Notes: generated from the letters alone by a model not told the origin. Shown: positions 1 to 62,726, numbered from the stretch's first letter. The stretch is DNA of 62,726 nucleotides from a virus (IMGVR_UViG_3300028045_002632:1-62726); one strand, 5' to 3'. Numbers and translations are program-made.

Positions 1-1
1 A

Positions 2-1684
2 AACTTACCTCCTGAAAAAATTAAAAAAGCTATTTCAAATAAATTTGGCATAGATGAATCAAAAAAGAACGTTTACAAAATTCGTGGAATTTTAGATCAA
101 ATAAAAAACCAAGATCAAAAAAGTCTTGAAAATGAATTAAACAATCAAAATATATCTCAAAGAAGATATCAAAAACGATTCAAACGCAATAATCAATATT
201 ACGACGATATTATAAATTGGTTTGAAGCATCTCCTTCGAGAACCGGCTCTGGTAAATCTAAAAAGTATTTAATTGCAATTTCTAAAAAACCAGAAGATAT
301 AGAAAACATGAGCACAGGTAGAGATTGGAAATCATGTATGGAAATAGGAAAAGATAACACTTCTAAAGTATATTGCGAAGTGAAAGATGGCGGATTTATA
401 GCATATTTAATTGAGCCAGATGACAAAGAAATAAAAAACCCAAAAGCCAGAGTGCTGGTAAGAAGGTTTGACAGTAAAAGAATTGGCGGCGGATCAAAGC
501 ATGGAATGTCGGTAGCAGTTGTAGAGTCAAAAATTTATGGATGGGAAGTTCCTGGATTCGCTGAAGAAGTAGAAAAATGGGTAGAGTCCAAACAAGGAGA
601 AATCAAAGCAGGGTTGTATCAGTTAAAAGGTGCCGAATACTCAGACACCTACGATCCAGATGGAGAATACATTTCTTCTGACAAAATCGAGGATTTGTGG
701 AAGTTGACAGATCCATGGAGGCCGGATAGTAAATATGCGTTGGAAAAAATAGAACAACTAGATAAAGAAAAGTCTCTTGATTCCGAGTCTATAAAAAGAC
801 TTCATGAATTTCTTAAAAACAGAAAAGGAGATTCAGTATGGGTTCCCAGTTACGAGAGTCATTTACTTAGACATCCAGAACTAATAGAAGTTGAAGATCT
901 AACAAAATCAATGGTAGCCAAATCAAAGAAAGCATTAGTCAGATCAATTGACAAACTTTCTCCTGAAGTGGCTGAACAATTGAAAAAAAATATCTATAAA
1001 GAAGTTTTAGACGGGCTGGAGTATCCTCCAAAAAAAGATGATAAACGAATGGGCGATAGTCCTTACACACTACTCGGTCATTATAACGACATAGCTGATC
1101 AGCTTTCTGCCTTCAGACCCATCCCTAATGAAATCGTTAAGAAGATTTACGAACTAGCAGAAAAGTTGAATGAGAGACCAATAAAGAGCCAAACAGAAAA
1201 AAGCAACAAGCGAAAAATGATTGGCGGACAGATGGGTCAAGTAATTGGTTCTGAAAATTTTGAAGGGAGAATTCTTCAGAGCTTTGCAAATGCTTTGGTT
1301 CAAGCAAACAATCCGGCAGCAAATGGATTCGTAGATAAATACTTGAAATTCCGTGGAGAAGAAGGGTTTGGCCTTGGAGGTCGTTCAATGGGGTATCAAA
1401 GCTTACACAACAATCTTTATAAATTGGGCGAAAAAGGAAAAACATATTTGCCCCAGTTGCAAAAAGAGTTAAAGCAAGTTGAAGATAAAATCAAAAAGAT
1501 AGAACTAGAAACTCCAGGATTAGAACAAGCATATGCTGCCGATGCTAATTCTCAAGATGTCAACAAACTCCTCAATCACAAACCTGCCGAGTACAAAAAC
1601 CTAAAAAAGTCTGAAGAAGAGTATCGTTATGCAATAGATTCTATTGAAAAGGGATCACTTTCCCAGAAGTACGATCCTTTTTAG
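2..1684 (+). CDS. Large phage protein of unknown function (5' end missing)
   Basis: The frame is open from base 2, so the N-terminus lies outside the window; the first internal ATG (308) falls inside the conserved part and is not a convincing start. The visible 560 residues are rich in Lys and Glu. A distinctive stretch around base 308 reads MSTGRDWKSCMEIG, followed by a beta-rich segment with GFIAYLIEP and ARVLVRRF. From memory, similar MSTGR..W.SCM segments occur in long proteins of T4-like and jumbo phages with no known role; this is recognition, not a search. The C-terminal third is helical with coiled-coil-like KKIELE and KNLKKSEEE runs. It ends one base before the convergent SWIM-domain gene. 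Confidence 0.75.
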   Translation, partial: NLPPEKIKKAISNKFGIDESKKNVYKIRGILDQIKNQDQKSLENELNNQNISQRRYQKRFKRNNQYYDDIINWFEASPSRTGSGKSKKYLIAISKKPEDIENMSTGRDWKSCMEIGKDNTSKVYCEVKDGGFIAYLIEPDDKEIKNPKARVLVRRFDSKRIGGGSKHGMSVAVVESKIYGWEVPGFAEEVEKWVESKQGEIKAGLYQLKGAEYSDTYDPDGEYISSDKIEDLWKLTDPWRPDSKYALEKIEQLDKEKSLDSESIKRLHEFLKNRKGDSVWVPSYESHLLRHPELIEVEDLTKSMVAKSKKALVRSIDKLSPEVAEQLKKNIYKEVLDGLEYPPKKDDKRMGDSPYTLLGHYNDIADQLSAFRPIPNEIVKKIYELAEKLNERPIKSQTEKSNKRKMIGGQMGQVIGSENFEGRILQSFANALVQANNPAANGFVDKYLKFRGEEGFGLGGRSMGYQSLHNNLYKLGEKGKTYLPQLQKELKQVEDKIKKIELETPGLEQAYAADANSQDVNKLLNHKPAEYKNLKKSEEEYRYAIDSIEKGSLSQKYDPF

Positions 1685-1685
1685 A

Positions 1686-2210
1686 TCAATCTCTAATTAT
1701 CCCAGAATTAGAAAGCACTTCTACCATCTTTATGAGATGCTTGCACATACCAGGCATCTTCTTTGGGTTACTAGATCCAGGATTGAATTCAGCCTCATAT
1801 TTTCTTGCTTTTCTTCCATATAGAGATTTATTTAAATGATCTGTGTAGTTAAATCTCCATTTGAAATCATTGCAATTACACCTTAGAACCACATCTTGGC
1901 TCATGCTAAGAGGATTAATGTTAAAATTTCCTGTTTCTGTTTTCAGTTTCAACGTTTTTGAAGAAGCAGAATCTTCATATTGTACATTCTTAAAGAGAAT
2001 GATTGGAGAGTATTCTCTTCCTTCATTTTGTGCGAGAGATCGCATAAATAAAGTTCTAACTCCTTTATAAGGACTTAAGTATAAATTAGAGATTTGAATT
2101 GGCTGAGTCGCATGTTGTCTTTTCGTTGTAGTTGGAAAAGCTTCAACAGTGCTCTGGTACAAATCAGAAACTGATGACTCTTCGATTAGCCAATTTTCAA
2201 AAGTATGCAT
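1686..2210 (-). CDS. SWIM-type zinc-finger protein with N-terminal capsid-targeting-like motif
   Basis: 174 residues. The start is the ATG at 2210, giving MHTFENWLIEES, which fits the F-x-x-W-L-x-E motif shared by many proteins here. The C-terminal half has CNCNDFKWRF then PGMCKHLIKMV, the CxC...CxH pattern of a SWIM zinc finger, which in other proteins binds DNA or protein. The middle (residues about 40-110) is beta-rich and unassigned. L-I-E at residues 8-10 would suit the [L/I]-x-E cleavage rule of the T4 prohead protease. I infer a DNA-binding head-internal protein; the zinc pattern is seen, packaging is inferred. It is divergent from the gene at 2266. Confidence 0.75.
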   Translation of the reverse strand: MHTFENWLIEESSVSDLYQSTVEAFPTTTKRQHATQPIQISNLYLSPYKGVRTLFMRSLAQNEGREYSPIILFKNVQYEDSASSKTLKLKTETGNFNINPLSMSQDVVLRCNCNDFKWRFNYTDHLNKSLYGRKARKYEAEFNPGSSNPKKMPGMCKHLIKMVEVLSNSGIIRD

Positions 2211-2255
2211 AAATGTTCTCTATTCTATGTTTCAAATATATAGATCTAAAACTAT

Positions 2256-2263
2256 TATAAATA
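2256..2263 (+). promoter_or_regulatory. TATAAATA octamer, T4-type late promoter candidate
   Basis: Exact match to the T4 late -10 box, lying only 2 bases before the ATG at 2266. At the usual spacing, transcription would begin at or just inside this codon, so either the mRNA is leaderless or the box serves a later start. Confidence 0.45.
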
Positions 2264-2265
2264 TT

Positions 2266-2742
2266 ATGACAGAAAACACAGAAAATGATAAAAACACCTA
2301 CAACTGCCTAAATTGTGGGATTCCTTTCGTAGTTCCAAGTGGCTGGGAACACGATTACGCAGGGTGTACTAATTGCGGAATGGATTCAAAAGTTAGTGAA
2401 TTAAGCTTTGCAAAAAAGAATAAAGAAGGAAAGTGGCTAGGAATAATTCCAAAAGACAGCATTCCAATGTATCCAGATGGAACGCCTATGAGAAGGTTCG
2501 AAGTTAAAGGACGCAAAAGGGAAGACGGAACAGTAGAAAAAGGTGTTTTTATAGACGGCGAAAAGCTAGACTGGACAGTGGATATTACTTCGCTGATGGA
2601 TGCTAAAAGTATGGGTCCATCCTTTTTCAAAGAAATACAAAAGGACATTGAAAAACATTATACAGAAAGTGTTGGAGAAGTTTTAGGAAGAAAAGTAACA
2701 GCATTAGAAATAAAACAAGCAATAAAAGTAGGATGGATTTAA
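2266..2742 (+). CDS. Zinc-ribbon protein of unknown function
   Basis: 158 residues. I chose the ATG at 2266 (MTENTEND) over the longer reading from 2149, because the upstream part runs antisense through the neighbouring gene's 5' end. Residues about 13-40 carry CLNCGIPF ... CTNCGM, two CxxC pairs typical of a zinc ribbon. The rest has no recognised domain: a basic GRKREDGTVEKGVFIDGEK hairpin-like stretch, then a helical C-terminus. It is first in a tight plus-strand run (2266-4904) that contains the lysine aminotransferase. A zinc-dependent nucleic-acid or protein adaptor is possible, but nothing more specific can be supported. Confidence 0.7.
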   Translation: MTENTENDKNTYNCLNCGIPFVVPSGWEHDYAGCTNCGMDSKVSELSFAKKNKEGKWLGIIPKDSIPMYPDGTPMRRFEVKGRKREDGTVEKGVFIDGEKLDWTVDITSLMDAKSMGPSFFKEIQKDIEKHYTESVGEVLGRKVTALEIKQAIKVGWI

Positions 2743-2743
2743 A

Positions 2744-3058
2744 ATGAACGAAGTATCAGGTTACGGATACGAATTTTTAACTGAACTGTTTGGCGGCCCG
2801 CTTGATGGCTACAGAGGAACCGTAATGTCAATCAATGACGAGGACCCTCCAGAAATATGGATTGAAAGAATTAGCAAAAAAAAGCCAAACAAGAATTTAG
2901 GAACTAGATTTTTAGAGCAATGCACAGGATGTTCTCCTGACGAAAAGGTAGCTGTTTATAAATTTTCTTCCAACTCATTGAAGAAGCAAATATGTTGCTA
3001 CAAATATATCGAAACAATGACTTTTAAGAAATACAAAAACAAATATTCAAAGGAATAA
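2744..3058 (+). CDS. Hypothetical protein with FGGPLDGY motif
   Basis: 104 residues, starting 1 base after the upstream stop. Residues about 15-23 read LFGGPLDGYRG; GGPLDG is a recurrent signature of small hypothetical proteins in phages and actinobacteria, with no known role. Four cysteines (CTGC and CC) in the second half could bind metal. It lies between a zinc-ribbon gene and the aminotransferase with essentially no spacers, so it is probably co-transcribed with both. Confidence 0.65.
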   Translation: MNEVSGYGYEFLTELFGGPLDGYRGTVMSINDEDPPEIWIERISKKKPNKNLGTRFLEQCTGCSPDEKVAVYKFSSNSLKKQICCYKYIETMTFKKYKNKYSKE

Positions 3059-3060
3059 CA

Positions 3061-4305
3061 ATGAAGATAGCAGACAGACTAAAGAAGCATATTCTTGTTG
3101 ACGAAAATGCAGTTGTAATTGATTTAAAAAAATCTCAAGGCAGTTGGATCGTAGACGAAGAAACTGGAAAGCAATACATGGATTGCTTTAGTCAATTTGC
3201 TTCTCAACCACTTGGTTGGAATCATCCAAAAGTCGTTGCCCAAAAGGACAGACTGCTTGATGCCGCAATTAGCAAAGTAGCAAATAGCGACATGTATACC
3301 AAAGAGTATGTTGAGTTTGTTGAAAAATTTGCAGAGTTCACACCTGATCATCCATATCATTTTTATGTAAGCGGAGGAGCATTGGGTGTAGAGAATGCAT
3401 TAAAAGCTGCCTTTGATTGGAAATACCAAAAGTATGGCAAGGAAGATATGGATGTAATCCATCTCGAAAACTGTTTCCATGGAAGAAGTGGATACACTAT
3501 GTCTTTGACAAACAATGGCGATCCTGATAATCCAAAAGTTGATGGCTATCCAAAATTTGAATGGACAAGAATTCTTAATCCTAAAATTAATTTCCCTATA
3601 TTAGATGATGCAAATTATTTGAGCGATCTAGAAAGAAGGGAAAAGACATCTTTAGATCAAGCTGAAGCTGCTTTGAAAAATAGAAACGTGGCGGCGATTA
3701 TAATCGAACCCATCCAAGGAGAAGGTGGAGACAACCACTTCCGTGACGAATATTTAGTGGGACTGAGACAACTGGCTGATCAATATGAAGCGATGTTGAT
3801 CTTTGATGAAGTTCAAACTGGGGTTGGGCTTACAGGAGAATTTTGGGCATATCAAAACTTCTCCGTAGTTCCAGACATGATATCTTTTGGGAAGAAGATG
3901 CAAACATGCGGGTTCGCAGCAAGTGACAGAATAACCACAGAAAAAAACAATGTGTTCACAGTTCCAAGTAGAATCAACTCTACGTGGGGAGGAAACATTG
4001 TTGACATGGTTCGCTCAACCATGTACTTGGAAATAATAGAAGAGGATGATTTAGTAAACAACGCAAAATCAGTTGGAAATCATCTTCTTTCAAGACTGGA
4101 AGCAATGGGGTTGGATAATGCAAGAGGGAAAGGACTTTGGATTGCATTTGACCATCCAAATCGTGATCAAGTGATTTCAGATTTATTTGACAAAGGTATG
4201 TTTGTGCTTTCTTGTGGATCAGATTCCATCAGGCTAAGGCCACACCTTGACTTCTCTGTTCAAGATGCAGACTTAGCCGCAGATTTGATATCGCAAGTCG
4301 TGTAA
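3061..4305 (+). CDS. lat: L-lysine 6-aminotransferase (PLP-dependent, class III)
   Basis: 414 residues, full length for the family. Class III aminotransferases of this group move the epsilon-amino group of lysine to 2-oxoglutarate, giving 2-aminoadipate semialdehyde and glutamate. Visible landmarks: CFSQFASQPLGWNHPK near the N-terminus; FYVSGGALGVENALK for phosphate binding; the aspartate in IFDEVQTGVGLTG; and SFGKKMQTCGF, whose lysine should form the Schiff base and whose context resembles known LAT enzymes. The gene begins 2 bases after the upstream stop, so it is in an operon. It is a metabolic gene unusual in a phage. Glutamate dehydrogenase (7114) and PII (9373) nearby suggest a linked nitrogen function. 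Related omega-aminotransferases with another substrate are the alternative. Confidence 0.85.
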   Translation: MKIADRLKKHILVDENAVVIDLKKSQGSWIVDEETGKQYMDCFSQFASQPLGWNHPKVVAQKDRLLDAAISKVANSDMYTKEYVEFVEKFAEFTPDHPYHFYVSGGALGVENALKAAFDWKYQKYGKEDMDVIHLENCFHGRSGYTMSLTNNGDPDNPKVDGYPKFEWTRILNPKINFPILDDANYLSDLERREKTSLDQAEAALKNRNVAAIIIEPIQGEGGDNHFRDEYLVGLRQLADQYEAMLIFDEVQTGVGLTGEFWAYQNFSVVPDMISFGKKMQTCGFAASDRITTEKNNVFTVPSRINSTWGGNIVDMVRSTMYLEIIEEDDLVNNAKSVGNHLLSRLEAMGLDNARGKGLWIAFDHPNRDQVISDLFDKGMFVLSCGSDSIRLRPHLDFSVQDADLAADLISQVV

Positions 4306-4322
4306 TAAATATTATAAAGCAT

Positions 4323-4904
4323 ATGATTAAAATAATTCAATCAAGTCCTCCACATACGGGTTCTACCTTATTGTTGAATTTAATACACGGGTTTATATCT
4401 CCACAAGAAAGAATACACTATGCTAATTACAACATCTTTGATGAATTAATACATAAATTCTCAATAATTAAAACACATGATTTAAATATTATTGATTTAG
4501 AAAATAAATATCCCCAATATAAATTATTCTTTGTTATGAGTGAACGTAATGATAGAAAAGTGCAAAAAGAAATAAATAATGAATATAAAAAAAAATCAAA
4601 TGTATTAGTAATTAATTATGATAAATTACTTGCAACTGATAACAGTATTAAGGATGTAATCGATTATATATTTAATGAATTTAATAACTTTATACCAAAT
4701 GAATTAAAACCTAATAAAGACGATAATTTAATTAAAGATGATATGGGAAATAGGATGAAAATTGTAAATGAAACTGTAGAAAAAATGAAAGATGAGCCGT
4801 TTGAGGAATGTGATAAATTTACAGGTATTCACGGACATCATAGAGGAAGAACAGCCGATGTACATTCCGCACAAAAACAGGAAAAATCTTGTTGGAAGTT
4901 TTAG
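4323..4904 (+). CDS. Sulfotransferase-like P-loop protein
   Basis: 193 residues. The N-terminus IKIIQSSPPHTGSTLLLNLI resembles the PAPS 5'-phosphosulfate loop of sulfotransferases. A later KLFFVMSERNDRK strand and FEECDKFTGIHG end also suit the fold, but the protein is shorter than classical enzymes (about 250-300 residues). It is one of four such proteins in the window (also 8390, 15057, 26661). Base composition is visibly more AT-rich than the neighbours, with many AAT and ATA codons, suggesting a separate origin. It could be a kinase-like P-loop protein instead. Confidence 0.6.
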   Translation: MIKIIQSSPPHTGSTLLLNLIHGFISPQERIHYANYNIFDELIHKFSIIKTHDLNIIDLENKYPQYKLFFVMSERNDRKVQKEINNEYKKKSNVLVINYDKLLATDNSIKDVIDYIFNEFNNFIPNELKPNKDDNLIKDDMGNRMKIVNETVEKMKDEPFEECDKFTGIHGHHRGRTADVHSAQKQEKSCWKF

Positions 4905-4968
4905 GAATCGTGCTTCATCGTGTTACGAGTGTTTTCGTTGATCATTTCTGATAATTCATAAAAACTTT

Positions 4969-5685
4969 TCATTTTTTCACCTTTAATGCATTTTTAACAA
5001 CATCTATCGCTTTAAGAAGCTCTGGTGATGCTCCCATTCTGTTCGTCATGTGAGGAAATATAGCCTTTTCTAGCTGATCTGCTGTAATTTGACTTTGACC
5101 TTGTTGTTGTTGTTGTTGTTGTTGTTGTGGTTGTTGTTGGCCTTGAGCTTGTGGTTGACCTTGACCTTGTGGTTGACCTTGACCTTGGTCTTGGTCTTGT
5201 TGTTGACCTTGACCTTTATTCCCAAGCCACCCTTTAATCCCTCTCCATGCATTACCAAGCATGCCGTTTTTTTGCGCCCAGCCAGTCCCATCGTCTCTAG
5301 TTGCCCCAATTGATGCAGCACCTTGCTTGAGCTTGCCTCCAGCCCAGTCGGCTCTATTTTGCGCCTTCATCATTCCTGTTTTTTGCTGTGCAGCTTGAGT
5401 TTTGGAATCTCTTTTCAGACCTGCCTGCATAGCCCTTTGGTCCTTTTGCTGCTGCTTTGCATCAGCGTCGGAAGTTGGATCTTTTTTACCGCCCCACCAA
5501 GCCTCGTTTATCAATTCTAATTCCGAGATTGCTTGCTCTTGCAGGTCTACATCCAAAGTCATAAAGTGTTGCAAGTCTTCAATGACGATCTCTACAGGCA
5601 TACCAGATTCGCAAACTACAACCGCTAATTCATTTATGCTTTTTCTAAGGTCTCTTTCGAAACAATAATTTTCAAATTTTTTCAT
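4969..5685 (-). CDS. Gln-rich protein with capsid-targeting-like N-terminus
   Basis: 238 residues, starting at the ATG at 5685 (MKKFENYCFERD, a relaxed version of the shared motif). A helical N-terminal domain (to about residue 65) is followed by a low-complexity Lys/Gln/Gly region, with repeated GQGQPQGQ and a run of nine glutamines at about 192-200, then a helical end AIDVVKNALKVKK. A GATAAATA box sits one base before the ATG. The layout (short tag, helical head, disordered linker) suits an internal head or scaffold-associated protein; this is inference. The trypsin-like gene's stop lies directly upstream. Confidence 0.7.
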   Translation of the reverse strand: MKKFENYCFERDLRKSINELAVVVCESGMPVEIVIEDLQHFMTLDVDLQEQAISELELINEAWWGGKKDPTSDADAKQQQKDQRAMQAGLKRDSKTQAAQQKTGMMKAQNRADWAGGKLKQGAASIGATRDDGTGWAQKNGMLGNAWRGIKGWLGNKGQGQQQDQDQGQGQPQGQGQPQAQGQQQPQQQQQQQQQGQSQITADQLEKAIFPHMTNRMGASPELLKAIDVVKNALKVKK

Positions 5686-6501
5686 TTATTTATCCCAAAA
5701 ATTAATTGGTGTTATGTGCTTGTTAAATTGCTTATGCTCCATCTCTACATAAAAGAATGGTACAACTGGCATTTTTTCTTCTTTATTAAACGCAAAATCT
5801 ATTACACTATTTAGTTCTTTGTTCCATTTTTTGAACCTAGATAATGGAACTGCAAACGCCATATGGTAAACCTGTTGCGGTATCATTCCTGAATTGACCC
5901 TGATTGCTTGAATCATGCCAATTAGCTTGTTTTCATGAAATAAACCACCACCGCTATCGCCAGGCACAGTACCAGCAGAATATCTAATTGTTCCATTTAC
6001 ATTTCCTTCATTTAGAGAAGATAATGAATTTATTATTCCAGTTTCAACTCGTGGCTCTTCTCCTAAGCCACTGCCAACTCTGGTGATTTTGTTTCCAATA
6101 TAGTAATTTTTTTCAAATGACAAATCAGCTACCGGCATTTCTTTTTCAGACGTAAACAAGACAACTGCTGTATCTTTGGATTTATCCATTCTGTAAAAAA
6201 TAGCTGGGTAATCTTTAAAGCCCTTGACAGTACTCCAGTTTTCATATTCATAGACTCTGACAACATGTGGCTGTGGCGAGTGGACGTGTGCAACTGAAAG
6301 TGCGACATTTCTCCACTCTTCTCCTACTTTTTCACTTCTTACAATTATCGCAGATCCGTTTCCGCCACCTTGCGATGGCTTCAGTGTGACAGCCGGATAC
6401 AAGCATTTATTGTGAAGCAATTTGTCTGGTTCTTCACTAGATAATGGTGACGACAAAATCAATACTAAAAAAGTCGTTATAGTTGTTTTTAATATATTCA
6501 T
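5686..6501 (-). CDS. Secreted trypsin-like serine protease
   Basis: 271 residues from the ATG at 6501 (MNILKTTITTF); the longer TTG reading lacks a sensible signal. The first ~20 residues form a hydrophobic signal peptide ending near LSSPLSS. Catalytic candidates in order: His in LSVAHVHSP, Asp in SKDTAVVLF, Ser in PGDSGGGLF, the full S1/HtrA-type triad. No PDZ domain follows. A secreted protease in a lytic phage could act on envelope proteins or mature other secreted proteins. Its start has a CCTAAATA box 5 bases upstream and no Shine-Dalgarno. The divergent neighbour at 6531 is another secreted protein. Confidence 0.85.
   Translation of the reverse strand: MNILKTTITTFLVLILSSPLSSEEPDKLLHNKCLYPAVTLKPSQGGGNGSAIIVRSEKVGEEWRNVALSVAHVHSPQPHVVRVYEYENWSTVKGFKDYPAIFYRMDKSKDTAVVLFTSEKEMPVADLSFEKNYYIGNKITRVGSGLGEEPRVETGIINSLSSLNEGNVNGTIRYSAGTVPGDSGGGLFHENKLIGMIQAIRVNSGMIPQQVYHMAFAVPLSRFKKWNKELNSVIDFAFNKEEKMPVVPFFYVEMEHKQFNKHITPINFWDK
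5687..5694 (-). promoter_or_regulatory. GATAAATA late-promoter-like box for the Gln-rich gene
   Basis: On the minus strand the sequence reads GGGATAAATAAATG, so the box ends one base before the start codon. GGGA eight bases upstream of the ATG could act as a weak Shine-Dalgarno if transcription begins further upstream. Confidence 0.4.
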
Positions 6502-6506
6502 ACATT

Positions 6507-6514
6507 TATTTAGG
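6507..6514 (-). promoter_or_regulatory. CCTAAATA box 5 bases before the protease start
   Basis: Minus-strand reading CCTAAATA-AATGT-ATG. It shares the TAAATA core and the 5-base spacing seen at 9988, 38311 and 51144. Confidence 0.4.
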
Positions 6515-6530
6515 ATGAAAGGAATCAAAA

Positions 6531-7076
6531 ATGAATAGACTTATATCTTTAACATTAATAATGCTATTAATGGGTTCGATAGCATTTGCCTATCAAAACA
6601 ATAAAAAAAACAACCTGCTTGACAAATGGCAAAGCTGGGGAGGTTCGCAAGATGAGCCTCAAATAGAGCCAAATCCTCAAATAGAGCCAAAGCCTCAAAT
6701 AGAGCCAAAGCCTCAAATAGAGCCAAAGCCTCAAATAGAGCCACAAGAGCCGATGGATAAAAATCCAGAATCTTACGAAGAGGCTCTAAAAATGGCAAAA
6801 GAACAAAACAAAAAAATATTTTTATTCTTTTCAACAGAAACCTGTCATTGGTGTGTAAAAATGAAAGAAAATACTTTGTCAGATGATGATGTGAAAAGTA
6901 TTTTATCTGAGTACGTCGTTTACTATGCGGATGCATCTAAAGAAATAGAGCTTCGTAGAAAGTATAATGTTTCGGGAATTCCAAACTATTTCATAGTAGA
7001 TAAAAATGAGAAAATAGTCAAACACGGAATAGGGTATAAAGGAGAAGAATCTTTTAAAGGATGGATAGAAGATTAA
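6531..7076 (+). CDS. Secreted thioredoxin-fold protein (CHWC active site)
   Basis: 181 residues. The Shine-Dalgarno AAAGGA precedes the ATG at 6531. A clear signal peptide (MNRLISLTLIMLLMGSIAFA) is followed by a linker of five PQIEPK/N hexapeptides, then a thioredoxin-like domain (about 75-180). That domain has FFSTETCHWCVKMKE, a CxxC redox motif in the arrangement of DUF255/thioredoxin-7 type proteins, and the cis-Pro region VSGIPNYFIVD. It probably acts in the periplasm on disulfides, perhaps helping the adjacent secreted protease or reducing host envelope proteins. The proline-rich repeat probably acts as a spacer. Confidence 0.85.
   Translation: MNRLISLTLIMLLMGSIAFAYQNNKKNNLLDKWQSWGGSQDEPQIEPNPQIEPKPQIEPKPQIEPKPQIEPQEPMDKNPESYEEALKMAKEQNKKIFLFFSTETCHWCVKMKENTLSDDDVKSILSEYVVYYADASKEIELRRKYNVSGIPNYFIVDKNEKIVKHGIGYKGEESFKGWIED
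6657..6746 (+). repeat. 18-bp tandem repeat, five copies, encoding PQIEPK
   Basis: CCTCAAATAGAGCCAAAG units in near-perfect tandem inside the thioredoxin-like gene. The last copy diverges at its end. Copy number probably varies between relatives by slippage. Confidence 0.9.
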
Positions 7077-7113
7077 TAAGAATTAAACACTAAAATAAAG
7101 CGAGGTGGTGTAT

Positions 7114-8376
7114 ATGTCTTTGTTAGAAGGAGCAAAGTCTTATTTAAGTAAAGCTGTTGAGTTCGCAAACATAGACCCTGAAAGTAGGCTGCGTTTACAA
7201 TATCCTCAAAGAACTCTTCAAGTTTCAATCCCAATGAGGCACGATGACGGAACCTTGAAGATGTATAAAGCATTTAGGTGTCAATATGATTCAACGATGG
7301 GTCCAACTAAGGGCGGCATAAGATTTCACCCTCATGTGGACAGAGATCATGTCGAAGCTTTAAGTTTCTGGATGACGTTTAAATGCGCCGCTCTAAAAGT
7401 TCCTTTTGGAGGAGCTAAGGGCGGCGTTTCCATTGATCCAAACTCGCTTTCACATCGTGAGTTGGAAAGAATTAGCAAGGCATACATCAGTGCGTTTAGA
7501 GATTTTATTGGTCCTGATGAAGATATTCCTGCACCAGATTTAGGAACCAACGAACGTGTTATGGGATGGATGTACTCTGAGTACAGAAGAATTAAAGGAG
7601 GGAATCCAAGAGCAATAATCACTGGCAAGCCTGTTGCTTTAGGAGGAATAGAGGGCAGAGATTCTGCTACTGGCTACGGAGGATACTACGTACTAGAGCA
7701 CCTGATGGATAACTATTTAGATAAAATAAATTTACCCGTAAAACAAGACTTAAAAATAGCAATTCAAGGATTTGGAAACGTAGGATATTGGTTTGCGGAA
7801 AAATGCTCCAGAAATGGAATAAAAGTAATTGCTGCATCTAATCAGTTTGGAGGGGTACACGATCCAAATGGACTTGACATTTCTGCCTGCAAGCAAGCTT
7901 TAGAAAAATCAGAAGAAAAAGAATGGGGTCAAGGAACTAAAATCTCTAATGAAGAATTGATTTCTTTAGAATGTGACATTTTGGTTCCTGCCGCAATTGA
8001 GGATGTGATAACAAAAGAAAATGCCGATTCGGTGAAGGCTCGAATGGTTTTTGAAATGGCCAACGGACCAACTACAGTTGAGGCAAATCAGATATTAGAA
8101 AACAAAGGGATAATTATAGTTCCAGATATACTTGCAAACGCTGGCGGAGTTTGTGTTTCTTTCTTTGAGTGGCTTCAAAATAAACATGGAGAATATTGGG
8201 AAAGATCTAAAGTAGATGAAGAATTAAAGAAAAGAATGTGCTATGGAACTGAAAGAATGATGGCTCAATTTTTCAAATATGACACATCTATGAAAGTTGC
8301 GACATATACGCTTGCGTTGAAGCGAATTGCTGATGCGAACGAATCTTTAGGAAATAAAAATTATTTCCTAAAGTAG
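7114..8376 (+). CDS. gdhA: Glutamate dehydrogenase (Glu/Leu/Phe/Val family)
   Basis: 420 residues, full length for the hexameric enzyme, which interconverts glutamate with 2-oxoglutarate and ammonium using NAD(P). I chose the ATG at 7114 because GAGGTGG stands 5 bases before it; a GTG at 7105 is possible. N-terminal dimerisation/catalytic domain: GPTKGGIRFHP, then PFGGAKGG with the catalytic lysine, then PAPDLGTNE. The NAD(P)-binding Rossmann segment has IQGFGNVGYWFAEK; PAAIEDVI and LANAGGVCVS follow as expected. All key residues seem present, so it should be active. It is rare in phages. It shares glutamate/2-oxoglutarate with the nearby aminotransferase and with PII. Confidence 0.92.
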   Translation: MSLLEGAKSYLSKAVEFANIDPESRLRLQYPQRTLQVSIPMRHDDGTLKMYKAFRCQYDSTMGPTKGGIRFHPHVDRDHVEALSFWMTFKCAALKVPFGGAKGGVSIDPNSLSHRELERISKAYISAFRDFIGPDEDIPAPDLGTNERVMGWMYSEYRRIKGGNPRAIITGKPVALGGIEGRDSATGYGGYYVLEHLMDNYLDKINLPVKQDLKIAIQGFGNVGYWFAEKCSRNGIKVIAASNQFGGVHDPNGLDISACKQALEKSEEKEWGQGTKISNEELISLECDILVPAAIEDVITKENADSVKARMVFEMANGPTTVEANQILENKGIIIVPDILANAGGVCVSFFEWLQNKHGEYWERSKVDEELKKRMCYGTERMMAQFFKYDTSMKVATYTLALKRIADANESLGNKNYFLK

Positions 8377-8389
8377 ACTTTAATATACC

Positions 8390-8968
8390 ATGTCAGATAA
8401 AAAGATCATCATAACTGGAACGGGTAGAAGTGGCACAACATTTGTCATGTTAATTTTTTCTTATCTAAAACTGGATACGGGATACGAGGACGAAAAGCAA
8501 ATAAAAAGAGCGATATTTCCCGATTGCAACGCTGGGCTTGAAACTAAATCTGATGGGATATTCACAAGCAAAAAAACTCCTAAAATAATCAAAAATCCTA
8601 ATATAATCACAAACATAGAAGACATTGTAAAATCGGGCGTCGAAATAGAACACATATTTATACCCATCAGAGATTACCACCAAAGTGCAAAATCTAGAGA
8701 GTCGAATAAACAAAATGGCGGCTTTTGGCAAGCTAAGAACGCAAATGAACAGGTCGATTTTTATCGAAAAATAATGTCGGAGTATCTGTTTTACATGGCG
8801 AAGTATGATCTAAATACAACTTTCATTGATTTTGAAAGAATGATAACAAATAAAAAGTATACATTTGAGAAGCTTTCTCCTGCTCTCGGAGGGGTAAGCT
8901 TCGAAGACTTTTCAGAAGCGTTTGATAAGGCAGACTATCAACAAAAAAACAAACCCATAAAATCATAA
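8390..8968 (+). CDS. Sulfotransferase-family P-loop protein
   Basis: 192 residues. The N-terminus IIITGTGRSGTTFVMLIF is the classical G-x-GRSGTT sulfate-donor loop. IEHIFIPIRDYHQSAKSR matches the second PAPS 3'-phosphate motif (R-x...S). The C-terminus is shortened relative to complete enzymes. It begins 13 bases after the dehydrogenase stop, so it is probably co-transcribed. Substrate unknown; with the other glycan genes, sulfation of a sugar or lipid is the reasonable guess. Confidence 0.75.
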   Translation: MSDKKIIITGTGRSGTTFVMLIFSYLKLDTGYEDEKQIKRAIFPDCNAGLETKSDGIFTSKKTPKIIKNPNIITNIEDIVKSGVEIEHIFIPIRDYHQSAKSRESNKQNGGFWQAKNANEQVDFYRKIMSEYLFYMAKYDLNTTFIDFERMITNKKYTFEKLSPALGGVSFEDFSEAFDKADYQQKNKPIKS

Positions 8969-9012
8969 ACCCAACATATATAAACTACCTGCTATTATAC
9001 AAAGGAAGAAAA

Positions 9013-9330
9013 ATGGGTAAAAAACTAAAAGGCAAACAACACAAACTAGATGTTGATAAAGATGGAGACATCGACGCAAAAGATTTTAAAAAGCTAAGAG
9101 ATGAAGAAGAAGATTGCAAGTGTAAAGATTGCGACTGTGATGGTAAGGGTTGCGATGATTGCAAAGATTGCGATTGCAAAAAGAACGAAAGTCTAAATCT
9201 TCCTTCATTCATGCAATGGCTCGAATCAAAGTCTCACGAAAAGTGCTCCTGCAAGTGCAACGAGTGTAAAGATGGAGACTGCAAAGGCTGCTCTTGTGAA
9301 GATTGTTCTTGCGATGGCTGCGATTGCTAA
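9013..9330 (+). CDS. EF-hand plus Cys-rich protein with an internal targeting-like motif
   Basis: 105 residues, with the Shine-Dalgarno AAAGGAAG before the ATG. Residues about 13-26 (DVDKDGDIDAKDF) form a perfect EF-hand/dockerin-type calcium loop. After it come two Cys-rich blocks of CKCKDCDCDG-type repeats (over 20 cysteines), like a metallothionein. Between them sits LPSFMQWLESKSHEK, the same F-x-x-W-L-E pattern that other proteins here carry at their N-terminus. Probably a metal-binding protein, but its role is unknown. An internal copy of the motif is odd and may be a cleavage or docking site. Confidence 0.75.
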   Translation: MGKKLKGKQHKLDVDKDGDIDAKDFKKLRDEEEDCKCKDCDCDGKGCDDCKDCDCKKNESLNLPSFMQWLESKSHEKCSCKCNECKDGDCKGCSCEDCSCDGCDC

Positions 9331-9372
9331 ACAAATATTCTAAAAATAATCAAACGGATAAGGAGATCCATC

Positions 9373-9714
9373 ATGAAAAAAGTAGAAGCTATCGTTAGAT
9401 CCTCTAAACTGCACGAACTGCAAGAGGCGTTTCAAAACTTTGAAATGAACGGGATGATGGTCTTGGCAGACGTTAAAAGCTTTGGCAAAGAAAAAGGCCA
9501 TTCTGAATTTTACAGGGGAACCGAGTATCAGGTTAACTTTGTTCCTAAAACAAAAATAGAAATTATTTGCAATGATGAAGATGTTGAAAAAATTAAATCT
9601 TCAATAGTTCAGATATCCCATACTGGGAAGGTTGGAGACGGAAAAATAATAGTCACCAATGTAGAAAACGTAACTAAAATCAGAACAGGGGAACAAAACG
9701 AAGAAGCAATTTAG
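9373..9714 (+). CDS. glnB: PII nitrogen-regulatory signal protein (GlnB/GlnK family)
   Basis: 113 residues, the usual PII length, with AAGGAGATCC upstream. It starts MKKVEAIVRSSKL like bacterial PII. The T-loop (about 37-55) reads FGKEKGHSEFYRGTEYQVNF, with Tyr52 in the place of the uridylylated Tyr51. The B-loop TGKVGDGKI (84-92) binds ATP/ADP, and RTGE near 104 is the C-loop. PII trimers sense 2-oxoglutarate and ATP/ADP and control glutamine synthetase adenylylation, NtrB and ammonium channels. All binding segments look intact, so this may replace or titrate host PII. No amtB follows; the next gene is convergent and overlaps by 4 bases. Confidence 0.93.
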   Translation: MKKVEAIVRSSKLHELQEAFQNFEMNGMMVLADVKSFGKEKGHSEFYRGTEYQVNFVPKTKIEIICNDEDVEKIKSSIVQISHTGKVGDGKIIVTNVENVTKIRTGEQNEEAI

Positions 9715-9971
9715 TGTTTAATTACTTTAACTTCTAGATCGCCGGTTCCTTTTATGACCCTATGCCACTCGTTGGCCTTGATTTTAATCTCACCGCTAAT
9801 TTTTATAGGAAGCTCATTGTCTCTCTGAAACATCCAATCGGTTTCAGAGAGAGAGATGACCGTTCTATCTTCTTCATCTTGATGCCACTTTAGCTCGCTT
9901 GAATCTAAATCTTGAGAAAATCTTCTAATACAAGCACTCCCAGATTTCTTTTCTTCAAATGGTAAATTCAT
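9711..9971 (-). CDS. Small cupin-like protein
   Basis: 86 residues from the ATG at 9971, with AAGGTTC upstream. The second half (DNELPIKISGEIKIKANEWH, then RVIKGTGDLEVKV) has the spacing of a small RmlC-like cupin barrel: a DNELP turn, a G-E-I-x-I strand and an H-R-V-I-K-G-T-G-D-L end. Only one or two of the usual metal ligands are visible, so it may be structural. The 4-base overlap with the PII gene means the two converge. Confidence 0.6.
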   Translation of the reverse strand: MNLPFEEKKSGSACIRRFSQDLDSSELKWHQDEEDRTVISLSETDWMFQRDNELPIKISGEIKIKANEWHRVIKGTGDLEVKVIKH

Positions 9972-9987
9972 TTTTTGAACCTTATTT

Positions 9988-9995
9988 GATAAATA
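9988..9995 (+). promoter_or_regulatory. GATAAATA late-promoter-like box, 5 bases before a start codon
   Basis: GATAAATA-ATTGC-ATG leads straight into the tagged gene at 10001. No Shine-Dalgarno lies between, which fits a leaderless transcript if the T4 late spacing holds. Confidence 0.55.
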
Positions 9996-10000
9996 ATTGC

Positions 10001-10633
10001 ATGAACTTTAAAAAATATATTGAAGAATTTCCAATTTTCGAGTCTGCTCCTATGCAGATGCTCGAAGACGTAAAAATTAGCGAAAACTTAAAATATCACA
10101 TAGAAAACGAAATGTCTTTATGTGAAAACGCATTTAGAATATATAGCAATTCTTACTTCAACTTAATCAATGAAGTACGTGAATTATACAACAAAGACAT
10201 GATTGCTGTTAATGATGAAGATGCCGAGCTTCTTGAGACTGATATTGGCACCGTGGTCGAACATAATGGAACTAAAATACATTTAGATATTCCTTTCATT
10301 GAGAGAGAAGATAGAATTGATGAAAGAACGGCATCGCCTAAGAAAAAAAAGAAAAAAGGTCCGTTAAACAAACCAATGCGAACACCTGGCGGTCCTAAAA
10401 AGTTTAAAGTTTATGTGAAGGTGCCAGGTACAGACAGAATTAAAACAGTAAGATTTGGAGACTCTAAGTCATCTGGACTTTCGATTAAAAATTCAGACCC
10501 AGCAAGAGCAAAAAGCTTTAGAGCTAGACACAAGTGTTCAGAAAAGAAAGACAAAACAACTGCTGGATACTGGAGTTGCAACATTGGAAGATATGCAAAA
10601 TCTGTTGGCCTCAAATCAAACAAGCCTTGGTGA
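10001..10633 (+). CDS. Tagged phage protein with basic conserved C-terminus
   Basis: 210 residues from the ATG at 10001 (MNFKKYIEEFPIFES), a clear example of the targeting-like motif with I-E-E as a possible protease site; the longer reading from 9959 has no ribosome site. The acidic helical N-terminal half is followed by a lysine run KKKKKKG and a conserved block KFKVYVKVPGTDRIKTVRFG ... ARHKCSEKKDKTTAGYWSC. I recognise that block as common to many T4-like cyanophage and marine phage proteins of unknown role. Two cysteines and a basic surface suggest DNA or capsid contact. Likely a head-internal protein. Confidence 0.75.
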   Translation: MNFKKYIEEFPIFESAPMQMLEDVKISENLKYHIENEMSLCENAFRIYSNSYFNLINEVRELYNKDMIAVNDEDAELLETDIGTVVEHNGTKIHLDIPFIEREDRIDERTASPKKKKKKGPLNKPMRTPGGPKKFKVYVKVPGTDRIKTVRFGDSKSSGLSIKNSDPARAKSFRARHKCSEKKDKTTAGYWSCNIGRYAKSVGLKSNKPW

Positions 10634-10648
10634 TTTTTACGTTCCATT

Positions 10649-10972
10649 TTAGCCATATGGAACATTATTCTTTTTACCATCGTTTGTTACTTGGGGCACA
10701 ATAATAGAAATTGTCTTATTTCCTTTTGGATTAATTATCGAAATACATGCCTCCTTCGTATATGCACTAAAACTAACAATTTCCCAATTGTTGATATTTA
10801 AACCGTGAAAATATCTTCCAATTCCCGTATCCGCTGGTAGCATTGCCAAAAGCGTAGCTTTTTGCAATGAAGCGTCTTGAGCGCAAGCTCTTCTTCTGAA
10901 TTGAACGACATCTGGAGGCGTTGTGTTGGAATATGTTTCTCTATTTGGAAGATTTTCTTTCTTAAATGACAT
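10649..10972 (-). CDS. Hypothetical protein
   Basis: 107 residues, starting MSFKKENLPNRETY at 10972 with an AAAGAGATT ribosome site. Residues 25-45 carry FRRRACAQDASLQKA; the C-terminal half is beta-rich (NTISIIVPQ-like strands). No recognised domain. It converges with the tagged gene ending at 10633; the 15-base gap plus flanks can form a weak GTTCCAT/ATGGAAC hairpin. Confidence 0.6.
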   Translation of the reverse strand: MSFKKENLPNRETYSNTTPPDVVQFRRRACAQDASLQKATLLAMLPADTGIGRYFHGLNINNWEIVSFSAYTKEACISIINPKGNKTISIIVPQVTNDGKKNNVPYG

Positions 10973-11021
10973 TTTAATCTCTCTTTAACTAATATAAGTA
11001 TGTATTAACTGGGGATTTATA

Positions 11022-11231
11022 ATGCAAAGTGTAATCCAAGAAGATTGCGTCTGGTTCTTAGACTCAAACTCAAACGTTCCAGAAGACGAACAAAAAATGC
11101 AAGCCATGTGTTTAGAATGTCACAAAAAACATAGTTTTGGTTGGTATTGGAATGGAGCATCCACTGGATATGGAGATTACGACCTAAAATGTTGCTTTTG
11201 TGATGCCGTCCTGCACCAGAGAGAGAAATAA
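11022..11231 (+). CDS. Small zinc-ribbon protein
   Basis: 69 residues. CLECHKKHSFGW and CCFCDAV provide two CxxC pairs about 30 residues apart, a zinc ribbon. GGGGAT precedes the ATG. It is two bases upstream of the Dam-type methylase and almost certainly co-transcribed. Function unknown. Confidence 0.65.
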   Translation: MQSVIQEDCVWFLDSNSNVPEDEQKMQAMCLECHKKHSFGWYWNGASTGYGDYDLKCCFCDAVLHQREK

Positions 11232-11233
11232 AA

Positions 11234-12070
11234 ATGACAACGAAAACAAAAAAGCTTAGACCACCTGTGAAAATTCATGGCGGAAAATACTATTTGTCCA
11301 ATTGGATAATTGAACACTTCCCAAAAAAATATGAAGAATTAGAATATGTTGAACCCTTTTGCGGCGGCGGGAGTGTTTTCTTAAATAAAATACCTTCCGA
11401 AAAAATTGAAATATTAAACGATGTCGATTTAGGAATGATCCAGATCTGGCGAGCGTTGAGGGATGAGCCAGGCAACTTTATTGGAAGAATTAAAAGAACT
11501 AATTATTGCGAGAGGGTTTTCACAAGAGAAATAAAAAAATCTGCACCTTTCAAAGATTACATGGAACACGCCGTATATGATTATGTTTTAAGACGAATGA
11601 GTAGAGGTGGACTGAAGCAGGCGTTTGCGTGGAGCAACAGAGAACGAGGAGGACAACCTGGTGATGTTAACGCTTGGGAAACCATGAAAGAATATCTTCC
11701 TTTAATATCTGAAAGAGTGAACAAGTGTCACATTTTTAATAGACCCGCTTTAGATGTTATAAACGCCTTCAACAATCATGACACTTTTTGTTATTGTGAT
11801 CCGCCTTATTTGCAAGAGACCAGAGAATCAAAAAATGCTTATGAATTTGAAATGAGCACAGATGATCATGTCGCTCTTGCCGAGAAGCTTCTTCAGTTTA
11901 AAGGTTTTGTGGCAGTGTCTGGATATCCTTCTTCCTTATACAATAGATTATTCAAAAATTGGCGTTGTTCAAGGAAAAGAATTGCCAATCATGCATCGCA
12001 AACTGCTGCTAAGAAAAAGAAGACCGAGTGCTTGTGGATGAACTACTCAGCGAATGGAAAACGCTTGTAA
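11234..12070 (+). CDS. dam: DNA adenine methyltransferase (Dam/D12 class)
   Basis: 278 residues. Order of motifs: PVKIHGGKYYLSNWI (SAM-binding motif I of D12-class enzymes), YVEPFCGGGSVFLNK, and the catalytic DPPY in FCYCDPPYLQE near residue 190. The protein should add a methyl group to N6 of adenine in a short target such as GATC, though specificity cannot be read from sequence. Phages use this to evade restriction or time replication. No cognate endonuclease is adjacent, so it is an orphan. Confidence 0.9.
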   Translation: MTTKTKKLRPPVKIHGGKYYLSNWIIEHFPKKYEELEYVEPFCGGGSVFLNKIPSEKIEILNDVDLGMIQIWRALRDEPGNFIGRIKRTNYCERVFTREIKKSAPFKDYMEHAVYDYVLRRMSRGGLKQAFAWSNRERGGQPGDVNAWETMKEYLPLISERVNKCHIFNRPALDVINAFNNHDTFCYCDPPYLQETRESKNAYEFEMSTDDHVALAEKLLQFKGFVAVSGYPSSLYNRLFKNWRCSRKRIANHASQTAAKKKKTECLWMNYSANGKRL

Positions 12071-12086
12071 GTATCTAGATACAAGT

Positions 12087-12251
12087 ATGAAAACATTTAA
12101 AAAATGGCTAGAAGATGCAGGCGAGGTGCATTTACGAATAAATGATGATTCGTATGCCGAAAAAGGCGCAAAAAGCCAAATGCAGCCATCTAAAAAACCA
12201 GGCAAGTCTAAGTTTAATCCAAAGAAATTATTTGGGAAAATGTCTAAATAG
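12087..12251 (+). CDS. Small basic protein with targeting-like motif
   Basis: 54 residues. I start at the ATG at 12087 (MKTFKKWLEDAGE), which is strikingly similar to the T4 internal-protein start MKTYQEFIAEA. After the tag comes a lysine- and proline-rich tail (KKPGKSKFNPKKLFGK). This suits a small basic head-internal protein that binds packaged DNA, as T4 IPII/IPIII do. The tail has no globular domain. Confidence 0.7.
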   Translation: MKTFKKWLEDAGEVHLRINDDSYAEKGAKSQMQPSKKPGKSKFNPKKLFGKMSK

Positions 12252-12268
12252 TAGAAAGGATTAAATCA

Positions 12269-12655
12269 ATGAATGTTACTTTTGCTTCAATTTTAGATCA
12301 TATGGAAACATACTATGAAGAAGATGAGTCTAATGAGCCTCTTCTGGATAGTGGTGTAGAGTCTGAATCCATGGACATTGTCAGATCTGGGATGAATCTC
12401 AGTGATGGATTTTGGGATAATTTCATAAGTCTTTGCGGTGACTCGCAAGCAATCTCAGAGTTATTTGAAGTTCCTCGTTCAAAAGTTGCCACTTGGGGGA
12501 AAAAGATTAACTCTCTAATTGAGAAAATTGAAAAAGAAGACTCTAACGATTCGGAAAGAGCAGACACCATTACAACAAGTGACGAGGAGCTAGCTGATCC
12601 CGAAGGAACCAATGCTCAAGGAGAACAACCCGCTGATTTAAGGCCAACCCCATAG
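12269..12655 (+). CDS. Acidic protein, possible weak targeting motif
   Basis: 128 residues, starting MNVTFASILDHMETYYEED after GAAAGG. The first residues are a poor match to the F-x-x-W-L-E pattern. The middle (SQAISELFEVPRSKVATWGKKI) looks like a helix-turn-helix-like helical segment. The last 40 residues are acidic and disordered. Part of a plus-strand run of tagged genes. Confidence 0.6.
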   Translation: MNVTFASILDHMETYYEEDESNEPLLDSGVESESMDIVRSGMNLSDGFWDNFISLCGDSQAISELFEVPRSKVATWGKKINSLIEKIEKEDSNDSERADTITTSDEELADPEGTNAQGEQPADLRPTP

Positions 12656-12663
12656 GAGAACAC

Positions 12664-13035
12664 ATGAAAAGTTACAATGAATGGAAAAATGAAAAATTAG
12701 ATGAAATTGCACCAGCGACAGACGTTGATCAAATGGCCGGGCAGCCAATGCAGACAATGGGGCAACAATCTTCAATTCCTCAAAATTTCAACATGTCGAA
12801 GGCTGTGCAGGACTCCAAACAGGACATGCGAGCAGCAGGAATGATTGGCGCAAAGGCTCTTCAGCAAGCACAGCAAATGTTAATTTGGATGTCTCAAAAT
12901 AATCCTCAGAAGCTGAATCAAGTGCTAACATTGATTGCAAAACATGCCAAAGATTCTGGTATGGGTGGAACAGCTTCACAGCTTAAAACAGGATTTAGAA
13001 AAGTTGGCGCAAGTGATGCAGATGTAGGATTGTAA
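12664..13035 (+). CDS. Tagged Gln/Met-rich helical protein
   Basis: 123 residues after AGGAGAACAC. The start MKSYNEWKNEKLDEI fits the tag with W at position 7. The rest is helical and rich in Gln and Met, with no cysteine, consistent with an internal head or scaffold-core component. No enzymatic motif. Confidence 0.65.
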   Translation: MKSYNEWKNEKLDEIAPATDVDQMAGQPMQTMGQQSSIPQNFNMSKAVQDSKQDMRAAGMIGAKALQQAQQMLIWMSQNNPQKLNQVLTLIAKHAKDSGMGGTASQLKTGFRKVGASDADVGL

Positions 13036-13068
13036 AATACAAGGATGTATATTTAATGTAGAAACAAT

Positions 13069-15054
13069 ATGTCTAAAAAACACATCAAGATCGATAACAC
13101 TCGAAAATCCGTGCAGGATAAAATAAAAGAAGCACTTGGCAAAAAGCCAAGTGCTTCTCAACTATCCAACAAAGGCATTACAATCAACGAGTTCAAAAGG
13201 GGATTAGACAAACAAAAAGGTGCGTTGGTTCCACGAAGCAAAAGAATAAAAGGCACAAACAGGCGAGCTAAAGACCGAAGACCAGCTACGGCTTTGATAC
13301 ATACAGCCCCCAAGCCTTTTGTAGCACCTAGCTCTAATGAATTCCCCGTTGAAGATTGGTTTCGTTCAAAAGGAGATGTTGATGTCTCTATCATCGTACC
13401 AATGTATAGAAGCGATAAAGTTATTCAAGAACAAATCGCATCATGGGATCTTGCAGACGATGGATTAAATAAAGAAATTATATATGTCAATGATGATTGT
13501 CCAAAAAGTAGTTACAAAGAAGTTTTGAATTCTTGGAAAAAAAGAAAGCATCAATTAAAGACACATGTTGGAAAAATAATTTTCAATAATGGCAATGGTG
13601 GGTTCAGTTATTCCTGCAATGCCGGTGTAAGATTTGCTAGAGGCAAATATATAATATTTCTAAATGCCGACACTATTGTGACTCCTAATTGGATAAAGCC
13701 AATGATCGAATTGTTAGAGTCAAATGAAGAAATAGGCATTGTTGGCAACATGCAGGTTAATGGTAGCAATGTAGATTCTTGCGGAAGTGAGTGGTGCTGG
13801 CAGCATAAGTCGTTTGGTCATATTGGTAGAAACTCGTACAAACATAAGAAACTTGATAAAGCATTTACATTAAGCAACTTACCTGAAGACCTGAAGGTGG
13901 CAGGAGAGCGTGAAATGGTCACGGGATGTTGTATAGCGATGAAAAAAGAAGTTTTTTATGATGTCAATGGGTTTGATGAACAGTATCGAAAAGGATATTG
14001 GGAGGACGCTGACCTCTGTATGAAAGTAAAAGATAAGGGTCTGAAGGTCTGGTGGACTCCAGAGTCGAAAATACACCACTCAGTAGGTCACACAGGTTCT
14101 GGTGGGCATTATTGGATGAAAGACAACGCTCGCATCTTCAGAGAACGCTGGGTTGATACGGGTCAAATAGACCACATGGTTGAATCCAAAAGAAATCATG
14201 CTCCCACGTTTGTTTCGTTAAAAGATAAGTTCAAAGGAAAAGTTGTAGGGTGCGTTATTGCATGCAACGAAGAAGAGTTCCTTGAGGTTTCGGTAGACTC
14301 AGTTGCAAAAGTCGTTGACGAATGGGTGTTTGTGATTGGTGGCAACAACTTTGCACATAAATCTGGCATGTGTGGCGAATCAGGCTACCCAACAGACAAA
14401 ACATTAGAAATAGCATATAATCTCGCAAAAAAATACAATGGTACTGTGATTGAGCCGCCTGATCGCTGTTGGAAAGATAAGGTAGAAATGCGGAATGCAT
14501 ATGTGCCTTATTTAAAAGAAGGCGATTGGATGTTTATGATGGATGCAGATGAGGTTTACACAGAAGACCAACTTCATAAAATTGCAACTCTATCAAGTAA
14601 ATATCAATGTTTTATTTTACAATTTTGGCTCTTCTGGAATACCATGGACACTCTTGGAAATGGCAGTTGGGGTCACTATCCGCAAGAGAGACTTGTTCGA
14701 TGGAAAGAAGGCTACAGTTATAGAGGAAGCAACCATCTACATGTGTCGGATAAAAATGGAAAGCTCGTTCATCAAACCGTACCGACATTCAGAGGTACTG
14801 AAAAGCTCTTTTATCATTACAGTTGGGTGCGACCGATTGAAAAAATTAGGCAAAAATTAGAATATTACAAACATCAAATTGGCACAACTCAGCCGCCTAC
14901 ATATGTTGACGAAGTGTTTTTAAAATGGAGAGAAGATTCAGCAAGCGTTCAAGGCAAAACCCATCCAGTAAAGGGTGGTGGTTCTGAGCCTTTTGAAGGC
15001 ATTCACCCCACAGGAATTAGACAATTAATTCGTGAAGGGAAATTGGACTTTTAA
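13069..15054 (+). CDS. Two-domain glycosyltransferase (tandem GT-A folds)
   Basis: 661 residues. After a basic N-terminal region (about 1-100), the first GT2-type domain starts with VSIIVPMYRSDKVIQEQIAS. It contains FLNADTIVTPNWIKPM (the DxD equivalent is NAD), VTGCCIAMKKEVF and GYWEDADLCMKVKDKG (the E-D-x-D-L acceptor-site motif). The second domain (about 390-640) has VVGCVIACNEEEFLEVSVDS and MFMMDADEVYTEDQ, the SunS/GT2 type with an intact D-A-D. Two transferases in one chain suggest synthesis of a short sugar unit in the cytoplasm. It lies in the glycan cluster to 18 kb. A strong hairpin sits in codons 21-30. Confidence 0.85.
   Translation: MSKKHIKIDNTRKSVQDKIKEALGKKPSASQLSNKGITINEFKRGLDKQKGALVPRSKRIKGTNRRAKDRRPATALIHTAPKPFVAPSSNEFPVEDWFRSKGDVDVSIIVPMYRSDKVIQEQIASWDLADDGLNKEIIYVNDDCPKSSYKEVLNSWKKRKHQLKTHVGKIIFNNGNGGFSYSCNAGVRFARGKYIIFLNADTIVTPNWIKPMIELLESNEEIGIVGNMQVNGSNVDSCGSEWCWQHKSFGHIGRNSYKHKKLDKAFTLSNLPEDLKVAGEREMVTGCCIAMKKEVFYDVNGFDEQYRKGYWEDADLCMKVKDKGLKVWWTPESKIHHSVGHTGSGGHYWMKDNARIFRERWVDTGQIDHMVESKRNHAPTFVSLKDKFKGKVVGCVIACNEEEFLEVSVDSVAKVVDEWVFVIGGNNFAHKSGMCGESGYPTDKTLEIAYNLAKKYNGTVIEPPDRCWKDKVEMRNAYVPYLKEGDWMFMMDADEVYTEDQLHKIATLSSKYQCFILQFWLFWNTMDTLGNGSWGHYPQERLVRWKEGYSYRGSNHLHVSDKNGKLVHQTVPTFRGTEKLFYHYSWVRPIEKIRQKLEYYKHQIGTTQPPTYVDEVFLKWREDSASVQGKTHPVKGGGSEPFEGIHPTGIRQLIREGKLDF
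13129..13157. other. Perfect 12-bp inverted repeat inside the start of the glycosyltransferase gene
   Basis: GAAGCACTTGGC-AAAAA-GCCAAGTGCTTC. Read on the minus strand it is followed by TTTTATTTTAT, so it looks like a Rho-independent terminator for antisense transcription; on the sense strand it has no T-run. Confidence 0.6.
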
Positions 15055-15056
15055 AA

Positions 15057-15710
15057 ATGTTGAAGGAAAAAAAATTAAAATCCGATGAACATAAAGATGT
15101 TGCACCTAAGACTTTTAAAAACTTTTTAATTTCTGGATCAGGTCGGTCTGGAACCAAATTCTTAGCCAATTTAATGAATAAGTCTGAGGTGTGGAGCGTC
15201 AAGCATGAACCTCCCCCAGCAGGAATCGAAAATTATACATCATCAGAATCAATTTGGCAAACATATAAAAGATTTGAATTAGATCATTACGGTGAAGTAA
15301 ATTCTTATTTAAGAAAAATTTTAATTCATTTTCCAGTAAATAAAAAAGGATTATTGATTAGAAACCCTTATGATATTTATCTTTCTATTGCGAACAGAAG
15401 GCCGAAACTGCTACGCAAATACTTGAATGAGTTTATTGAATCTTTGGATATTATAAATTATGCAATATCCAAAGACAAAGAAATAAAAAAAATTGTATTT
15501 GAAAGACTGACTTCAGATGTAGACTATGCTCAAGACGTTTTAAATTTTTTCGGAATTGATGATGTTGTTGTTACCGAAGAAGACTTAGCGACCAAAGTAA
15601 ACAAAACAACGAATGCAAAATACAAAACCATAAAAGACTTACCTCCAAATATACGCAAAGAAGTGATGATTCATTCTGAAATATTTTTGGAAGCAAGAGC
15701 CAATGATTAG
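15057..15710 (+). CDS. Sulfotransferase-family P-loop protein
   Basis: 217 residues, 2 bases after the glycosyltransferase stop. Residues 20-38 read NFLISGSGRSGTKFLANLMN, the PAPS 5'-loop; KGLLIRNPYDIYLSIANRRP is the 3'-phosphate motif. The length and both motifs suit a complete small sulfotransferase that transfers sulfate to a hydroxyl. Context implies a carbohydrate substrate made by the neighbouring transferase. Confidence 0.78.
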   Translation: MLKEKKLKSDEHKDVAPKTFKNFLISGSGRSGTKFLANLMNKSEVWSVKHEPPPAGIENYTSSESIWQTYKRFELDHYGEVNSYLRKILIHFPVNKKGLLIRNPYDIYLSIANRRPKLLRKYLNEFIESLDIINYAISKDKEIKKIVFERLTSDVDYAQDVLNFFGIDDVVVTEEDLATKVNKTTNAKYKTIKDLPPNIRKEVMIHSEIFLEARAND

Positions 15711-15775
15711 CGGACGAGGTTACATGAGGGAAATGTCCGTGGATTATATGTTAAACAATACAAAGGAAATTGCCA

Positions 15776-16003
15776 ATGATTGACCTGCCGGAATACATTT
15801 ATCCAATTGTCGCCAATGCAGATGTTCCCAGATTCGCAGTAGAGTTTGGTGCATTGGATGCGGTTGGGACAGGTGTCACGATTGAACCCAATCATAGAGG
15901 AAAGAATAAGACCGACTACAGACATTCTCTATCTCCGAAAACTATTGAATTGATTCAAAATAAATTCGGAGATTACCTTGTAGATTTAGGATATGTAATA
16001 TGA
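15776..16003 (+). CDS. Short protein resembling the start of an FkbM-type methyltransferase
   Basis: 75 residues from the ATG at 15776, with AAAGGA nine bases upstream. It contains RFAVEFGALDAVGTGVTIEP, which resembles the SAM-binding V-E-x-G-A-x-D-G and the later E-P-N of FkbM methyltransferases, but the loop is short and the catalytic domain is absent. Either a trimmed remnant or a very small unrelated protein. It overlaps the next methyltransferase by 4 bases. Confidence 0.5.
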   Translation: MIDLPEYIYPIVANADVPRFAVEFGALDAVGTGVTIEPNHRGKNKTDYRHSLSPKTIELIQNKFGDYLVDLGYVI

Positions 16004-16665
16004 CAAAATTCGATAATGGGAGCATATGGAAACCGCAATATGACATTTGTGAAGACTTCAGGAAACGAACACAAAGAGCATTGGAAAACAAAAATAATAA
16101 GAGCCTGCGACCTGGCTCCTTTTTACAGGATGCAGACCCCAGCACCTTATACAAAGAAGCGGTGTCTTGGTTCAATTCAATGCTGACAAACAAACCCTCT
16201 GTGCTAGAAGTAGGGTGCGGATATGGAAGATGGGCATGCGTCCTTAAAGATTCTTACTCTTCATACGATGGAGTAGACATAACCAAAGCCAGAATTGATT
16301 ATGCCAGACAGGAGTATCCAGAAGCATCGTTTCATTTGATTGAATCTTGCAACTGGAGCATTGGTCGCAAATTCGATGTAGTTTTCTCTGTATCTTGCCT
16401 ACAGCATCTCAAAATGCAGGATGCCATTGATACACTCCAAACAATGAGAGATCACCTGAAGCCAGAAGGCGTAATTCTACTACATGAAGCTCGTATGGAA
16501 TTCACAACAGAAAAAGAAGCTGAGGAAATCTATAAACAAAATTGTCCTGCTCATATGATTCAAAAGCCAATTTCTTTATTTGAACAACATGTCGATTTGA
16601 CATGGGAAGAAGTGGAATGCAGTAAAAAGCATCATCATCAATTTATTTTAAAACCTCGCCTTTAG
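16000..16665 (+). CDS. SAM-dependent class I methyltransferase
   Basis: 221 residues. Motif I VLEVGCGYGRWACVLK, then YDGVDITKARIDYAR with acidic ribose-binding residues, then FDVVFSVSCLQHLKMQDA and VILLHEARME: the standard methyltransferase_11 order. Acceptor unknown; its position between sulfotransferase and glycosyltransferase genes suggests sugar O-methylation. The stop codon lies in the loop of a Rho-independent terminator. Confidence 0.82.
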   Translation: MTKFDNGSIWKPQYDICEDFRKRTQRALENKNNKSLRPGSFLQDADPSTLYKEAVSWFNSMLTNKPSVLEVGCGYGRWACVLKDSYSSYDGVDITKARIDYARQEYPEASFHLIESCNWSIGRKFDVVFSVSCLQHLKMQDAIDTLQTMRDHLKPEGVILLHEARMEFTTEKEAEEIYKQNCPAHMIQKPISLFEQHVDLTWEEVECSKKHHHQFILKPRL

Positions 16666-16675
16666 GCGAGGTTTT
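16650..16675 (+). terminator. Terminator hairpin at the end of the methyltransferase
   Basis: AAAACCTCGCC-TTTA-GGCGAGGTTTT. An 11-bp stem with A and T flanks that could work on both strands between convergent genes; the TAG stop is in loop and stem. Confidence 0.75.
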
Positions 16676-16701
16676 AATCCTTCCACACTTGGCGGATGAG
16701 T

Positions 16702-17265
16702 CTAGCAATTATTTTTTGTAGATTTTGAAATGAGCATTTTCATTTCAGAACCATTTTCAGAAAAGCCAAGATCTTCAAAAAAGAATTTAAGATTCTTACT
16801 GCAATCTGCGGTAATTTTGTAGCAACCTTTAGAGTGTGCTAAATTTATCAATTCAGACATGATACTTTTTGCAACACCTTCATTTTCGTATCCTTTTCTG
16901 GTGGATAGGTCTTCTATTCTTCCTGCTAATCCACAATTGTTTATGAACTTTCGATCTAAGATTAACGAACCCGTTCCGACCACTTTGCTGTCGTCTACAG
17001 CGACATATACGAAAACATCTTCTTTTTCCTTGATTTCTTCAAAGTGTTTAATTGCATTAAGATGTTCAATTTCTTCATCGCATAAATTATAAAGCGTCTC
17101 TTTGAATCCATTTTTTAAGTCTTTGGATTCCAAAGCTCTGATACTGAAGTTCATGCCAACCTCCTTGTTTGCTGGAACTGTAAGTGATTTTGTAAGTCTT
17201 TTCTTTCCTTTTATTCTTCGGCTTCTTCCTCTCGATCTCCCTCCGCCTGATCTTCCACAACACAT
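16702..17265 (-). CDS. GNAT acetyltransferase with Cys/Arg-rich N-terminal extension
   Basis: 187 residues from the ATG at 17265. The first 37 residues (MCCGRSGGGRSRGRSRR...) are basic, Gly/Cys-rich and unlike the rest. From Met38 (base 17154) a complete GNAT domain of about 150 residues follows: VYVAVDDSKVVGTGSLIL, the acetyl-CoA segment RKGYENEGVAKSIMSELI (diverged from R/Q-x-x-G-x-G/A), and FFEDLGFSENG. It is closest in layout to GNA1-like glucosamine-6-phosphate acetyltransferases, but the substrate is uncertain. A near-perfect Shine-Dalgarno AAGGAGGTT stands just before Met38, so two products from one frame are likely. Confidence 0.78.
   Translation of the reverse strand: MCCGRSGGGRSRGRSRRIKGKKRLTKSLTVPANKEVGMNFSIRALESKDLKNGFKETLYNLCDEEIEHLNAIKHFEEIKEKEDVFVYVAVDDSKVVGTGSLILDRKFINNCGLAGRIEDLSTRKGYENEGVAKSIMSELINLAHSKGCYKITADCSKNLKFFFEDLGFSENGSEMKMLISKSTKNNC
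17156..17165 (-). promoter_or_regulatory. Strong internal ribosome-binding site (AAGGAGGTT)
   Basis: Minus-strand reading AAGGAGGTTGGC-ATG, placing an ideal Shine-Dalgarno before the internal Met38 of the GNAT gene. It decides the start of the acetyltransferase domain. Confidence 0.7.
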
Positions 17266-17268
17266 CGC

Positions 17269-18177
17269 TTACTCCTTCAAGGTGTGTTTTTCAATTTGTT
17301 CGAAAACAAAATCAACACTCATATCTCTCATGCACTTCATATTTAAATGACAATTTCCTTTATCGCCATCAAATATTTGTTTACCATCTAAACCTTTTGC
17401 AAATTGACAAGGTCTGCAAGGTATATCAATCCCTATGCTAAAACACTTAGATGAAAAGGGCTTGTTCTTTATATATGAGCTAGGACCGAAGATTACGAAA
17501 GTTGGAATACCTGTTGCCGCTGCAACGTGAGACAAGCCTCCATCGTTTCCTATAAACATTTTACACTTAGAAACAATACTTGCTATATTTTGTAAGCTTC
17601 CTGTAAAAAAAGAAACATTATCCGGCCATCTCCATTCTTTCGTTATCCATGTAGGACATCCATGAGACACTATGTCTTGTTCAGTTCCTACAACTGCAAC
17701 TTTTTTAAATTTATTGCACAGTTCGTCAAATTTATCCCAACGTTTCATAGCCCAGTTGTGTTTCGATCCAGGATAAATAGCAACAGTCTCAGGGCCGATA
17801 TCAGCACTTGAATCGCCTACGTTAATTTTACAATCTGGCATGGGGGTAGTTACCCCTATTTGCTTTGCCAAATCGTAGTAGACCTCGGCTTCTGCGATAT
17901 GTTGTACGTAGTTTATTCTGCTATTTATTTTTGATTTACATTTGAATTTAGTATTCGGAGTAAAAGGTCCGTTTAGTTGAAAATCATATTCAATTTCAGG
18001 ATTTTTCTCTACGAAAACACTTCTAACACCTGGAATCATAAATATATCCATATCATTGCTGCTATTGCAGCAAAGCTTTAAGTCTACTTTGTGTCCTTCT
18101 GAAGCAGTTGCCTGAATTGCTGGAGTGGCTTGGACGATATTACCTATTCCTCCACCCAATACAAATAAAATGTTCAT
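17269..18177 (-). CDS. GT9 family glycosyltransferase (heptosyltransferase-like)
   Basis: 302 residues. The N-terminus MNILFVLGGGIGNIVQATP is the G-x-G-D/N-x-(V/I)x-x-T-P start of GT9/ADP-heptose:LPS transferases. TVAIYPGSKHNWAMKRWDKF is the donor-phosphate segment, and CKMFIGNDGGLSHVAAATGI...IFGPSSY is the C-terminal D/N-D-S/G-G-x-x-H-x-A-A hallmark. Extra cysteines near the end (CRPCQFA...CHLNMKCMRDM) are usual in bacterial relatives. With the epimerase at 38682 it suggests heptose transfer. It is divergent from the tail gene at 18232. Confidence 0.82.
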   Translation of the reverse strand: MNILFVLGGGIGNIVQATPAIQATASEGHKVDLKLCCNSSNDMDIFMIPGVRSVFVEKNPEIEYDFQLNGPFTPNTKFKCKSKINSRINYVQHIAEAEVYYDLAKQIGVTTPMPDCKINVGDSSADIGPETVAIYPGSKHNWAMKRWDKFDELCNKFKKVAVVGTEQDIVSHGCPTWITKEWRWPDNVSFFTGSLQNIASIVSKCKMFIGNDGGLSHVAAATGIPTFVIFGPSSYIKNKPFSSKCFSIGIDIPCRPCQFAKGLDGKQIFDGDKGNCHLNMKCMRDMSVDFVFEQIEKHTLKE

Positions 18178-18200
18178 GAAATTAAATTAGTAGTAAGAGC

Positions 18201-18208
18201 CATAAATA
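18201..18208 (+). promoter_or_regulatory. CATAAATA late-promoter-like box
   Basis: It stands about 24 bases before the GTG start at 18232, with AGGAG between. This is the classic leadered layout of a T4 late gene. Confidence 0.6.
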
Positions 18209-18231
18209 ATACATGTAATTAGGAGAATATA

Positions 18232-20430
18232 GTGGCTACAGTAACCATAACAAACAACAATAATAGACGAGATTCATTTGATGGAACCCCGTCAGGAGAT
18301 GCCAACATAGGAGGTGGTCCTGCGGCGGGCAACGGTGCTCCTGCCAACGAGCTTCCGTACCAAGGAACATCGTGCTGGTTGCGTCGAATCAACTCCACAG
18401 GGGTAGACTTTGGATGGGCTTGGACTAGTGGTTCAACTATAGATATGACGGTTGATGACGACCGAGCTTGGATATGTAAGGCCATCATGACAAACCCTGA
18501 TGCGTTGGGTGCTTTGACTAATGTGGGCAATATTAAAATTAGACTAGGATCGCAAAACAACGCTTATAATGATTATTGGATTTCTGACGAAGGGAGCAGG
18601 GGCGAAGACCAGCCTGTTTATCCTGCCAAAAAAGGTTGGGTAATAATTCCTATTGATCCAAATGTAACCGCTTGGATAGATGAACAAACAGGAAACCCAG
18701 CAGAAACAGCTATTGATTATTTTGGAATAACTGGGAATGTCGGAAACACATCAAACGCTCCCAACCTTGGACTAGATGCTGTGGACATCGGTCCCGGATA
18801 TTATGTAGTTGGAGGAGACGGAACAGACAGTGACGCTTCATGGGATGATATTGTAGATACTGATGAAAACGATACCACAAACGGAAGAATTGGACACATT
18901 ACAACTCAAGAAGGTGTTATTTTTACATATGGTGCTATATCTGTTGGAAAAAACAATGCAGGGACATCTACTGCGACCGAGTGGACGGATTCTTTGAAAT
19001 CTATTGTTTTCCCCGGAGGCAGAGTTGCAGAGGGTTGGAATTCCGTAGACTATGATTTAACACTTACAACGCAATCGGTTTCTGAAAGTTCCATGTCGTA
19101 CTCTGGACAGGGAAGGACACAAACTAAACGATATTTCGATGCTCAAAACGAAGTCAACGGAGGAACCAATCAAGTCACCATTTCAGGTCATGGTTTAAAA
19201 ACTGGGCAGGCTGTTTTATACAGCAATGAAGGCGGAACTCAAAGTTTTGGTTTAACCAACAATACAGAATATTTTATTATAAACTCATTGACCGATTCTA
19301 TTCAACTAGCGACCAATCGCCTTAACGCCTTTGCCGGAACAGCAATATCTCTTTCTATAACACCAACGGTATCGACCGAGAACCATAGTTTTACATTACA
19401 GCCCGACACAAGGCCAAACCTTTCCATTACAGGCGCATCAGGTGCGGCAGCCTTTAATGGAAATGCTTATGTTAAGTTTAACACATTTGATCTTGATTCA
19501 GCAGGAAATTTTTCAAACTGCCTGTTTGTTGAATCTCAAAAAATTACTTTAAATGATGGGAACTTAAGCTCTTGCACAATAACAGATCCAACAATTTCAG
19601 AAGGCGAGTCGTTTGTTACCGCTGGTTCGTTTAACGAATTGGCAGGAGTATCAAGTTGCTTGTTTTCTACAATGGGAAAAGGTCATGCTTTAGAGTTAAG
19701 TACAACTGCTGGAAGCGGAACTTTAAGTGACAATGTTTTTACTGGTTATAAGCCAGATCCTTCTGGGGCAACTGCCGGAACAGGGTGGGCGTTTGACAAT
19801 CAGACAGAAGTAGACTCCACAAGTGTGCAGTTTTCTTATCCTCACGGAATTTCTAGTGGAGATAGCTTTTATTATGAAGTTCAATCTAACGGAAACATAG
19901 GTCTAACAGATGGAGGACTTTATTATCTTCAATCAGTAGATTCATCAACTGTTTCTGTTCACCAAACTGAATATGCCGCAGCAAACGGTACAAACACAAT
20001 AGCCTTAACGATTCCTGCATCAGGAGGAGAAAATTCTTTCTATTCTTCGAACGCTGCTTTTCACAACTCAACAGGCGGATCAGTTACCCTAAACATTACA
20101 GGAGGAACTTCTCCAGGCGTAAGAAACAGCGGTGGATCTACTACAACGGTTGTAAACAGTGTCAGTGTAACCCTGTCTGGGTTAAAAGATGATTCAGAAG
20201 TAAGAGTTTATGAAACTGGCACGACCATAGAAGTGGCGGGGATAGAAACTGCGACGGATGGATCACCCGATGATCGGTCATTTACATTCTCAGACAGTCC
20301 AGGCGATCAAATTGACATAGTGGTGCTCGCCTTAAAGTATAAATGGTTGAAATTAATAAATGTGACAGTTCCCAACGATAACACTACGATCCCAATTCAA
20401 CAAATAATAGATAGAAATTATATTCAATAA
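18232..20430 (+). CDS. Tail-fibre or tail-spike-like virion protein
   Basis: 732 residues, starting at GTG 18232 behind TTAGGAG. Gly-, Ser-, Thr- and Asn-rich with almost no lysine, many short beta strands and G-x-x-T-x-V turns, typical of trimeric fibre proteins. Residues about 320-360 (ISGHGLKTGQAVLYSNEGGT) resemble a segment in the protein at 23690 (ITNHGLTTGTPVFYRANGN), so the two share a domain. The C-terminus DNTTIPIQQIIDRNYIQ is a short amphipathic end that could bind another subunit. Probably late-expressed. Receptor-binding is inferred from composition and position. Confidence 0.72.
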   Translation: MATVTITNNNNRRDSFDGTPSGDANIGGGPAAGNGAPANELPYQGTSCWLRRINSTGVDFGWAWTSGSTIDMTVDDDRAWICKAIMTNPDALGALTNVGNIKIRLGSQNNAYNDYWISDEGSRGEDQPVYPAKKGWVIIPIDPNVTAWIDEQTGNPAETAIDYFGITGNVGNTSNAPNLGLDAVDIGPGYYVVGGDGTDSDASWDDIVDTDENDTTNGRIGHITTQEGVIFTYGAISVGKNNAGTSTATEWTDSLKSIVFPGGRVAEGWNSVDYDLTLTTQSVSESSMSYSGQGRTQTKRYFDAQNEVNGGTNQVTISGHGLKTGQAVLYSNEGGTQSFGLTNNTEYFIINSLTDSIQLATNRLNAFAGTAISLSITPTVSTENHSFTLQPDTRPNLSITGASGAAAFNGNAYVKFNTFDLDSAGNFSNCLFVESQKITLNDGNLSSCTITDPTISEGESFVTAGSFNELAGVSSCLFSTMGKGHALELSTTAGSGTLSDNVFTGYKPDPSGATAGTGWAFDNQTEVDSTSVQFSYPHGISSGDSFYYEVQSNGNIGLTDGGLYYLQSVDSSTVSVHQTEYAAANGTNTIALTIPASGGENSFYSSNAAFHNSTGGSVTLNITGGTSPGVRNSGGSTTTVVNSVSVTLSGLKDDSEVRVYETGTTIEVAGIETATDGSPDDRSFTFSDSPGDQIDIVVLALKYKWLKLINVTVPNDNTTIPIQQIIDRNYIQ

Positions 20431-20459
20431 TAAACAATACATAAAAAGGAGGAAAAATT

Positions 20460-20759
20460 ATGCCTACAAACATGAGATTTGGAATGCTTGAAACCAAGTA
20501 TGAAGGTGAAGCATGGATTGAAAAAAAAATTGAAATAGTAGTAATAGATAATGAAGAAATAGAAAAAGAAAGACAAATATCTCATTATAGCCCCACTAGT
20601 TGTAAAGACGATAAATGCGGAAGAATGGTAGAGCATGAAGCATCCTGCTTCATAGACACATGGAGCGAAAAAGGAGACGCTTATTGTGACTCATGCGGGA
20701 AATGTCTTCGGTATGAGAGAAAGATGGCAGATCGAAGAGGAGAACTTAAGAAACCTTAA
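20460..20759 (+). CDS. Small zinc-binding protein between tail genes
   Basis: 99 residues behind AAGGAGGAAAAATT. CKDDKCGRM and CDSCGKCLRYERK supply cysteine pairs for a zinc knuckle. Charged and soluble, unlike the flanking fibre genes, so it is probably not a fibre component; perhaps an assembly factor or unrelated insertion. Confidence 0.6.
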   Translation: MPTNMRFGMLETKYEGEAWIEKKIEIVVIDNEEIEKERQISHYSPTSCKDDKCGRMVEHEASCFIDTWSEKGDAYCDSCGKCLRYERKMADRRGELKKP

Positions 20760-20790
20760 ATTAATATCAATTGGATTTAAGAATATTAAA

Positions 20791-20798
20791 CATAAATA
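20791..20798 (+). promoter_or_regulatory. CATAAATA late-promoter-like box
   Basis: About 36 bases before the start at 20834, with GGAGGAA between; the canonical leadered arrangement. Confidence 0.55.
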
Positions 20799-20833
20799 AA
20801 TAGTACAACCATTTGGCATGGAGGAATTGAAAC

Positions 20834-23563
20834 ATGGCATTCGTAACAGACCCAGATAATCTTGATAGATTTCAAGTTGCTGTTGACCCAGTAGGTCAAA
20901 CAGTAAGCGTCCGAGGATTGGGAACAATCCGAGGTGCTCAAGCCGACACCGGAATATCAAACGGCACTACAACGTTTGAAGATACAACTAGCGATCAGTT
21001 CGTCAGTGGCGGTGTTGCACAAGGAGATATTCTTACAATTATTAGCGGAACCGGAGTCGGACACTACATTGTCCAATCCATAACCGACCTTAATACTCTA
21101 ATCGTAGATAGAGCTATCACAGGAACAGCTACTGACTTAACTTATAAAATCAACGAACCAGAAGCAAGCACTGGAGCAGCAGGTGCTGAAGCAGTTGCCG
21201 ATGGGGTGACTCTACAGGCTCTTTACTCGTTCCTAAAGGAAGAGTGGAGAACTTTAGACGGATCTTTAGGGAATGCGGCTGACTTGATTCAGTTTACTTT
21301 CCCTCTAGAGTCCATTACTCGTGAGCAGTTTGAAATTGGCGGTCCAACTCACGCAAACTGGAACTTCTCTGATGCAACAACAGAAAACCTGATTAGAACT
21401 GGCGGATGGCAAGTTCTGAATGTTGGCGGTACTGTTCTTGCTGACAACACAGGAGTTATTACCTTGGGCAGCTTGGACTCTGATGCTCAAGTTTACTACC
21501 AGCAGCACGCTGCTACAGTTGATCCAACTGACTTTGTTTTAACAGGTGTTGTGAACCAGTCAGTTAATACCTACAATTTGGTCACGCTTGCCGATACAGG
21601 TACAGGATTTGGCGTTAGCCAAACAAATGGATCTATCACCAGAAACGATGGAGGAAACTGGGGTACTGATGGATATAAAGTTGGTGGACTCATCACAATC
21701 ATTGATGCTGAAGATTCTACAAACAATGGAACATTCTCAGTTTTAGATGTCCAAGATTCTGTAGACGGGACAATCCAAGTTAGCGGGCTGGGAGTAGACA
21801 ACGCCGCTGATACAACAATGCAGGCGGCTGTCAACAAAAGAGCTTTCTTGAAGCTGTTCGTTAGAAAGAAAGCCAGAACTTATGCTGGTTCCGAGATTGC
21901 CGATATTGGTGTTTCAACAATTGAAACCATTGTGAACCGATTCCCTCTTGCTCACGTCTTAGATTCTACTATTTCAACTTCCGATGGATTATTGGCAGGA
22001 TCTTCTGACGGAACCAGCAATTTGGTGTTTGGGAACACTACAGCGGTTGCAACCGACTCTACATCAGGTGGTGCAGAAGGAATTAGAGACGCAACTACGG
22101 GCGATGGACTGTTTGAGTTCACTCACACTGGAGGTTTGTTTACAACAACAAACCAAGTAGAACCAGGCGATGTTATCACTTTTGGAACTGGATCTGCACT
22201 AGATGGAAACACATATGAAATTCAAACTGTAACAGATGCAGACAATCTTGTTCTTTACACAGAACCAAACGCTGCTGCCATTAGTGACGAGGACGCTGTA
22301 GTTTATTCTACAAGAACTCGATATATCATATTCACTGGAAACACTGACGGCGTTAACGCAGACCCTGTCGCAGATGATGGACTTGGAACTTTAACAAGTG
22401 CAACAGTTGGCAACTTCGCTGCTGCTGGCGTTGCTGCTGGTGATTACTTGAGAATTACTGAAGGGGGAACTGCTGGTTCCACTCTAGAAGGAGTTTACAA
22501 AATCGATAGTGTTGCAACCACAACTCTAACTATAAACATTTCCGACAACGACAACTGGGCAACTGGAACTGGTATTGATTTTGAAATACTTGAGCCAGGA
22601 ATGTACTTACAGTACAAATCTACAGATGCTACAGAAGTTATTGCAAGTACCGACAATCTTACTTTCGCTGATGCAAATCCAGATACAATAACTAGAGCTA
22701 CTGGCTCATTCGTCACAGATGGATACGTTGAAGGAATGGCGATAACTGTTGTTGGAACCACAAGTAACGATGGAACCTATATCATTGATACGGTTGCTGC
22801 AACAGTTTTAACCTTGATTGTTTCAGAATCGCTGACAGCAGAAGGCCCTTTGTCTGGAAGCCAGACGATCAACGGCGAAGTTGGATTTGTTAGAACTTTG
22901 AACCAAGTTAATTATCCATATAACTGGCGGCTGTTTGGAAATGGAGGAACTCTCAATCAAGCATTTGAATGGATTCAAAAAGAGTTGAGACAAACATTCG
23001 ACATTGACGAAGCAAGCGGAGTATTCCGTGGTGATGTGAATGACTTGCTTATGACGTACTCCACGCCTACTGGTATTGGGTTGAATATGTTTATCGACAA
23101 TCTAGCGACCGTCGATAGCAACAATGCGACATTCAACGATCTAACAGGTGACGCAAGAAACTTTGCGTTCATTGCGGGTGTCACAGTTACTTTGAATGAC
23201 AACTTGCTTTCTTCAACTTCTGCAAAGGTTGTGATCTTCTTCACAAACGACGATGCAGGAGATAATACTGGAAGAGATTTCAACACAGTCGATGCAATTA
23301 TTGTGAATGATTCAGATGGAACATCCATGCAATCGGCATCGTTGACTGCTGACTCAACCAATTCATCTTTGATCTTCAGATTTGACTATGATAACAACGA
23401 TCAAAGAGGAACGGCCAGTAAGGCAAAAGACGCACCAGTGACAATTGTTGCTATTGGAACCGATGAAGCCCAATATGTGGGAACAACGGGAACTATTTCC
23501 AGACAGAACAATAACACTTTTGCATTGGTCAGTGCCCTTGAGCGTAACTATAGTAATCCATAA
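20834..23563 (+). CDS. Large tail/virion structural protein
   Basis: 909 residues behind GGAGGAA. The N-terminus MAFVTDPDNLDRFQVAVDPV is followed by long Thr/Asp/Gly-rich beta-repeat stretches. The pattern D-G-x-x-V-G-x-x-I-T-I (GYKVGGLITIID, GYVEGMAITVVG) recurs at least three times about 100-300 residues apart, suggesting duplicated beta modules. There are no cysteines and few lysines. Ends at a strong terminator. A fibre, baseplate or capsid-fibre protein cannot be separated by sequence alone. Confidence 0.72.
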   Translation: MAFVTDPDNLDRFQVAVDPVGQTVSVRGLGTIRGAQADTGISNGTTTFEDTTSDQFVSGGVAQGDILTIISGTGVGHYIVQSITDLNTLIVDRAITGTATDLTYKINEPEASTGAAGAEAVADGVTLQALYSFLKEEWRTLDGSLGNAADLIQFTFPLESITREQFEIGGPTHANWNFSDATTENLIRTGGWQVLNVGGTVLADNTGVITLGSLDSDAQVYYQQHAATVDPTDFVLTGVVNQSVNTYNLVTLADTGTGFGVSQTNGSITRNDGGNWGTDGYKVGGLITIIDAEDSTNNGTFSVLDVQDSVDGTIQVSGLGVDNAADTTMQAAVNKRAFLKLFVRKKARTYAGSEIADIGVSTIETIVNRFPLAHVLDSTISTSDGLLAGSSDGTSNLVFGNTTAVATDSTSGGAEGIRDATTGDGLFEFTHTGGLFTTTNQVEPGDVITFGTGSALDGNTYEIQTVTDADNLVLYTEPNAAAISDEDAVVYSTRTRYIIFTGNTDGVNADPVADDGLGTLTSATVGNFAAAGVAAGDYLRITEGGTAGSTLEGVYKIDSVATTTLTINISDNDNWATGTGIDFEILEPGMYLQYKSTDATEVIASTDNLTFADANPDTITRATGSFVTDGYVEGMAITVVGTTSNDGTYIIDTVAATVLTLIVSESLTAEGPLSGSQTINGEVGFVRTLNQVNYPYNWRLFGNGGTLNQAFEWIQKELRQTFDIDEASGVFRGDVNDLLMTYSTPTGIGLNMFIDNLATVDSNNATFNDLTGDARNFAFIAGVTVTLNDNLLSSTSAKVVIFFTNDDAGDNTGRDFNTVDAIIVNDSDGTSMQSASLTADSTNSSLIFRFDYDNNDQRGTASKAKDAPVTIVAIGTDEAQYVGTTGTISRQNNNTFALVSALERNYSNP

Positions 23564-23585
23564 GATTTTGGATAATTGTAAGCAC

Positions 23586-23617
23586 AAAAGCCCCGGTTTC
23601 TCAATCGGGGCTTTTTT
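23586..23617 (+). terminator. Rho-independent terminator after the large structural gene
   Basis: AAAAGCCCCG-GTTTCTCAAT-CGGGGCTTTT followed by TT: a 10-bp GC-rich stem and T-run, 23 bases after the stop codon. Confidence 0.85.
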
Positions 23618-23689
23618 ATTTTGTTATTTTGAAATAATAGTTCTTAAACAGTAAATAAATAAAGCGGGAATGTTTAAAAGGATCAGAAA

Positions 23690-26191
23690 ATGCATTTAAA
23701 TACATCAAATGTTCAAATACCTCCAGATAGTACTGGTAAAAGATTAAGTACGTTTAAAAGAACTTCTTTATTTTATGACAACTTGCAACCAGGTCAACAA
23801 TTCTTTGTTGGCGACATAATATCAACTACTGGTGGTTCGGGAACTATTACAGGGGTAAACGTAGCTGGATTTGGGGCAAATTCGGGACAGCTTTTCCTGA
23901 CAGAGGTAGCCGGAACATTTACAGACAATGAACAAATAAGCGTAGTTTCTGTTTATGCCGCTGATGTGAATACCACCACTGGTGATTCAGAGCCTCCAGT
24001 TGACCTCTATTATCAAAACGTAGTTTTAGTTGACTCTAACAATCCAGAATTCAGATCATCATTTACTGACCAGAACTTTTTAAGAGTAGCAGGACCTCAA
24101 GTGTCCGCTGACACTAGCGGGTACGAGATACACCTCAACAATGTTCCAGCATTTACTTTTAACTTCGACTATGTAGCAGATGCTATCGATCCAGAATATG
24201 TCACAGAAGAAGCAAAATTAAAATACACGAACGGAGTAAACATTGCTGGTGGATTTTCTGTGGGAGATCTGGTTCGTGGCGACACGAGTGGAGTCTTTGG
24301 AATTGTTCAATCTTCTGATCTGGTAAATAATATTTTATACTTGGAGGATGTGACTTCGGCTTTGCTTCAGCCATTCGTACCAGGAGAAACAATCAGAAAT
24401 ATGTCCATATCCACTGAAGAAAGTGCTGAAGTTGTTTCTTCTGGAGATGTGGGGTCAGATGAATTGACAAAATCTCTAACTCTCTCTACAGGAGGAACTG
24501 TTGATGGATGCGGAGCTTCTATAACCAGTCAGTTTTATGTTCCTCTTTGCAGAAACGGAGACACCGAAGTAACATTTGCTGTAAGCCAGACTGCTGCAAC
24601 ACCCGGAGTTACACGGCGTTTCGGGTTGTTTAATGAAGAAAATGGATATTTTTGGGAGATATTAGAAGCCAATGGTACAAATACCGATTTTGATGCAAGT
24701 GGTGGAGAAAACACCGGAGGAAACACCATTGTTTGCGTAGCTCATCGTAGCAACTCCAGCGGCAGCGTGGTTAGCGACTTCATTCCACAAAATGCTTTCA
24801 ATGTTAATCAATTGGATGGATCTGACAATCAAGGATTCGTCTTAGATTTTTCCAAAACCAATGTTTACTTTATAACAATTCCAAACAACGGCGTAGGAAA
24901 GGCTAGATTTGGAGTTTACAACAATAGTGGTGAAAAAATTGTATGTCATGAATTTGTGTTCTACAACAATAACGCTTATGCTCCCAATCCCACTTCTTCA
25001 CTACCTTTCAGAGCAGAAGTTTTAAATAATGGATCGGGAGCAACAGGGCAAGAGACGGTTTTAAGAATAAATAAAATTGGTGTATTCAAGCAAACGTTTG
25101 AAGAACACATGCCAAGTTTCCAACATGCTAATGCACAAAGAGATGTAAGACACATCGATGCCACAGCCGGTGAGATACCAATAATGGGAGTAAAAGCTAT
25201 GGCCGCCAGAGGTCCGATAGCAGATGTCAACAGATCTTACACGCAGTTAGAATCTATTCAGGTTTCCAACTTAGACGATAGAATTGATAGAACTTTTGAC
25301 GCCTCTGCCGATGTTGATGCTGGCACTGAGCAAATAACCATTACCAATCATGGCTTAACAACGGGGACACCTGTATTTTATCGAGCAAATGGAAACACTG
25401 CTTTAAGCGGACTAACTGACTATGGAATTTACTATGCAATTGTTGTTGACGACAATGATATAAAACTTGCTTCAACCTATATGGATGCACTTGAAGGAAC
25501 AGAAATCAACATTGCTGCCGGGGTTCTCAATCACAAGATTGTTGGTCTGGCTGCTGGTCCTGCTTTGTTGAGAATAAGAAAAAGTTCTCATGTTGCAGAT
25601 GCTGTCTGGAGACCGCACAACGCTAACGTCAGTAACACAGAGTGGAGCGATGGAATGACCGGATTCCAAATAGGAGAACTTATTACAATTGGTTCTGGTG
25701 GAACCGGATATACAGTGGGTGATATCTTAGAACTAGATGGAGGGATTGCAAACCACAGAGAGGCCGTTCTTGAAGTGTGTGAAGTGAACGCAGGAGTGAT
25801 CACCAGAGTTAGAATAGCACCCACATCGGCTGGGCATGGTACAGAGGTAGATGGTTCGTCAAATGCTAACTATGGATCTTACAATGGCAAGTTTAGCAGT
25901 TCTGTAGTTGGACATAAAGCCAACGGTGTTGGGTTTTCTAGCACCACAGGCTCTTCTGCTGTATTTGTCGCCTCTGTTGCTTGGGGACATGGATGGTGGT
26001 GGAAGTCGCACTATGGCGAATGGGCAGACTGGAGCTTTGGTGGAGACCAGTCCGACGATGTTGATATTGCTTTCAACAATACTCATTTTCAAAACATGCA
26101 ACAAAATCAAGTTTTAACCATACAGTTGCAAAACACAGAAAAGAAATCTATAAGCATTGCCTCAACCCTCGGTTGGAAGGAACATATCTAA
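23690..26191 (+). CDS. Tail-fibre-like virion protein
   Basis: 833 residues with AAAGGATCAG upstream. The N-terminal 40 residues (MHLNTSNVQIPPDSTGKRLS) are probably an attachment segment. The rest is beta-rich and Gly/Asn/Thr-rich. A segment near 545-575 (ITNHGLTTGTPVFYRANGN) is shared with the protein at 18232. The C-terminal third contains SGGTGYTVGDILELDGG, a repeat common in phage fibre tips, and an aromatic stretch GHGWWWKSHYGEWADWSFGG that could bind sugars. Stop and next start overlap (TAATG), so it is translationally coupled to the gene at 26191. Confidence 0.75.
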   Translation: MHLNTSNVQIPPDSTGKRLSTFKRTSLFYDNLQPGQQFFVGDIISTTGGSGTITGVNVAGFGANSGQLFLTEVAGTFTDNEQISVVSVYAADVNTTTGDSEPPVDLYYQNVVLVDSNNPEFRSSFTDQNFLRVAGPQVSADTSGYEIHLNNVPAFTFNFDYVADAIDPEYVTEEAKLKYTNGVNIAGGFSVGDLVRGDTSGVFGIVQSSDLVNNILYLEDVTSALLQPFVPGETIRNMSISTEESAEVVSSGDVGSDELTKSLTLSTGGTVDGCGASITSQFYVPLCRNGDTEVTFAVSQTAATPGVTRRFGLFNEENGYFWEILEANGTNTDFDASGGENTGGNTIVCVAHRSNSSGSVVSDFIPQNAFNVNQLDGSDNQGFVLDFSKTNVYFITIPNNGVGKARFGVYNNSGEKIVCHEFVFYNNNAYAPNPTSSLPFRAEVLNNGSGATGQETVLRINKIGVFKQTFEEHMPSFQHANAQRDVRHIDATAGEIPIMGVKAMAARGPIADVNRSYTQLESIQVSNLDDRIDRTFDASADVDAGTEQITITNHGLTTGTPVFYRANGNTALSGLTDYGIYYAIVVDDNDIKLASTYMDALEGTEINIAAGVLNHKIVGLAAGPALLRIRKSSHVADAVWRPHNANVSNTEWSDGMTGFQIGELITIGSGGTGYTVGDILELDGGIANHREAVLEVCEVNAGVITRVRIAPTSAGHGTEVDGSSNANYGSYNGKFSSSVVGHKANGVGFSSTTGSSAVFVASVAWGHGWWWKSHYGEWADWSFGGDQSDDVDIAFNNTHFQNMQQNQVLTIQLQNTEKKSISIASTLGWKEHI

Positions 26192-26613
26192 TGTTGTTGT
26201 GGCAGATCTGGGGCGATGACCTTTGGCAGCTTTATCATAAAGTCACCTTTGATGGCTACAATAAGCTAATTATCATAAATAGCAATGAAGATGAAATAGA
26301 TGTTGCCGTAGACATCTACAGTGCTTGGAAAGAGTGGTCACAACAAAGAGACTATCTAAAATGGGTTGCCGCTATGCGTTCGGTTGGTGGAGACCCTTTG
26401 CCAGGAGGAGACGCTCTGGGAAGAACTTTTTTCACAATTAACGACTGGAAAATCTACATCGACCATGGGGTAAACTTCGTTGGAAACTTATTTGCCGATG
26501 ATGGCACTAGCCCTTTCGTACTAGCAGGTGGTGCTCAACTGGTTACTATTCAAAGATCTACGCTGGTTGAGAAACCCAATCTTGACGAAAACAATGCAAG
26601 TATATTTGTTTAA
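26191..26613 (+). CDS. Phage tail-associated protein
   Basis: 140 residues from the ATG at 26191, which overlaps the previous stop. The sequence VTFDGYNKLIIINSNEDEID, then VAVDIYSAWKEWSQQRDYLK and AMRSVGGDPLPGGDALGRTF, matches a small protein I recognise in many marine and jumbo phages, usually annotated as a tail protein. The conserved W-x-x-W and G-G-D-x-x-x-G-G suggest a compact beta fold. The downstream spacer contains a TTAG tandem repeat. Confidence 0.72.
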   Translation: MLLWQIWGDDLWQLYHKVTFDGYNKLIIINSNEDEIDVAVDIYSAWKEWSQQRDYLKWVAAMRSVGGDPLPGGDALGRTFFTINDWKIYIDHGVNFVGNLFADDGTSPFVLAGGAQLVTIQRSTLVEKPNLDENNASIFV

Positions 26614-26620
26614 TACTATG

Positions 26621-26647
26621 TTAGTTAGTTAGTTAGTTAGTTAGTAA
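26621..26647. repeat. TTAG x6 tandem repeat giving stops in all six frames
   Basis: TTAG repeated six times then TAA. With a 4-base period TAG appears in every plus frame, and CTAA repeats put TAA in every minus frame. It separates the tail module from the sulfotransferase-like gene. Confidence 0.85.
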
Positions 26648-26660
26648 ACAGGAACTTAAT

Positions 26661-27398
26661 ATGACCATAAAAGAAGAAAGTCCTGAGTTAATAAAGATAT
26701 ATGGCCTTCAAAGATCAGGCACAAACTACATAACCCACCTGTTGAACACAAACTTTCAAAACATAAAAGTTTTAGTAAATGCTGGTGGGTGGAAACATGG
26801 AACGTACAATGTTCCATTTTGCCTAGGTCGGGAAGTTCATTGCGTATGCATGGTAAAAAATCCATATGCGTGGCTGAGAAGCGTTTACGAATATTGGGGG
26901 CCAAATAGAAAAAAAAATATAGGCCCAAATCTTAAAGACGTGTCTTTTGAAGACTTCATAAAAAGTCGTGCAATATTTGAAAAACAGAAAGGAGTCCCAT
27001 TCCTTTTCAGAGCAGAAAATCCAATACAATATTGGAATAACATGAACTATCATTATCACTCAATAGTGTCGCAAGATAAGAAAATTTGTCTTTTAACTTA
27101 TGAAGCTTTATTGTCTCAATTTGAAAATGTAATGCTAGGTCTATCAAATGAATTTGAAATTATGCCTTCGAGCAATAATCTAACATTTTCAAATTGTTCA
27201 AATGAATTCGTGCCATCAGGAGAAGAAGTTCAAGTCTCTAACAACCCATGGGACAAATTGAAATACTATACAGATAAAGAGTATTTAAAATACTACACCC
27301 CAGAAATGTTGGGCTACGTAAACTCTCATTTAGATATTGAATTAATGAGCAAGTTTGAATATGAAATAGAATTAAAACCCAAGGAAATGCAATGTTAA
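26661..27398 (+). CDS. Sulfotransferase-family P-loop protein
   Basis: 245 residues. Residues 10-30 (ELIKIYGLQRSGTNYITHLL) form the PAPS 5'-loop, and CVCMVKNPYAWLRSVYEYWG the 3'-phosphate segment. This is the longest and most complete of the four sulfotransferase-like proteins. It is placed between tail genes, so the acceptor might be a virion glycan. Overlaps the following GT9-like gene by 7 bases. Confidence 0.78.
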   Translation: MTIKEESPELIKIYGLQRSGTNYITHLLNTNFQNIKVLVNAGGWKHGTYNVPFCLGREVHCVCMVKNPYAWLRSVYEYWGPNRKKNIGPNLKDVSFEDFIKSRAIFEKQKGVPFLFRAENPIQYWNNMNYHYHSIVSQDKKICLLTYEALLSQFENVMLGLSNEFEIMPSSNNLTFSNCSNEFVPSGEEVQVSNNPWDKLKYYTDKEYLKYYTPEMLGYVNSHLDIELMSKFEYEIELKPKEMQC

Positions 27399-28705
27399 CA
27401 TTTTGGTATTGTACTGAGGATGTCCTAACTGATCCTATTGGATATAGCGGATCGAACCCAACTAGGTACTCTTTCTCTTCAATTACCGAAGAGGATCGGA
27501 AATCTGGTAGGATTTCATTTAACAAAACCTACTTTTCTACTTCAAATGATTTCACAAATCATAAAAACAACTTAATTAAAACTGGTAAAAACCCGTCGTT
27601 CCAGCCTATACTTGCCAAGGATATCGAAAGAATACCCAACTTCCCCGAAAGATTGGGATTTAGCAAAAAACCATTTGAGGAAACGTTTAAAAAGTATATT
27701 GAAGAAGGAGAAATATCAATTGCAATAACAAACGCAATGTCGAATGCAATTGGTGATCATATGATAGGAATGATTGCTTTAAGAAACTTCAGAGAAGAAC
27801 TGTCAAAACACATTCCAGATGACAAAATAACTATAAATTTATTTCAACTAAGTCCATACAAATTGAGGCAGATTACAGAACAATGGAAAGGGGTTTGGCA
27901 AAATGTATTTATAATGCCATCCAGTTTAGACGTTTTACTTTCGCACGATGTTTTGTTCGATTTAGGGGGATTTTTATTATATGAAAGTTTTGATAAACAA
28001 CCTTTAATGAGCTTTTTCGAAGAAGTTTTGTCCATCAAATCTTTGAATATAGACAAAGACAAAAAAAGAATTATTTACAAACCAAATGATCAATCAAAGA
28101 AGAAAATAAGATCATTGATGAATATAGTAAGGAAAAAATCCAATCCTGTCGATGAATCAGGCCGGTCGCCGGACAACCCGATACTGCTATATCACAATTT
28201 GTCAACCACGCCATTAAGGAGCATCCCCAACTCTTTAGCAAAAAAACATATTGAAGAAATTTTAGAAAATTCGAATTTCTTTGTAGTGTCAGCGACTGGA
28301 TTGGATTTTGAACATGAAAGATTTTTAAATCTAAACCAATATTCCAGCGATCTAGACGACTTTGCAAGCATCATATCTGAGGTTGATGCGGCTATTACAG
28401 TAGACACCTGCGCCTACCATTTAGCAGATGCTTTTTCAACCCCTACGGTAGCCATATTTAGCACAATAGATCCTTCTAAAAGATGCGAAAACTACCCGTT
28501 TGTAAAAGGAGTGCTGCTAGAGGAAAATGGAATCCTCAAAGACTGTCATAAGGTTGAAGTACACGACCCAGACGCTAGTGAAAAAATTGAACACAGTAAA
28601 AACCTTTTTAAGTCTTTAAAAATACAAGATGTTTTAAATGATCTTTCAGAACTGATGGGGCATTCGGGGAAAGTCAATAATAATTTGTTAAACAAGGATG
28701 TATAA
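27392..28705 (+). CDS. GT9-like glycosyltransferase
   Basis: 437 residues. The first 100 residues are unassigned. Residues about 110-140 (AITNAMSNAIGDHMIGMIAL) resemble the GT9 G-D-x-(I/V) start, and the C-terminal part has ISEVDAAITVDTCAYHLADA...TPTVAIFSTIDPSKRCENYP, the D-T/S-x-x-x-H-L-A-x-A signature. The second Rossmann segment begins NPILLYHNLSTTPLRS. More diverged than the one at 17269. Co-transcribed with the sulfotransferase upstream and overlaps the structural gene downstream by one base. Confidence 0.75.
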   Translation: MLTFWYCTEDVLTDPIGYSGSNPTRYSFSSITEEDRKSGRISFNKTYFSTSNDFTNHKNNLIKTGKNPSFQPILAKDIERIPNFPERLGFSKKPFEETFKKYIEEGEISIAITNAMSNAIGDHMIGMIALRNFREELSKHIPDDKITINLFQLSPYKLRQITEQWKGVWQNVFIMPSSLDVLLSHDVLFDLGGFLLYESFDKQPLMSFFEEVLSIKSLNIDKDKKRIIYKPNDQSKKKIRSLMNIVRKKSNPVDESGRSPDNPILLYHNLSTTPLRSIPNSLAKKHIEEILENSNFFVVSATGLDFEHERFLNLNQYSSDLDDFASIISEVDAAITVDTCAYHLADAFSTPTVAIFSTIDPSKRCENYPFVKGVLLEENGILKDCHKVEVHDPDASEKIEHSKNLFKSLKIQDVLNDLSELMGHSGKVNNNLLNKDV

Positions 28706-29178
28706 TGAAATGCATAGAGAAAAATATACAAAATAATTTCTACTATAAAGCAGATGACTTAAATTCTGGAGAGCTAGTTAAATTTAACATATGGAATGAT
28801 TCTGGGAATCAATTAGCGTCTGACCAGCTTGCTACATCAGAGATAAATTCTCAAGGAGTCTATTATTTAACTTTTAATGTCCCAGACTACGATGGATACC
28901 TTTTGGTAAAAGGAGAAACAACTTTTGGGTCCGGCGCAAGGGGAACAGTAGTAAAAGTTGGAAATCCGGCTCAAGAAAAAGTATTTTATATAGATAAAAA
29001 ATTCAAGTCAAATATTGTTTTAGAATATGAAGTCTATGACGATGTTCCTATCATTCTGGCGTCTGGGGACATGACTCCAATCATCGCAGGCTTTTATTCA
29101 GCAAATGTAACAGGACTGCTGAAGCCTTGGTTTTTTGAAATATATCCATATGTTTCAAATGATCAGATATGTATTTGA
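28705..29178 (+). CDS. Virion protein, short paralogue of the next gene
   Basis: 157 residues. It contains YYKADDLNSGELVKFNIWND, QGVYYLTFNVPDYDGYLLVK and VKVGNPAQEKVFYID, aligning by eye over its whole length with the first 150 residues of the protein at 29200. This is a local duplication of a beta-sandwich-like domain. Role in the virion is inferred from position. Confidence 0.65.
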   Translation: MKCIEKNIQNNFYYKADDLNSGELVKFNIWNDSGNQLASDQLATSEINSQGVYYLTFNVPDYDGYLLVKGETTFGSGARGTVVKVGNPAQEKVFYIDKKFKSNIVLEYEVYDDVPIILASGDMTPIIAGFYSANVTGLLKPWFFEIYPYVSNDQICI

Positions 29179-29187
29179 TGCAAAAGC

Positions 29188-29195
29188 TATAAATA
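29188..29195 (+). promoter_or_regulatory. TATAAATA late promoter candidate, 4 bases before GTG
   Basis: TATAAATA-CAAT-GTG. An exact T4 late box with no Shine-Dalgarno between it and the start at 29200; a leaderless transcript is likely if the box is used. Confidence 0.55.
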
Positions 29196-29199
29196 CAAT

Positions 29200-30798
29200 G
29201 TGAGCATCAAATTAGTCAACAAAAGCACGGTTGTCAGAATCTACTACAAGTCAGACAACCTACTAAGCGATAGAAATGTTATTTTTAACATATGGGATGA
29301 TACTGGTGCGCAATTAGAGTCTAATATTGTTGCTGACGGGGAGATAGGCGATAAGGGAATTTATTATCTTGATATCACAACCCCAGATAAAGACATCTAT
29401 CTACTTGTAAAAGCCTCTGTAGAAGGAGAAAGTACTGCCCCGTATGTTATGAGGGTAGGAAATCCTGATCAGAAAGTATTCTATGTAGACCCCAAATACA
29501 GGACTAGAATAGTCCAGCCATACGAAATATACACTTTAAGTGGATCGGTTTTACAATCTGGAAACCTTTTTGAGTCCAATGGAGGGTTTTACTTCGCAGA
29601 TGTAAGCTCCATAGTAAGCGGAGAGGCTCTGTTTTTCGAATCCGGCATACTTTCTCAAACGTTTGAAATAGCCGCACTAGCGTTCACAGGAGAGGGCGGA
29701 GTAATACTCGGAGGTGAGTCTCAGACTGCACTCACGTTCAACTTTGAGTCTGTGGCTGGAGGCGGGGTCATAGTTAGCGGAGAAGCCGATGCTACATTCG
29801 TAGTAGGACCGGAATTCATCTATGAAGCCGATGCATCTGTTCCAATATTAATTGAAGGACAAGCCGAAGTAGAAGTGGCTCTTTCTGAGTATAGCTATGA
29901 GGCCACAGGCGGCATTGATGTTTCTGGGGAGTCTGACGTTCGGGTTTCTGCACAATTCTATTCTTACGAATCTAGCGGAGGATTGATCTTAAGCGGAATT
30001 GCATCCGTTGACGCTACATTTAGATTCCTTGGAAGAATATGGGAAAGCACATTTGAAATAGGAGATAAAATACCATTCCAAGAAATCAAGGCCATCTACT
30101 ACGATGGAGTAGATAACTATTATGTAACAGGTCCTTCACCTGTTTTTGGAGACCTCTCCACTCTTGGAACTGTGTACAGAGAAGATCAGGCATATCACAT
30201 TTCTGCCTACAATGCCAGACAACGTACATTGTATAACAAAATATACAAAGAGTCTTTAAGAATATACAACAAACTCAAAAACCAAACGGGTCAAACCTCT
30301 GAGGGTGATGTATTTGAAATTCCAGTTCTTTCATCTGATTTTGGAAACATACTCGCACAATTCGCAGAAATATCTAAAAGAAATGCAGAAGCCTTAAGGA
30401 ACATAATTCCTGTTCCTGCACAAGGTTCGATATATGCCATATCTGAAGAAGAAGAAATAATTGATCTAGACCAAGCGGCAGAAATAGCATTATCTGAAAT
30501 TAAAAAAATCAGAGAAATAAGCCCCATACCATCAGAAGGAAGTTTATTTGCCATAACAGAAAACTCGGATAATGGGCTTTTAAATTTCAACGATGCATTG
30601 AATAAAAACTTAACAAAACTAAATACCATAGTTGGAACAATTCCAACACCAGTTGAATCAGGCTTGTTTGAGGTTGAGTCCAAGGGAGGCGATGCATCAT
30701 TCGGATTATCGCAAGAAAGACAGAATGCTTTAGACCAGATTGAAAATTTAAAAAAAATCAGTCCAACATCTCCAGAGGGTGGAAAAGTAGAGGTTTAA
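29200..30798 (+). CDS. Modular virion structural protein
   Basis: 532 residues, starting at GTG. Residues 1-150 duplicate the previous gene. Residues about 155-275 hold four imperfect repeats of about 32 residues around a G-G-x-x-x-S-G-E core (GGVIVSGEADATFVV, GGIDVSGESDVRVSA, GGLILSGIASVDATF). The last 250 residues are helical, with recurring I-x-P-x-P-x-x-G-S-L/I-F/Y-A-I/E segments (IIPVPAQGSIYAI, ISPIPSEGSLFAI, IPTPVESGLFEVE). This modular layout suits a tail sheath accessory or fibre-connector protein. Confidence 0.7.
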   Translation: MSIKLVNKSTVVRIYYKSDNLLSDRNVIFNIWDDTGAQLESNIVADGEIGDKGIYYLDITTPDKDIYLLVKASVEGESTAPYVMRVGNPDQKVFYVDPKYRTRIVQPYEIYTLSGSVLQSGNLFESNGGFYFADVSSIVSGEALFFESGILSQTFEIAALAFTGEGGVILGGESQTALTFNFESVAGGGVIVSGEADATFVVGPEFIYEADASVPILIEGQAEVEVALSEYSYEATGGIDVSGESDVRVSAQFYSYESSGGLILSGIASVDATFRFLGRIWESTFEIGDKIPFQEIKAIYYDGVDNYYVTGPSPVFGDLSTLGTVYREDQAYHISAYNARQRTLYNKIYKESLRIYNKLKNQTGQTSEGDVFEIPVLSSDFGNILAQFAEISKRNAEALRNIIPVPAQGSIYAISEEEEIIDLDQAAEIALSEIKKIREISPIPSEGSLFAITENSDNGLLNFNDALNKNLTKLNTIVGTIPTPVESGLFEVESKGGDASFGLSQERQNALDQIENLKKISPTSPEGGKVEV

Positions 30799-30799
30799 T

Positions 30800-31138
30800 A
30801 TGTTTGCACATGTTGCTACTGGCGGCTTAAATGCCGTAGGTTGTTCAATTACAACAAAGACAATATTTTTACGCACTAAATTTAAAGAAGGAGATGTTGC
30901 ATATGAAGAAAGATTGGCACGAAAGGGCAAGTTGGAAAAACTTGTTATAAAAAAGATCAACGTAGTAAATAATTTAAGCACAGGAGGTGTGTATGTAATT
31001 AACTACGCTGATACCTTTAATGCAGTATATCTTGAAGAAGAACTAGTGGACGAGGCAACGGCTCTTCAATTAGCAGAGGATTACTATCAATTACAAGCAG
31101 ATTTAGCGTTAGAAGAATTAAGAAAATTATGCGGTTAG
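30800..31138 (+). CDS. Small protein in the virion block
   Basis: 112 residues, 1 base after the previous stop. The N-terminal MFAHVATGGLNAVGCSITTK is followed by an alpha-beta middle and a strongly helical acidic end (LQLAEDYYQLQADLALEELRK). No recognised domain; co-transcribed with the structural genes. Confidence 0.6.
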   Translation: MFAHVATGGLNAVGCSITTKTIFLRTKFKEGDVAYEERLARKGKLEKLVIKKINVVNNLSTGGVYVINYADTFNAVYLEEELVDEATALQLAEDYYQLQADLALEELRKLCG

Positions 31139-31153
31139 TTAGGAGGCCATATT

Positions 31154-31633
31154 ATGAGTTTAATTAAAATGTTATCAGCAGAACCGAATCCGGTTGGCGA
31201 AGCTCAAGAAATCAAAGAAATTGACAACTTGGTTAATGCGTTAGCTATAACTTGGGACGAAAAAAAAGAAAGTACTGAAAAGAAATCATGGTGGATGTTT
31301 TGGAAGAGTTCTAAATTAGGACTTGTAGCCGTTACTAATTTCCTACTTGTGGCTCTAGACAATCTTGTCAATTACATAGATGACAAGTTGGAAAGTGGAC
31401 CAGATAAAAAAGCAACTGTTTTAGCATCTGTAGAGAAGCTTTATGATCATGTCATTAAGGAAGCAATGCCTATCTGGTTAAAGCCTTTATCTCCTTCAAT
31501 AAAAAATCTAATAATCAATGTTGTATTATCTTCATCAATTGATTTTATAGTCGATAAATATCGAAACGGAAATTGGAGAAGCGACTTAGATGGAGCAATT
31601 GAAGAGATCGAGGTAGAAGTAAAGGCAGAATAA
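31154..31633 (+). CDS. Helical protein with one hydrophobic segment
   Basis: 159 residues behind TTAGGAGGCC. Residues about 46-72 (WWMFWKSSKLGLVAVTNFLL) contain an aromatic then a hydrophobic stretch that could insert in a membrane; a second hydrophobic helix LIINVVLSSSIDFIV lies near 125. Acidic C-terminus. A holin-like or membrane-anchoring role is possible, but size and charge pattern do not settle it. Confidence 0.6.
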   Translation: MSLIKMLSAEPNPVGEAQEIKEIDNLVNALAITWDEKKESTEKKSWWMFWKSSKLGLVAVTNFLLVALDNLVNYIDDKLESGPDKKATVLASVEKLYDHVIKEAMPIWLKPLSPSIKNLIINVVLSSSIDFIVDKYRNGNWRSDLDGAIEEIEVEVKAE

Positions 31634-31659
31634 AAAACAAAAACACAAGGAGGTGTAAA

Positions 31660-32604
31660 ATGACAAAACAGGATGGAAAGTGTAGTCTTTTGCCTTACGA
31701 CGTTGAAGAGGTAGTATCTCTTCAGTCGGCTGAACAGAAGATTGGATGGGGAATCACCGCATTTGATCTTCCCAAGGCTTGGGAAACAACACAGGGAGAA
31801 GGAGTTAAAATTGCCGTTCTCGATAGCGGTTGCGATCTAGATCACCCAGATTTAGCTGCAAACCTGTTGCCGGGTATGAATATGATAAACCCTAAGTTGA
31901 CTGCCCATGATGACAACCAGCACGGGACACATGTTTCTGGCATAATTTCGGCTGTGAATAATGATATTGGGATGGTTGGAGTAGCTCCAAAGTCTAAGAT
32001 AATCCCAGTCAAAGTGCTGGACAAGAACGGGAATGGAAGTTTATCGAATGTATCAAAAGGGATTCGATGGGCAGTGGACAATGGGGCAGATATAATAACT
32101 ATGTCTTTAGGCGCACCAAGACCTCTTCAATCCGTTAGAAAGTCTATTCAATACGCCTACAAAAAAGGCGTGCCTTGCTTCGTGGCTGCTGGGAACGCAG
32201 GGAAAACGAAAGAGGTTTTCTATCCCGCTGCCTATCCAGAAACTATAGCAATTGGATCTATAGATTCAAACTTTAAAAGATCAGACTTCAGCAATACTGG
32301 AAAGAATTTGGACTTCATGTCGCCTGGTGGAAAAATATTTTCTACTGTTCCCGACAATTGGTACGCCTTCCTATCTGGTACATCAATGGCTTGTCCATTT
32401 GCTGTAGGGGTCGCTGCACTGCTTTTGTCTTGTTCAAGAAAGAGCAATTCAAAAATAGAAATTAAAAGTGTAAATGATTATAGAGAATTGTTGAAACAAG
32501 GAACAATTCCTATAAAGAATAAAAACTATGCAGGTAAAAAGTTTTTTGAGGGATTTGGAATTATAGATCCAAGAAAATTTACGGAATGGGCCAACACTCA
32601 TTAA
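31660..32604 (+). CDS. Subtilisin-family serine protease, intracellular (ISP) type
   Basis: 314 residues with AAGGAGGTG upstream and no signal peptide. Catalytic residues are all visible: Asp55 in VLDSGCDLDHPD, His89 in QHGTHVSG, Ser242 in SGTSMACP, with oxyanion Asn179 in AAGNAG. Residues 9-16 (SLLPYDVE) match the L-I-P-Y pro-segment of intracellular subtilisins, which lies across the active site and is removed on activation. It would digest host or phage proteins inside the cell or, if packaged, after delivery. Followed by a bidirectional terminator. Confidence 0.88.
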   Translation: MTKQDGKCSLLPYDVEEVVSLQSAEQKIGWGITAFDLPKAWETTQGEGVKIAVLDSGCDLDHPDLAANLLPGMNMINPKLTAHDDNQHGTHVSGIISAVNNDIGMVGVAPKSKIIPVKVLDKNGNGSLSNVSKGIRWAVDNGADIITMSLGAPRPLQSVRKSIQYAYKKGVPCFVAAGNAGKTKEVFYPAAYPETIAIGSIDSNFKRSDFSNTGKNLDFMSPGGKIFSTVPDNWYAFLSGTSMACPFAVGVAALLLSCSRKSNSKIEIKSVNDYRELLKQGTIPIKNKNYAGKKFFEGFGIIDPRKFTEWANTH

Positions 32605-32612
32605 AAACGAAC

Positions 32613-32648
32613 AAAAACAAAGGGCGACTACTGTCGTCCTTTGTTTTT
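32613..32648. terminator. Bidirectional terminator between convergent protease and McsA-like genes
   Basis: AAAAACAAAGGGCGAC-TACT-GTCGTCCTTTGTTTTT: a 16-bp stem with one G-T pair, A-rich on one side and T-rich on the other, so it can serve both strands. Confidence 0.8.
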
Positions 32649-33392
32649 ATATTCTTTTATAATCTCTTGAGATATCCTGAATATATCTTTAAGCTCTAAG
32701 AAATTATTCTCTAAACTGTTTATATGCTGTTTTACTAATTTTAAATCTCTAGAGATGTCTTCTTTATTCAATTCTTGTTCTATTTTTTGCATGTCTTCTT
32801 TTAAGAATGCCGCTTTTTCAAGACAGCCTCTTAACATCCTGATAGAGTCTCTAATTTTAGCAGCTAATTCATAATTTTCGATACTAACAGCCTCATCCAT
32901 TAAATCGTTTAGGTAAAAATGACTGTCGTTGAATGCTCTTTTAATCTCATTAAAATAATTTACATTGTTTGATTCAAAACATTGAGTAGGTAATTTTCCT
33001 AAATGCTCCTTGTTGGATTCAATTATATCAAGTGCAATTTCAATTTCTTCTTTGAAGAAAGACAAACAATTGGAGCATCCCATCTTTGATTCTTTTGCAA
33101 TTTCTGCAAATGAGCACTCACATTCAGGGCAAATTTTAGCTTTGTTTTTTTTAGAGTCCCCGTCTATGCTTTCTACAGACTTAGAATTGCCTAAAATTTT
33201 TGACAAAGCGTTTATAAAATTTTTTATTTTTGACATATCTTCTTGTGCCACACTGTCTTGTCTAATTTTTGAAGAACAGTCAGAACATAGGGGAAAATTT
33301 CCGAATTTTCCATCTATACATGTGACAAATATTTCTTTCTTTTGAAAGCAGATTTTTCCAGAAATAGGACAAATAAATTTGTCAGACTTCAT
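32628..33392 (-). CDS. McsA-like protein (two zinc fingers plus UVR motif)
   Basis: 254 residues. First zinc site: CPISGKICF ... CSDC (residues about 8-40). Second zinc site: CPECECSFAEIAKESKMGCSNC (about 88-110). A UVR helix pair follows: LMDEAVSIENYELAAKIRDSI. This order matches McsA, the activator of the protein-arginine kinase McsB and partner of the ClpC unfoldase, although McsA is shorter (about 180) and the last 60 residues here are extra coiled coil. No kinase domain is encoded nearby, so it would have to act on the host's McsB/Clp system or an unseen partner. It overlaps the upstream secreted protein by 4 bases. Confidence 0.7.
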   Translation of the reverse strand: MKSDKFICPISGKICFQKKEIFVTCIDGKFGNFPLCSDCSSKIRQDSVAQEDMSKIKNFINALSKILGNSKSVESIDGDSKKNKAKICPECECSFAEIAKESKMGCSNCLSFFKEEIEIALDIIESNKEHLGKLPTQCFESNNVNYFNEIKRAFNDSHFYLNDLMDEAVSIENYELAAKIRDSIRMLRGCLEKAAFLKEDMQKIEQELNKEDISRDLKLVKQHINSLENNFLELKDIFRISQEIIKEYKNKGRQ

Positions 33393-34006
33393 CTATTTTC
33401 CTCTTTGATTAATTTTTCTTTAGAATTCCAATCTTGTATTCTTTTCAAATAAGCTTCTTGATCTTTTTCAGGAATTACATCTTTATGTTTTTCAAAAATT
33501 TTCTTAATTAGATTTTCATAATTTTTTGCATGCTTTTCTCTTAATGTCCTAAGAGATTTTCCATACTTTGATATATCTTTTTTGTTTGCAAGACGATTCA
33601 GATCTTCTCCTTCTCCTTCTCCTTCTCCTTCTTCTGACAAATCCTCTGCGTTATTATAAGAGTTAAACCACTTTGATTCTAAAGAGGACATTTTATTTCC
33701 ACAAAGCTCAGATTGCCAAAGGTAGAATAAGTCCTTTTTAAGATCAGATAGGTCCTTAAAATCTACTATTTCTCCAGTGGTTCTGTCCCTGATTTTTAAA
33801 CTCTTATAAACTTCTTCATTCGAGACATTGTTTACCCAATTTTCGTACTGCTTTAAAGCTTCGCCAAAGTGCTTAACTAAAGGTTTTGGTGCCTCTTGAA
33901 TGACTTTATTAACGGATTCATTTGGGTTTATAATTATAATCTGCCCGCTTGCGTTCGTAGACACAAAGAACATGAATAAAAAAAGTGTAAATCTAAGCAT
34001 AAACAT
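33389..34006 (-). CDS. Secreted Glu-rich protein
   Basis: 205 residues from ATG 34006 behind AAAGGA. A signal peptide (FTLFLFMFFVSTNASG) is followed by a helical domain. The segment around 130-138 is EEGEGEGEGED, from a CTTCTC-type microsatellite. The end is basic and helical. Unknown periplasmic role. Co-transcribed with the virion protein upstream. Confidence 0.65.
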   Translation of the reverse strand: MFMLRFTLFLFMFFVSTNASGQIIIINPNESVNKVIQEAPKPLVKHFGEALKQYENWVNNVSNEEVYKSLKIRDRTTGEIVDFKDLSDLKKDLFYLWQSELCGNKMSSLESKWFNSYNNAEDLSEEGEGEGEGEDLNRLANKKDISKYGKSLRTLREKHAKNYENLIKKIFEKHKDVIPEKDQEAYLKRIQDWNSKEKLIKEENR

Positions 34007-34018
34007 AAAAATCCTTTA

Positions 34019-34846
34019 TCATATAGTAGGAGTAGGGTTTCCATAAACTGCAAACTGAAACCCGTCAGGTTCAATAGGCGTTGCGCCCGCTGCTGTGACT
34101 CTCCTGACCCAAATTGGAATGCCATCAGAAGCATAGAAAGTGTTTGCAACGATTGGAGACTCAAATGTTGGATTCACAAAAACAACATCATTTGGAGCAT
34201 TTGTGTCAAAGTCTAACAAGTCAGCAATTGAATTTACTGGCGATCCGTTCGTTATTTTAGAAATGGAAAAAGTTGTGGCACCAGACATGTCATTGCTAAC
34301 TAAAGTTATCAATTCATGGTATCGATTATTGTCTTCCCCTTCAAAGCTTAAAGAAAAAGACGCACTCCCAGAAGCACTAGATGATGCGTTTGATACAACT
34401 CCACTTAAGGAAGTATTGTTATTTATCCCATCTTGTAAGTTTGCACTCCACACTGCCAAATCGGAGTCATAGGCTACAGTTACTGGGTCTCCTTCATAAG
34501 CTATAGTAAAAGTGCCAGGCAAGCCATCGATTCCCGATATATTTATCTGTTGAACATCAGTAGCTTCTTTGACTCCAATGGTTATTCCAGATCCACCAGA
34601 TATTTGAGAGTTTAAGTAAAAGATTGTATTATAAAGAGAGTCTATTCCATTCTGATTAAATATGTAAAAGCACCTATAGTCGGTTTTTCCAGCAACAGTT
34701 TCTTCTGGTGAGATGTTATCGAACAAATTGTTCACTAATCCCGAAATAGGAGAACTAGAAGGGTCTCCTCCAATGGAATTGCTCGGGTTCGAATTGCCCG
34801 ACCCACCAGACATAAAGTATACGATGTCTCCTGACACAATTGCCAT
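34019..34846 (-). CDS. Phage virion structural protein
   Basis: 275 residues behind AAAGGAAACTA. The N-terminal FMSGGSGNSNPSNSIGG ... NLFDNISPEETVAGKTDYRC is a pattern I recognise from structural proteins of many phages (S-G-G-x-x-N-x-N-P-x-x-S-I-G-G...L-F-D-x-x-S...Y-R-C), often labelled tail or capsid decoration protein. The remainder is beta-rich and Ser/Thr/Gly-rich. Confidence 0.75.
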   Translation of the reverse strand: MAIVSGDIVYFMSGGSGNSNPSNSIGGDPSSSPISGLVNNLFDNISPEETVAGKTDYRCFYIFNQNGIDSLYNTIFYLNSQISGGSGITIGVKEATDVQQINISGIDGLPGTFTIAYEGDPVTVAYDSDLAVWSANLQDGINNNTSLSGVVSNASSSASGSASFSLSFEGEDNNRYHELITLVSNDMSGATTFSISKITNGSPVNSIADLLDFDTNAPNDVVFVNPTFESPIVANTFYASDGIPIWVRRVTAAGATPIEPDGFQFAVYGNPTPTI

Positions 34847-34847
34847 A

Positions 34848-35147
34848 TTAGTTTCCTTTTTTCAATATGTACCTAATGTTTCTAGGTGTATATCCAGTTA
34901 GTTCTGCAATATGTCTTACATTAAACCCAGCGTCAGAGAGAGAAAAGACAGATTCGTGGTTGATAGGCATTCTGTTCGCAGGCATGCCGCTTCTCTGAAG
35001 TACTCTATATATTTCAGCTACAGATTTCCCAGTTTTTTCAGATATTTCTTTAACCTTTAAGCTTGGTTGATGCATGTACATATTTGCAATCTCTACATCA
35101 TGAAATTGGTAGTTTTCGTTTAAAATAAATTCTCTAAAATTCAACAT
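34848..35147 (-). CDS. Helix-turn-helix protein with targeting-like N-terminus
   Basis: 99 residues. Starts MLNFREFILNENYQ, a good tag match. Two HTH-like segments follow: VKEISEKTGKSVAEIYRVLQ (about 32-51) and LSDAGFNVRHIAELTGYTPRNI (about 70-92), resembling tandem Sigma-70 region 4/resolvase-type HTHs. A tagged DNA-binding protein could be packaged with the genome. CCTAAATA lies 7 bases before the ATG and no Shine-Dalgarno is seen. Confidence 0.72.
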   Translation of the reverse strand: MLNFREFILNENYQFHDVEIANMYMHQPSLKVKEISEKTGKSVAEIYRVLQRSGMPANRMPINHESVFSLSDAGFNVRHIAELTGYTPRNIRYILKKGN

Positions 35148-35154
35148 AACACTT

Positions 35155-35162
35155 TATTTAGG
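35155..35162 (-). promoter_or_regulatory. CCTAAATA box 7 bases before the tagged HTH gene
   Basis: Minus-strand reading CCTAAATA-AAGTGTT-ATG; same core as the other late-promoter candidates, and no Shine-Dalgarno. Confidence 0.35.
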
Positions 35163-35226
35163 GTTTTCATAATATTTTCTATTCATCATAATGATTTAAA
35201 TTTAGATTATGCATGAGGACCCAATA

Positions 35227-35991
35227 ATGAAAATTATGAAAAATAAAGTTAAAATAAAGTGGTTTTCCGAGAAGCAAAGATTGTTGCAAGGCGTTAAAAA
35301 AGGGCTTCAATTTGCATTTGTTTCTCAAAAAAATGAGCAATGCATGCCCCTTGCGTATTGTAAAGATTACTTACAAGACGCAATACAGGCACATCTTTTA
35401 AACAAGAAAAAGAAGAAATATGGTTTCGTTTACGACCCAGAAGTGCATCCTAAAATTTGCATAGAAAAATGCAAATTGCTAGTAGCACATGATAAAGACA
35501 AAAACTTTAAAGACAACGTGCCCAAATGCTTGATGTTCTTGAATCAAATCGAAGACCGACTAGGGATAAAAAAGACAGTCGCTCGATGCGTATCAAATCC
35601 AGAAAAGAAGTATCTAAATGAAAAGGCTTGGGTTTTTACAGGAAGCAAAAGGTGGCTAAAAAGCCCTCCAATGATTTCTCTTTACGCTTTGCTTATTAGA
35701 GTTGGATTTTCACATAAGCCCGACGAAAGTTTCATGGCCACGATTCACGACATATGCGAAAACGAAAGGCCAACATACCAATCCGTTGATAAGTTTAGAC
35801 TCAGAACCGCCAAGAAAGGGTTTTACAGAATTCTAGTGCATGGAGACAAAAAGATATTTCACAGAAAAATAGAAGATAATTATCCAAGTGATATAGACAT
35901 TCACACCATGCATAATAAAATGGGAATAAGTGCTTTTTCTTCGAATGTTGCGTGTGAGAAAATGCCACACTGGTATAGGCTTTTTAAATGA
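35227..35991 (+). CDS. Unknown protein upstream of the amidoligase
   Basis: 254 residues. I chose ATG 35227 because GAGG stands 8 bases before it; ATG 35209 is possible. Basic throughout (over 15 per cent lysine), mixed alpha-beta, with RVSNPEKKYLNEKAWVFT-type segments and paired Cys residues (ICIEKCKLL, VARCVS). No domain recognised. It is 10 bases upstream of the amidoligase and likely part of the same cassette. Confidence 0.65.
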   Translation: MKIMKNKVKIKWFSEKQRLLQGVKKGLQFAFVSQKNEQCMPLAYCKDYLQDAIQAHLLNKKKKKYGFVYDPEVHPKICIEKCKLLVAHDKDKNFKDNVPKCLMFLNQIEDRLGIKKTVARCVSNPEKKYLNEKAWVFTGSKRWLKSPPMISLYALLIRVGFSHKPDESFMATIHDICENERPTYQSVDKFRLRTAKKGFYRILVHGDKKIFHRKIEDNYPSDIDIHTMHNKMGISAFSSNVACEKMPHWYRLFK

Positions 35992-36001
35992 TAGGAAAAA
36001 T

Positions 36002-36952
36002 ATGATTTCGTTTGGAAGTGATCCTGAGTTTATCCTCAAAAGTAATGCAGGCATTCAGAGTGCAATTGGGATTGTGCCAGGCAGCAAAGAAAAAAGGCAC
36101 AAAGCAGAAGGTCATTCTTTTTTTCATGACAACGTACTCGCAGAGTGCTCGATAAAGCCAGCCTATAGCAAGGAAGAAGCAATTGAAAACTTTAGAGAAT
36201 GCTTTCAATTGTATTCCGAACTTGTGAAACCATATGAGCTTTGGTGTAAATCAAGTGCTCGATTTCCAAGCGAAGCATTAAAGCACCCAGAAGCTCTTGA
36301 AATGGGATGCAAAAGAGAAGCATGTGCATACGAGCTTGATTGGGTTGAGCCAGATGAGACTTTTTTCCACAGAAGCAACTTAAGGACGGCAGGGGGACAT
36401 ATTCATCTGGGTCATGAAATTCTAAAAAATCAATTGGTAAGAATAAGAACTGTCAGGATGATGGATTTGTTCTTGGGAATTCCATCTATTTTCTTAGATG
36501 GTGACAAAGCAAGCAAAGAAAGAAAAAAAATATACGGAGAAGCTGGAAGGTTTCGTGAGCCTTTGCACGGATTAGAATATAGAACCTTAAGTAATTTTTG
36601 GTTAGCGACTCCAGAGCTTGTTGGCTTAATGTATGATCTTTCAAATTTTACAGTTGAATTTGTGAAAGACAACAGGGACGAAAAATACTGGAATATAGAT
36701 TATAAAAAACTAGAGAGTGATGAGTTTTGGAATGAAGACGGCGATCCAGTAAATTGCCACTCTTGTACTGGATACAGTTCTAAAAGACTTCGGGATGCTA
36801 TAAAAAAATCCAATAAATCAACGGCGATAGAAGGCGGTTTTTTGAAGATTTTAGAAAATGAACTTCCTAAACACCTTTACGAAAGAATATCGAAACATAT
36901 TGGCTATAGTAAGGTTTCTGAAAACTTGTTTGAATGGGGAATTACGTGTTAA
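36002..36952 (+). CDS. COOH-NH2 ligase (phiEco32-type amidoligase)
   Basis: 316 residues from ATG 36002; the longer reading from 35930 overlaps the previous gene. MISFGSDPEFILKS is the G-S-D-P-E-F hallmark of the glutamine-synthetase-fold ligases described in phiEco32-like phages. FFHDNVLAECSIKPAYSKEE supplies the catalytic E/N, and AGGHIHLGH plus GLEYRTLSNFW supply the His and Arg expected around ATP and metal. These enzymes join a carboxyl to an amine using ATP, probably on a peptide or amino-acid-like substrate. The overlapping esterase gene downstream suggests a two-step modification. Confidence 0.82.
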   Translation: MISFGSDPEFILKSNAGIQSAIGIVPGSKEKRHKAEGHSFFHDNVLAECSIKPAYSKEEAIENFRECFQLYSELVKPYELWCKSSARFPSEALKHPEALEMGCKREACAYELDWVEPDETFFHRSNLRTAGGHIHLGHEILKNQLVRIRTVRMMDLFLGIPSIFLDGDKASKERKKIYGEAGRFREPLHGLEYRTLSNFWLATPELVGLMYDLSNFTVEFVKDNRDEKYWNIDYKKLESDEFWNEDGDPVNCHSCTGYSSKRLRDAIKKSNKSTAIEGGFLKILENELPKHLYERISKHIGYSKVSENLFEWGITC

Positions 36953-37608
36953 ACATTTACCGCAGCGGCTTGTCTACAAATTGTGATTCTTGTGTTCTTT
37001 GCATTCCGGGCAGGGGGCAGCATGGGCGGATAATTGCAGATTATTATTCATCTAAAGTAACAAAAAATACTGCAATAGTTGCTCCCACTCCAAAAGATTT
37101 TGAGTGGTATCCTTTACCAAACGGTTTAAAAGATCAGAGAAGATCTGTTCAAGGGATACAAAAGGCTGCTGAATGGCTTGAACGTCTACTCGATAACGAT
37201 CTGCAAGATGTTCCAAGAAACAGAATTGTTTTATCTGGATTTTCTGCTGGTGGTGTTATGGCTCTAGAGCTTGCTTCTAGAACAGAAAGTCCATTTGCTG
37301 GTGTTATTTGTCATGCAGGAGCGATTTTGGACACAGAAGGCGTTAAAGAATGCAGTGAAGAAAAGAAAAATATGCCGATTTGGTTATATCACCAAAAAGA
37401 TGACGAAGTGTTCTCGTGGGATGAAAGATATGTTCCCATGAAAAATACTTTAATTACAAAAAGATACAACACAAATTCCTATGAGTCAACTTTTGGGAAC
37501 CACACAATTCTCGAACAACATGGAAATCATGTAAAACAAGTTTTAGACTATTGTTTCTTTTCTGAGATTTCTCACAAGCCCTCTAACGTCAACATCTCTA
37601 CAACTTGA
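36934..37608 (+). CDS. Alpha/beta hydrolase (carboxylesterase type)
   Basis: 224 residues. The ATG lies inside the end of the amidoligase gene (19-base overlap); GTG 36946 is an alternative. Nucleophile elbow GFSAGG; acid in HQKDDEVFSWDE; His near FGNHTILEQHGNH. CVLCIPGRGQHGRIIADYY is the oxyanion strand, typical of the phospholipase/carboxylesterase family. No signal peptide, so cytoplasmic. Its last 66 bases overlap the convergent primase gene. Probably hydrolyses an ester or thioester linked to the amidoligase product. Confidence 0.8.
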   Translation: MGNYVLNIYRSGLSTNCDSCVLCIPGRGQHGRIIADYYSSKVTKNTAIVAPTPKDFEWYPLPNGLKDQRRSVQGIQKAAEWLERLLDNDLQDVPRNRIVLSGFSAGGVMALELASRTESPFAGVICHAGAILDTEGVKECSEEKKNMPIWLYHQKDDEVFSWDERYVPMKNTLITKRYNTNSYESTFGNHTILEQHGNHVKQVLDYCFFSEISHKPSNVNISTT

Positions 37609-38313
37609 ACATGACCAATCAAAGCCTAGAGTCTTAAAGGCAATGAATTCAAAATGCAATCTTTTAGAGTGTAAAAATTGTATATTTTCACAAACAGGAC
37701 ACCAAAGTTTCGAGTGTCCTGGCTTCACGTCGTAGTTAAATTTTAAATTGTTTTTTAGGTATTGAGCCGTAGGAATGATTTTAGAGACATGATTTACGTT
37801 GAACTTTACTTTTTCTTTAGTTGACTTTTTCTTTTTTATCTTTGATATTTTCAATACATCCCTAAGCTCTTTCGGCATTTCAGGGATTTCTTCACACCAC
37901 TCAATCCATTCGTATCTCTTTCCACTTTCGTGCTGACTTGGAGGGAATACAGACTGGTGATTTGATCCTCTAAATTCTATCTTCTTAAAATGGGCAATCG
38001 TTATCTTAGGATCTGGACTCCGAAACAAGTGGTGAACTGACTTTAGGCTTTTATATTTGGGGTGATCTATCCCGCTGCAAACTTCGTTTAATAGCTTATT
38101 TGCTTCAGGAGAGTCGCCTTCTACGTCCATTACCTCTCCCAGAAGCACTCCAATATTTGCTCCAGGATACTTTTTGAACGATTCTTGGCACCTTTTCCTA
38201 GACCACCCAACATTCCACTGTTTCCCTATTGGTTTCTTAGTTCCCCAATAAAGCGGTATTGGCTTAAGACCATGCTTCAAATATGCATTTACAAAATCTC
38301 TGCTTGAAAACAT
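37543..38313 (-). CDS. Prim-Pol-like primase/polymerase domain protein with zinc ribbon
   Basis: 256 residues from ATG 38313 (MFSSRDFVNAYLKHGLKPIP). The N-terminal two-thirds resemble the bifunctional DNA primase/polymerase (AEP superfamily): WGTKKPIGKQWN, GANIGVLLGEVMDVEGDSPE (the acidic D-x-E metal-binding pair), LKSVHHLFRSPD and FRGSNHQSVFPPSQHESG (His and Gly of the nucleotide pocket). The C-terminus has a CxxC...CxxC zinc ribbon (CPVCENIQF, CSSCRDV). No helicase domain follows, so it would work with another phage helicase. Likely primes replication or fills gaps. Confidence 0.78.
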   Translation of the reverse strand: MFSSRDFVNAYLKHGLKPIPLYWGTKKPIGKQWNVGWSRKRCQESFKKYPGANIGVLLGEVMDVEGDSPEANKLLNEVCSGIDHPKYKSLKSVHHLFRSPDPKITIAHFKKIEFRGSNHQSVFPPSQHESGKRYEWIEWCEEIPEMPKELRDVLKISKIKKKKSTKEKVKFNVNHVSKIIPTAQYLKNNLKFNYDVKPGHSKLWCPVCENIQFLHSKRLHFEFIAFKTLGFDWSCSSCRDVDVRGLVRNLRKETIV

Positions 38314-38318
38314 AAATA
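38311..38318 (+). promoter_or_regulatory. CATAAATA late-promoter-like box
   Basis: CATAAATA-GTACT-ATG. Its first three bases are also the complement of the primase start codon, so the two divergent genes begin within 11 bases of each other. Confidence 0.5.
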
Positions 38319-38323
38319 GTACT

Positions 38324-38464
38324 ATGGAAAAAACAAGTTTTAAAAAATGGCTTGAAGATAACAGTCTAAAATATGATATCAAGTTTGACAAGTCAAAGAA
38401 GAAAAGAATTGCCTTAAAAAAGCGACTAAAGCCTGTAGTAAGACCCTCTAGGACATATACTTGA
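38324..38464 (+). CDS. Small basic protein with targeting-like motif
   Basis: 46 residues: MEKTSFKKWLEDNS tag, then a lysine/arginine-rich tail (KKKRIALKKRLKPVVRPSR). It overlaps nothing useful on the other strand. It pairs with the proteins at 12087 and 56632 as tiny tag-plus-basic-tail products, which fit DNA-binding internal head peptides. No Shine-Dalgarno is visible; a TAAATA box sits 5 bases upstream. Confidence 0.7.
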   Translation: MEKTSFKKWLEDNSLKYDIKFDKSKKKRIALKKRLKPVVRPSRTYT

Positions 38465-38466
38465 TG

Positions 38467-38607
38467 TCACGGCCTTCCTTTGATTGCCTGCCTGATTTCA
38501 TTTTTTTTCAAATCTTCTACTTTTATATTGTTTCTATGTGCCCAATCTACTATTTTTATTATTATATGTTCTTTTTCTTTTTTCCAGTAATTTACAAAAA
38601 CATCCAT
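38467..38607 (-). CDS. Small helical protein
   Basis: 46 residues from ATG 38607, with GAGGATTC upstream. Starts MDVFVNYWKKEKEHIIIKIV and ends with a basic AIKGRP. One amphipathic helix, no cysteine. It stops 3 bases from the convergent tagged gene. Real but unassigned. Confidence 0.5.
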   Translation of the reverse strand: MDVFVNYWKKEKEHIIIKIVDWAHRNNIKVEDLKKNEIRQAIKGRP

Positions 38608-38681
38608 AATGAATCCTCTTAAATGATTCTAGTAATTTTATCAAAGAATAAAAAATACACAATAGAAATAAAAGGTTAAAA

Positions 38682-39605
38682 ATGAAAATATTAGTTACTG
38701 GCGGAACTGGATTTGTAGGATCAAATTTGACAAACGCATTGGTTCAAGATTCAAGTAATTGCGTTGTAGTAACTGGGAACAAAACAGAATCGAACCCCAG
38801 TGGCAATGTAAAAGTTTTGACCACTCATTTAAACGGATTGGATTGGCCTTTCTTGAATGGAATAGATGTTGTATTTCATCAAGCTGCTGATAATGACACA
38901 CAAAGCAAAGACTACAGAGAAATGTTTAAAGCAAACGTCTGGTCTGCTATAGAGTTGTTTGAAAGAATGTACGAGCAAGGATGCCGCAAGTTTGTGTTTG
39001 CGTCTTCTACTGCAATCTACGGAGACAATCCTGCTCCTTATTTGGAGGACTCTCCAATAAAGCCAAACCCTTTAACATTTTATGCGGAATCAAAATTAGA
39101 ATTTGAAAAATGGGTTCTTGAATGGGCTTCTCAAAATGAGGCAAGTGTAGCAGGTCTTAGATATTGCAATGTTTACGGCCCAGGAGAGTACCACAAAGGC
39201 AAAAGGGCAAGCATGATTTATCAATTAATCAAACAGATGAAAGAAGGAAGTAATCCAAAAATATTTAAAGATGGAGAACAAAAAAGAGACTGGATATATG
39301 TTAAAGATGTAGTTGAAGCCAATATGATGGCTTTGGACTATGTCTCAAAGGGAAACAGTGGAATTTTCAACATGGGCACTGGAGTTGCCACTACTTTTAA
39401 TGAAATCATAAAATTGATAAGCGATGCTCTTGTGCAAGAAGGGAAGTTAAAAGAGGGATTCAAGCCAGAATACATTGACTGTCCGTTTATGGACTCGTTT
39501 CAAGGACACACTGAGTGTGATATGAAAAAAGCGGAAACCCAATTGGGTTTCCGCTCTAAATGGAATATAAAAAATGGAATAAAGGATTTTATAAACTACG
39601 TTTAA
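38682..39605 (+). CDS. NAD-dependent sugar epimerase, ADP-heptose 6-epimerase-like
   Basis: 307 residues behind AAAAGGTTAAAA. Rossmann start MKILVTGGTGFVGSNL; catalytic Ser in VFASSTAIYG; Tyr and Lys in TFYAESKLEFEKW. The segment GLRYCNVYGPGEYHKGKRAS, then IFKDGEQKRDWIYVKDVVEA, matches the HldD/RfaD family better than UDP-glucose 4-epimerase. HldD converts ADP-D-glycero-manno-heptose to the L-glycero form for LPS core. The GT9 transferases here would be suitable users. The gene's last 75 bases hold a palindrome that acts as a terminator for the opposite strand. Confidence 0.85.
   Translation: MKILVTGGTGFVGSNLTNALVQDSSNCVVVTGNKTESNPSGNVKVLTTHLNGLDWPFLNGIDVVFHQAADNDTQSKDYREMFKANVWSAIELFERMYEQGCRKFVFASSTAIYGDNPAPYLEDSPIKPNPLTFYAESKLEFEKWVLEWASQNEASVAGLRYCNVYGPGEYHKGKRASMIYQLIKQMKEGSNPKIFKDGEQKRDWIYVKDVVEANMMALDYVSKGNSGIFNMGTGVATTFNEIIKLISDALVQEGKLKEGFKPEYIDCPFMDSFQGHTECDMKKAETQLGFRSKWNIKNGIKDFINYV
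39530..39555 (-). terminator. Terminator for the minus-strand gene embedded in the epimerase gene
   Basis: AGCGGAAACCC-AATT-GGGTTTCCGCT, an 11-bp perfect stem. On the minus strand it is followed by TTTTTT, so it terminates transcription of the gene that ends at 39602. Confidence 0.75.
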
Positions 39606-40453
39606 AATCCAAATCTTTGCTGTGGAGCGTGTCCTACCTCTCCAGGGCCTGGCTCTTCAGTAGCACCTGACTCGTCTCGTTGAGTCTGGATGAGCATGTC
39701 TTCTTCGATAGGCATGCCGTCCCAATTTTTAGTATTGGTAAAGGTAGTCATTGTTTCGACGCTATTCAACCAAGATTCTTCCTCAGAAGATTCTTTCATA
39801 CCCTTTTTCATCTTTTTGCCGGATTTCTTTTTCATCATCTTCATTTCTTCTTCTGAATCTTCTTCTGAATCTTCTTCTGAATCTTTTGAATCTTTTGAAT
39901 CTTTTATACACTTGTCGTCATCGTCATCGTCGTCAACTTCGATTTCGATTTCTTCTTCTTCTGTGTCCATTTCGTCATCCATGGACTTCTTCATTTTTTT
40001 GACTTCGGATAAAATGTCTTCCATTTCTTCGATCATGTTTTCCAGTTCAACATGCTCCTTCATCTTCTTTGACATTTTTCTCTTCATGCCTTTCATTTTT
40101 TTCAATTTAGCTTTTTTCATTTTTTCATAGAAAGAAAGGTCTTTATCGTCGTCTTTATCGTCGTCTTTATCGTCGTCTTTAGGTTTGTCCTTTGGAGGAG
40201 CATCATCGCCATCTACGATTTCTCCATCTCCAGTTTCGGCATCTTCTTCATCTTCTTCATCTTCCTTCTTCTTCTTCTTCTTCTTCATTCTTTTTTTCAT
40301 TTCCTCAAGTACATCCTCATCGCTGAGGTCTGAAAATGTCTGGAATTGGCTGACGATACCGCCAACGGTGGAACGTGAAGAAACCCCTAGATTTGTTGAA
40401 AAAGATTCATTCATCAAATCATTAATTTTCTTCCACTCTTTATAGTTTTGCAT
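39602..40453 (-). CDS. Highly charged scaffold-like protein with targeting-like motif
   Basis: 283 residues from ATG 40453 behind GGAGAATAAAA. Starts MQNYKEWKKINDLMNES. The middle 200 residues consist of alternating Lys-rich (KKRMKKKKKKK) and Asp/Glu-rich (DDDKDDDKDDDKD; SEEDSEEDSEEE) blocks with several coiled-coil-like Met/Lys stretches. C-terminal 60 residues are Gly/Pro/Gln-rich (QQRFGF end). Such composition suits a prohead core or scaffolding protein that is removed during maturation. The acidic repeats reflect TCTTCT and CTTCTT microsatellites. Confidence 0.72.
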   Translation of the reverse strand: MQNYKEWKKINDLMNESFSTNLGVSSRSTVGGIVSQFQTFSDLSDEDVLEEMKKRMKKKKKKKEDEEDEEDAETGDGEIVDGDDAPPKDKPKDDDKDDDKDDDKDLSFYEKMKKAKLKKMKGMKRKMSKKMKEHVELENMIEEMEDILSEVKKMKKSMDDEMDTEEEEIEIEVDDDDDDDKCIKDSKDSKDSEEDSEEDSEEEMKMMKKKSGKKMKKGMKESSEEESWLNSVETMTTFTNTKNWDGMPIEEDMLIQTQRDESGATEEPGPGEVGHAPQQRFGF

Positions 40454-40509
40454 TTTTATTCTCCATTTCAATAGCATGGCCATTAATAGCCCATTTAAAC
40501 TATATACGT

Positions 40510-40517
40510 TATAAATC
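40510..40517 (+). promoter_or_regulatory. TATAAATC late-promoter-like box
   Basis: Seven of eight bases match TATAAATA, 24 bases before the ATG at 40542. Spacing allows a short leader. Confidence 0.35.
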
Positions 40518-40541
40518 TACATTTTTTCAATAGATTATAAA

Positions 40542-41366
40542 ATGAAAAAAATACTTGCAATAGGCATTCTAAGCTGCTTGACCGTGGTGCTCTTGTCAAA
40601 TAGACAAAAGGTGCCAGATCCAATATACATTCCCCCAATTATTGAAGAAAAAGAAATCAAGAACGATCCTGAAATCGATCAAGAAATAAGCAAATTAATT
40701 GACTCAATTAACATCGATAACTCCAAAATAAAAAGCATAACATACGAAAATTTCAAAATAGATATAAAAGGAAGCCCTTTTGACGCTAGAGCCAACTTAA
40801 ACTATGAAAAAGAAAACAACTTCAGAATGATAAGCAATTCAATCGCCGGAAAAGAGCTTGATATAGGTATGAATCAGGAGAATTTCTGGTTTTGGTCGAA
40901 GAGAATGAAGCCGTCATCTTTGTACTATGCCAAAAATGAGGATGTGGGAAAAACAAGATTAAAATCTCCACTCAATCCAATATGGCTAAAATCCTGCATA
41001 GGGGTAAGCGAAATAAATAAAGAAGCAGTGCAAACTGGATATCATGAAAAGTTTGTCTACATAAGAAAAATTATCCAAACTAGTGAGGGCATAGTAAAAA
41101 GAACCACCCTAATAGATCCTGAAACTGAAAGAGTTATAGGGAACTATCTTCACAGAATGAACGGGAACATAATAATCAGCACAGAAATACTGAAATTTAA
41201 AGAAGTAGGAGGGTCACTGATACCTTCTAAAATAAAAACAATATGGCATGAAGAGAATTTTGTAATGGAGTGGTCAATTAAAAAAATTAAAGTAAATTCA
41301 CACATTCACGAGAGCAATTTTACCATGCCAAAAAATATTGATAGAATCAATATGGCAGAAATGTAA
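40542..41366 (+). CDS. Secreted/membrane-anchored LolA-like protein
   Basis: 274 residues with an N-terminal hydrophobic segment (MKKILAIGILSCLTVVLLSN); the Cys in LSCL could serve as a lipoprotein site only if processing is atypical. The rest looks like a half-barrel: FRMISNSIAGKELDIGMNQE, NFWFWSKRMKPSSLYYA, then IVKRTTLIDPETERVIGNYL, resembling outer-membrane lipoprotein-carrier folds. Function in a phage is unclear; perhaps envelope remodelling. Confidence 0.6.
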   Translation: MKKILAIGILSCLTVVLLSNRQKVPDPIYIPPIIEEKEIKNDPEIDQEISKLIDSINIDNSKIKSITYENFKIDIKGSPFDARANLNYEKENNFRMISNSIAGKELDIGMNQENFWFWSKRMKPSSLYYAKNEDVGKTRLKSPLNPIWLKSCIGVSEINKEAVQTGYHEKFVYIRKIIQTSEGIVKRTTLIDPETERVIGNYLHRMNGNIIISTEILKFKEVGGSLIPSKIKTIWHEENFVMEWSIKKIKVNSHIHESNFTMPKNIDRINMAEM

Positions 41367-41383
41367 TTGTTCTAAAATTCATC

Positions 41384-42316
41384 TTACTTATTCAAAAAAG
41401 CAAAGGCTTCAATCATCATAAGTCTATTGAGAGGCGTTTCTGCTTTTTCAAATACATGCCAAGGAGGATCTTTCACATCCTTTAAAATTTCCCTCTCAAC
41501 AAGATTGATCGCCCATGTGTCGATCAAAATAGAGCCACTATGTTCGTTGTAGGTGTGCTCTGAGTGAGTGAGGTCGGTATGGACAGCGAGTCCAGGAATG
41601 GCTACTGATAGATTCCTGCCCTTCGAAGCAAGCTCTTCAAAGGCCGAATGATCACGAGGGTGATTTCCATCCGTCCATTTTTTCCATATTTCCAAATCTT
41701 CTGTGAGAGTTTTAACTTTAGAAGCAAATGTCATAGTTGTACTAATGCTGTGCTTCCAATGAGATGAAGTTGTCTTTAAAACTTTCGAAAATTCCCCAAA
41801 CTCATATTGTGCCATATATTTATCTGGGTGATCGTACAGAGTGGAGTAGTCGGCAATGCTCAAACCTTCTTTCAGAGTGTCTAAGAGTTTTGGATGATTT
41901 GGGTTTTCATAGTCATGGCATTTATGAAGATAATCATCCTCGACAAAATAAACTATGTCTTCTTTATCCCCAAACCGAACGTTCGATGCAGTATCTATTG
42001 TGGCCACATGTGATATTGCATCTTCTACACAATAAATAAAAGATCCAGCATTACCATTGCTCGTCTCTCTAACTTCAACCTTTTCATAAGGGGAGCATGC
42101 GGCATTGATGCAACCAATTAGTTCGCTAGAACAGTTGTCAGCTATGATCCTCATATTTATGTCAGAATTTACATAGGGCAGACCCACACCACAATAGGAC
42201 AGAGAAGGCTCATATACATTCTCTAGAAAATTTTTAAGACAAAGTTCCTTGGTACAACCAGGAAGTTTTCCCTTTTTGTAACTATTGCTGCTTATTCTAT
42301 AGTAAATATTAATCAT
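41384..42316 (-). CDS. Putative GT-A-type glycosyltransferase
   Basis: 310 residues. MRIIADNCSSE and VRETSNGNAGSFIYCVEDAI match the nucleotide-sugar part of a GT-A fold, and IVYFVEDDYLHKCH contains an E-D-D that may bind the metal. A later SSHWKHSISTTMTFASKV is a likely acceptor-side helix. No clear family. It is overlapped by 4 bases with the peptidase downstream of the same run (42313), suggesting one transcript from 45212 down to 41384. Confidence 0.6.
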   Translation of the reverse strand: MINIYYRISSNSYKKGKLPGCTKELCLKNFLENVYEPSLSYCGVGLPYVNSDINMRIIADNCSSELIGCINAACSPYEKVEVRETSNGNAGSFIYCVEDAISHVATIDTASNVRFGDKEDIVYFVEDDYLHKCHDYENPNHPKLLDTLKEGLSIADYSTLYDHPDKYMAQYEFGEFSKVLKTTSSHWKHSISTTMTFASKVKTLTEDLEIWKKWTDGNHPRDHSAFEELASKGRNLSVAIPGLAVHTDLTHSEHTYNEHSGSILIDTWAINLVEREILKDVKDPPWHVFEKAETPLNRLMMIEAFAFLNK

Positions 42317-42975
42317 TGCTTATCCGGTACTATCATAGTTTTCTTCTGAACGTCTGCCATTAGCACCAAAAAAGAAATTACATCGTCAGTCGGGAGGGTG
42401 TTTCCTCGCATGTCCCCTGCGAATTCCCAAGATCTTAGGAAAACTTCATTTTTGATTTTTCTCACTTCTCCCCAACCAGGATCTGCGAGAAATACTTCTT
42501 TATCATTGTATCCCATGGCGACTACATAGTGCCACGTTTTCTCTCCGCTCCTAAGTAAAACAATTGGCAACCTATCTTGGCTCACGTAGTGTTCAAGTTG
42601 GTCTAAGTTTCCTGTTTTAACTTTTGATCTAATGCCAAATTTTTTCAAGGCTATTTGGATATAGTCTGGCGATGTCATTCCTATGTTTTCGTTCTTGTAA
42701 GAAATCCACTTTGTTTTAGTTTCTTTGCTTACACTTTGTATTGTGACTTCGTGACCATAATGATTTATCAGCATGGCGCAACTGGTTGGGCCGCATGTTA
42801 TTTGATCTGGTTGCTCCAGTAGAGGGAAGTCTTTGACAAGATAACTCTCTGGATAACTGTAATCATTGGTCGTTTTTAGAATTAGAGATATTATAAACAA
42901 TGAAAACAAAAATCCAAAAATCAAAGGCGGCAAAACTTTCGTTGGTTTCATGATTTTGTTTTTAGACTTTTTCAT
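42313..42975 (-). CDS. C39-like cysteine peptidase with N-terminal membrane anchor
   Basis: 220 residues. A hydrophobic helix (LPPLIFGFLFSLFIISLIL) is followed by a papain-like domain: catalytic Cys in QITCGPTSCAML, His in TWHYVVAMGYND, Asp in VFLADPGWGE. This is the PF13529/C39-type layout without a transporter. It would face the periplasm or outer side of the membrane. A lysis or envelope-processing role is plausible. Confidence 0.78.
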   Translation of the reverse strand: MKKSKNKIMKPTKVLPPLIFGFLFSLFIISLILKTTNDYSYPESYLVKDFPLLEQPDQITCGPTSCAMLINHYGHEVTIQSVSKETKTKWISYKNENIGMTSPDYIQIALKKFGIRSKVKTGNLDQLEHYVSQDRLPIVLLRSGEKTWHYVVAMGYNDKEVFLADPGWGEVRKIKNEVFLRSWEFAGDMRGNTLPTDDVISFLVLMADVQKKTMIVPDKQ

Positions 42976-42993
42976 TTAAACGCCAGACTGATC

Positions 42994-43719
42994 CTACGAA
43001 CTTTGCTCTTGCTCTTGCTCTTGCTCTTGCTCTTGCTCTTGCTCTTGCTCTTGCTCTTGCTCTTGCTCTTGCTCTTGCTCTTGCTCTTGCTCTTGCTCTT
43101 GCTCTTGCTCTTTATCGCTGGATGGCGAAACATCTCCCAGATTTAAATTATATCCTATACTTATTCTATCGGTTTCTGAGTATACGCAGTGCCAAAAATT
43201 AACATCTTCATTTACGTGAAACATCCTGAAGTTCCATCCTGGCTCGTCCCAGCTAGTAACAATTTCTTTGTTTATGGGGTCAAAAAATCTGAAGAAGGAA
43301 GCTCCTCCAACGGCTGAATGTGAACAATACAATCTATATCCTGTGCTGTTACTGTTGGTGTGCCAGCCCATGTACCCTGCTGGTGGATACCATATCCTTC
43401 CGCTTAGGCCAATTCCGCCCTTGTACCCTTTGAAAACTTTTCCCACTTCCTCACTAACAGTATTAAATGAAAAATTGTCAAATGTAAAGAGATTAGAATC
43501 TTTTGTAGCGACTTCTACGTCGCCTTTTTGAGCCTCTTTTAAAGCCTCTTCGGAAACTCTAGACTTTGCATAGTCAAAAGTAACTTCTGGATCATACATG
43601 TTGGTACAATCTTCTTTTCTCTCTTTAACTGTTTCCGCAACTCTATCTAATCCGTAGATTAACGGAGCGTTGTAGCGAAGATCATTTATTTCTTTATAAA
43701 ACCCTAATATTCCAATCAT
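42994..43719 (-). CDS. 2OG/Fe(II) oxygenase-like protein with (EQ)n tail
   Basis: 241 residues. The core (about 95-195) has YPPAGYMGWHTNSNSTGYRL and FWHCVYSETDRISIGYNL. These give the H-x-N/D first pair, the distal His and the R-x-S that contacts 2-oxoglutarate, with Asn instead of the usual Asp. The C-terminus is about 18 Glu-Gln dipeptides from a TTGCTC repeat. The enzyme would hydroxylate an unknown substrate, and uses the same 2-oxoglutarate pool as the nitrogen genes. It overlaps the TPR-GT gene by 4 bases. Confidence 0.6.
   Translation of the reverse strand: MIGILGFYKEINDLRYNAPLIYGLDRVAETVKERKEDCTNMYDPEVTFDYAKSRVSEEALKEAQKGDVEVATKDSNLFTFDNFSFNTVSEEVGKVFKGYKGGIGLSGRIWYPPAGYMGWHTNSNSTGYRLYCSHSAVGGASFFRFFDPINKEIVTSWDEPGWNFRMFHVNEDVNFWHCVYSETDRISIGYNLNLGDVSPSSDKEQEQEQEQEQEQEQEQEQEQEQEQEQEQEQEQEQEQSS
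43003..43111. repeat. TTGCTC hexanucleotide repeat, about 18 copies
   Basis: Perfect tandem array encoding the C-terminal (Glu-Gln)n of the oxygenase-like protein on the minus strand. Length likely varies between isolates. Confidence 0.9.
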
Positions 43720-45212
43720 TTCGATTCCTTTACTTTTTCAATTAATTCTTTTTGAACATCTTTAAACAAACCATCCCAGTCACCAAATGCTTGCTGTCTG
43801 AAAAGCCTCATGTTTGGATACCACTCAGTCTGCTCACCTTCCAGCTTCCATCTCCAATCAGGATTAAAAGGAAGCAATGTCCAGGTTTCTTTGCCAATTG
43901 TTCCGGCGAGATGTGCCACAGAAGTATCTGCTGTTATAACTAAGTCTAACTCTCTAATAATTGAAGCTGTGTCTTCAAAAGTTTCCATAGTTTTAGACAT
44001 GTCTATAATTTTCATATCATCAGCACCTTGAGTTAGATCGATAGGATCTGGGTGATGTGGGTACGCCCTCTTTCTTAAGTCTTTTTGCATAGAAAACAAT
44101 TTTACATTTGGAACTTCTTCGATAGGCTTGAAAAACCTCAAAGGAAAAGATCTGTTTAGGTCGTTAGGATGCTGAGGGTTGCCTGCCCAAACTATTCCGA
44201 CTTTGAAGAGTTCATTATCTACACTCAAATCAATTTTTTTATTCTGATTTATTCTGAAAGATTCACTTGGTGGTAAGCTGAGATCTTTAATTTCGAGTAA
44301 ACTTGGCAAACTGACGACGGAGCAATGATGATCATAATCTTTTACATCTTCGCATGTGATGGTGACAAAAGAACATCCAAATTCAAATAGACTTTCTGTA
44401 CCTTCTGGTACTACAAAAACGATTGAACTTGGACTTAGTTCGCATAGTTTTGGTATAAATCTAGAAAATTGAATTAAGTCTCCTTTGCCCTGCTCGCCAT
44501 ATACAACTATTTTCTTGCCCTCTATGTCTTGCCCTGTCCATCTTTTTTCTTCATCATATGCCTTTCTTACTTTTCTCAATTGCGGGAAGTAGCTCAGTCT
44601 GTGTTCGTATTCTTTCCATCCCTTCTTCATTTCGCCTTTAAGATGGTAGGCGTATGCAAGGTCAACGTGATACTGAGGCTTGTCATCTATCTCTATAGCC
44701 TTCTCGAAACATTCGATTGCTTTATCTAATTCCTTTAAGATCCCATAAGCAGAACCTAAGTTGATCCAAGAATGTTGAGAATTAGGATTTATTTTTATGG
44801 ACTTTTTATAAAGCTCTATAGCTTTTCCAGTATCTCCACCCTGCCTGCACAGCATGCCTAAGTTGCTATAGTAATTCTCCTTATTGGGATTTAATTCTAT
44901 AGCTTTTTCCATGTGTTTGATAGCTTTTTCTACCTTGCCAGTTTTGCCGTAACACAACGATAAGTTGTTGTGATTTTCTGAATTAGATGGATCTATTTTT
45001 AAAGATTCAGAAAATTTTTCTATAGCTTCTTCGTTTTCGCCCTTTCTATAGTGGCACAATCCGAGAAGCTGCATAGCTTTGAAGTTTTCAGGATCGACCT
45101 TCAAAAGTTGACTCAGAACTATTTCAGATTCCTTAAACCTTTTGTGGTTAAATAAACATTCAGATTTATGAAGACTATCTTTTAAAAGTTCTTCTAATTC
45201 TTCTTTTTGCAT
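43716..45212 (-). CDS. TPR protein with GT9/OGT-like glycosyltransferase domain
   Basis: 498 residues. Residues about 1-190 are five or six TPRs (ENFKAMQLLGLCHYRKGENE; SENHNNLSLCYGKTGKVEKA; QHSWINLGSAYGILKELDKA). The C-terminal half has IVVYGEQGKGDLIQFSRFIP and VITADTSVAHLAGTIGKETW, then LLPFNPDWRWKLEGEQTEWY and MRLFRQQAFGDWDG. That end pattern is the common bacterial TPR-glycosyltransferase type. Protein or peptide glycosylation is likely. First gene of a minus-strand run of four. Confidence 0.85.
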   Translation of the reverse strand: MQKEELEELLKDSLHKSECLFNHKRFKESEIVLSQLLKVDPENFKAMQLLGLCHYRKGENEEAIEKFSESLKIDPSNSENHNNLSLCYGKTGKVEKAIKHMEKAIELNPNKENYYSNLGMLCRQGGDTGKAIELYKKSIKINPNSQHSWINLGSAYGILKELDKAIECFEKAIEIDDKPQYHVDLAYAYHLKGEMKKGWKEYEHRLSYFPQLRKVRKAYDEEKRWTGQDIEGKKIVVYGEQGKGDLIQFSRFIPKLCELSPSSIVFVVPEGTESLFEFGCSFVTITCEDVKDYDHHCSVVSLPSLLEIKDLSLPPSESFRINQNKKIDLSVDNELFKVGIVWAGNPQHPNDLNRSFPLRFFKPIEEVPNVKLFSMQKDLRKRAYPHHPDPIDLTQGADDMKIIDMSKTMETFEDTASIIRELDLVITADTSVAHLAGTIGKETWTLLPFNPDWRWKLEGEQTEWYPNMRLFRQQAFGDWDGLFKDVQKELIEKVKESK

Positions 45213-45256
45213 CTTTGGCTCCTTAGAATAATAACTAATAAATTCTATATAATTTT

Positions 45257-45382
45257 ATGAGTATTGTCAAAGTTAAAAAAGTAAGACCAACTCAAAAAAA
45301 ACGCAAACCTTGCGGATGTAGAAAAAAAAAGTTGCGAATCAAGCAAAAAATCAAGCCAGCAATTAAAAAAGTCTTTCTTTAG
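45257..45382 (+). CDS. Small Lys/Arg-rich protein with CGC
   Basis: 41 residues (MSIVKVKKVRPTQKKRKPCG then CRKKKLRIKQKIKPAI). Extremely basic with one C-G-C. Its TAG stop overlaps the Shine-Dalgarno TAGGAGGTG of the next gene. Probably a nucleic-acid binding peptide; co-transcribed with 45393. Confidence 0.55.
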   Translation: MSIVKVKKVRPTQKKRKPCGCRKKKLRIKQKIKPAIKKVFL

Positions 45383-45392
45383 GAGGTGAAAA

Positions 45393-45623
45393 ATGGGATG
45401 TGGTTGCGGAAAAGGGAAAAGAGGAGTAGGAAGAAGGCCAATAGCTGGTCCTGCAAAAAGGGGGGTTTTGAGCAATGGTTCCTCGCCTGCTCAAATACGA
45501 CAACAAGCCCTTCAAAACAATGTGTCGTCTCAATCTTTAAGCGTTAGCGGACTTTCTAAAAAGAGAAGAGAAGTAGAAAGAAAAAGAAGACAAGCCGTGT
45601 TGAAAGCGTTAGGCAGGCCGTAG
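45393..45623 (+). CDS. Small basic protein with N-terminal GCGCGKG
   Basis: 76 residues behind GGAGGTG. MGCGCGKGKRGVGRRPIAGP start, then a helical basic end (SKKRREVERKRRQAVLKALG). The first 25 residues resemble the Cys/Arg-rich N-terminus of the GNAT protein at 17265 (MCCGRSGGGRSRGRSRR). Possibly both are modular nucleic-acid or metal-binding tails. Confidence 0.6.
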   Translation: MGCGCGKGKRGVGRRPIAGPAKRGVLSNGSSPAQIRQQALQNNVSSQSLSVSGLSKKRREVERKRRQAVLKALGRP

Positions 45624-45691
45624 ACAAAATAACCTATGCACCATGAGTGCAAAAAATAATAAAACTGTAGTGAGATTTTAGCAAAAAAAAA

Positions 45692-45717
45692 GACAAGCTC
45701 AAAGAGCTTGTCTTTTT
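45692..45717 (+). terminator. Rho-independent terminator
   Basis: GACAAGCTC-AAA-GAGCTTGTC-TTTTT, a 9-bp stem preceded by an A-run. It closes the small basic gene pair and could also stop the convergent gene ending at 45778. Confidence 0.85.
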
Positions 45718-45777
45718 CTCATATTTGAATCCGAGTGCATGATGCCATCGAGTCCAACATGATAGGAGGCATATTAA

Positions 45778-46017
45778 TTACTTGGTTTTTCTGTTCTTGG
45801 CAGTATTACCAGTGTCTTCAACTCCATCAACATATCCAAGCTTTTTAGCAAGGCTTCGGGCAGAAGTTAGAGCGGCACTGCGAGATGGGAATCTCGTTGA
45901 GCCATCTGCTTTTCGAACTAACTTAGTTGGTCGAATTTCTGGAATTTGTACAGTTGCTTCATAAACAGAAGCTCCTTCCACGGTACGTGTAGAAACTTTT
46001 ACTGGCATTTGACTCAT
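45778..46017 (-). CDS. Small basic beta-rich protein
   Basis: 79 residues from the ATG at 46017 behind TAGGAGAAAACC; the longer reading from 46089 lacks a ribosome site. Beta strands VKVSTRTVEGASVYEATVQI, then FPSRSAALTSARSLAKKLGY and a Lys-rich end. Similar alpha-beta layout to small dsRBD- or DUF-type proteins. Role unknown. Confidence 0.65.
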   Translation of the reverse strand: MSQMPVKVSTRTVEGASVYEATVQIPEIRPTKLVRKADGSTRFPSRSAALTSARSLAKKLGYVDGVEDTGNTAKNRKTK

Positions 46018-46095
46018 GTGGTTTTCTCCTAAAAAAGAGTCCTTAGTTTGTATGTTTTTTACTTTAGTGATTAAATTAAGATTAGTCAACGTGAT

Positions 46096-46773
46096 TTACA
46101 ATTTAATTTTCAAATTATCCATAGAAAAGTTTCTCAAGCTAGAACTGCTCTTTGACTGGCCTGCCAAGGACAGAGTTGGAATTAATTGTGGCCTATTTTT
46201 CGGCCTGTATCGTTTGGAATGAAACTTTTCAATGGCGTCTCTATATTTGTCTCTGAGTAACTTGATCGAATTTAGAGAAACATGTTTCTCTAAACCGAAA
46301 CAAGGCATCATTGAATCAACGGTAAAAAGCACCTCGGACAGCTTTACTCTTTTTCCTTTTCCAACTTTGGAGAAATCGATAAACCAAAGAAAGGTTTCTG
46401 GGTCATAATTGAACGCCGGATTCATGAGACCAACGGCTTCATGTTTTTTTAATTGATCCTTAATTTCAGAAAGCCATATTTCATTTCTTCCCTTGTGCAG
46501 TTTGTAGAACCAATGTGCAGATATAGCTTTAAAGCTTAAAATTAAAATGTGTTTGTTGTTTTTTTTATCGTATCCATTCCTCAAGCAAAACGGGCAATAG
46601 AAGGAGTTTCCCGACATCCTTTCACAGATTTCAATAGAAAAGGAGTCAAACAATGATGTCTTATTGCAAAACTCGCACTTACAATGGACGTTTTTGGCCA
46701 ATGCTCCAGAATGCTTATCTTCTGGATCAATTGGTATCAAACGAATATTTTGTTTAATATTTTTGTCACTCAT
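46096..46773 (-). CDS. Zinc-ribbon phage protein of unknown function
   Basis: 225 residues from ATG 46773 (MSDKNIKQNIRLIPID), AAGG upstream. CKCEFCNKTSLF ... FYCPFCLRNGYDK supply the cysteine pairs of a zinc ribbon near residues 30-65; HILILSFKAISAHWFYKLHK is a helical aromatic core. The C-terminus is basic and Ser-rich. I recognise the C-P-F-C-L-R pattern from other large phages but know no function. Confidence 0.65.
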   Translation of the reverse strand: MSDKNIKQNIRLIPIDPEDKHSGALAKNVHCKCEFCNKTSLFDSFSIEICERMSGNSFYCPFCLRNGYDKKNNKHILILSFKAISAHWFYKLHKGRNEIWLSEIKDQLKKHEAVGLMNPAFNYDPETFLWFIDFSKVGKGKRVKLSEVLFTVDSMMPCFGLEKHVSLNSIKLLRDKYRDAIEKFHSKRYRPKNRPQLIPTLSLAGQSKSSSSLRNFSMDNLKIKL

Positions 46774-46883
46774 ATCATAAATACCTTGAAATACGACATT
46801 GATTTTAAATAAGAAAAATAAAAAAATCAATGGAGGAAACTATATAAGATAAGTCAGCAATACTATTTGCAGAGGAAAATATT

Positions 46884-47126
46884 ATGAGTTTAAAGACATT
46901 CACACAGTGGGCAGACGATAATTCTTTACCTGTACCGTTCGAAACTAACTTTGTTGTAGAAGAGCCAACGTCTGAAAAGACCACGGACGAAAATCGTGCA
47001 AGAACAGGATGGAGTGCAAATTATCCTCCTGCATACTTCTCTGCACAATACCCGAATCTCTGGGTTGCTCCTAAAAAATCAACTCACGATCTCGACGCAG
47101 CACAAATGGGAAGAACAAAAAAATAA
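46884..47126 (+). CDS. Small tagged protein
   Basis: 80 residues, MSLKTFTQWADDNSLPVPFE. The tag (F-T-Q-W-A-D) is followed by ARTGWSANYPPAYFSAQYPN, a Tyr/Pro-rich stretch, and a basic end. No enzymatic motif. GAGG at 46872 is well placed for the ATG, unlike several other tagged genes. Followed by a strong terminator. Confidence 0.65.
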   Translation: MSLKTFTQWADDNSLPVPFETNFVVEEPTSEKTTDENRARTGWSANYPPAYFSAQYPNLWVAPKKSTHDLDAAQMGRTKK

Positions 47127-47152
47127 TCATAAGTTCATTTGTTTTTATATTG

Positions 47153-47178
47153 AAAAAGCCCGCTATAGCGGGCTTTTT
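47153..47178. terminator. Strong Rho-independent terminator
   Basis: AAAAAGCCCGC-TATA-GCGGGCTTTTT: symmetric 11-bp stem, usable on both strands between the tagged gene and the convergent gene at 47234. Confidence 0.85.
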
Positions 47179-47233
47179 CTTTTTATGAGATGTTGAGTGA
47201 TTAGCCGTGCTGATCGCATCGGGTGCTCGTCTG

Positions 47234-47629
47234 TTAGATAAGACCACGGTGATGTTCGGCAGTAATCTTAGAAACCGTGGACCAGTCCCAAATTGCTGAC
47301 GAAACACTGTCTATTCTAGATTCCTGATCTACTTTTGCTATAGAATTTTTCTTATTGTCGTAAAAAGATGATGGACAACGCTCCCAATATCCCCACTGGT
47401 CTTCATTCTTCGGATTTTGAAATATCATTCCCTTGTTATAATATTTGACTATGATCTCATCAACTCTTTCCGACGAGAGACCCGACTCCTTTGCAAGAGC
47501 AGAAGTGCTTCTCCACACATACTTAGGATGACGAGCCAGTGCGATAAAGAACTTTTGTTCCTCGTCTCCCTCTTTCGTGCCTTGAGGATAGATATTTACC
47601 CATTTATGCGGATGATTTTTTTTGCTCAT
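47234..47629 (-). CDS. Winged-helix-like protein
   Basis: 131 residues from ATG 47629, behind AAGGATAATGG. Helical segment TSALAKESGLSSERVDEIIV, then YYNKGMIFQNP as wing, matches a small winged helix. C-terminal 60 residues unassigned. Possible transcription regulator. Confidence 0.6.
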   Translation of the reverse strand: MSKKNHPHKWVNIYPQGTKEGDEEQKFFIALARHPKYVWRSTSALAKESGLSSERVDEIIVKYYNKGMIFQNPKNEDQWGYWERCPSSFYDNKKNSIAKVDQESRIDSVSSAIWDWSTVSKITAEHHRGLI

Positions 47630-47737
47630 TTTTCCATTATCCTTGAAATCTTCTAAATAAGTTTGAATTCTAACTACATTAAAAGAATAAGTAAATAGAA
47701 TTTTTGAACAAGAATTCACAGAAAGAGAGAATGAAGA

Positions 47738-48178
47738 ATGAAAAGAAAACTTAAAAATCAATATGAGGCTAAAGCCGCTAGAAAAAAAAAGCTAGAACAC
47801 GCCTTAAGAGGTGACGGCGAGTATCTATATAGAAATAACACAAAAGGGACACTTGATCTCCCAAAAGCATCCTTTGATGGAGCAAGACGTGTTCCTGTAA
47901 ACGGAGAATGGCGAGGCGACAATTACTTCATGCTGTTGGTAAAAAAGAATGAAGCTCGCTTGGTTAAAACAATTTCGCATCCAGAAAGGAAAGATAAAAT
48001 GACCGACAAATTAATCATGGACCAACCAGATGTGGTGACTACCGAAGGAACTGTAGAGCAGGTTGTGGTGGACGAAACCGAAAAAAAACTCAATGAAGGA
48101 CAGCCTGTCCAAGATTCTCAAGAAGATGTTCTCTTAAATGAAGATCCGATGGATGGCGTAGAAATCATTATCGATTAG
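47738..48178 (+). CDS. Hypothetical acidic-tailed protein
   Basis: 146 residues, MKRKLKNQYEAKAARKKKLE start. Basic helical N-terminus, a small beta middle (VPVNGEWRGDNYFMLLVKKN), and a long Glu/Asp/Gln-rich disordered end. No domain recognised. The adjacent AAA+ gene lies 80 bases downstream. Confidence 0.6.
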   Translation: MKRKLKNQYEAKAARKKKLEHALRGDGEYLYRNNTKGTLDLPKASFDGARRVPVNGEWRGDNYFMLLVKKNEARLVKTISHPERKDKMTDKLIMDQPDVVTTEGTVEQVVVDETEKKLNEGQPVQDSQEDVLLNEDPMDGVEIIID

Positions 48179-48258
48179 CAAGATTTTTGATTTACACCTC
48201 CAAAATTTTCAGTATGATGTAAGTGAAATCTTTCAACTATTGAGACTTGGAGTGGAAC

Positions 48259-49371
48259 ATGTCGTACAAAATCGTGCTTGAGAGATCTTGCACACAGAGA
48301 ACGAATAGTCAAAAAATTGAAGAATCTGTCAAAAAACTGATTGAGAGATCCTTGTCTGGAAATCGTGGAAGGAATTGGTCCTATTCTGTAGCTTCTAGCA
48401 AAGGTCCTCAAATCTTCGATGGCGTGTGGAAGTGGTCCAAAACAATAAAGTTTGATCGAAGCAGGGGCTTCGCAAGCACCAAAGATTCACAGTGGGCTAA
48501 AATTGTTTCTGCGATAGATGAAAAGTCTAAATCTTCTGCCTATGGTAAGTTTCCGTGGAAAATTAAGTCTGCTAGTGATCTTTTAGGCATTGCGACGAAA
48601 AAGGACAAAGAGTCCAAAAAAAACAACCAGCCAAAAGACTATGGTCAAATAGAGCTTGAAAAAAATGGGTTTTTTGATCACATCTACGAAAGAAAGCACC
48701 ATGTAAATATAGTTTATTCAGCATTGGAAGCATTTAAAGACTCCAACATGAAGAATAGATTTCACTGTGTTTTACACGGCCCGCCTGGTTGCGGAAAATC
48801 TGACATTCTGATTTCAGTAAGCAAAATGCTTGGGCCAGAAAATGAAGCGTTTATCAAGTTTGACGCAACCAGCATGACTGAGGCAGGTGTTTCTAAATTG
48901 CTCTTAGAATCGGAGTTTATTCCGCCAGTATTGATTGTGGAAGAAATAGAAAAAGCCCCAGAGAATCACCTCAGGTGGCTACTGGGTATCTTGGATCATA
49001 GGGCAGAAATTCGAAGAACGAACTTCAGGATTGGAAACAAGGCTAGAAATGTGAAAATGCTTTGCTTGGCCACAGTGAATGATCTGAATTTATTCAAGAA
49101 TAGCATGAGCGGTGCCTTAGCTTCTCGGTTTGCTCATGAAATTTACTGTCCTCGCCCATCCAGAGCAGTTATGGAAAAAATTCTTCTTCGAGAAGTTGAA
49201 AGAATCAACGGTGACACAAACTGGATTGAACCAACTTTGTCTTACTGTATCGACGACAAAGGATTGGATGACCCCAGAAAAGTCATTCCAATCTGCCTAT
49301 GTGGTCGAGAAAAGCTTTTGACTGGCGAGTACCAAAAGTCCCTGAATGCAGTTCTACCACCAAAATCGTAA
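48259..49371 (+). CDS. AAA+ ATPase
   Basis: 370 residues from ATG 48259 behind GGAGTGGAAC. Residues 1-140 form a divergent N-terminal domain. Walker A is CVLHGPPGCGKSDILI, Walker B LIVEEIEKAPENHL, sensor 1 LATVND, and SGALASRFAHEIYC gives the arginine finger. The set resembles the MoxR/RuvB-like or clamp-loader-like small AAA+ group and may remodel a complex in replication or assembly. Product size and order of motifs look complete. Confidence 0.85.
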   Translation: MSYKIVLERSCTQRTNSQKIEESVKKLIERSLSGNRGRNWSYSVASSKGPQIFDGVWKWSKTIKFDRSRGFASTKDSQWAKIVSAIDEKSKSSAYGKFPWKIKSASDLLGIATKKDKESKKNNQPKDYGQIELEKNGFFDHIYERKHHVNIVYSALEAFKDSNMKNRFHCVLHGPPGCGKSDILISVSKMLGPENEAFIKFDATSMTEAGVSKLLLESEFIPPVLIVEEIEKAPENHLRWLLGILDHRAEIRRTNFRIGNKARNVKMLCLATVNDLNLFKNSMSGALASRFAHEIYCPRPSRAVMEKILLREVERINGDTNWIEPTLSYCIDDKGLDDPRKVIPICLCGREKLLTGEYQKSLNAVLPPKS

Positions 49372-49384
49372 ATGGAGTTTGATT

Positions 49385-49732
49385 ATGTTTATAGCCGCAG
49401 TAACAACCGCTGGAGATATGTCTTATCTGGATATACAAAATGAATGTGGCAAAGAGGCTTGGGTGCCGCTGGTAGTGTATGAGTTCGAAGGACGAACTGT
49501 TGTTCCTTTGTTCAAAACTGAAGAAGTGTGTCAAAAATGGATGAAAAGGAATCTTTCAAAAGAGTGGATGCCAAACGGATGTTGTTTCTTAACAGAACAA
49601 GATGTGGAATTTGTTGAAGAAAGAGGCTGGAACATCCGTTTTTTCGAATGGCAGAATAAAGTAAAAGATTATGTAGACTTTAGGGTTGAAGTGGTTGAGT
49701 TGGCAGAAAATCCTTCTGTTCATGCGAGATAA
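49385..49732 (+). CDS. Hypothetical alpha-beta protein
   Basis: 115 residues from ATG 49385 (MFIAAVTTAGDMSYLDIQNE). Two or three beta strands around VPLVVYEFEGRTVVPLFKTEE resemble SseB/DUF2750-like folds; a Trp-rich WMKRNLSKEWMPNGCC helix follows. No active-site motif. Overlaps the HAD fragment by 11 bases. Confidence 0.55.
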   Translation: MFIAAVTTAGDMSYLDIQNECGKEAWVPLVVYEFEGRTVVPLFKTEEVCQKWMKRNLSKEWMPNGCCFLTEQDVEFVEERGWNIRFFEWQNKVKDYVDFRVEVVELAENPSVHAR

Positions 49733-49898
49733 AACGGTGAAAGTTATATTTCTAGACGTAGATGGAGTTTTAAATTGCACAAAGGACTTCGAATCAATAA
49801 CTGGGAACTACATGAACCCAGCCTTAATCCGCCGACTAGTTGAAGTGGTAAGCGATAAAATATTTAAATTCTTAATTTCAGTACACTCTATTAGTTGA
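49722..49898 (+). pseudogene. Truncated HAD-domain N-terminus
   Basis: 58 residues. VKVIFLDVDGVLNCTKDFES carries the catalytic D-x-D of HAD phosphatases, but the frame ends at base 49898 where a full domain would need about 100 more residues. The last 20 residues look unrelated. Likely a remnant after deletion, since the following nucleotidyltransferase starts at once. Confidence 0.55.
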
Positions 49899-49920
49899 TA
49901 TATCTACAATGGAGAAAAAT

Positions 49921-50652
49921 ATGAAGGGTGTAATTCTAGCTGGCGGCTTAGGAACGAGATTGTGGCCTTTGACCCATGTAACGAACAAGTGCTTGCTCCC
50001 AGTTTATAACAAACCAATGATATATTATCCAATACAATCATTGGTTGATTCGGGAATTGATGACATCCTGTTAGTATGTGGTGGTAATTCTGCGGGTGAA
50101 TTTCTTCGAATATTGGGCAATGGAGAAGAATTCGGCCTAAAACGACTTCACTACACATACCAACAAGAAGCCAATGGAATTGCTCACGCACTTGGGCTTG
50201 CTCGTGAATTTGTTGGCAACGACCCTATGTGTGTGATACTAGCCGACAACGTATTCGAAAATGACTTTTCAAAGCAAGTCTCTGAGTTTTCGAATGATCC
50301 ATCAGGAGCCAGAGTATTTTTGACCGAGGTTGAGAATCCACAACATTACGGCGTTGTGGAGATGGGCGAAAATGGTAAAGTTGCAACCATCGAAGAGAAA
50401 CCAAGTCAACCAAAGTCAAATTTAATCGCCACAGGTCTCTACATGTACGACTCTGAGGTTTGGTCTTTAATAGACAGACTAAAGCCCAGTAATCGTGGAG
50501 AGCTAGAGATCACAGATGTCAATAATTATTACTTAAAAAGAGATCAATTGAAAGCCTACAAAATTGACGGATGGTGGGCCGACTGTGGTGAATGTTTTGA
50601 AGGCTATTTGAATGCTGCGAACAAGATAGCATCACTTCAAAAGGGAGAATAA
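49921..50652 (+). CDS. Glucose-1-phosphate thymidylyltransferase-like (RmlA type)
   Basis: 243 residues. I chose ATG 49921 because the upstream ATGGAG serves as its Shine-Dalgarno. MKGVILAGGLGTRLWPLTH is the nucleotide-binding signature; VYNKPMIYYPIQSLVDSGI and CVILADNVFE (metal Asp) follow; VATIEEKPSQPKSNLIATGLY is the sugar-phosphate region; WADCGECFEG ends the catalytic core. It should make dTDP- or UDP-glucose from glucose-1-phosphate and a nucleotide triphosphate. Shorter than RmlA (about 290), so lacking the regulatory end. Confidence 0.88.
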   Translation: MKGVILAGGLGTRLWPLTHVTNKCLLPVYNKPMIYYPIQSLVDSGIDDILLVCGGNSAGEFLRILGNGEEFGLKRLHYTYQQEANGIAHALGLAREFVGNDPMCVILADNVFENDFSKQVSEFSNDPSGARVFLTEVENPQHYGVVEMGENGKVATIEEKPSQPKSNLIATGLYMYDSEVWSLIDRLKPSNRGELEITDVNNYYLKRDQLKAYKIDGWWADCGECFEGYLNAANKIASLQKGE

Positions 50653-50653
50653 T

Positions 50654-51148
50654 ATGGCTTTGTTGAATTGGAAGGATTTTAGAGCGGGAAAAAGAGCAGA
50701 CAAGATTGTAAGCAATCCCGAAGCATCGAAGGCGTTGGATGAGCTAGTCAAGCAAGCTCAGGAACTTGGGCTTTATGAAAATTGCGAAAACCCAATGATT
50801 AAGGATCGATGCATAGGCTGTAACGAACCGTATATGCCACACGTCGATAATGATCCAAATGGCGAAAGAAACGCAACTTGTATTAAGTGCAGAACTGAAG
50901 AGGCTCACGATTTTGATTTGGAACCGGATGTCCAAGTGGATAGATGTGGGAAAACTTCTTACAGATTTGCCAAGATAAACGAAGCCACAGAAGAAGAGAT
51001 ATTGTCAATTAAAGGCGTAGGAAGAAAAACCTGTGACATCTTGTTGTCTTTTTTAGAAAGTGATCGCTTCACGAGTGAAGATGATTTTAAAAAAGCAGGC
51101 TTAAATACTCGAACTATAAATTCTATAAATTTGTGGCTTGATTCATAA
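50654..51148 (+). CDS. Helix-hairpin-helix plus zinc-ribbon protein
   Basis: 164 residues behind GGGAGAAT. CIGCNEPY ... CIKCRTEE form a zinc site near residues 52-80. EEEILSIKGVGRKTCDILLS (about 118-137) is a clear helix-hairpin-helix, which binds DNA without sequence specificity. Likely an accessory replication or repair protein. Confidence 0.7.
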   Translation: MALLNWKDFRAGKRADKIVSNPEASKALDELVKQAQELGLYENCENPMIKDRCIGCNEPYMPHVDNDPNGERNATCIKCRTEEAHDFDLEPDVQVDRCGKTSYRFAKINEATEEEILSIKGVGRKTCDILLSFLESDRFTSEDDFKKAGLNTRTINSINLWLDS

Positions 51149-51151
51149 ATA
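51144..51151 (+). promoter_or_regulatory. CATAAATA late-promoter-like box, 5 bases before start
   Basis: CATAAATA-ATTAT-ATG; no Shine-Dalgarno in between. Same layout as at 9988 and 38311. Confidence 0.55.
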
Positions 51152-51156
51152 ATTAT

Positions 51157-51774
51157 ATGAATTTTAAAAATTGGCTCGAATTAAACACAATAGGCACCGA
51201 AGATGTTGACGAATCTCAGATAGATGCAGCCTATGACAAAGCTAAATATGCTGTAAAACTGGTCAGGATGTACGATTCAATGACTAATCAGTCTTTGCTG
51301 GCAAACATAAGCACAATAGCAACGCTGAACTCTGGAGCTTATGGGCTTTATACATCTTCTGAAGATAAAAAACAAATTGGATCTTCCGTCCTAAACAAAT
51401 TAAGAATGAGATTTGGAGACGATGTGATGAATTCAAATAAAATAAATAGCATTCCCAATGTGGTAATTAAGCAATATGTTCCAGACATAGATCTAAATCA
51501 AATCAATCCGTCTGACACTATTCGGGTCAACATAAGAAGGCATGTTCAGGAACATGGAGATAGTCTTGAAGCTATTTTAGAAATAGCAAGCACAATAGTT
51601 CATGAAGCAACACACGAATTAGAGAGACAAACTCTCGGAAGAACAGACGAAACAGGACCAAGACAAGCTGAGGCCAAGTTTATGAATTGGGTCAAAACAA
51701 ACTGGAATAACATTGCTGTTCGAATACCTGAGCTAAAGCAGGTTCCATCAAAAGCGTTCTCTCAAGGATTTTAA
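51157..51774 (+). CDS. Zinc metallopeptidase-like protein with targeting-like motif
   Basis: 205 residues, MNFKNWLELNTIG tag. Residues 142-175 contain EIASTIVHEATHELERQTLG, an H-E-x-x-H zincin motif (149-153) on a helix, with a downstream Glu in PRQAEAKFMNW as likely third ligand. The core before it is helical. If packaged, it would be an injected protease, or it may act during head maturation. Leaderless start likely. Catalysis is inferred from H-E-x-x-H only. Confidence 0.75.
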   Translation: MNFKNWLELNTIGTEDVDESQIDAAYDKAKYAVKLVRMYDSMTNQSLLANISTIATLNSGAYGLYTSSEDKKQIGSSVLNKLRMRFGDDVMNSNKINSIPNVVIKQYVPDIDLNQINPSDTIRVNIRRHVQEHGDSLEAILEIASTIVHEATHELERQTLGRTDETGPRQAEAKFMNWVKTNWNNIAVRIPELKQVPSKAFSQGF

Positions 51775-52173
51775 AAATTTCAAATGTTCTTCTAAATTGA
51801 TTTTAAACTTTTTTGTCAAATTGATATCTTTGATCTTGTCCAAGTCAGTCCATTCCCAGTCTATGTGCTCATCGCTTAAATTGCAGTCAAAAAGTTTTTC
51901 AACTTTATAGAAGAAGGCAGTCCAGTTGTCGTTTTTTATTGATCCTAAACTTTTACCCTCTACACTTCCGCATTCTTCTAGACATTCTCTTTTTGCGGTT
52001 TCATGAGCGGTTTCTCCTTTTTTTCCATGACCCCCAGGCAATTGCCACTTCTTGTTTGGTTTTTGAAGCAATAAAACCTTTTTGCCATTAGTAAAAAATA
52101 TTCCAGCAGTTTTCTCTGTGTCCCTGTTATCCAATTTTCTGTTCTCTAGCCAATTGATAAACGAAATATGCAT
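51748..52173 (-). CDS. Nudix hydrolase with targeting-like motif
   Basis: 141 residues. MHISFINWLENRK tag, then a Nudix domain: VLLLQKPNKKWQLPGG and the Nudix box, complete as G-x5-E-x7-R-E-x2-E-E (GKKGETAHETAKRECLEECG). Nudix enzymes cleave nucleoside diphosphates linked to X, such as ADP-ribose, NAD or mRNA caps. A packaged Nudix could counter NAD-based or ADP-ribose defence signals; this is inference. It converges with the zincin-like gene (27-base overlap) and starts on the stop of the next tagged gene. Confidence 0.85.
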   Translation of the reverse strand: MHISFINWLENRKLDNRDTEKTAGIFFTNGKKVLLLQKPNKKWQLPGGHGKKGETAHETAKRECLEECGSVEGKSLGSIKNDNWTAFFYKVEKLFDCNLSDEHIDWEWTDLDKIKDINLTKKFKINLEEHLKFLKSLRERF

Positions 52174-52682
52174 TATCTTTTAGGCCCACGCTTCAAAGGA
52201 ACGCTCTTTAGCTTTTCTTTATGTCTATCGGGTTTATCTTTTAAAGAATGCATTAGATTCTTTAAATCTTTTGCTATTTCAGACGCAGAGTCTCCGCTGC
52301 ATTTTTTACTTCCTTTTAAGGAAACTGTCTTTCTTAATTTATTGTAAAAGCTCTTAGATATAACAAAACACCCGTGATCTGGGTTAAAGTGAACTACACC
52401 TACCCATTCACCATCGTCCCAGTTTCTACTTGACACCAATATTCTCATTGGATTTTCATCAAACACATGCTTAACGTGGTAATCGTTTTTCTTCATAGCT
52501 GCACTCACATAACCTAGTGCAATCTTAGCAAAGGCGTCCAAAGCTTCTGATGCTTTGCTCCTGTAGTTGACTTCTACACTATATCTGGTTCCTTTTGCTT
52601 CCGACAGGTTGCTCTCAAACCACTCAGATAAGGAAGTGTTCTCGTCAATACTTTCCAGTTTTAACCAATTTTTAAAATCCAT
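52173..52682 (-). CDS. Tagged protein of unknown function
   Basis: 169 residues from ATG 52682 (MDFKNWLKLESIDE; W-L-K-L-E at 6-10). It has a helix (AKGTRYSVEVNYRSKASEAL), then a beta part (NWDDGEWVGVVHFNPDHGC), and a basic end. The DxDxGEW and VHFNPDHG patches are not a known catalytic set. It is in a pair with the tagged Nudix and is expressed divergently from the neck-like gene downstream. Confidence 0.65.
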   Translation of the reverse strand: MDFKNWLKLESIDENTSLSEWFESNLSEAKGTRYSVEVNYRSKASEALDAFAKIALGYVSAAMKKNDYHVKHVFDENPMRILVSSRNWDDGEWVGVVHFNPDHGCFVISKSFYNKLRKTVSLKGSKKCSGDSASEIAKDLKNLMHSLKDKPDRHKEKLKSVPLKRGPKR

Positions 52683-52689
52683 ATTTATC
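52682..52689 (-). promoter_or_regulatory. GATAAATA box touching a tagged start codon
   Basis: Minus-strand reading TTGATAAATATG. The last A of the box is the A of ATG. Transcription at normal spacing would start inside the gene, so the box may only be a weak signal or TTG/ATG choice may differ. Confidence 0.3.
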
Positions 52690-53581
52690 AATCCAAATTA
52701 ATTGGGAGTATGTCTCCAAATTTGTAAATTAAATCTTCAAACCATTTTTGGCGATCTTCTCTTGCCTCTTGAATGAGAGACTGTCCATCCAATTGCATAC
52801 CGCCACCAGGTCCAGGAGGTGCTGGATATTTAGACCTTATTCTGCCTACTATTTCTTTAAGATAGGTTAAAGCACCTTCTTGCATTGCTTGAGTAACCTC
52901 TTGCCAGTCTTTACACTTTTCCATGTAATGAACAATAACTTGCGAGGATTTGTAAGGAATTGGGTAAAGTTTAATATTTCTATATCCTCCAACCCACTCC
53001 CAGCCTCCTAAATTCGAACTTGTTCTTGAGTACATCTGTTCGTACTGTTTGTATAAAACCCACTCTCCCATTCGTCCCCAAATTGGCTGGATGGGATCAA
53101 TTAGTCCGCCTTGGATAGATGCGTAGCTACCGCCAGGATAAAAGTATTCAATAGGTATTGCGCCGTCTAAATCAGATGCCTGAAACCCGAATGTTCCTTG
53201 CTCTTTGTAAAATACATTTCTGACATACCCTACATCAGGCGGCATCTCATAAACACTTTTTCCGGGCGTAGTTAAAAACACATAATAACTAAAAAACTCT
53301 CTTGGAGCGTAATCCTCTACTATTTTTAAAGCTTGATCTATAGCAAAATCTACATTTTGCTCGTCACACTCAAGCTTAATAGCAGGCGCACCCATCATGT
53401 GGAGGATGTAATCCCTAATTTGTTCTCTGACTTTGTCCCTATTTTTACGTGGACCCAATTCGTTCTTATTCAAAGGGTCTACATGTCCTAAATCGGAACA
53501 AGCAGAAGAACACTGGGTTGACGCCATAGCATTTTTGGTTGGACGACCAATAACTAAAGTATTATTACTACAATTACTCAT
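52688..53581 (-). CDS. Neck/head-completion-like structural protein
   Basis: 297 residues. After a Cys/Ser-rich variable start, the region about 45-260 (KVREQIRDYILHMMGAPAIK, NVDFAIDQALKIVEDYAPRE, LTTPGKSVYEMPPDVGYVRN, WVGGYRNIKLYPIPYKSSQV) matches by recognition a neck or head-completion protein of T4-like and marine phages. C-terminal KYPAPPGPGGGMQLDGQSLI is a Pro/Gly linker. It should sit at the head-tail junction. Confidence 0.72.
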   Translation of the reverse strand: MSNCSNNTLVIGRPTKNAMASTQCSSACSDLGHVDPLNKNELGPRKNRDKVREQIRDYILHMMGAPAIKLECDEQNVDFAIDQALKIVEDYAPREFFSYYVFLTTPGKSVYEMPPDVGYVRNVFYKEQGTFGFQASDLDGAIPIEYFYPGGSYASIQGGLIDPIQPIWGRMGEWVLYKQYEQMYSRTSSNLGGWEWVGGYRNIKLYPIPYKSSQVIVHYMEKCKDWQEVTQAMQEGALTYLKEIVGRIRSKYPAPPGPGGGMQLDGQSLIQEAREDRQKWFEDLIYKFGDILPINLD

Positions 53582-53632
53582 AACGTTGGTATATAGATTA
53601 ATGCCTAATTAAAATGAAATTAAGGAATCAAA

Positions 53633-56631
<2,999 letters not shown>

Positions 56632-56635
<4 letters not shown>

Positions 56636-56805
56636 ACTTTAGAAAGTGGATAGAAGGCGAAATAGTTGCAGGTACAAATCCTAAAAGAAAAAAGACAGAT
56701 ACTTTTAATTACTGGGGTGCTCCAGGAGACACTTCTGGATTAGGCGGCAGCGGCAAGCTTGTATTTGGTAAGAAAAAGAAAAAGAAAAAGAGGAATAAAA
56801 AATAA
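56632..56805 (+). CDS. Small tagged basic protein
   Basis: 57 residues, GTG start overlapping the previous TGA (GTGA). MNFRKWIEGEIVAGTNPKRK tag region, then a small core (NYWGAPGDTSGLGGSGKLVF) and a KKKKKKRNKK tail. Resembles the tag-plus-basic-tail genes at 12087 and 38324. Its TAA overlaps the next ATG (TAATG). Confidence 0.7.
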
Positions 56806-57119
56806 TGTCACTTGGAGCAAACTGGTTAAGAAATTTAAGCAACCCACTAAGCTGGGGGATTAAAAAATATATGTTCGAAATGCTTCAGGAAAGATATTCT
56901 AGAAATGAAGACATTATAACCAGAGTGTCTGACACTATAATGTCGGAAAAAGACTATCAAGCGTTTGGGCAGTTAATTGTTGATGTTTATGAAAAAGGAT
57001 TCAGCACAGCCTTAGAGCAACAAAAAGAACAATTCGAGAAAATGGGACTAGACGTGAATATTACTTCACCCATATCTCCAGAAAAGAAAGATAACTCGCC
57101 TAAAATATTCCCAGACTAA
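56805..57119 (+). CDS. Small helical phage protein
   Basis: 104 residues, MSLGANWLRNLSNPLSWGIK start. Mostly helical (YMFEMLQERYSRNEDIITRV; VYEKGFSTALEQQKEQFEKM) with an acidic Pro-rich end. No function recognised; sits in a run of structural genes. Converges with the next gene (4-base overlap). Confidence 0.6.
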   Translation: MSLGANWLRNLSNPLSWGIKKYMFEMLQERYSRNEDIITRVSDTIMSEKDYQAFGQLIVDVYEKGFSTALEQQKEQFEKMGLDVNITSPISPEKKDNSPKIFPD

Positions 57120-57766
57120 GTAAAATCAGGATGATAGTCAGACACTACCGCTTGTGTTAGGTGTCCGCCAGATTTTTCGACAAGTTGGTTCACCCTCCAC
57201 CAACGGTGCTCACCAAACTTGACTCCATCTCTATATTTTGAAGGAAAGACAACAGATCCTTCAGAGAGTTTAATATTAGTCCAAAATCTCATATACAAAT
57301 CATTCCTTTCTACAATAACAGCCTCAAAAGTGAATTTCTCACCATATTGTATGCTCTTATAAGTATCGCCATACAATTCGTCTTGTCTTTCTCTGATCTC
57401 TGCTGGGGAGCAATGCATTAATACTACGTTTTTTAATTTAGCTTTTGTTTTTGGATTACTTTCAATCTTCGGCTCAGGATTCAGAGGCTCTGGATCTTTT
57501 AGTACAACCTCTGGCTCTGGCTCTTTTAGTACAACCTCTGGCTTGGGTTCAACTTTTATTTCAGGAAAATCTGATATAACTGAATCCTTCACGTTGAAAT
57601 CACTATTTAATCCAGAAGACAATGAGTCGTTTGCTATCGTCTTACTAGCCCAGTCGAAATTGTGAAAGACAAAATCGGACTCCAACAAATCCCACTCTTG
57701 ATCTTTAGTCAAAGGATTTGGTTCTTGAAGCTTGTATACTGTTCCGTCTTTGTTTTTAATTGCCAT
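57116..57766 (-). CDS. Phage structural-like protein with Pro/Glu linker
   Basis: 216 residues. MAIKNKDGTVYKLQEPNPLT start, similar in wording to the neck-like protein at 60468 (MLRNQDGTPYKP). The middle has PEPEVVLK repeats in a disordered linker; the C-terminal half (LMHCSPAEIRERQDELYGDT, then GVKFGEHRWWRVNQLVEKSG) is a beta-rich domain. CTTAAATA lies 4 bases before the ATG. A virion part is likely. Confidence 0.62.
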   Translation of the reverse strand: MAIKNKDGTVYKLQEPNPLTKDQEWDLLESDFVFHNFDWASKTIANDSLSSGLNSDFNVKDSVISDFPEIKVEPKPEVVLKEPEPEVVLKDPEPLNPEPKIESNPKTKAKLKNVVLMHCSPAEIRERQDELYGDTYKSIQYGEKFTFEAVIVERNDLYMRFWTNIKLSEGSVVFPSKYRDGVKFGEHRWWRVNQLVEKSGGHLTQAVVSDYHPDFT

Positions 57767-57770
57767 GATG

Positions 57771-57778
57771 TATTTAAG
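57771..57778 (-). promoter_or_regulatory. CTTAAATA box 4 bases before the start
   Basis: Minus-strand reading CTTAAATA-CATC-ATG. Another member of the close-spaced TAAATA set. Confidence 0.35.
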
Positions 57779-58112
57779 TTGGTTTAATGAAAAATTTAAC
57801 GTCTGCTTTTCCTTTTAGCCTCATGTCTGTTGAATGGGAAATGTTGTTCACCACTCTTCCAACGGTAGCTTGTGATACCCCAAACATGCCTGCTATTTCA
57901 GTTTGGGTATGGGTTTTAATTAGATCTCTAATTTTAACAACCTCAAATTTATCTAACTTTCCAGGTCCATAACCTTTTCGAGGACGATATGAACCATAAC
58001 TCTGAAGCCACCTTCTAATGGTGCGTTCACTTACGCCCCATTTCAACGCCGCTCCTTTTATGTCATCGGCATATTTATCAAGCTCTTCTCGATGTGGTTT
58101 TGATTTTCTCAT
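57774..58112 (-). CDS. Helix-turn-helix transcription regulator
   Basis: 112 residues from ATG 58112 (MRKSKPHREELDKYADD). Two HTH units: GAALKWGVSERTIRRWLQSY (about 24-43) and TQTEIAGMFGVSQATVGRVV (about 70-89), like a tandem homeodomain/resolvase-type regulator. Upstream lies a 16-bp tandem repeat with TTGACA, probably the operator for autoregulation. Confidence 0.72.
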   Translation of the reverse strand: MRKSKPHREELDKYADDIKGAALKWGVSERTIRRWLQSYGSYRPRKGYGPGKLDKFEVVKIRDLIKTHTQTEIAGMFGVSQATVGRVVNNISHSTDMRLKGKADVKFFIKPT

Positions 58113-58117
58113 ATAAT

Positions 58118-58149
58118 TTGTCAAAGTATTATTTTTGTCAAAGTATTAT
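58118..58149. promoter_or_regulatory. Tandem 16-bp operator/promoter upstream of the HTH gene
   Basis: TTTGTCAAAGTATTAT occurs twice head to tail. Read on the minus strand it includes TTGACA twice; the distal TTGACA and AATTAT 17 bases later would give a sigma-70-like promoter leading to the HTH gene. It is a likely autoregulatory site. Confidence 0.55.
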
Positions 58150-58188
58150 AGTGTTAAAAAAATAATTTTTGTTGCTTAGATACCTTTG

Positions 58189-58196
58189 TATAAATC
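58189..58196 (+). promoter_or_regulatory. TATAAATC late-promoter-like box
   Basis: Followed by TAATGAGG and the ATG at 58218; a leadered late promoter for the structural gene. Confidence 0.4.
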
Positions 58197-58217
58197 TTTT
58201 TTAATGAGGTAAAAATT

Positions 58218-58616
58218 ATGCCACTAGTAGCACCAGACGAAGGTGAAATCCTATTGCTTCAATATATCGTAAACATGACTCCAGCAACTGATCCTGTTTT
58301 ACACTTGTATAACAATACTGACTTGACAATTACTGATTCAGTCACGATTGCTGATATTACTGAAGCCTCCGCAGCAGGATATGCTGCCATCACTCTGACA
58401 GGGGGAAGTTGGACAACTGTTCAGTCTGGCGGAGTCACAACTGCTGAGTATTCAGAGCAGACATTTGCATTCACTACCGGAGCATCATTGTATGGTTATT
58501 ATGTAACTGATACATCGGACAACTTGCTTTGGCTTGAGGAGTTTTCAGGAGCACCGTTTACTCTACCTTCCGGTGGAGGAACAATTGCAATCACATCAAA
58601 AATCACATTAGATTGA
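58218..58616 (+). CDS. Virion structural protein
   Basis: 132 residues with GAGGTAAAAA upstream. MPLVAPDEGEILLLQYIVNM, then ATDPVLHLYNNTDLTITDSV and AAGYAAITLTGGSWTTVQSG. I recognise this type from many phages as a small structural protein (often labelled capsid or tail decoration). Beta-rich, no cysteine. It ends at a terminator and is expressed alone. Confidence 0.75.
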   Translation: MPLVAPDEGEILLLQYIVNMTPATDPVLHLYNNTDLTITDSVTIADITEASAAGYAAITLTGGSWTTVQSGGVTTAEYSEQTFAFTTGASLYGYYVTDTSDNLLWLEEFSGAPFTLPSGGGTIAITSKITLD

Positions 58617-58649
58617 TTAAGAAAAATTGCAAAGGATATTGACACAAAA

Positions 58650-58682
58650 GACAACAGCCAAAAGCTGTTGTCTTTTTTTTTA
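58650..58682 (+). terminator. Rho-independent terminator after the structural gene
   Basis: GACAACAGC-CAAAA-GCTGTTGTC followed by a long T-run. Confidence 0.85.
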
Positions 58683-58701
58683 ATTTGGCTAAAATAAAAA
58701 T

Positions 58702-59841
58702 ATGTATGACTTTTTAATTATAGGATCTGGTTTATTTGGAAGTGTGTTCGCAAGAAATGCTGCGGAGAGGGGGCATTCATCTTTAGTAATAGACAAAAGA
58801 AATCATATTGGCGGTAATTGCTACACTGAAAACATTGAAGGAATTAATGTTCACAAATATGGCCCTCATATATTCCACACCAACAACAATAAGGTTTGGA
58901 AATTTGTAAATAGATTCTCTGAATTTAACGGATATCAACATCACGGAAGAGTTAAGTCAAATGGACAAGTCTTTTCATTTCCAATTAACCTTCTAACTTT
59001 AAATCAGCTTTGGGGAGTTCAAACTCCTGGAGCAGCGGCTGAACGGTTGGAAGAGGTTAAAATCCCTTGCAGCAAATCTAATCCAAACTTAGAAGATTGG
59101 ATTCTTTCTCAGGTGGGGGAAGAATTATACGAAAAATTTGTAAAGGGATATACAACCAAACAGTGGGGAAGACCACCTTCAGAACTTCCTAGTTTCATAA
59201 TAAAAAGACTACCAATTCGTTTAAACTATGACGACAGGTATTTCAACGACAAGTATCAAGGCATACCATCCAATGGATATACTGCCATGTTTGAAAACAT
59301 GATTGATCATGAAAAAATTGAAATTCAAACAAATGTAGATTACTTTGAGAACAGAAAAGAATTAGATTCTGCTGCAAAGAAAATAATATTCACAGGAATG
59401 CCTGATAAACTTTTTGACTATAGACATGGAGAGTTGGAATACAGATCTTTAAAGTTTTCTCATGAAATTGTTTCGGAATTCGGAAATAACAACCAATTTG
59501 CAAAGAACGGAAACTTTCAAGGGTGCTCTGTTATGAATTACACAGATGAGGACATCCCTTATACAAGAATTGTTGAACACAAACATTTCGAATTTAAAGA
59601 AAGTAAAAAAAGTGTAATCACTCATGAATACCCAGACACATATGACAAAAGTAAAACTCCATATTATCCTGTGAGGGATTCTAAGAATGTTAAAATATAT
59701 GAAAAATACAAAAAGCAAGCTAAAGAAAGCAACATTATTCTTGGGGGTCGCCTTGGGAGCTATATGTATTATGACATGCACCAAGTAATTGCACAAGCAT
59801 TGAGCATGTCGGATAAGTTGCCAGACTATCGCTACATGTAA
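58702..59841 (+). CDS. glf: UDP-galactopyranose mutase
   Basis: 379 residues, full length. FAD site DFLIIGSGLFGSVFARNA; GGNCYTENIEGINVHKYGPH and IFHTNNNKVW are typical UGM, and KFVKGYTTKQWGRPPSELPS is the mobile-loop/substrate region. It converts UDP-galactopyranose to UDP-galactofuranose with reduced flavin. Gives the precursor for galactofuranosyl transfer by a glycosyltransferase such as the tandem GT2. A tagged nucleotidyltransferase and membrane genes follow. Confidence 0.93.
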   Translation: MYDFLIIGSGLFGSVFARNAAERGHSSLVIDKRNHIGGNCYTENIEGINVHKYGPHIFHTNNNKVWKFVNRFSEFNGYQHHGRVKSNGQVFSFPINLLTLNQLWGVQTPGAAAERLEEVKIPCSKSNPNLEDWILSQVGEELYEKFVKGYTTKQWGRPPSELPSFIIKRLPIRLNYDDRYFNDKYQGIPSNGYTAMFENMIDHEKIEIQTNVDYFENRKELDSAAKKIIFTGMPDKLFDYRHGELEYRSLKFSHEIVSEFGNNNQFAKNGNFQGCSVMNYTDEDIPYTRIVEHKHFEFKESKKSVITHEYPDTYDKSKTPYYPVRDSKNVKIYEKYKKQAKESNIILGGRLGSYMYYDMHQVIAQALSMSDKLPDYRYM

Positions 59842-59843
59842 GC

Positions 59844-60227
59844 CTAAGACTTAATCTTGATGCGATGCCTGTCGCTACAAGAGCACCAAGGGCAATGTTC
59901 CCAATCTAGTTCCATTTCTTGCCCGCAACCAGCACAATATGGGTCTAGATCGTCATGCCAGCGATCTTTCCTGTGGAACCGAATCTGGAATATCACAATT
60001 GAAACAGGTGCAATGGTGGCCATTTGTCTAAAAAACCAAAGAATGTCGCCATTACCTTGAGAATAGTCTAAATAAGCTTTTGTAGCCAGTATGAAATATC
60101 CACAAAGCAAAAACACATAAGTCCAAACAGATATATCTCTGACTTCCTTGTGTTTGTGAATTTTCCAGACCTGTAGCCAATGACTAATTGCAAGTATAGC
60201 TATTGCAAAGTACCCAAGGGTCAACAT
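59844..60227 (-). CDS. PQ-loop-like membrane protein with zinc ribbon
   Basis: 127 residues from ATG 60227, AAAGGAA upstream. Three hydrophobic helices (LGYFAIAILAISHWLQVWKI; VWTYVFLLCGYFILATKAYL; ILWFFRQMATIAPVSIVIFQ) suit a SemiSWEET/PQ-loop-like half-transporter. C-terminal CAGCGQEMELDWEHCPWCSC is a zinc ribbon not typical of that family. Pairs with the DUF2061 gene upstream. Confidence 0.65.
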   Translation of the reverse strand: MLTLGYFAIAILAISHWLQVWKIHKHKEVRDISVWTYVFLLCGYFILATKAYLDYSQGNGDILWFFRQMATIAPVSIVIFQIRFHRKDRWHDDLDPYCAGCGQEMELDWEHCPWCSCSDRHRIKIKS

Positions 60228-60229
60228 GA

Positions 60230-60451
60230 TCATTTCCTTTCTATAATGCCCCACTTGGACTTAAGCCAAGTTCTTTCATGAAAGTAGTAAAAGAAAAACT
60301 TTAGAAAAGAATCTATAGTTGCGATTCCTGCACTAAATTTTACATCGTTGGTAAAAATCCAGCTAACTACAAACGTTGTGGACGTGGCTATAATTCTCCA
60401 AGTCACAGCTTTTGCCAAGTGTCTTCTTCTTTGAACTGTTTTGCTACTCAT
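60230..60451 (-). CDS. DUF2061 membrane protein
   Basis: 73 residues from ATG 60451. RHLAKAVTWRIIATSTTFVV, then DVKFSAGIATIDSFLKFFFY and YFHERTW, which is the full DUF2061 pattern of a two-helix membrane protein often next to sulfate-assimilation genes in bacteria. This association is of interest because the window has four sulfotransferase-like genes. It ends 2 bases before the PQ-loop-like gene. Confidence 0.8.
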   Translation of the reverse strand: MSSKTVQRRRHLAKAVTWRIIATSTTFVVSWIFTNDVKFSAGIATIDSFLKFFFYYFHERTWLKSKWGIIERK

Positions 60452-60467
60452 AATCATATATACTTTC

Positions 60468-61013
60468 ATGTTAAGAAATCAAGACGGAACGCCTTACAAG
60501 CCTGTTGGAGACATTCAACAATTTGACCCAGAAAACCCAGAACATGATCTTTTCAACATGTGGGACGAGGAAATTATACGCATGGGCGGATCTCCCATCC
60601 TTTATCATGAAGTGTTTATCCAGTCTGGAACTGTTGACCCTTTGTATTGGGAAGATAGAGGAAAGATTTTCTCTAACAACCCTATACAACTTTACGGGAT
60701 ATATGAACCCATTCCTTCACAGAATTACATGAGTGCGTTTGGTTTTGACTCTCCCGACGAGATGATGTTTGAATTTAATTATAAATCCGTACTCAGACAG
60801 ATCGGACATCCTCCAAAAATAGGGTCCAGATTACATACCCCCCACTTGCGTGAGGACTGGGTTATCGTTCAAAGAATGACAGGCGAATACAAGCTATGGG
60901 GTTCGCTTCGTCTGCAAATCTTATGTCAAAGATTCCAAGAATCTACGACAACAGGAGAAGGCAAGGTTACTCAAAAGAAACCCGATTTTAAGATAAATGA
61001 GTTTGGACAATGA
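60468..61013 (+). CDS. Phage neck/head-tail connector-like protein
   Basis: 181 residues from ATG 60468 (MLRNQDGTPYKPVGDIQQFD). Conserved-looking core SPILYHEVFIQSGTVDPLYW, QLYGIYEPIPSQNYMSAFGF, VLRQIGHPPKIGSRLHTPHL and EDWVIVQR. I recognise this set from T4-like cyanophages and large marine phages as a virion structural (neck/closure) protein. It overlaps the tagged gene by 4 bases (ATGA). Confidence 0.72.
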   Translation: MLRNQDGTPYKPVGDIQQFDPENPEHDLFNMWDEEIIRMGGSPILYHEVFIQSGTVDPLYWEDRGKIFSNNPIQLYGIYEPIPSQNYMSAFGFDSPDEMMFEFNYKSVLRQIGHPPKIGSRLHTPHLREDWVIVQRMTGEYKLWGSLRLQILCQRFQESTTTGEGKVTQKKPDFKINEFGQ

Positions 61014-61642
61014 GTTTTAGAAATTTTATAGAATCTCAAGTAGATTTGTCAACTTCTTTTTTGTTTGATTCAAAAAGTTTATACAAAGAGATGGCAATTC
61101 AAAATCCAGACGCTTTGAAGAAAACACAAAGTGCAATGCAATTTATAGTAGACAACCAACTATCTGGGGTATTGATTGGAGGTATGGCATACAGCCATCA
61201 TCATATAGATCGACCAAATAAAACTGACGTTGATTTTTTAACAGATAATATAGAAAAAGTCAAAGAAGCCCTTGGAAGAAACAACATGATTCACGCTCCA
61301 CTTACGGGAAACGATTTTGGAGGAATACAGGCACCAGAGTTAGATGCTGACTTTTTAGACGCAAATGTTGGCAACGCAGGTTTGAATAAATATTTAATGG
61401 ACACATCTCAAACGGCAAGCATTGGAGGAGTAAAATTTAAAGTAGCAGATCCGTCTGTGCTTGCGATTATGAAACTCACAACAGGCAGACCAAAAGACAT
61501 GGAAGATGCATTTGGTTTGTTTTCAGTAGTAGATATTGAGAGTCTTAAAAAGCATGTCATGAACTTAGAGAAACATTTACCCGAAGACACGGATGCAGAA
61601 ACAATTATTTCATATGCTCAAGCAATGAAACAAGCTGCTTAA
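61010..61642 (+). CDS. Nucleotidyltransferase-like protein with targeting-like motif
   Basis: 210 residues, MSFRNFIESQVDL tag. Residues 50-80 (LSGVLIGGMAYSHHHIDRPN, then KTDVDFLTDN) show the G-G...D-x-D of minimal nucleotidyltransferases such as AbiEii/KNTase, with Asp73 and Asp75 as likely metal ligands. A helical end with VADPSVLAIMKLTTGRPKDM (conserved K and D of AbiEii-like folds) follows. A tagged nucleotidyltransferase could be an injected toxin or anti-defence protein. Target unknown. Confidence 0.72.
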   Translation: MSFRNFIESQVDLSTSFLFDSKSLYKEMAIQNPDALKKTQSAMQFIVDNQLSGVLIGGMAYSHHHIDRPNKTDVDFLTDNIEKVKEALGRNNMIHAPLTGNDFGGIQAPELDADFLDANVGNAGLNKYLMDTSQTASIGGVKFKVADPSVLAIMKLTTGRPKDMEDAFGLFSVVDIESLKKHVMNLEKHLPEDTDAETIISYAQAMKQAA

Positions 61643-61791
61643 TTTTTAAATGTAAATTCAACAAAAAATTCTGGCTTGTTAATCTTCCAAAAAATTATTC
61701 TAGGAAATTTTGGATTGGCCAGACTTCCTCTATTTCCCCATATAAAAACTGGTTTCCTATTTTTTCTTTTTTTTATTTTGAAGTGTCTCAT
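61639..61791 (-). CDS. Small hypothetical protein
   Basis: 50 residues from ATG 61791: MRHFKIKKRKNRKPVFIWGN, RGSLANPKFPRIIFWKINKP, ending EFFVEFTFKN. Basic, aromatic, with no known domain. It overlaps the end of the upstream gene by 35 bases and the tagged gene's stop by 4, so it is a weaker call. Confidence 0.4.
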   Translation of the reverse strand: MRHFKIKKRKNRKPVFIWGNRGSLANPKFPRIIFWKINKPEFFVEFTFKN

Positions 61792-62602
61792 TTTTTACTT
61801 TTACAAAATTTCCTATTAACTTAGTATTTCTTTTAGGGCACTGGATGCTTCTTAAGTATTCGTCTAAATGTTCTTCCCCGTGAATGCCGCATATTTTATT
61901 CAACTGTTTATACTTGTCATCAAAATTGTTTCCAACATGGTCATGCCAATTATGTTTGCAAATACTTTTTTTTGAATTTACAATTCTACTATCACGCAAA
62001 TTCATAGAATTAACTTCTTTTTCGCTCATCTTCTTAAGATCGTAATCAATCTTGCTTGGAACAACTAACAAACTTGCATAAGGCTCTCCACATTTAAATA
62101 TATGCTTTTCTCCTTCTTTTGGAGATTTAAAAACTACAAAAAATATTCTTGGCCACCACCTCTGTATATGCCCTGGCACAGCAATAGGAACTGTGCCAGA
62201 AGTATCTGTGAAAAATCTAGGGTGTGGTTCGATTCTAATTGAGAACCCTTCGGGAGGTTTTAAATTTAAAGAGGACGTGAACCCATAGTGGTCCTGCGCA
62301 AAGGATGAAAATGGAGGATCTCCGCTTTCGCTCCAAGGAGACTCATTGGAAAAGTCTCCTAAAAATTTAATTTTTCCATCTTTTTTTGTAACTACACATT
62401 CCGTCTCAAATGGATAAATCAATTCCAAACCATAAGTAGACCCTTCGACAAATGGAACACAGTGCCAAGGCTGAGGTTTTGACCCATCGCCATGTTCCTT
62501 GCTCCCAGACCAGCCTGGTATCTTGAGTTTAATCTTCTTGGGAGGAACTCCTTTGAAATATGTTCTATATTTAATTTCTAATTTATCCATTTGGATTCTC
62601 AT
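61757..62602 (-). CDS. DUF6065-like protein
   Basis: 281 residues from ATG 62602; ATG 62590 is an alternative. SKPQPWHCVPFVEGSTYGLE, then LIYPFETECVVTKKDGKIKF and FGFTSSLNLKPPEGFSIRIE-type segments are the pattern I associate with DUF6065 (W-x-x-P-F-x-x-x-S-x-G-x-x-L). The last 90 residues (CKHNWHDHVGNNFDD ... CGIHGEEHLDE) add a His/Cys-rich patch that could bind metal. Function unknown. Confidence 0.6.
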   Translation of the reverse strand: MRIQMDKLEIKYRTYFKGVPPKKIKLKIPGWSGSKEHGDGSKPQPWHCVPFVEGSTYGLELIYPFETECVVTKKDGKIKFLGDFSNESPWSESGDPPFSSFAQDHYGFTSSLNLKPPEGFSIRIEPHPRFFTDTSGTVPIAVPGHIQRWWPRIFFVVFKSPKEGEKHIFKCGEPYASLLVVPSKIDYDLKKMSEKEVNSMNLRDSRIVNSKKSICKHNWHDHVGNNFDDKYKQLNKICGIHGEEHLDEYLRSIQCPKRNTKLIGNFVKVKNETLQNKKKKK

Positions 62603-62643
62603 TTATGTAAATGAAAGCATAACTAACTAAAAGGTTATCAGGT

Positions 62644-62726
62644 ATGGCAAAAATAATCAACTCAGGAAATCAAAATCAAAAATCATTAAACGAATGCAAT
62701 GAGAAGCCAATTAAACAGGCAAGCAT
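62644..62726 (+). CDS. Start of an unidentified gene (3' end missing)
   Basis: 27 residues visible (MAKIINSGNQNQKSLNECNE...) running off the window. A possible AAAGG ribosome site lies about 18 bases upstream, so the start is uncertain. Its Asn/Gln-rich beginning resembles the variable first residues of the neck-like protein at 53581. Confidence 0.4.
   Translation, partial: MAKIINSGNQNQKSLNECNEKPIKQAS

Follow-up and report, generated by a model that had tools for sequence, protein, structure and literature searches.

The locus considered here carries genes for a PII regulator, a glutamate dehydrogenase (GDH) and a lysine 6-aminotransferase (LAT) within 7 kb of a virus genome, and the question it raises is whether the three act as one nitrogen cassette, as an earlier note on the sequence had proposed, or whether only some of them belong together. 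The window, i.e. the whole stretch of DNA analysed, is the IMG/VR virus record IMGVR_UViG_3300028045_002632 (62,726 bases, 37.6% G+C). We suggest, with confidence and doubt evenly balanced, that LAT and GDH may constitute a conserved auxiliary metabolic pair of huge T4-type phages, passing lysine nitrogen to glutamate and ammonium, and that PII may be a separate accessory. What the sequences show is the identity of the genes and of their active-site residues, the synteny, purifying selection and phage-only clades of LAT and GDH, and a substitution in PII; from these we infer substrates in vivo, direction of flux, cofactor, timing and any effect of PII.

Genomic setting

Bases 1–4,305 of the window recur with 100% identity at the end of another virus contig (L030, 44.6 kb), in which a gene for the T4-type major capsid protein (PF07068) lies approximately 8.5 kb upstream of LAT. 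The window also encodes baseplate- and virion-like proteins, consistent with the T4-type capsid gene of L030; no tRNA genes were found in its 62,726 bases. LAT (3061–4305, + strand) is preceded by c3 (1686–2210, −), c7 (2149–2742, +) and a further gene (2744–3058, +), all three syntenic with LAT in relatives and in the phage record LR756511.1. Between LAT and GDH lie three genes. The gene at 4969–5685 (−) encodes a Gln-rich protein, which judging from its N terminus (MKKFENYCFE) only may be internal-head-protein-like, and by synteny it takes the place of the spacer genes c10/c76 found between LAT and GDH in relatives. It is followed by c4 (5686–6528, −), a conserved spacer gene found in 16 loci, which encodes a trypsin-like serine peptidase with a probable signal peptide (PF13365, 46.8 bits), and by c17 (6531–7076, +), which encodes a thioredoxin-like protein (PF13899, 46.6 bits) and directly precedes GDH in contigs L006 and L007 too.

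Downstream of GDH (7114–8376, +) a window-specific stretch (8377–10648), missing from L006 and L007, holds a sulfotransferase-like ORF (8390–8968), a Cys-rich ORF (9013–9330), PII (9373–9714, +) and two more ORFs (9711–9971, −, and 9959–10633). Beyond it, synteny delimits a downstream block (10649–15054) comprising c6 (10649–10972, −), c9 (11022–11231, +), the D12-class DNA methyltransferase gene c5 (11234–12070, +), c8 (12269–12655, +) and the glycosyltransferase gene c12 (13069–15054, +), Pfam matches adding to the evidence for the block. No RNA families were found near the LAT, GDH and PII genes, and scans for sigma-70 promoters and terminators gave counts close to chance. A single-operon model for LAT and GDH was rejected, given that two opposite-strand genes (4969–5685 and 5686–6528) intervene.

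Identity of LAT and GDH

The 414-residue product of 3061–4305 matches PF00202 (283 bits) and, far better than any other family, the LAT family TIGR03251 (489.5 bits, the runner-up at 214 being 275 bits lower). It also aligns over its full length with the LAT of Mycobacterium tuberculosis (Mtb; Rv3290c, PDB 2CIN; E=2e-103), and the window protein has the same residue at all eight active-site positions listed for that enzyme (taken from PMC9780415), the PLP lysine and the Glu243 switch among them: F139, R142, E221 and Q252 correspond to Mtb F167, R170, E243 and Q274, and K278, N306, T308 and R391 to K300, N328, T330 and R422. In contrast to known LATs, it does not reach the trusted cut-off of TIGR03251 (520.8 bits) and sits in a phage clade apart from the cellular enzymes. 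Since the score falls below that cut-off, the substrate is uncertain, and we regard the product as a LAT-family enzyme, probably an L-lysine 6-aminotransferase.

The GDH frame (7105–8376, +) contains both domains at full length, PF02812 (181 bits) and PF00208 (222 bits), each above its gathering score. Its start is most likely ATG 7114 rather than GTG 7105, because a ribosome-binding-like GCGAGGTGG (7100–7108) precedes that ATG and relatives begin MSMLEEAK, which gives a protein of 420 residues. K69, K93, K105, D145 and S352 (numbering of the 423-residue reading), which by the C. symbiosum enzyme we take to be catalytic/substrate residues, are invariant in 17 viral GDHs. The curated NCBIfam equivalog cut-offs are not reached (GdhA_Arch, 423 bits vs 750; other models also below). 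The protein resembles bacterial and archaeal hexameric-type GDHs (PDB 8YSW, 1EUZ) in having both domains and the catalytic residues; it is at most 46% identical to the sampled cellular GDHs, compared with 58–81% for the viral ones, with which it forms a long-stemmed clade. By these features the product of 7114–8376 is an ELFV-family glutamate dehydrogenase, with predicted activity on glutamate and predicted NAD/NADP use. On these points the earlier note was right: the three genes are present and intact, their family assignments (PF00202/TIGR03251, PF00208/PF02812 and PF00543) are correct, and both enzymes keep their catalytic residues.

LAT and GDH recur together in phages

A GDH query retrieved 24 further viral loci (58–81% identity) and a LAT alignment query 53 viral loci. 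Counting the window, 17 of the 25 viral records that contain GDH have LAT upstream of it (16/24 without the window), one of these, L006, holding only the last LAT codons at its contig end, and where measured the LAT–GDH distance is 1.4–3.3 kb. Two of the other GDH records end before the position of LAT, and in six LAT is missing. GDH in turn is missing from 39 other LAT phage records, including contigs of 254, 341 and 595 kb, so that neither gene requires the other; LAT is the more widely spread of the two. The conserved order runs from the LAGLIDADG endonuclease-like c2 through c11, c3, c7, LAT and an internal-protein-like gene to the peptidase c4, GDH, c6, c9, the D12-class methyltransferase, c8 and the glycosyltransferase, and the LAT–GDH block is situated close to the gene for the T4-type major capsid protein. 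The 595-kb record LR756511.1, from an uncultured phage that we assume on account of its size to be one of the huge phages (PMC7162821), shares with the window lineage the order c2–c11–c7–LAT and a T4-type capsid protein; it differs in having LAT with neither GDH nor PII. GDH was not present in the flanks fetched for 80 cellular LAT loci (an aldehyde dehydrogenase is nearby in 27), and the pairing of the two enzymes therefore appears to be peculiar to phages.

PII behaves differently. It was found in none of the 24 other viral GDH records, the L030 contig and the 39 further LAT phage records, the only exceptions being four unrelated glnK–amtB contigs, which the PII query itself retrieved. Although many of these records are fragments, they do span the genes that flank GDH. 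In the nearest GDH relatives, L006 (81%) and L007 (71%), c6 directly follows GDH, whereas the window has approximately 2.3 kb extra at this place, PII included. Because PII is missing from these records and the extra DNA from L006 and L007, we conclude that the conserved unit is LAT–GDH and that PII is a private addition in the window phage. Whether relatives keep the three genes together, the check proposed in the earlier note, is thereby answered: many keep LAT and GDH near each other, without PII. The distance of 7 kb is correct, but LAT and GDH are separated by two opposite-strand genes, and of the three genes only this pair recurs in relatives.

Origin and selection

A quick-method tree that included 40 of the 80 best-hit cellular LATs unites 39 viral LATs in a single clade (SH-aLRT 100), outside which another six viral LATs are placed; a GDH tree built by a similarly quick method likewise unites 19 viral GDHs, on a long stem (SH-aLRT 100). 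Among 50 genomes with LAT and 297 from the phylum of a Bacteroidota genome, none yielded a cellular GDH above 46% identity. Between viral gene pairs dN/dS is 0.05–0.13 for LAT and 0.02–0.08 for GDH, the GDH pair window–L006 having been left out because its synonymous sites are saturated. Both genes are therefore under strong purifying selection (0.02–0.13), and the phage clades together with the low dN/dS indicate that phages have long maintained LAT and GDH as functional genes. A recent host origin of either is unsupported, the sampled cellular LATs (at most approximately 52% identity) and GDHs (at most 46%) lying outside the viral clades. Many of the closest cellular LATs, also outside the viral clade, are from the FCB group (Fidelibacterota/Marinimicrobia, Ignavibacteria, Bacteroidota).

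The PII protein

The GlnB/GlnK-like product of 9373–9714 (113 residues) matches PF00543 at 78.5 bits (gathering cut-off 25), is below the NCBIfam GlnB/GlnK equivalog cut-off (PRK10858, 120.7 bits vs 202) and is approximately 50% identical or less to its relatives. The T-loop Tyr51, the tyrosine that is uridylylated in PII proteins, is kept, as are Lys58, Lys90 and Arg103. The intact 2-oxoglutarate site that had been claimed alongside these residues is unsupported: the position of Gln39 is occupied by Glu (E40 of the window protein, after a one-residue insertion) and that of Arg101 by Lys, the latter also found in Archaeoglobus GlnK3 (PMC3198391). The Mg2+ that binds 2-oxoglutarate together with ATP has a single ligand from the protein, Gln39 (PMC3198391; PMC3480911), and because Gln39 is changed to Glu, normal 2-oxoglutarate sensing cannot be assumed for the window PII. 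We hypothesize that such sensing may be lost, although Glu could still bind Mg2+.

An alignment query permitting either Gln or Glu at position 39 recovered 23 other viral PIIs, every one with Gln39, and an AmtB-like gene lies within the fetched stretch of 20 of these 23 loci, some contigs being copies of one virus; no AmtB-like gene is present in the neighbourhood of the window PII. Among genomes from the phylum of a Desulfobulbaceae genome, the DNA pattern of the Gln form matched 41 of 99 and that of the Glu form 4 of 297, the latter about equal to a reversed control pattern, and none of the four has Ser or Thr at position 43. As to the statement that PII is rare in phages, these 23 viral loci carry it, and viral PII and GlnK–AmtB were known already (PMC8115048; PMC6359870). 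The window protein shares with these viral GlnK/PII auxiliary genes the PII fold family and Tyr51, and departs from them in having no amtB neighbour, Glu in place of Gln39 and linkage to LAT–GDH.

Discussion

The scheme that we favour for LAT and GDH is as follows. LAT would transfer the epsilon-amino group of L-lysine to 2-oxoglutarate, yielding glutamate and aminoadipate semialdehyde, which would close to piperideine-6-carboxylate (P6C). GDH would interconvert glutamate with 2-oxoglutarate, ammonium and NAD(P)H, so that ammonium could be released or fixed, and would regenerate 2-oxoglutarate while lysine feeds LAT. If the pathway runs that way, its net yield during infection would be nitrogen (as glutamate or ammonium) and reducing power from lysine, a possible source of which is degraded host protein; as a conjecture, the nearby peptidase and thioredoxin-like genes would fit such recycling of host protein. 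Several observations count against this scheme: the LAT score below the trusted cut-off, the records with one of the two genes and not the other, the opposite-strand genes that keep LAT and GDH out of one operon, and the lack of a P6C/aminoadipate dehydrogenase among the annotated genes of the window (part of its genes). PII may have been gained in the window phage or lost by its relatives; its probable role is in the nitrogen signalling of the host, with an altered dependence on 2-oxoglutarate, and any link to the LAT–GDH flow of lysine nitrogen is conjectural. The idea of a lysine-to-glutamate enzyme route put forward in the earlier note is supported by LAT–GDH proximity (17/25), purifying selection and phage-specific clades, and given up as a three-gene unit.

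It is conceivable, if unlikely, that LAT serves mainly to make a product, with aminoadipate semialdehyde, P6C or a derivative being used by the phage (e.g. in modifying a molecule) and GDH recycling glutamate only. The 39 phage records that keep LAT without GDH suggest that LAT is valuable alone, but in the window lineage LAT has no conserved neighbour dedicated to a downstream step.

Just as unlikely, in our estimate, is that LAT acts on ornithine or another diamine, the module serving arginine/ornithine rather than lysine nitrogen. This alternative draws on the TIGR03251 score below the trusted cut-off and on a second group of viral contigs, in which glyoxalase-like, aldehyde dehydrogenase, arginine dihydrolase and LAT genes stand in a row, LAT adjoining the arginine dihydrolase gene, and some contigs add a nucleotide-sugar dehydrogenase, saccharopine dehydrogenase-like or ornithine cyclodeaminase-like gene. 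Against it, all eight Mtb active-site residues are identical in the window LAT and ornithine aminotransferase models score 155 bits vs 489 for the LAT model. No single substrate could be assigned to the aldehyde dehydrogenase of the second lineage; the gene grouping there points to basic-amino-acid catabolism as a possible broader theme in large phages.

Two further readings give PII a part. Rather improbably, a phage lysine-to-ammonium module could be combined with a PII whose 2-oxoglutarate ligand is changed, such that the host proteins targeted by PII would be told of a fixed nitrogen state irrespective of the actual 2-oxoglutarate level, which LAT and GDH would meanwhile shift. We consider more doubtful still a regulatory cassette in which PII, GDH and LAT cooperate and a PII that responds to 2-oxoglutarate in the usual way resets nitrogen control in the host: the three genes are intact on one strand within 7 kb and Tyr51 and most residues of the PII nucleotide site are kept, but Glu stands at the Gln39 position, no other GDH/LAT phage record of this kind has PII, the stretch that carries it is missing from L006 and L007, and close relatives with LAT–GDH and without PII were seen. 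The record-level PII searches led us to reject this three-gene cassette. Finally, that the genes are chance passengers or cellular contamination without function in infection is very improbable, for although the contigs are metagenomic and PII is private to the window contig among relatives, for LAT and GDH it is contradicted by the synteny conserved across numerous T4-type-capsid viral contigs, by their phage-only clades and by their dN/dS (0.02–0.13); PII alone may be such a passenger.

Neither a LAT nor a LAT–GDH pair was found described for phages in a search of the open-licence PMC literature, which is not proof of absence; the huge-phage study (Al-Shayeb et al., 2020; PMC7162821) mentions neither lysine nor an aminotransferase in its main text. 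Should the two enzymes function as we infer, some of the largest phages would own a branch of amino-acid catabolism, one that would have long evolved as phage genes rather than being a recent host copy, that would link virus infection to the release of nitrogen from lysine, and that would extend the list of viral nitrogen genes (GlnK, AmtB, AmoC). In addition, the PII variant of the window may serve as a natural mutant for asking how far 2-oxoglutarate sensing matters in nitrogen signalling.

Proteins and promoter-like motifs of the phage genome

We found that many proteins of the window share a short N-terminal motif, resembling M..F.(N/K/E)(W/F/Y)(L/I).E, which we take to be akin to the leader that directs internal head proteins of T4 into the capsid (1686–2210, 4969–5685, 9959–10633, 12054–12251, 12664–13035, 34848–35147, 51157–51774, 51748–52173, 52173–52691, 53633–56635 and 61010–61642). 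By analogy, the head of this phage may contain many proteins packed inside it. Over the whole window there are 146 matches to the T4-type late promoter core, TATAAATA, when a single mismatch is allowed; shuffled sequences give 110 (SD 10). Several other proteins begin with a P-loop, GSGRSGT or SSPPHTGST (4323–4904, 8390–8968, 15057–15710 and 26661–27398); sulfotransferase models matched that at 8390–8968 weakly, below the cut-off, and Pfam gave no match for that at 4323–4904.

PII and LAT neighbourhoods

Directly 5' of the PII gene lies a gene for a Cys/Asp/Lys-rich protein of 105 aa (9013–9330), whose EF-hand match was weak and below the cut-off. Among other viral PII loci (L003, L004 and L247–L269, including contigs of 141 kb and 289 kb), AmtB adjoins the PII gene in 20 of 23.

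Among contigs carrying the aminotransferase (LAT), the branch leading to the LAT of L096 is very long. In L100, several adjoining genes are fragmented, pointing to frameshifts or errors of assembly in that contig.

The second group of LAT-bearing phage contigs (L061, L063, L065, L071, L073, L074, L076–L080 and L101–L103) has the gene row glyoxalase-like protein, aldehyde dehydrogenase, arginine dihydrolase and LAT. This row is possibly a phage-encoded arginine/lysine catabolic operon, and is arguably of interest equal to that of the window.
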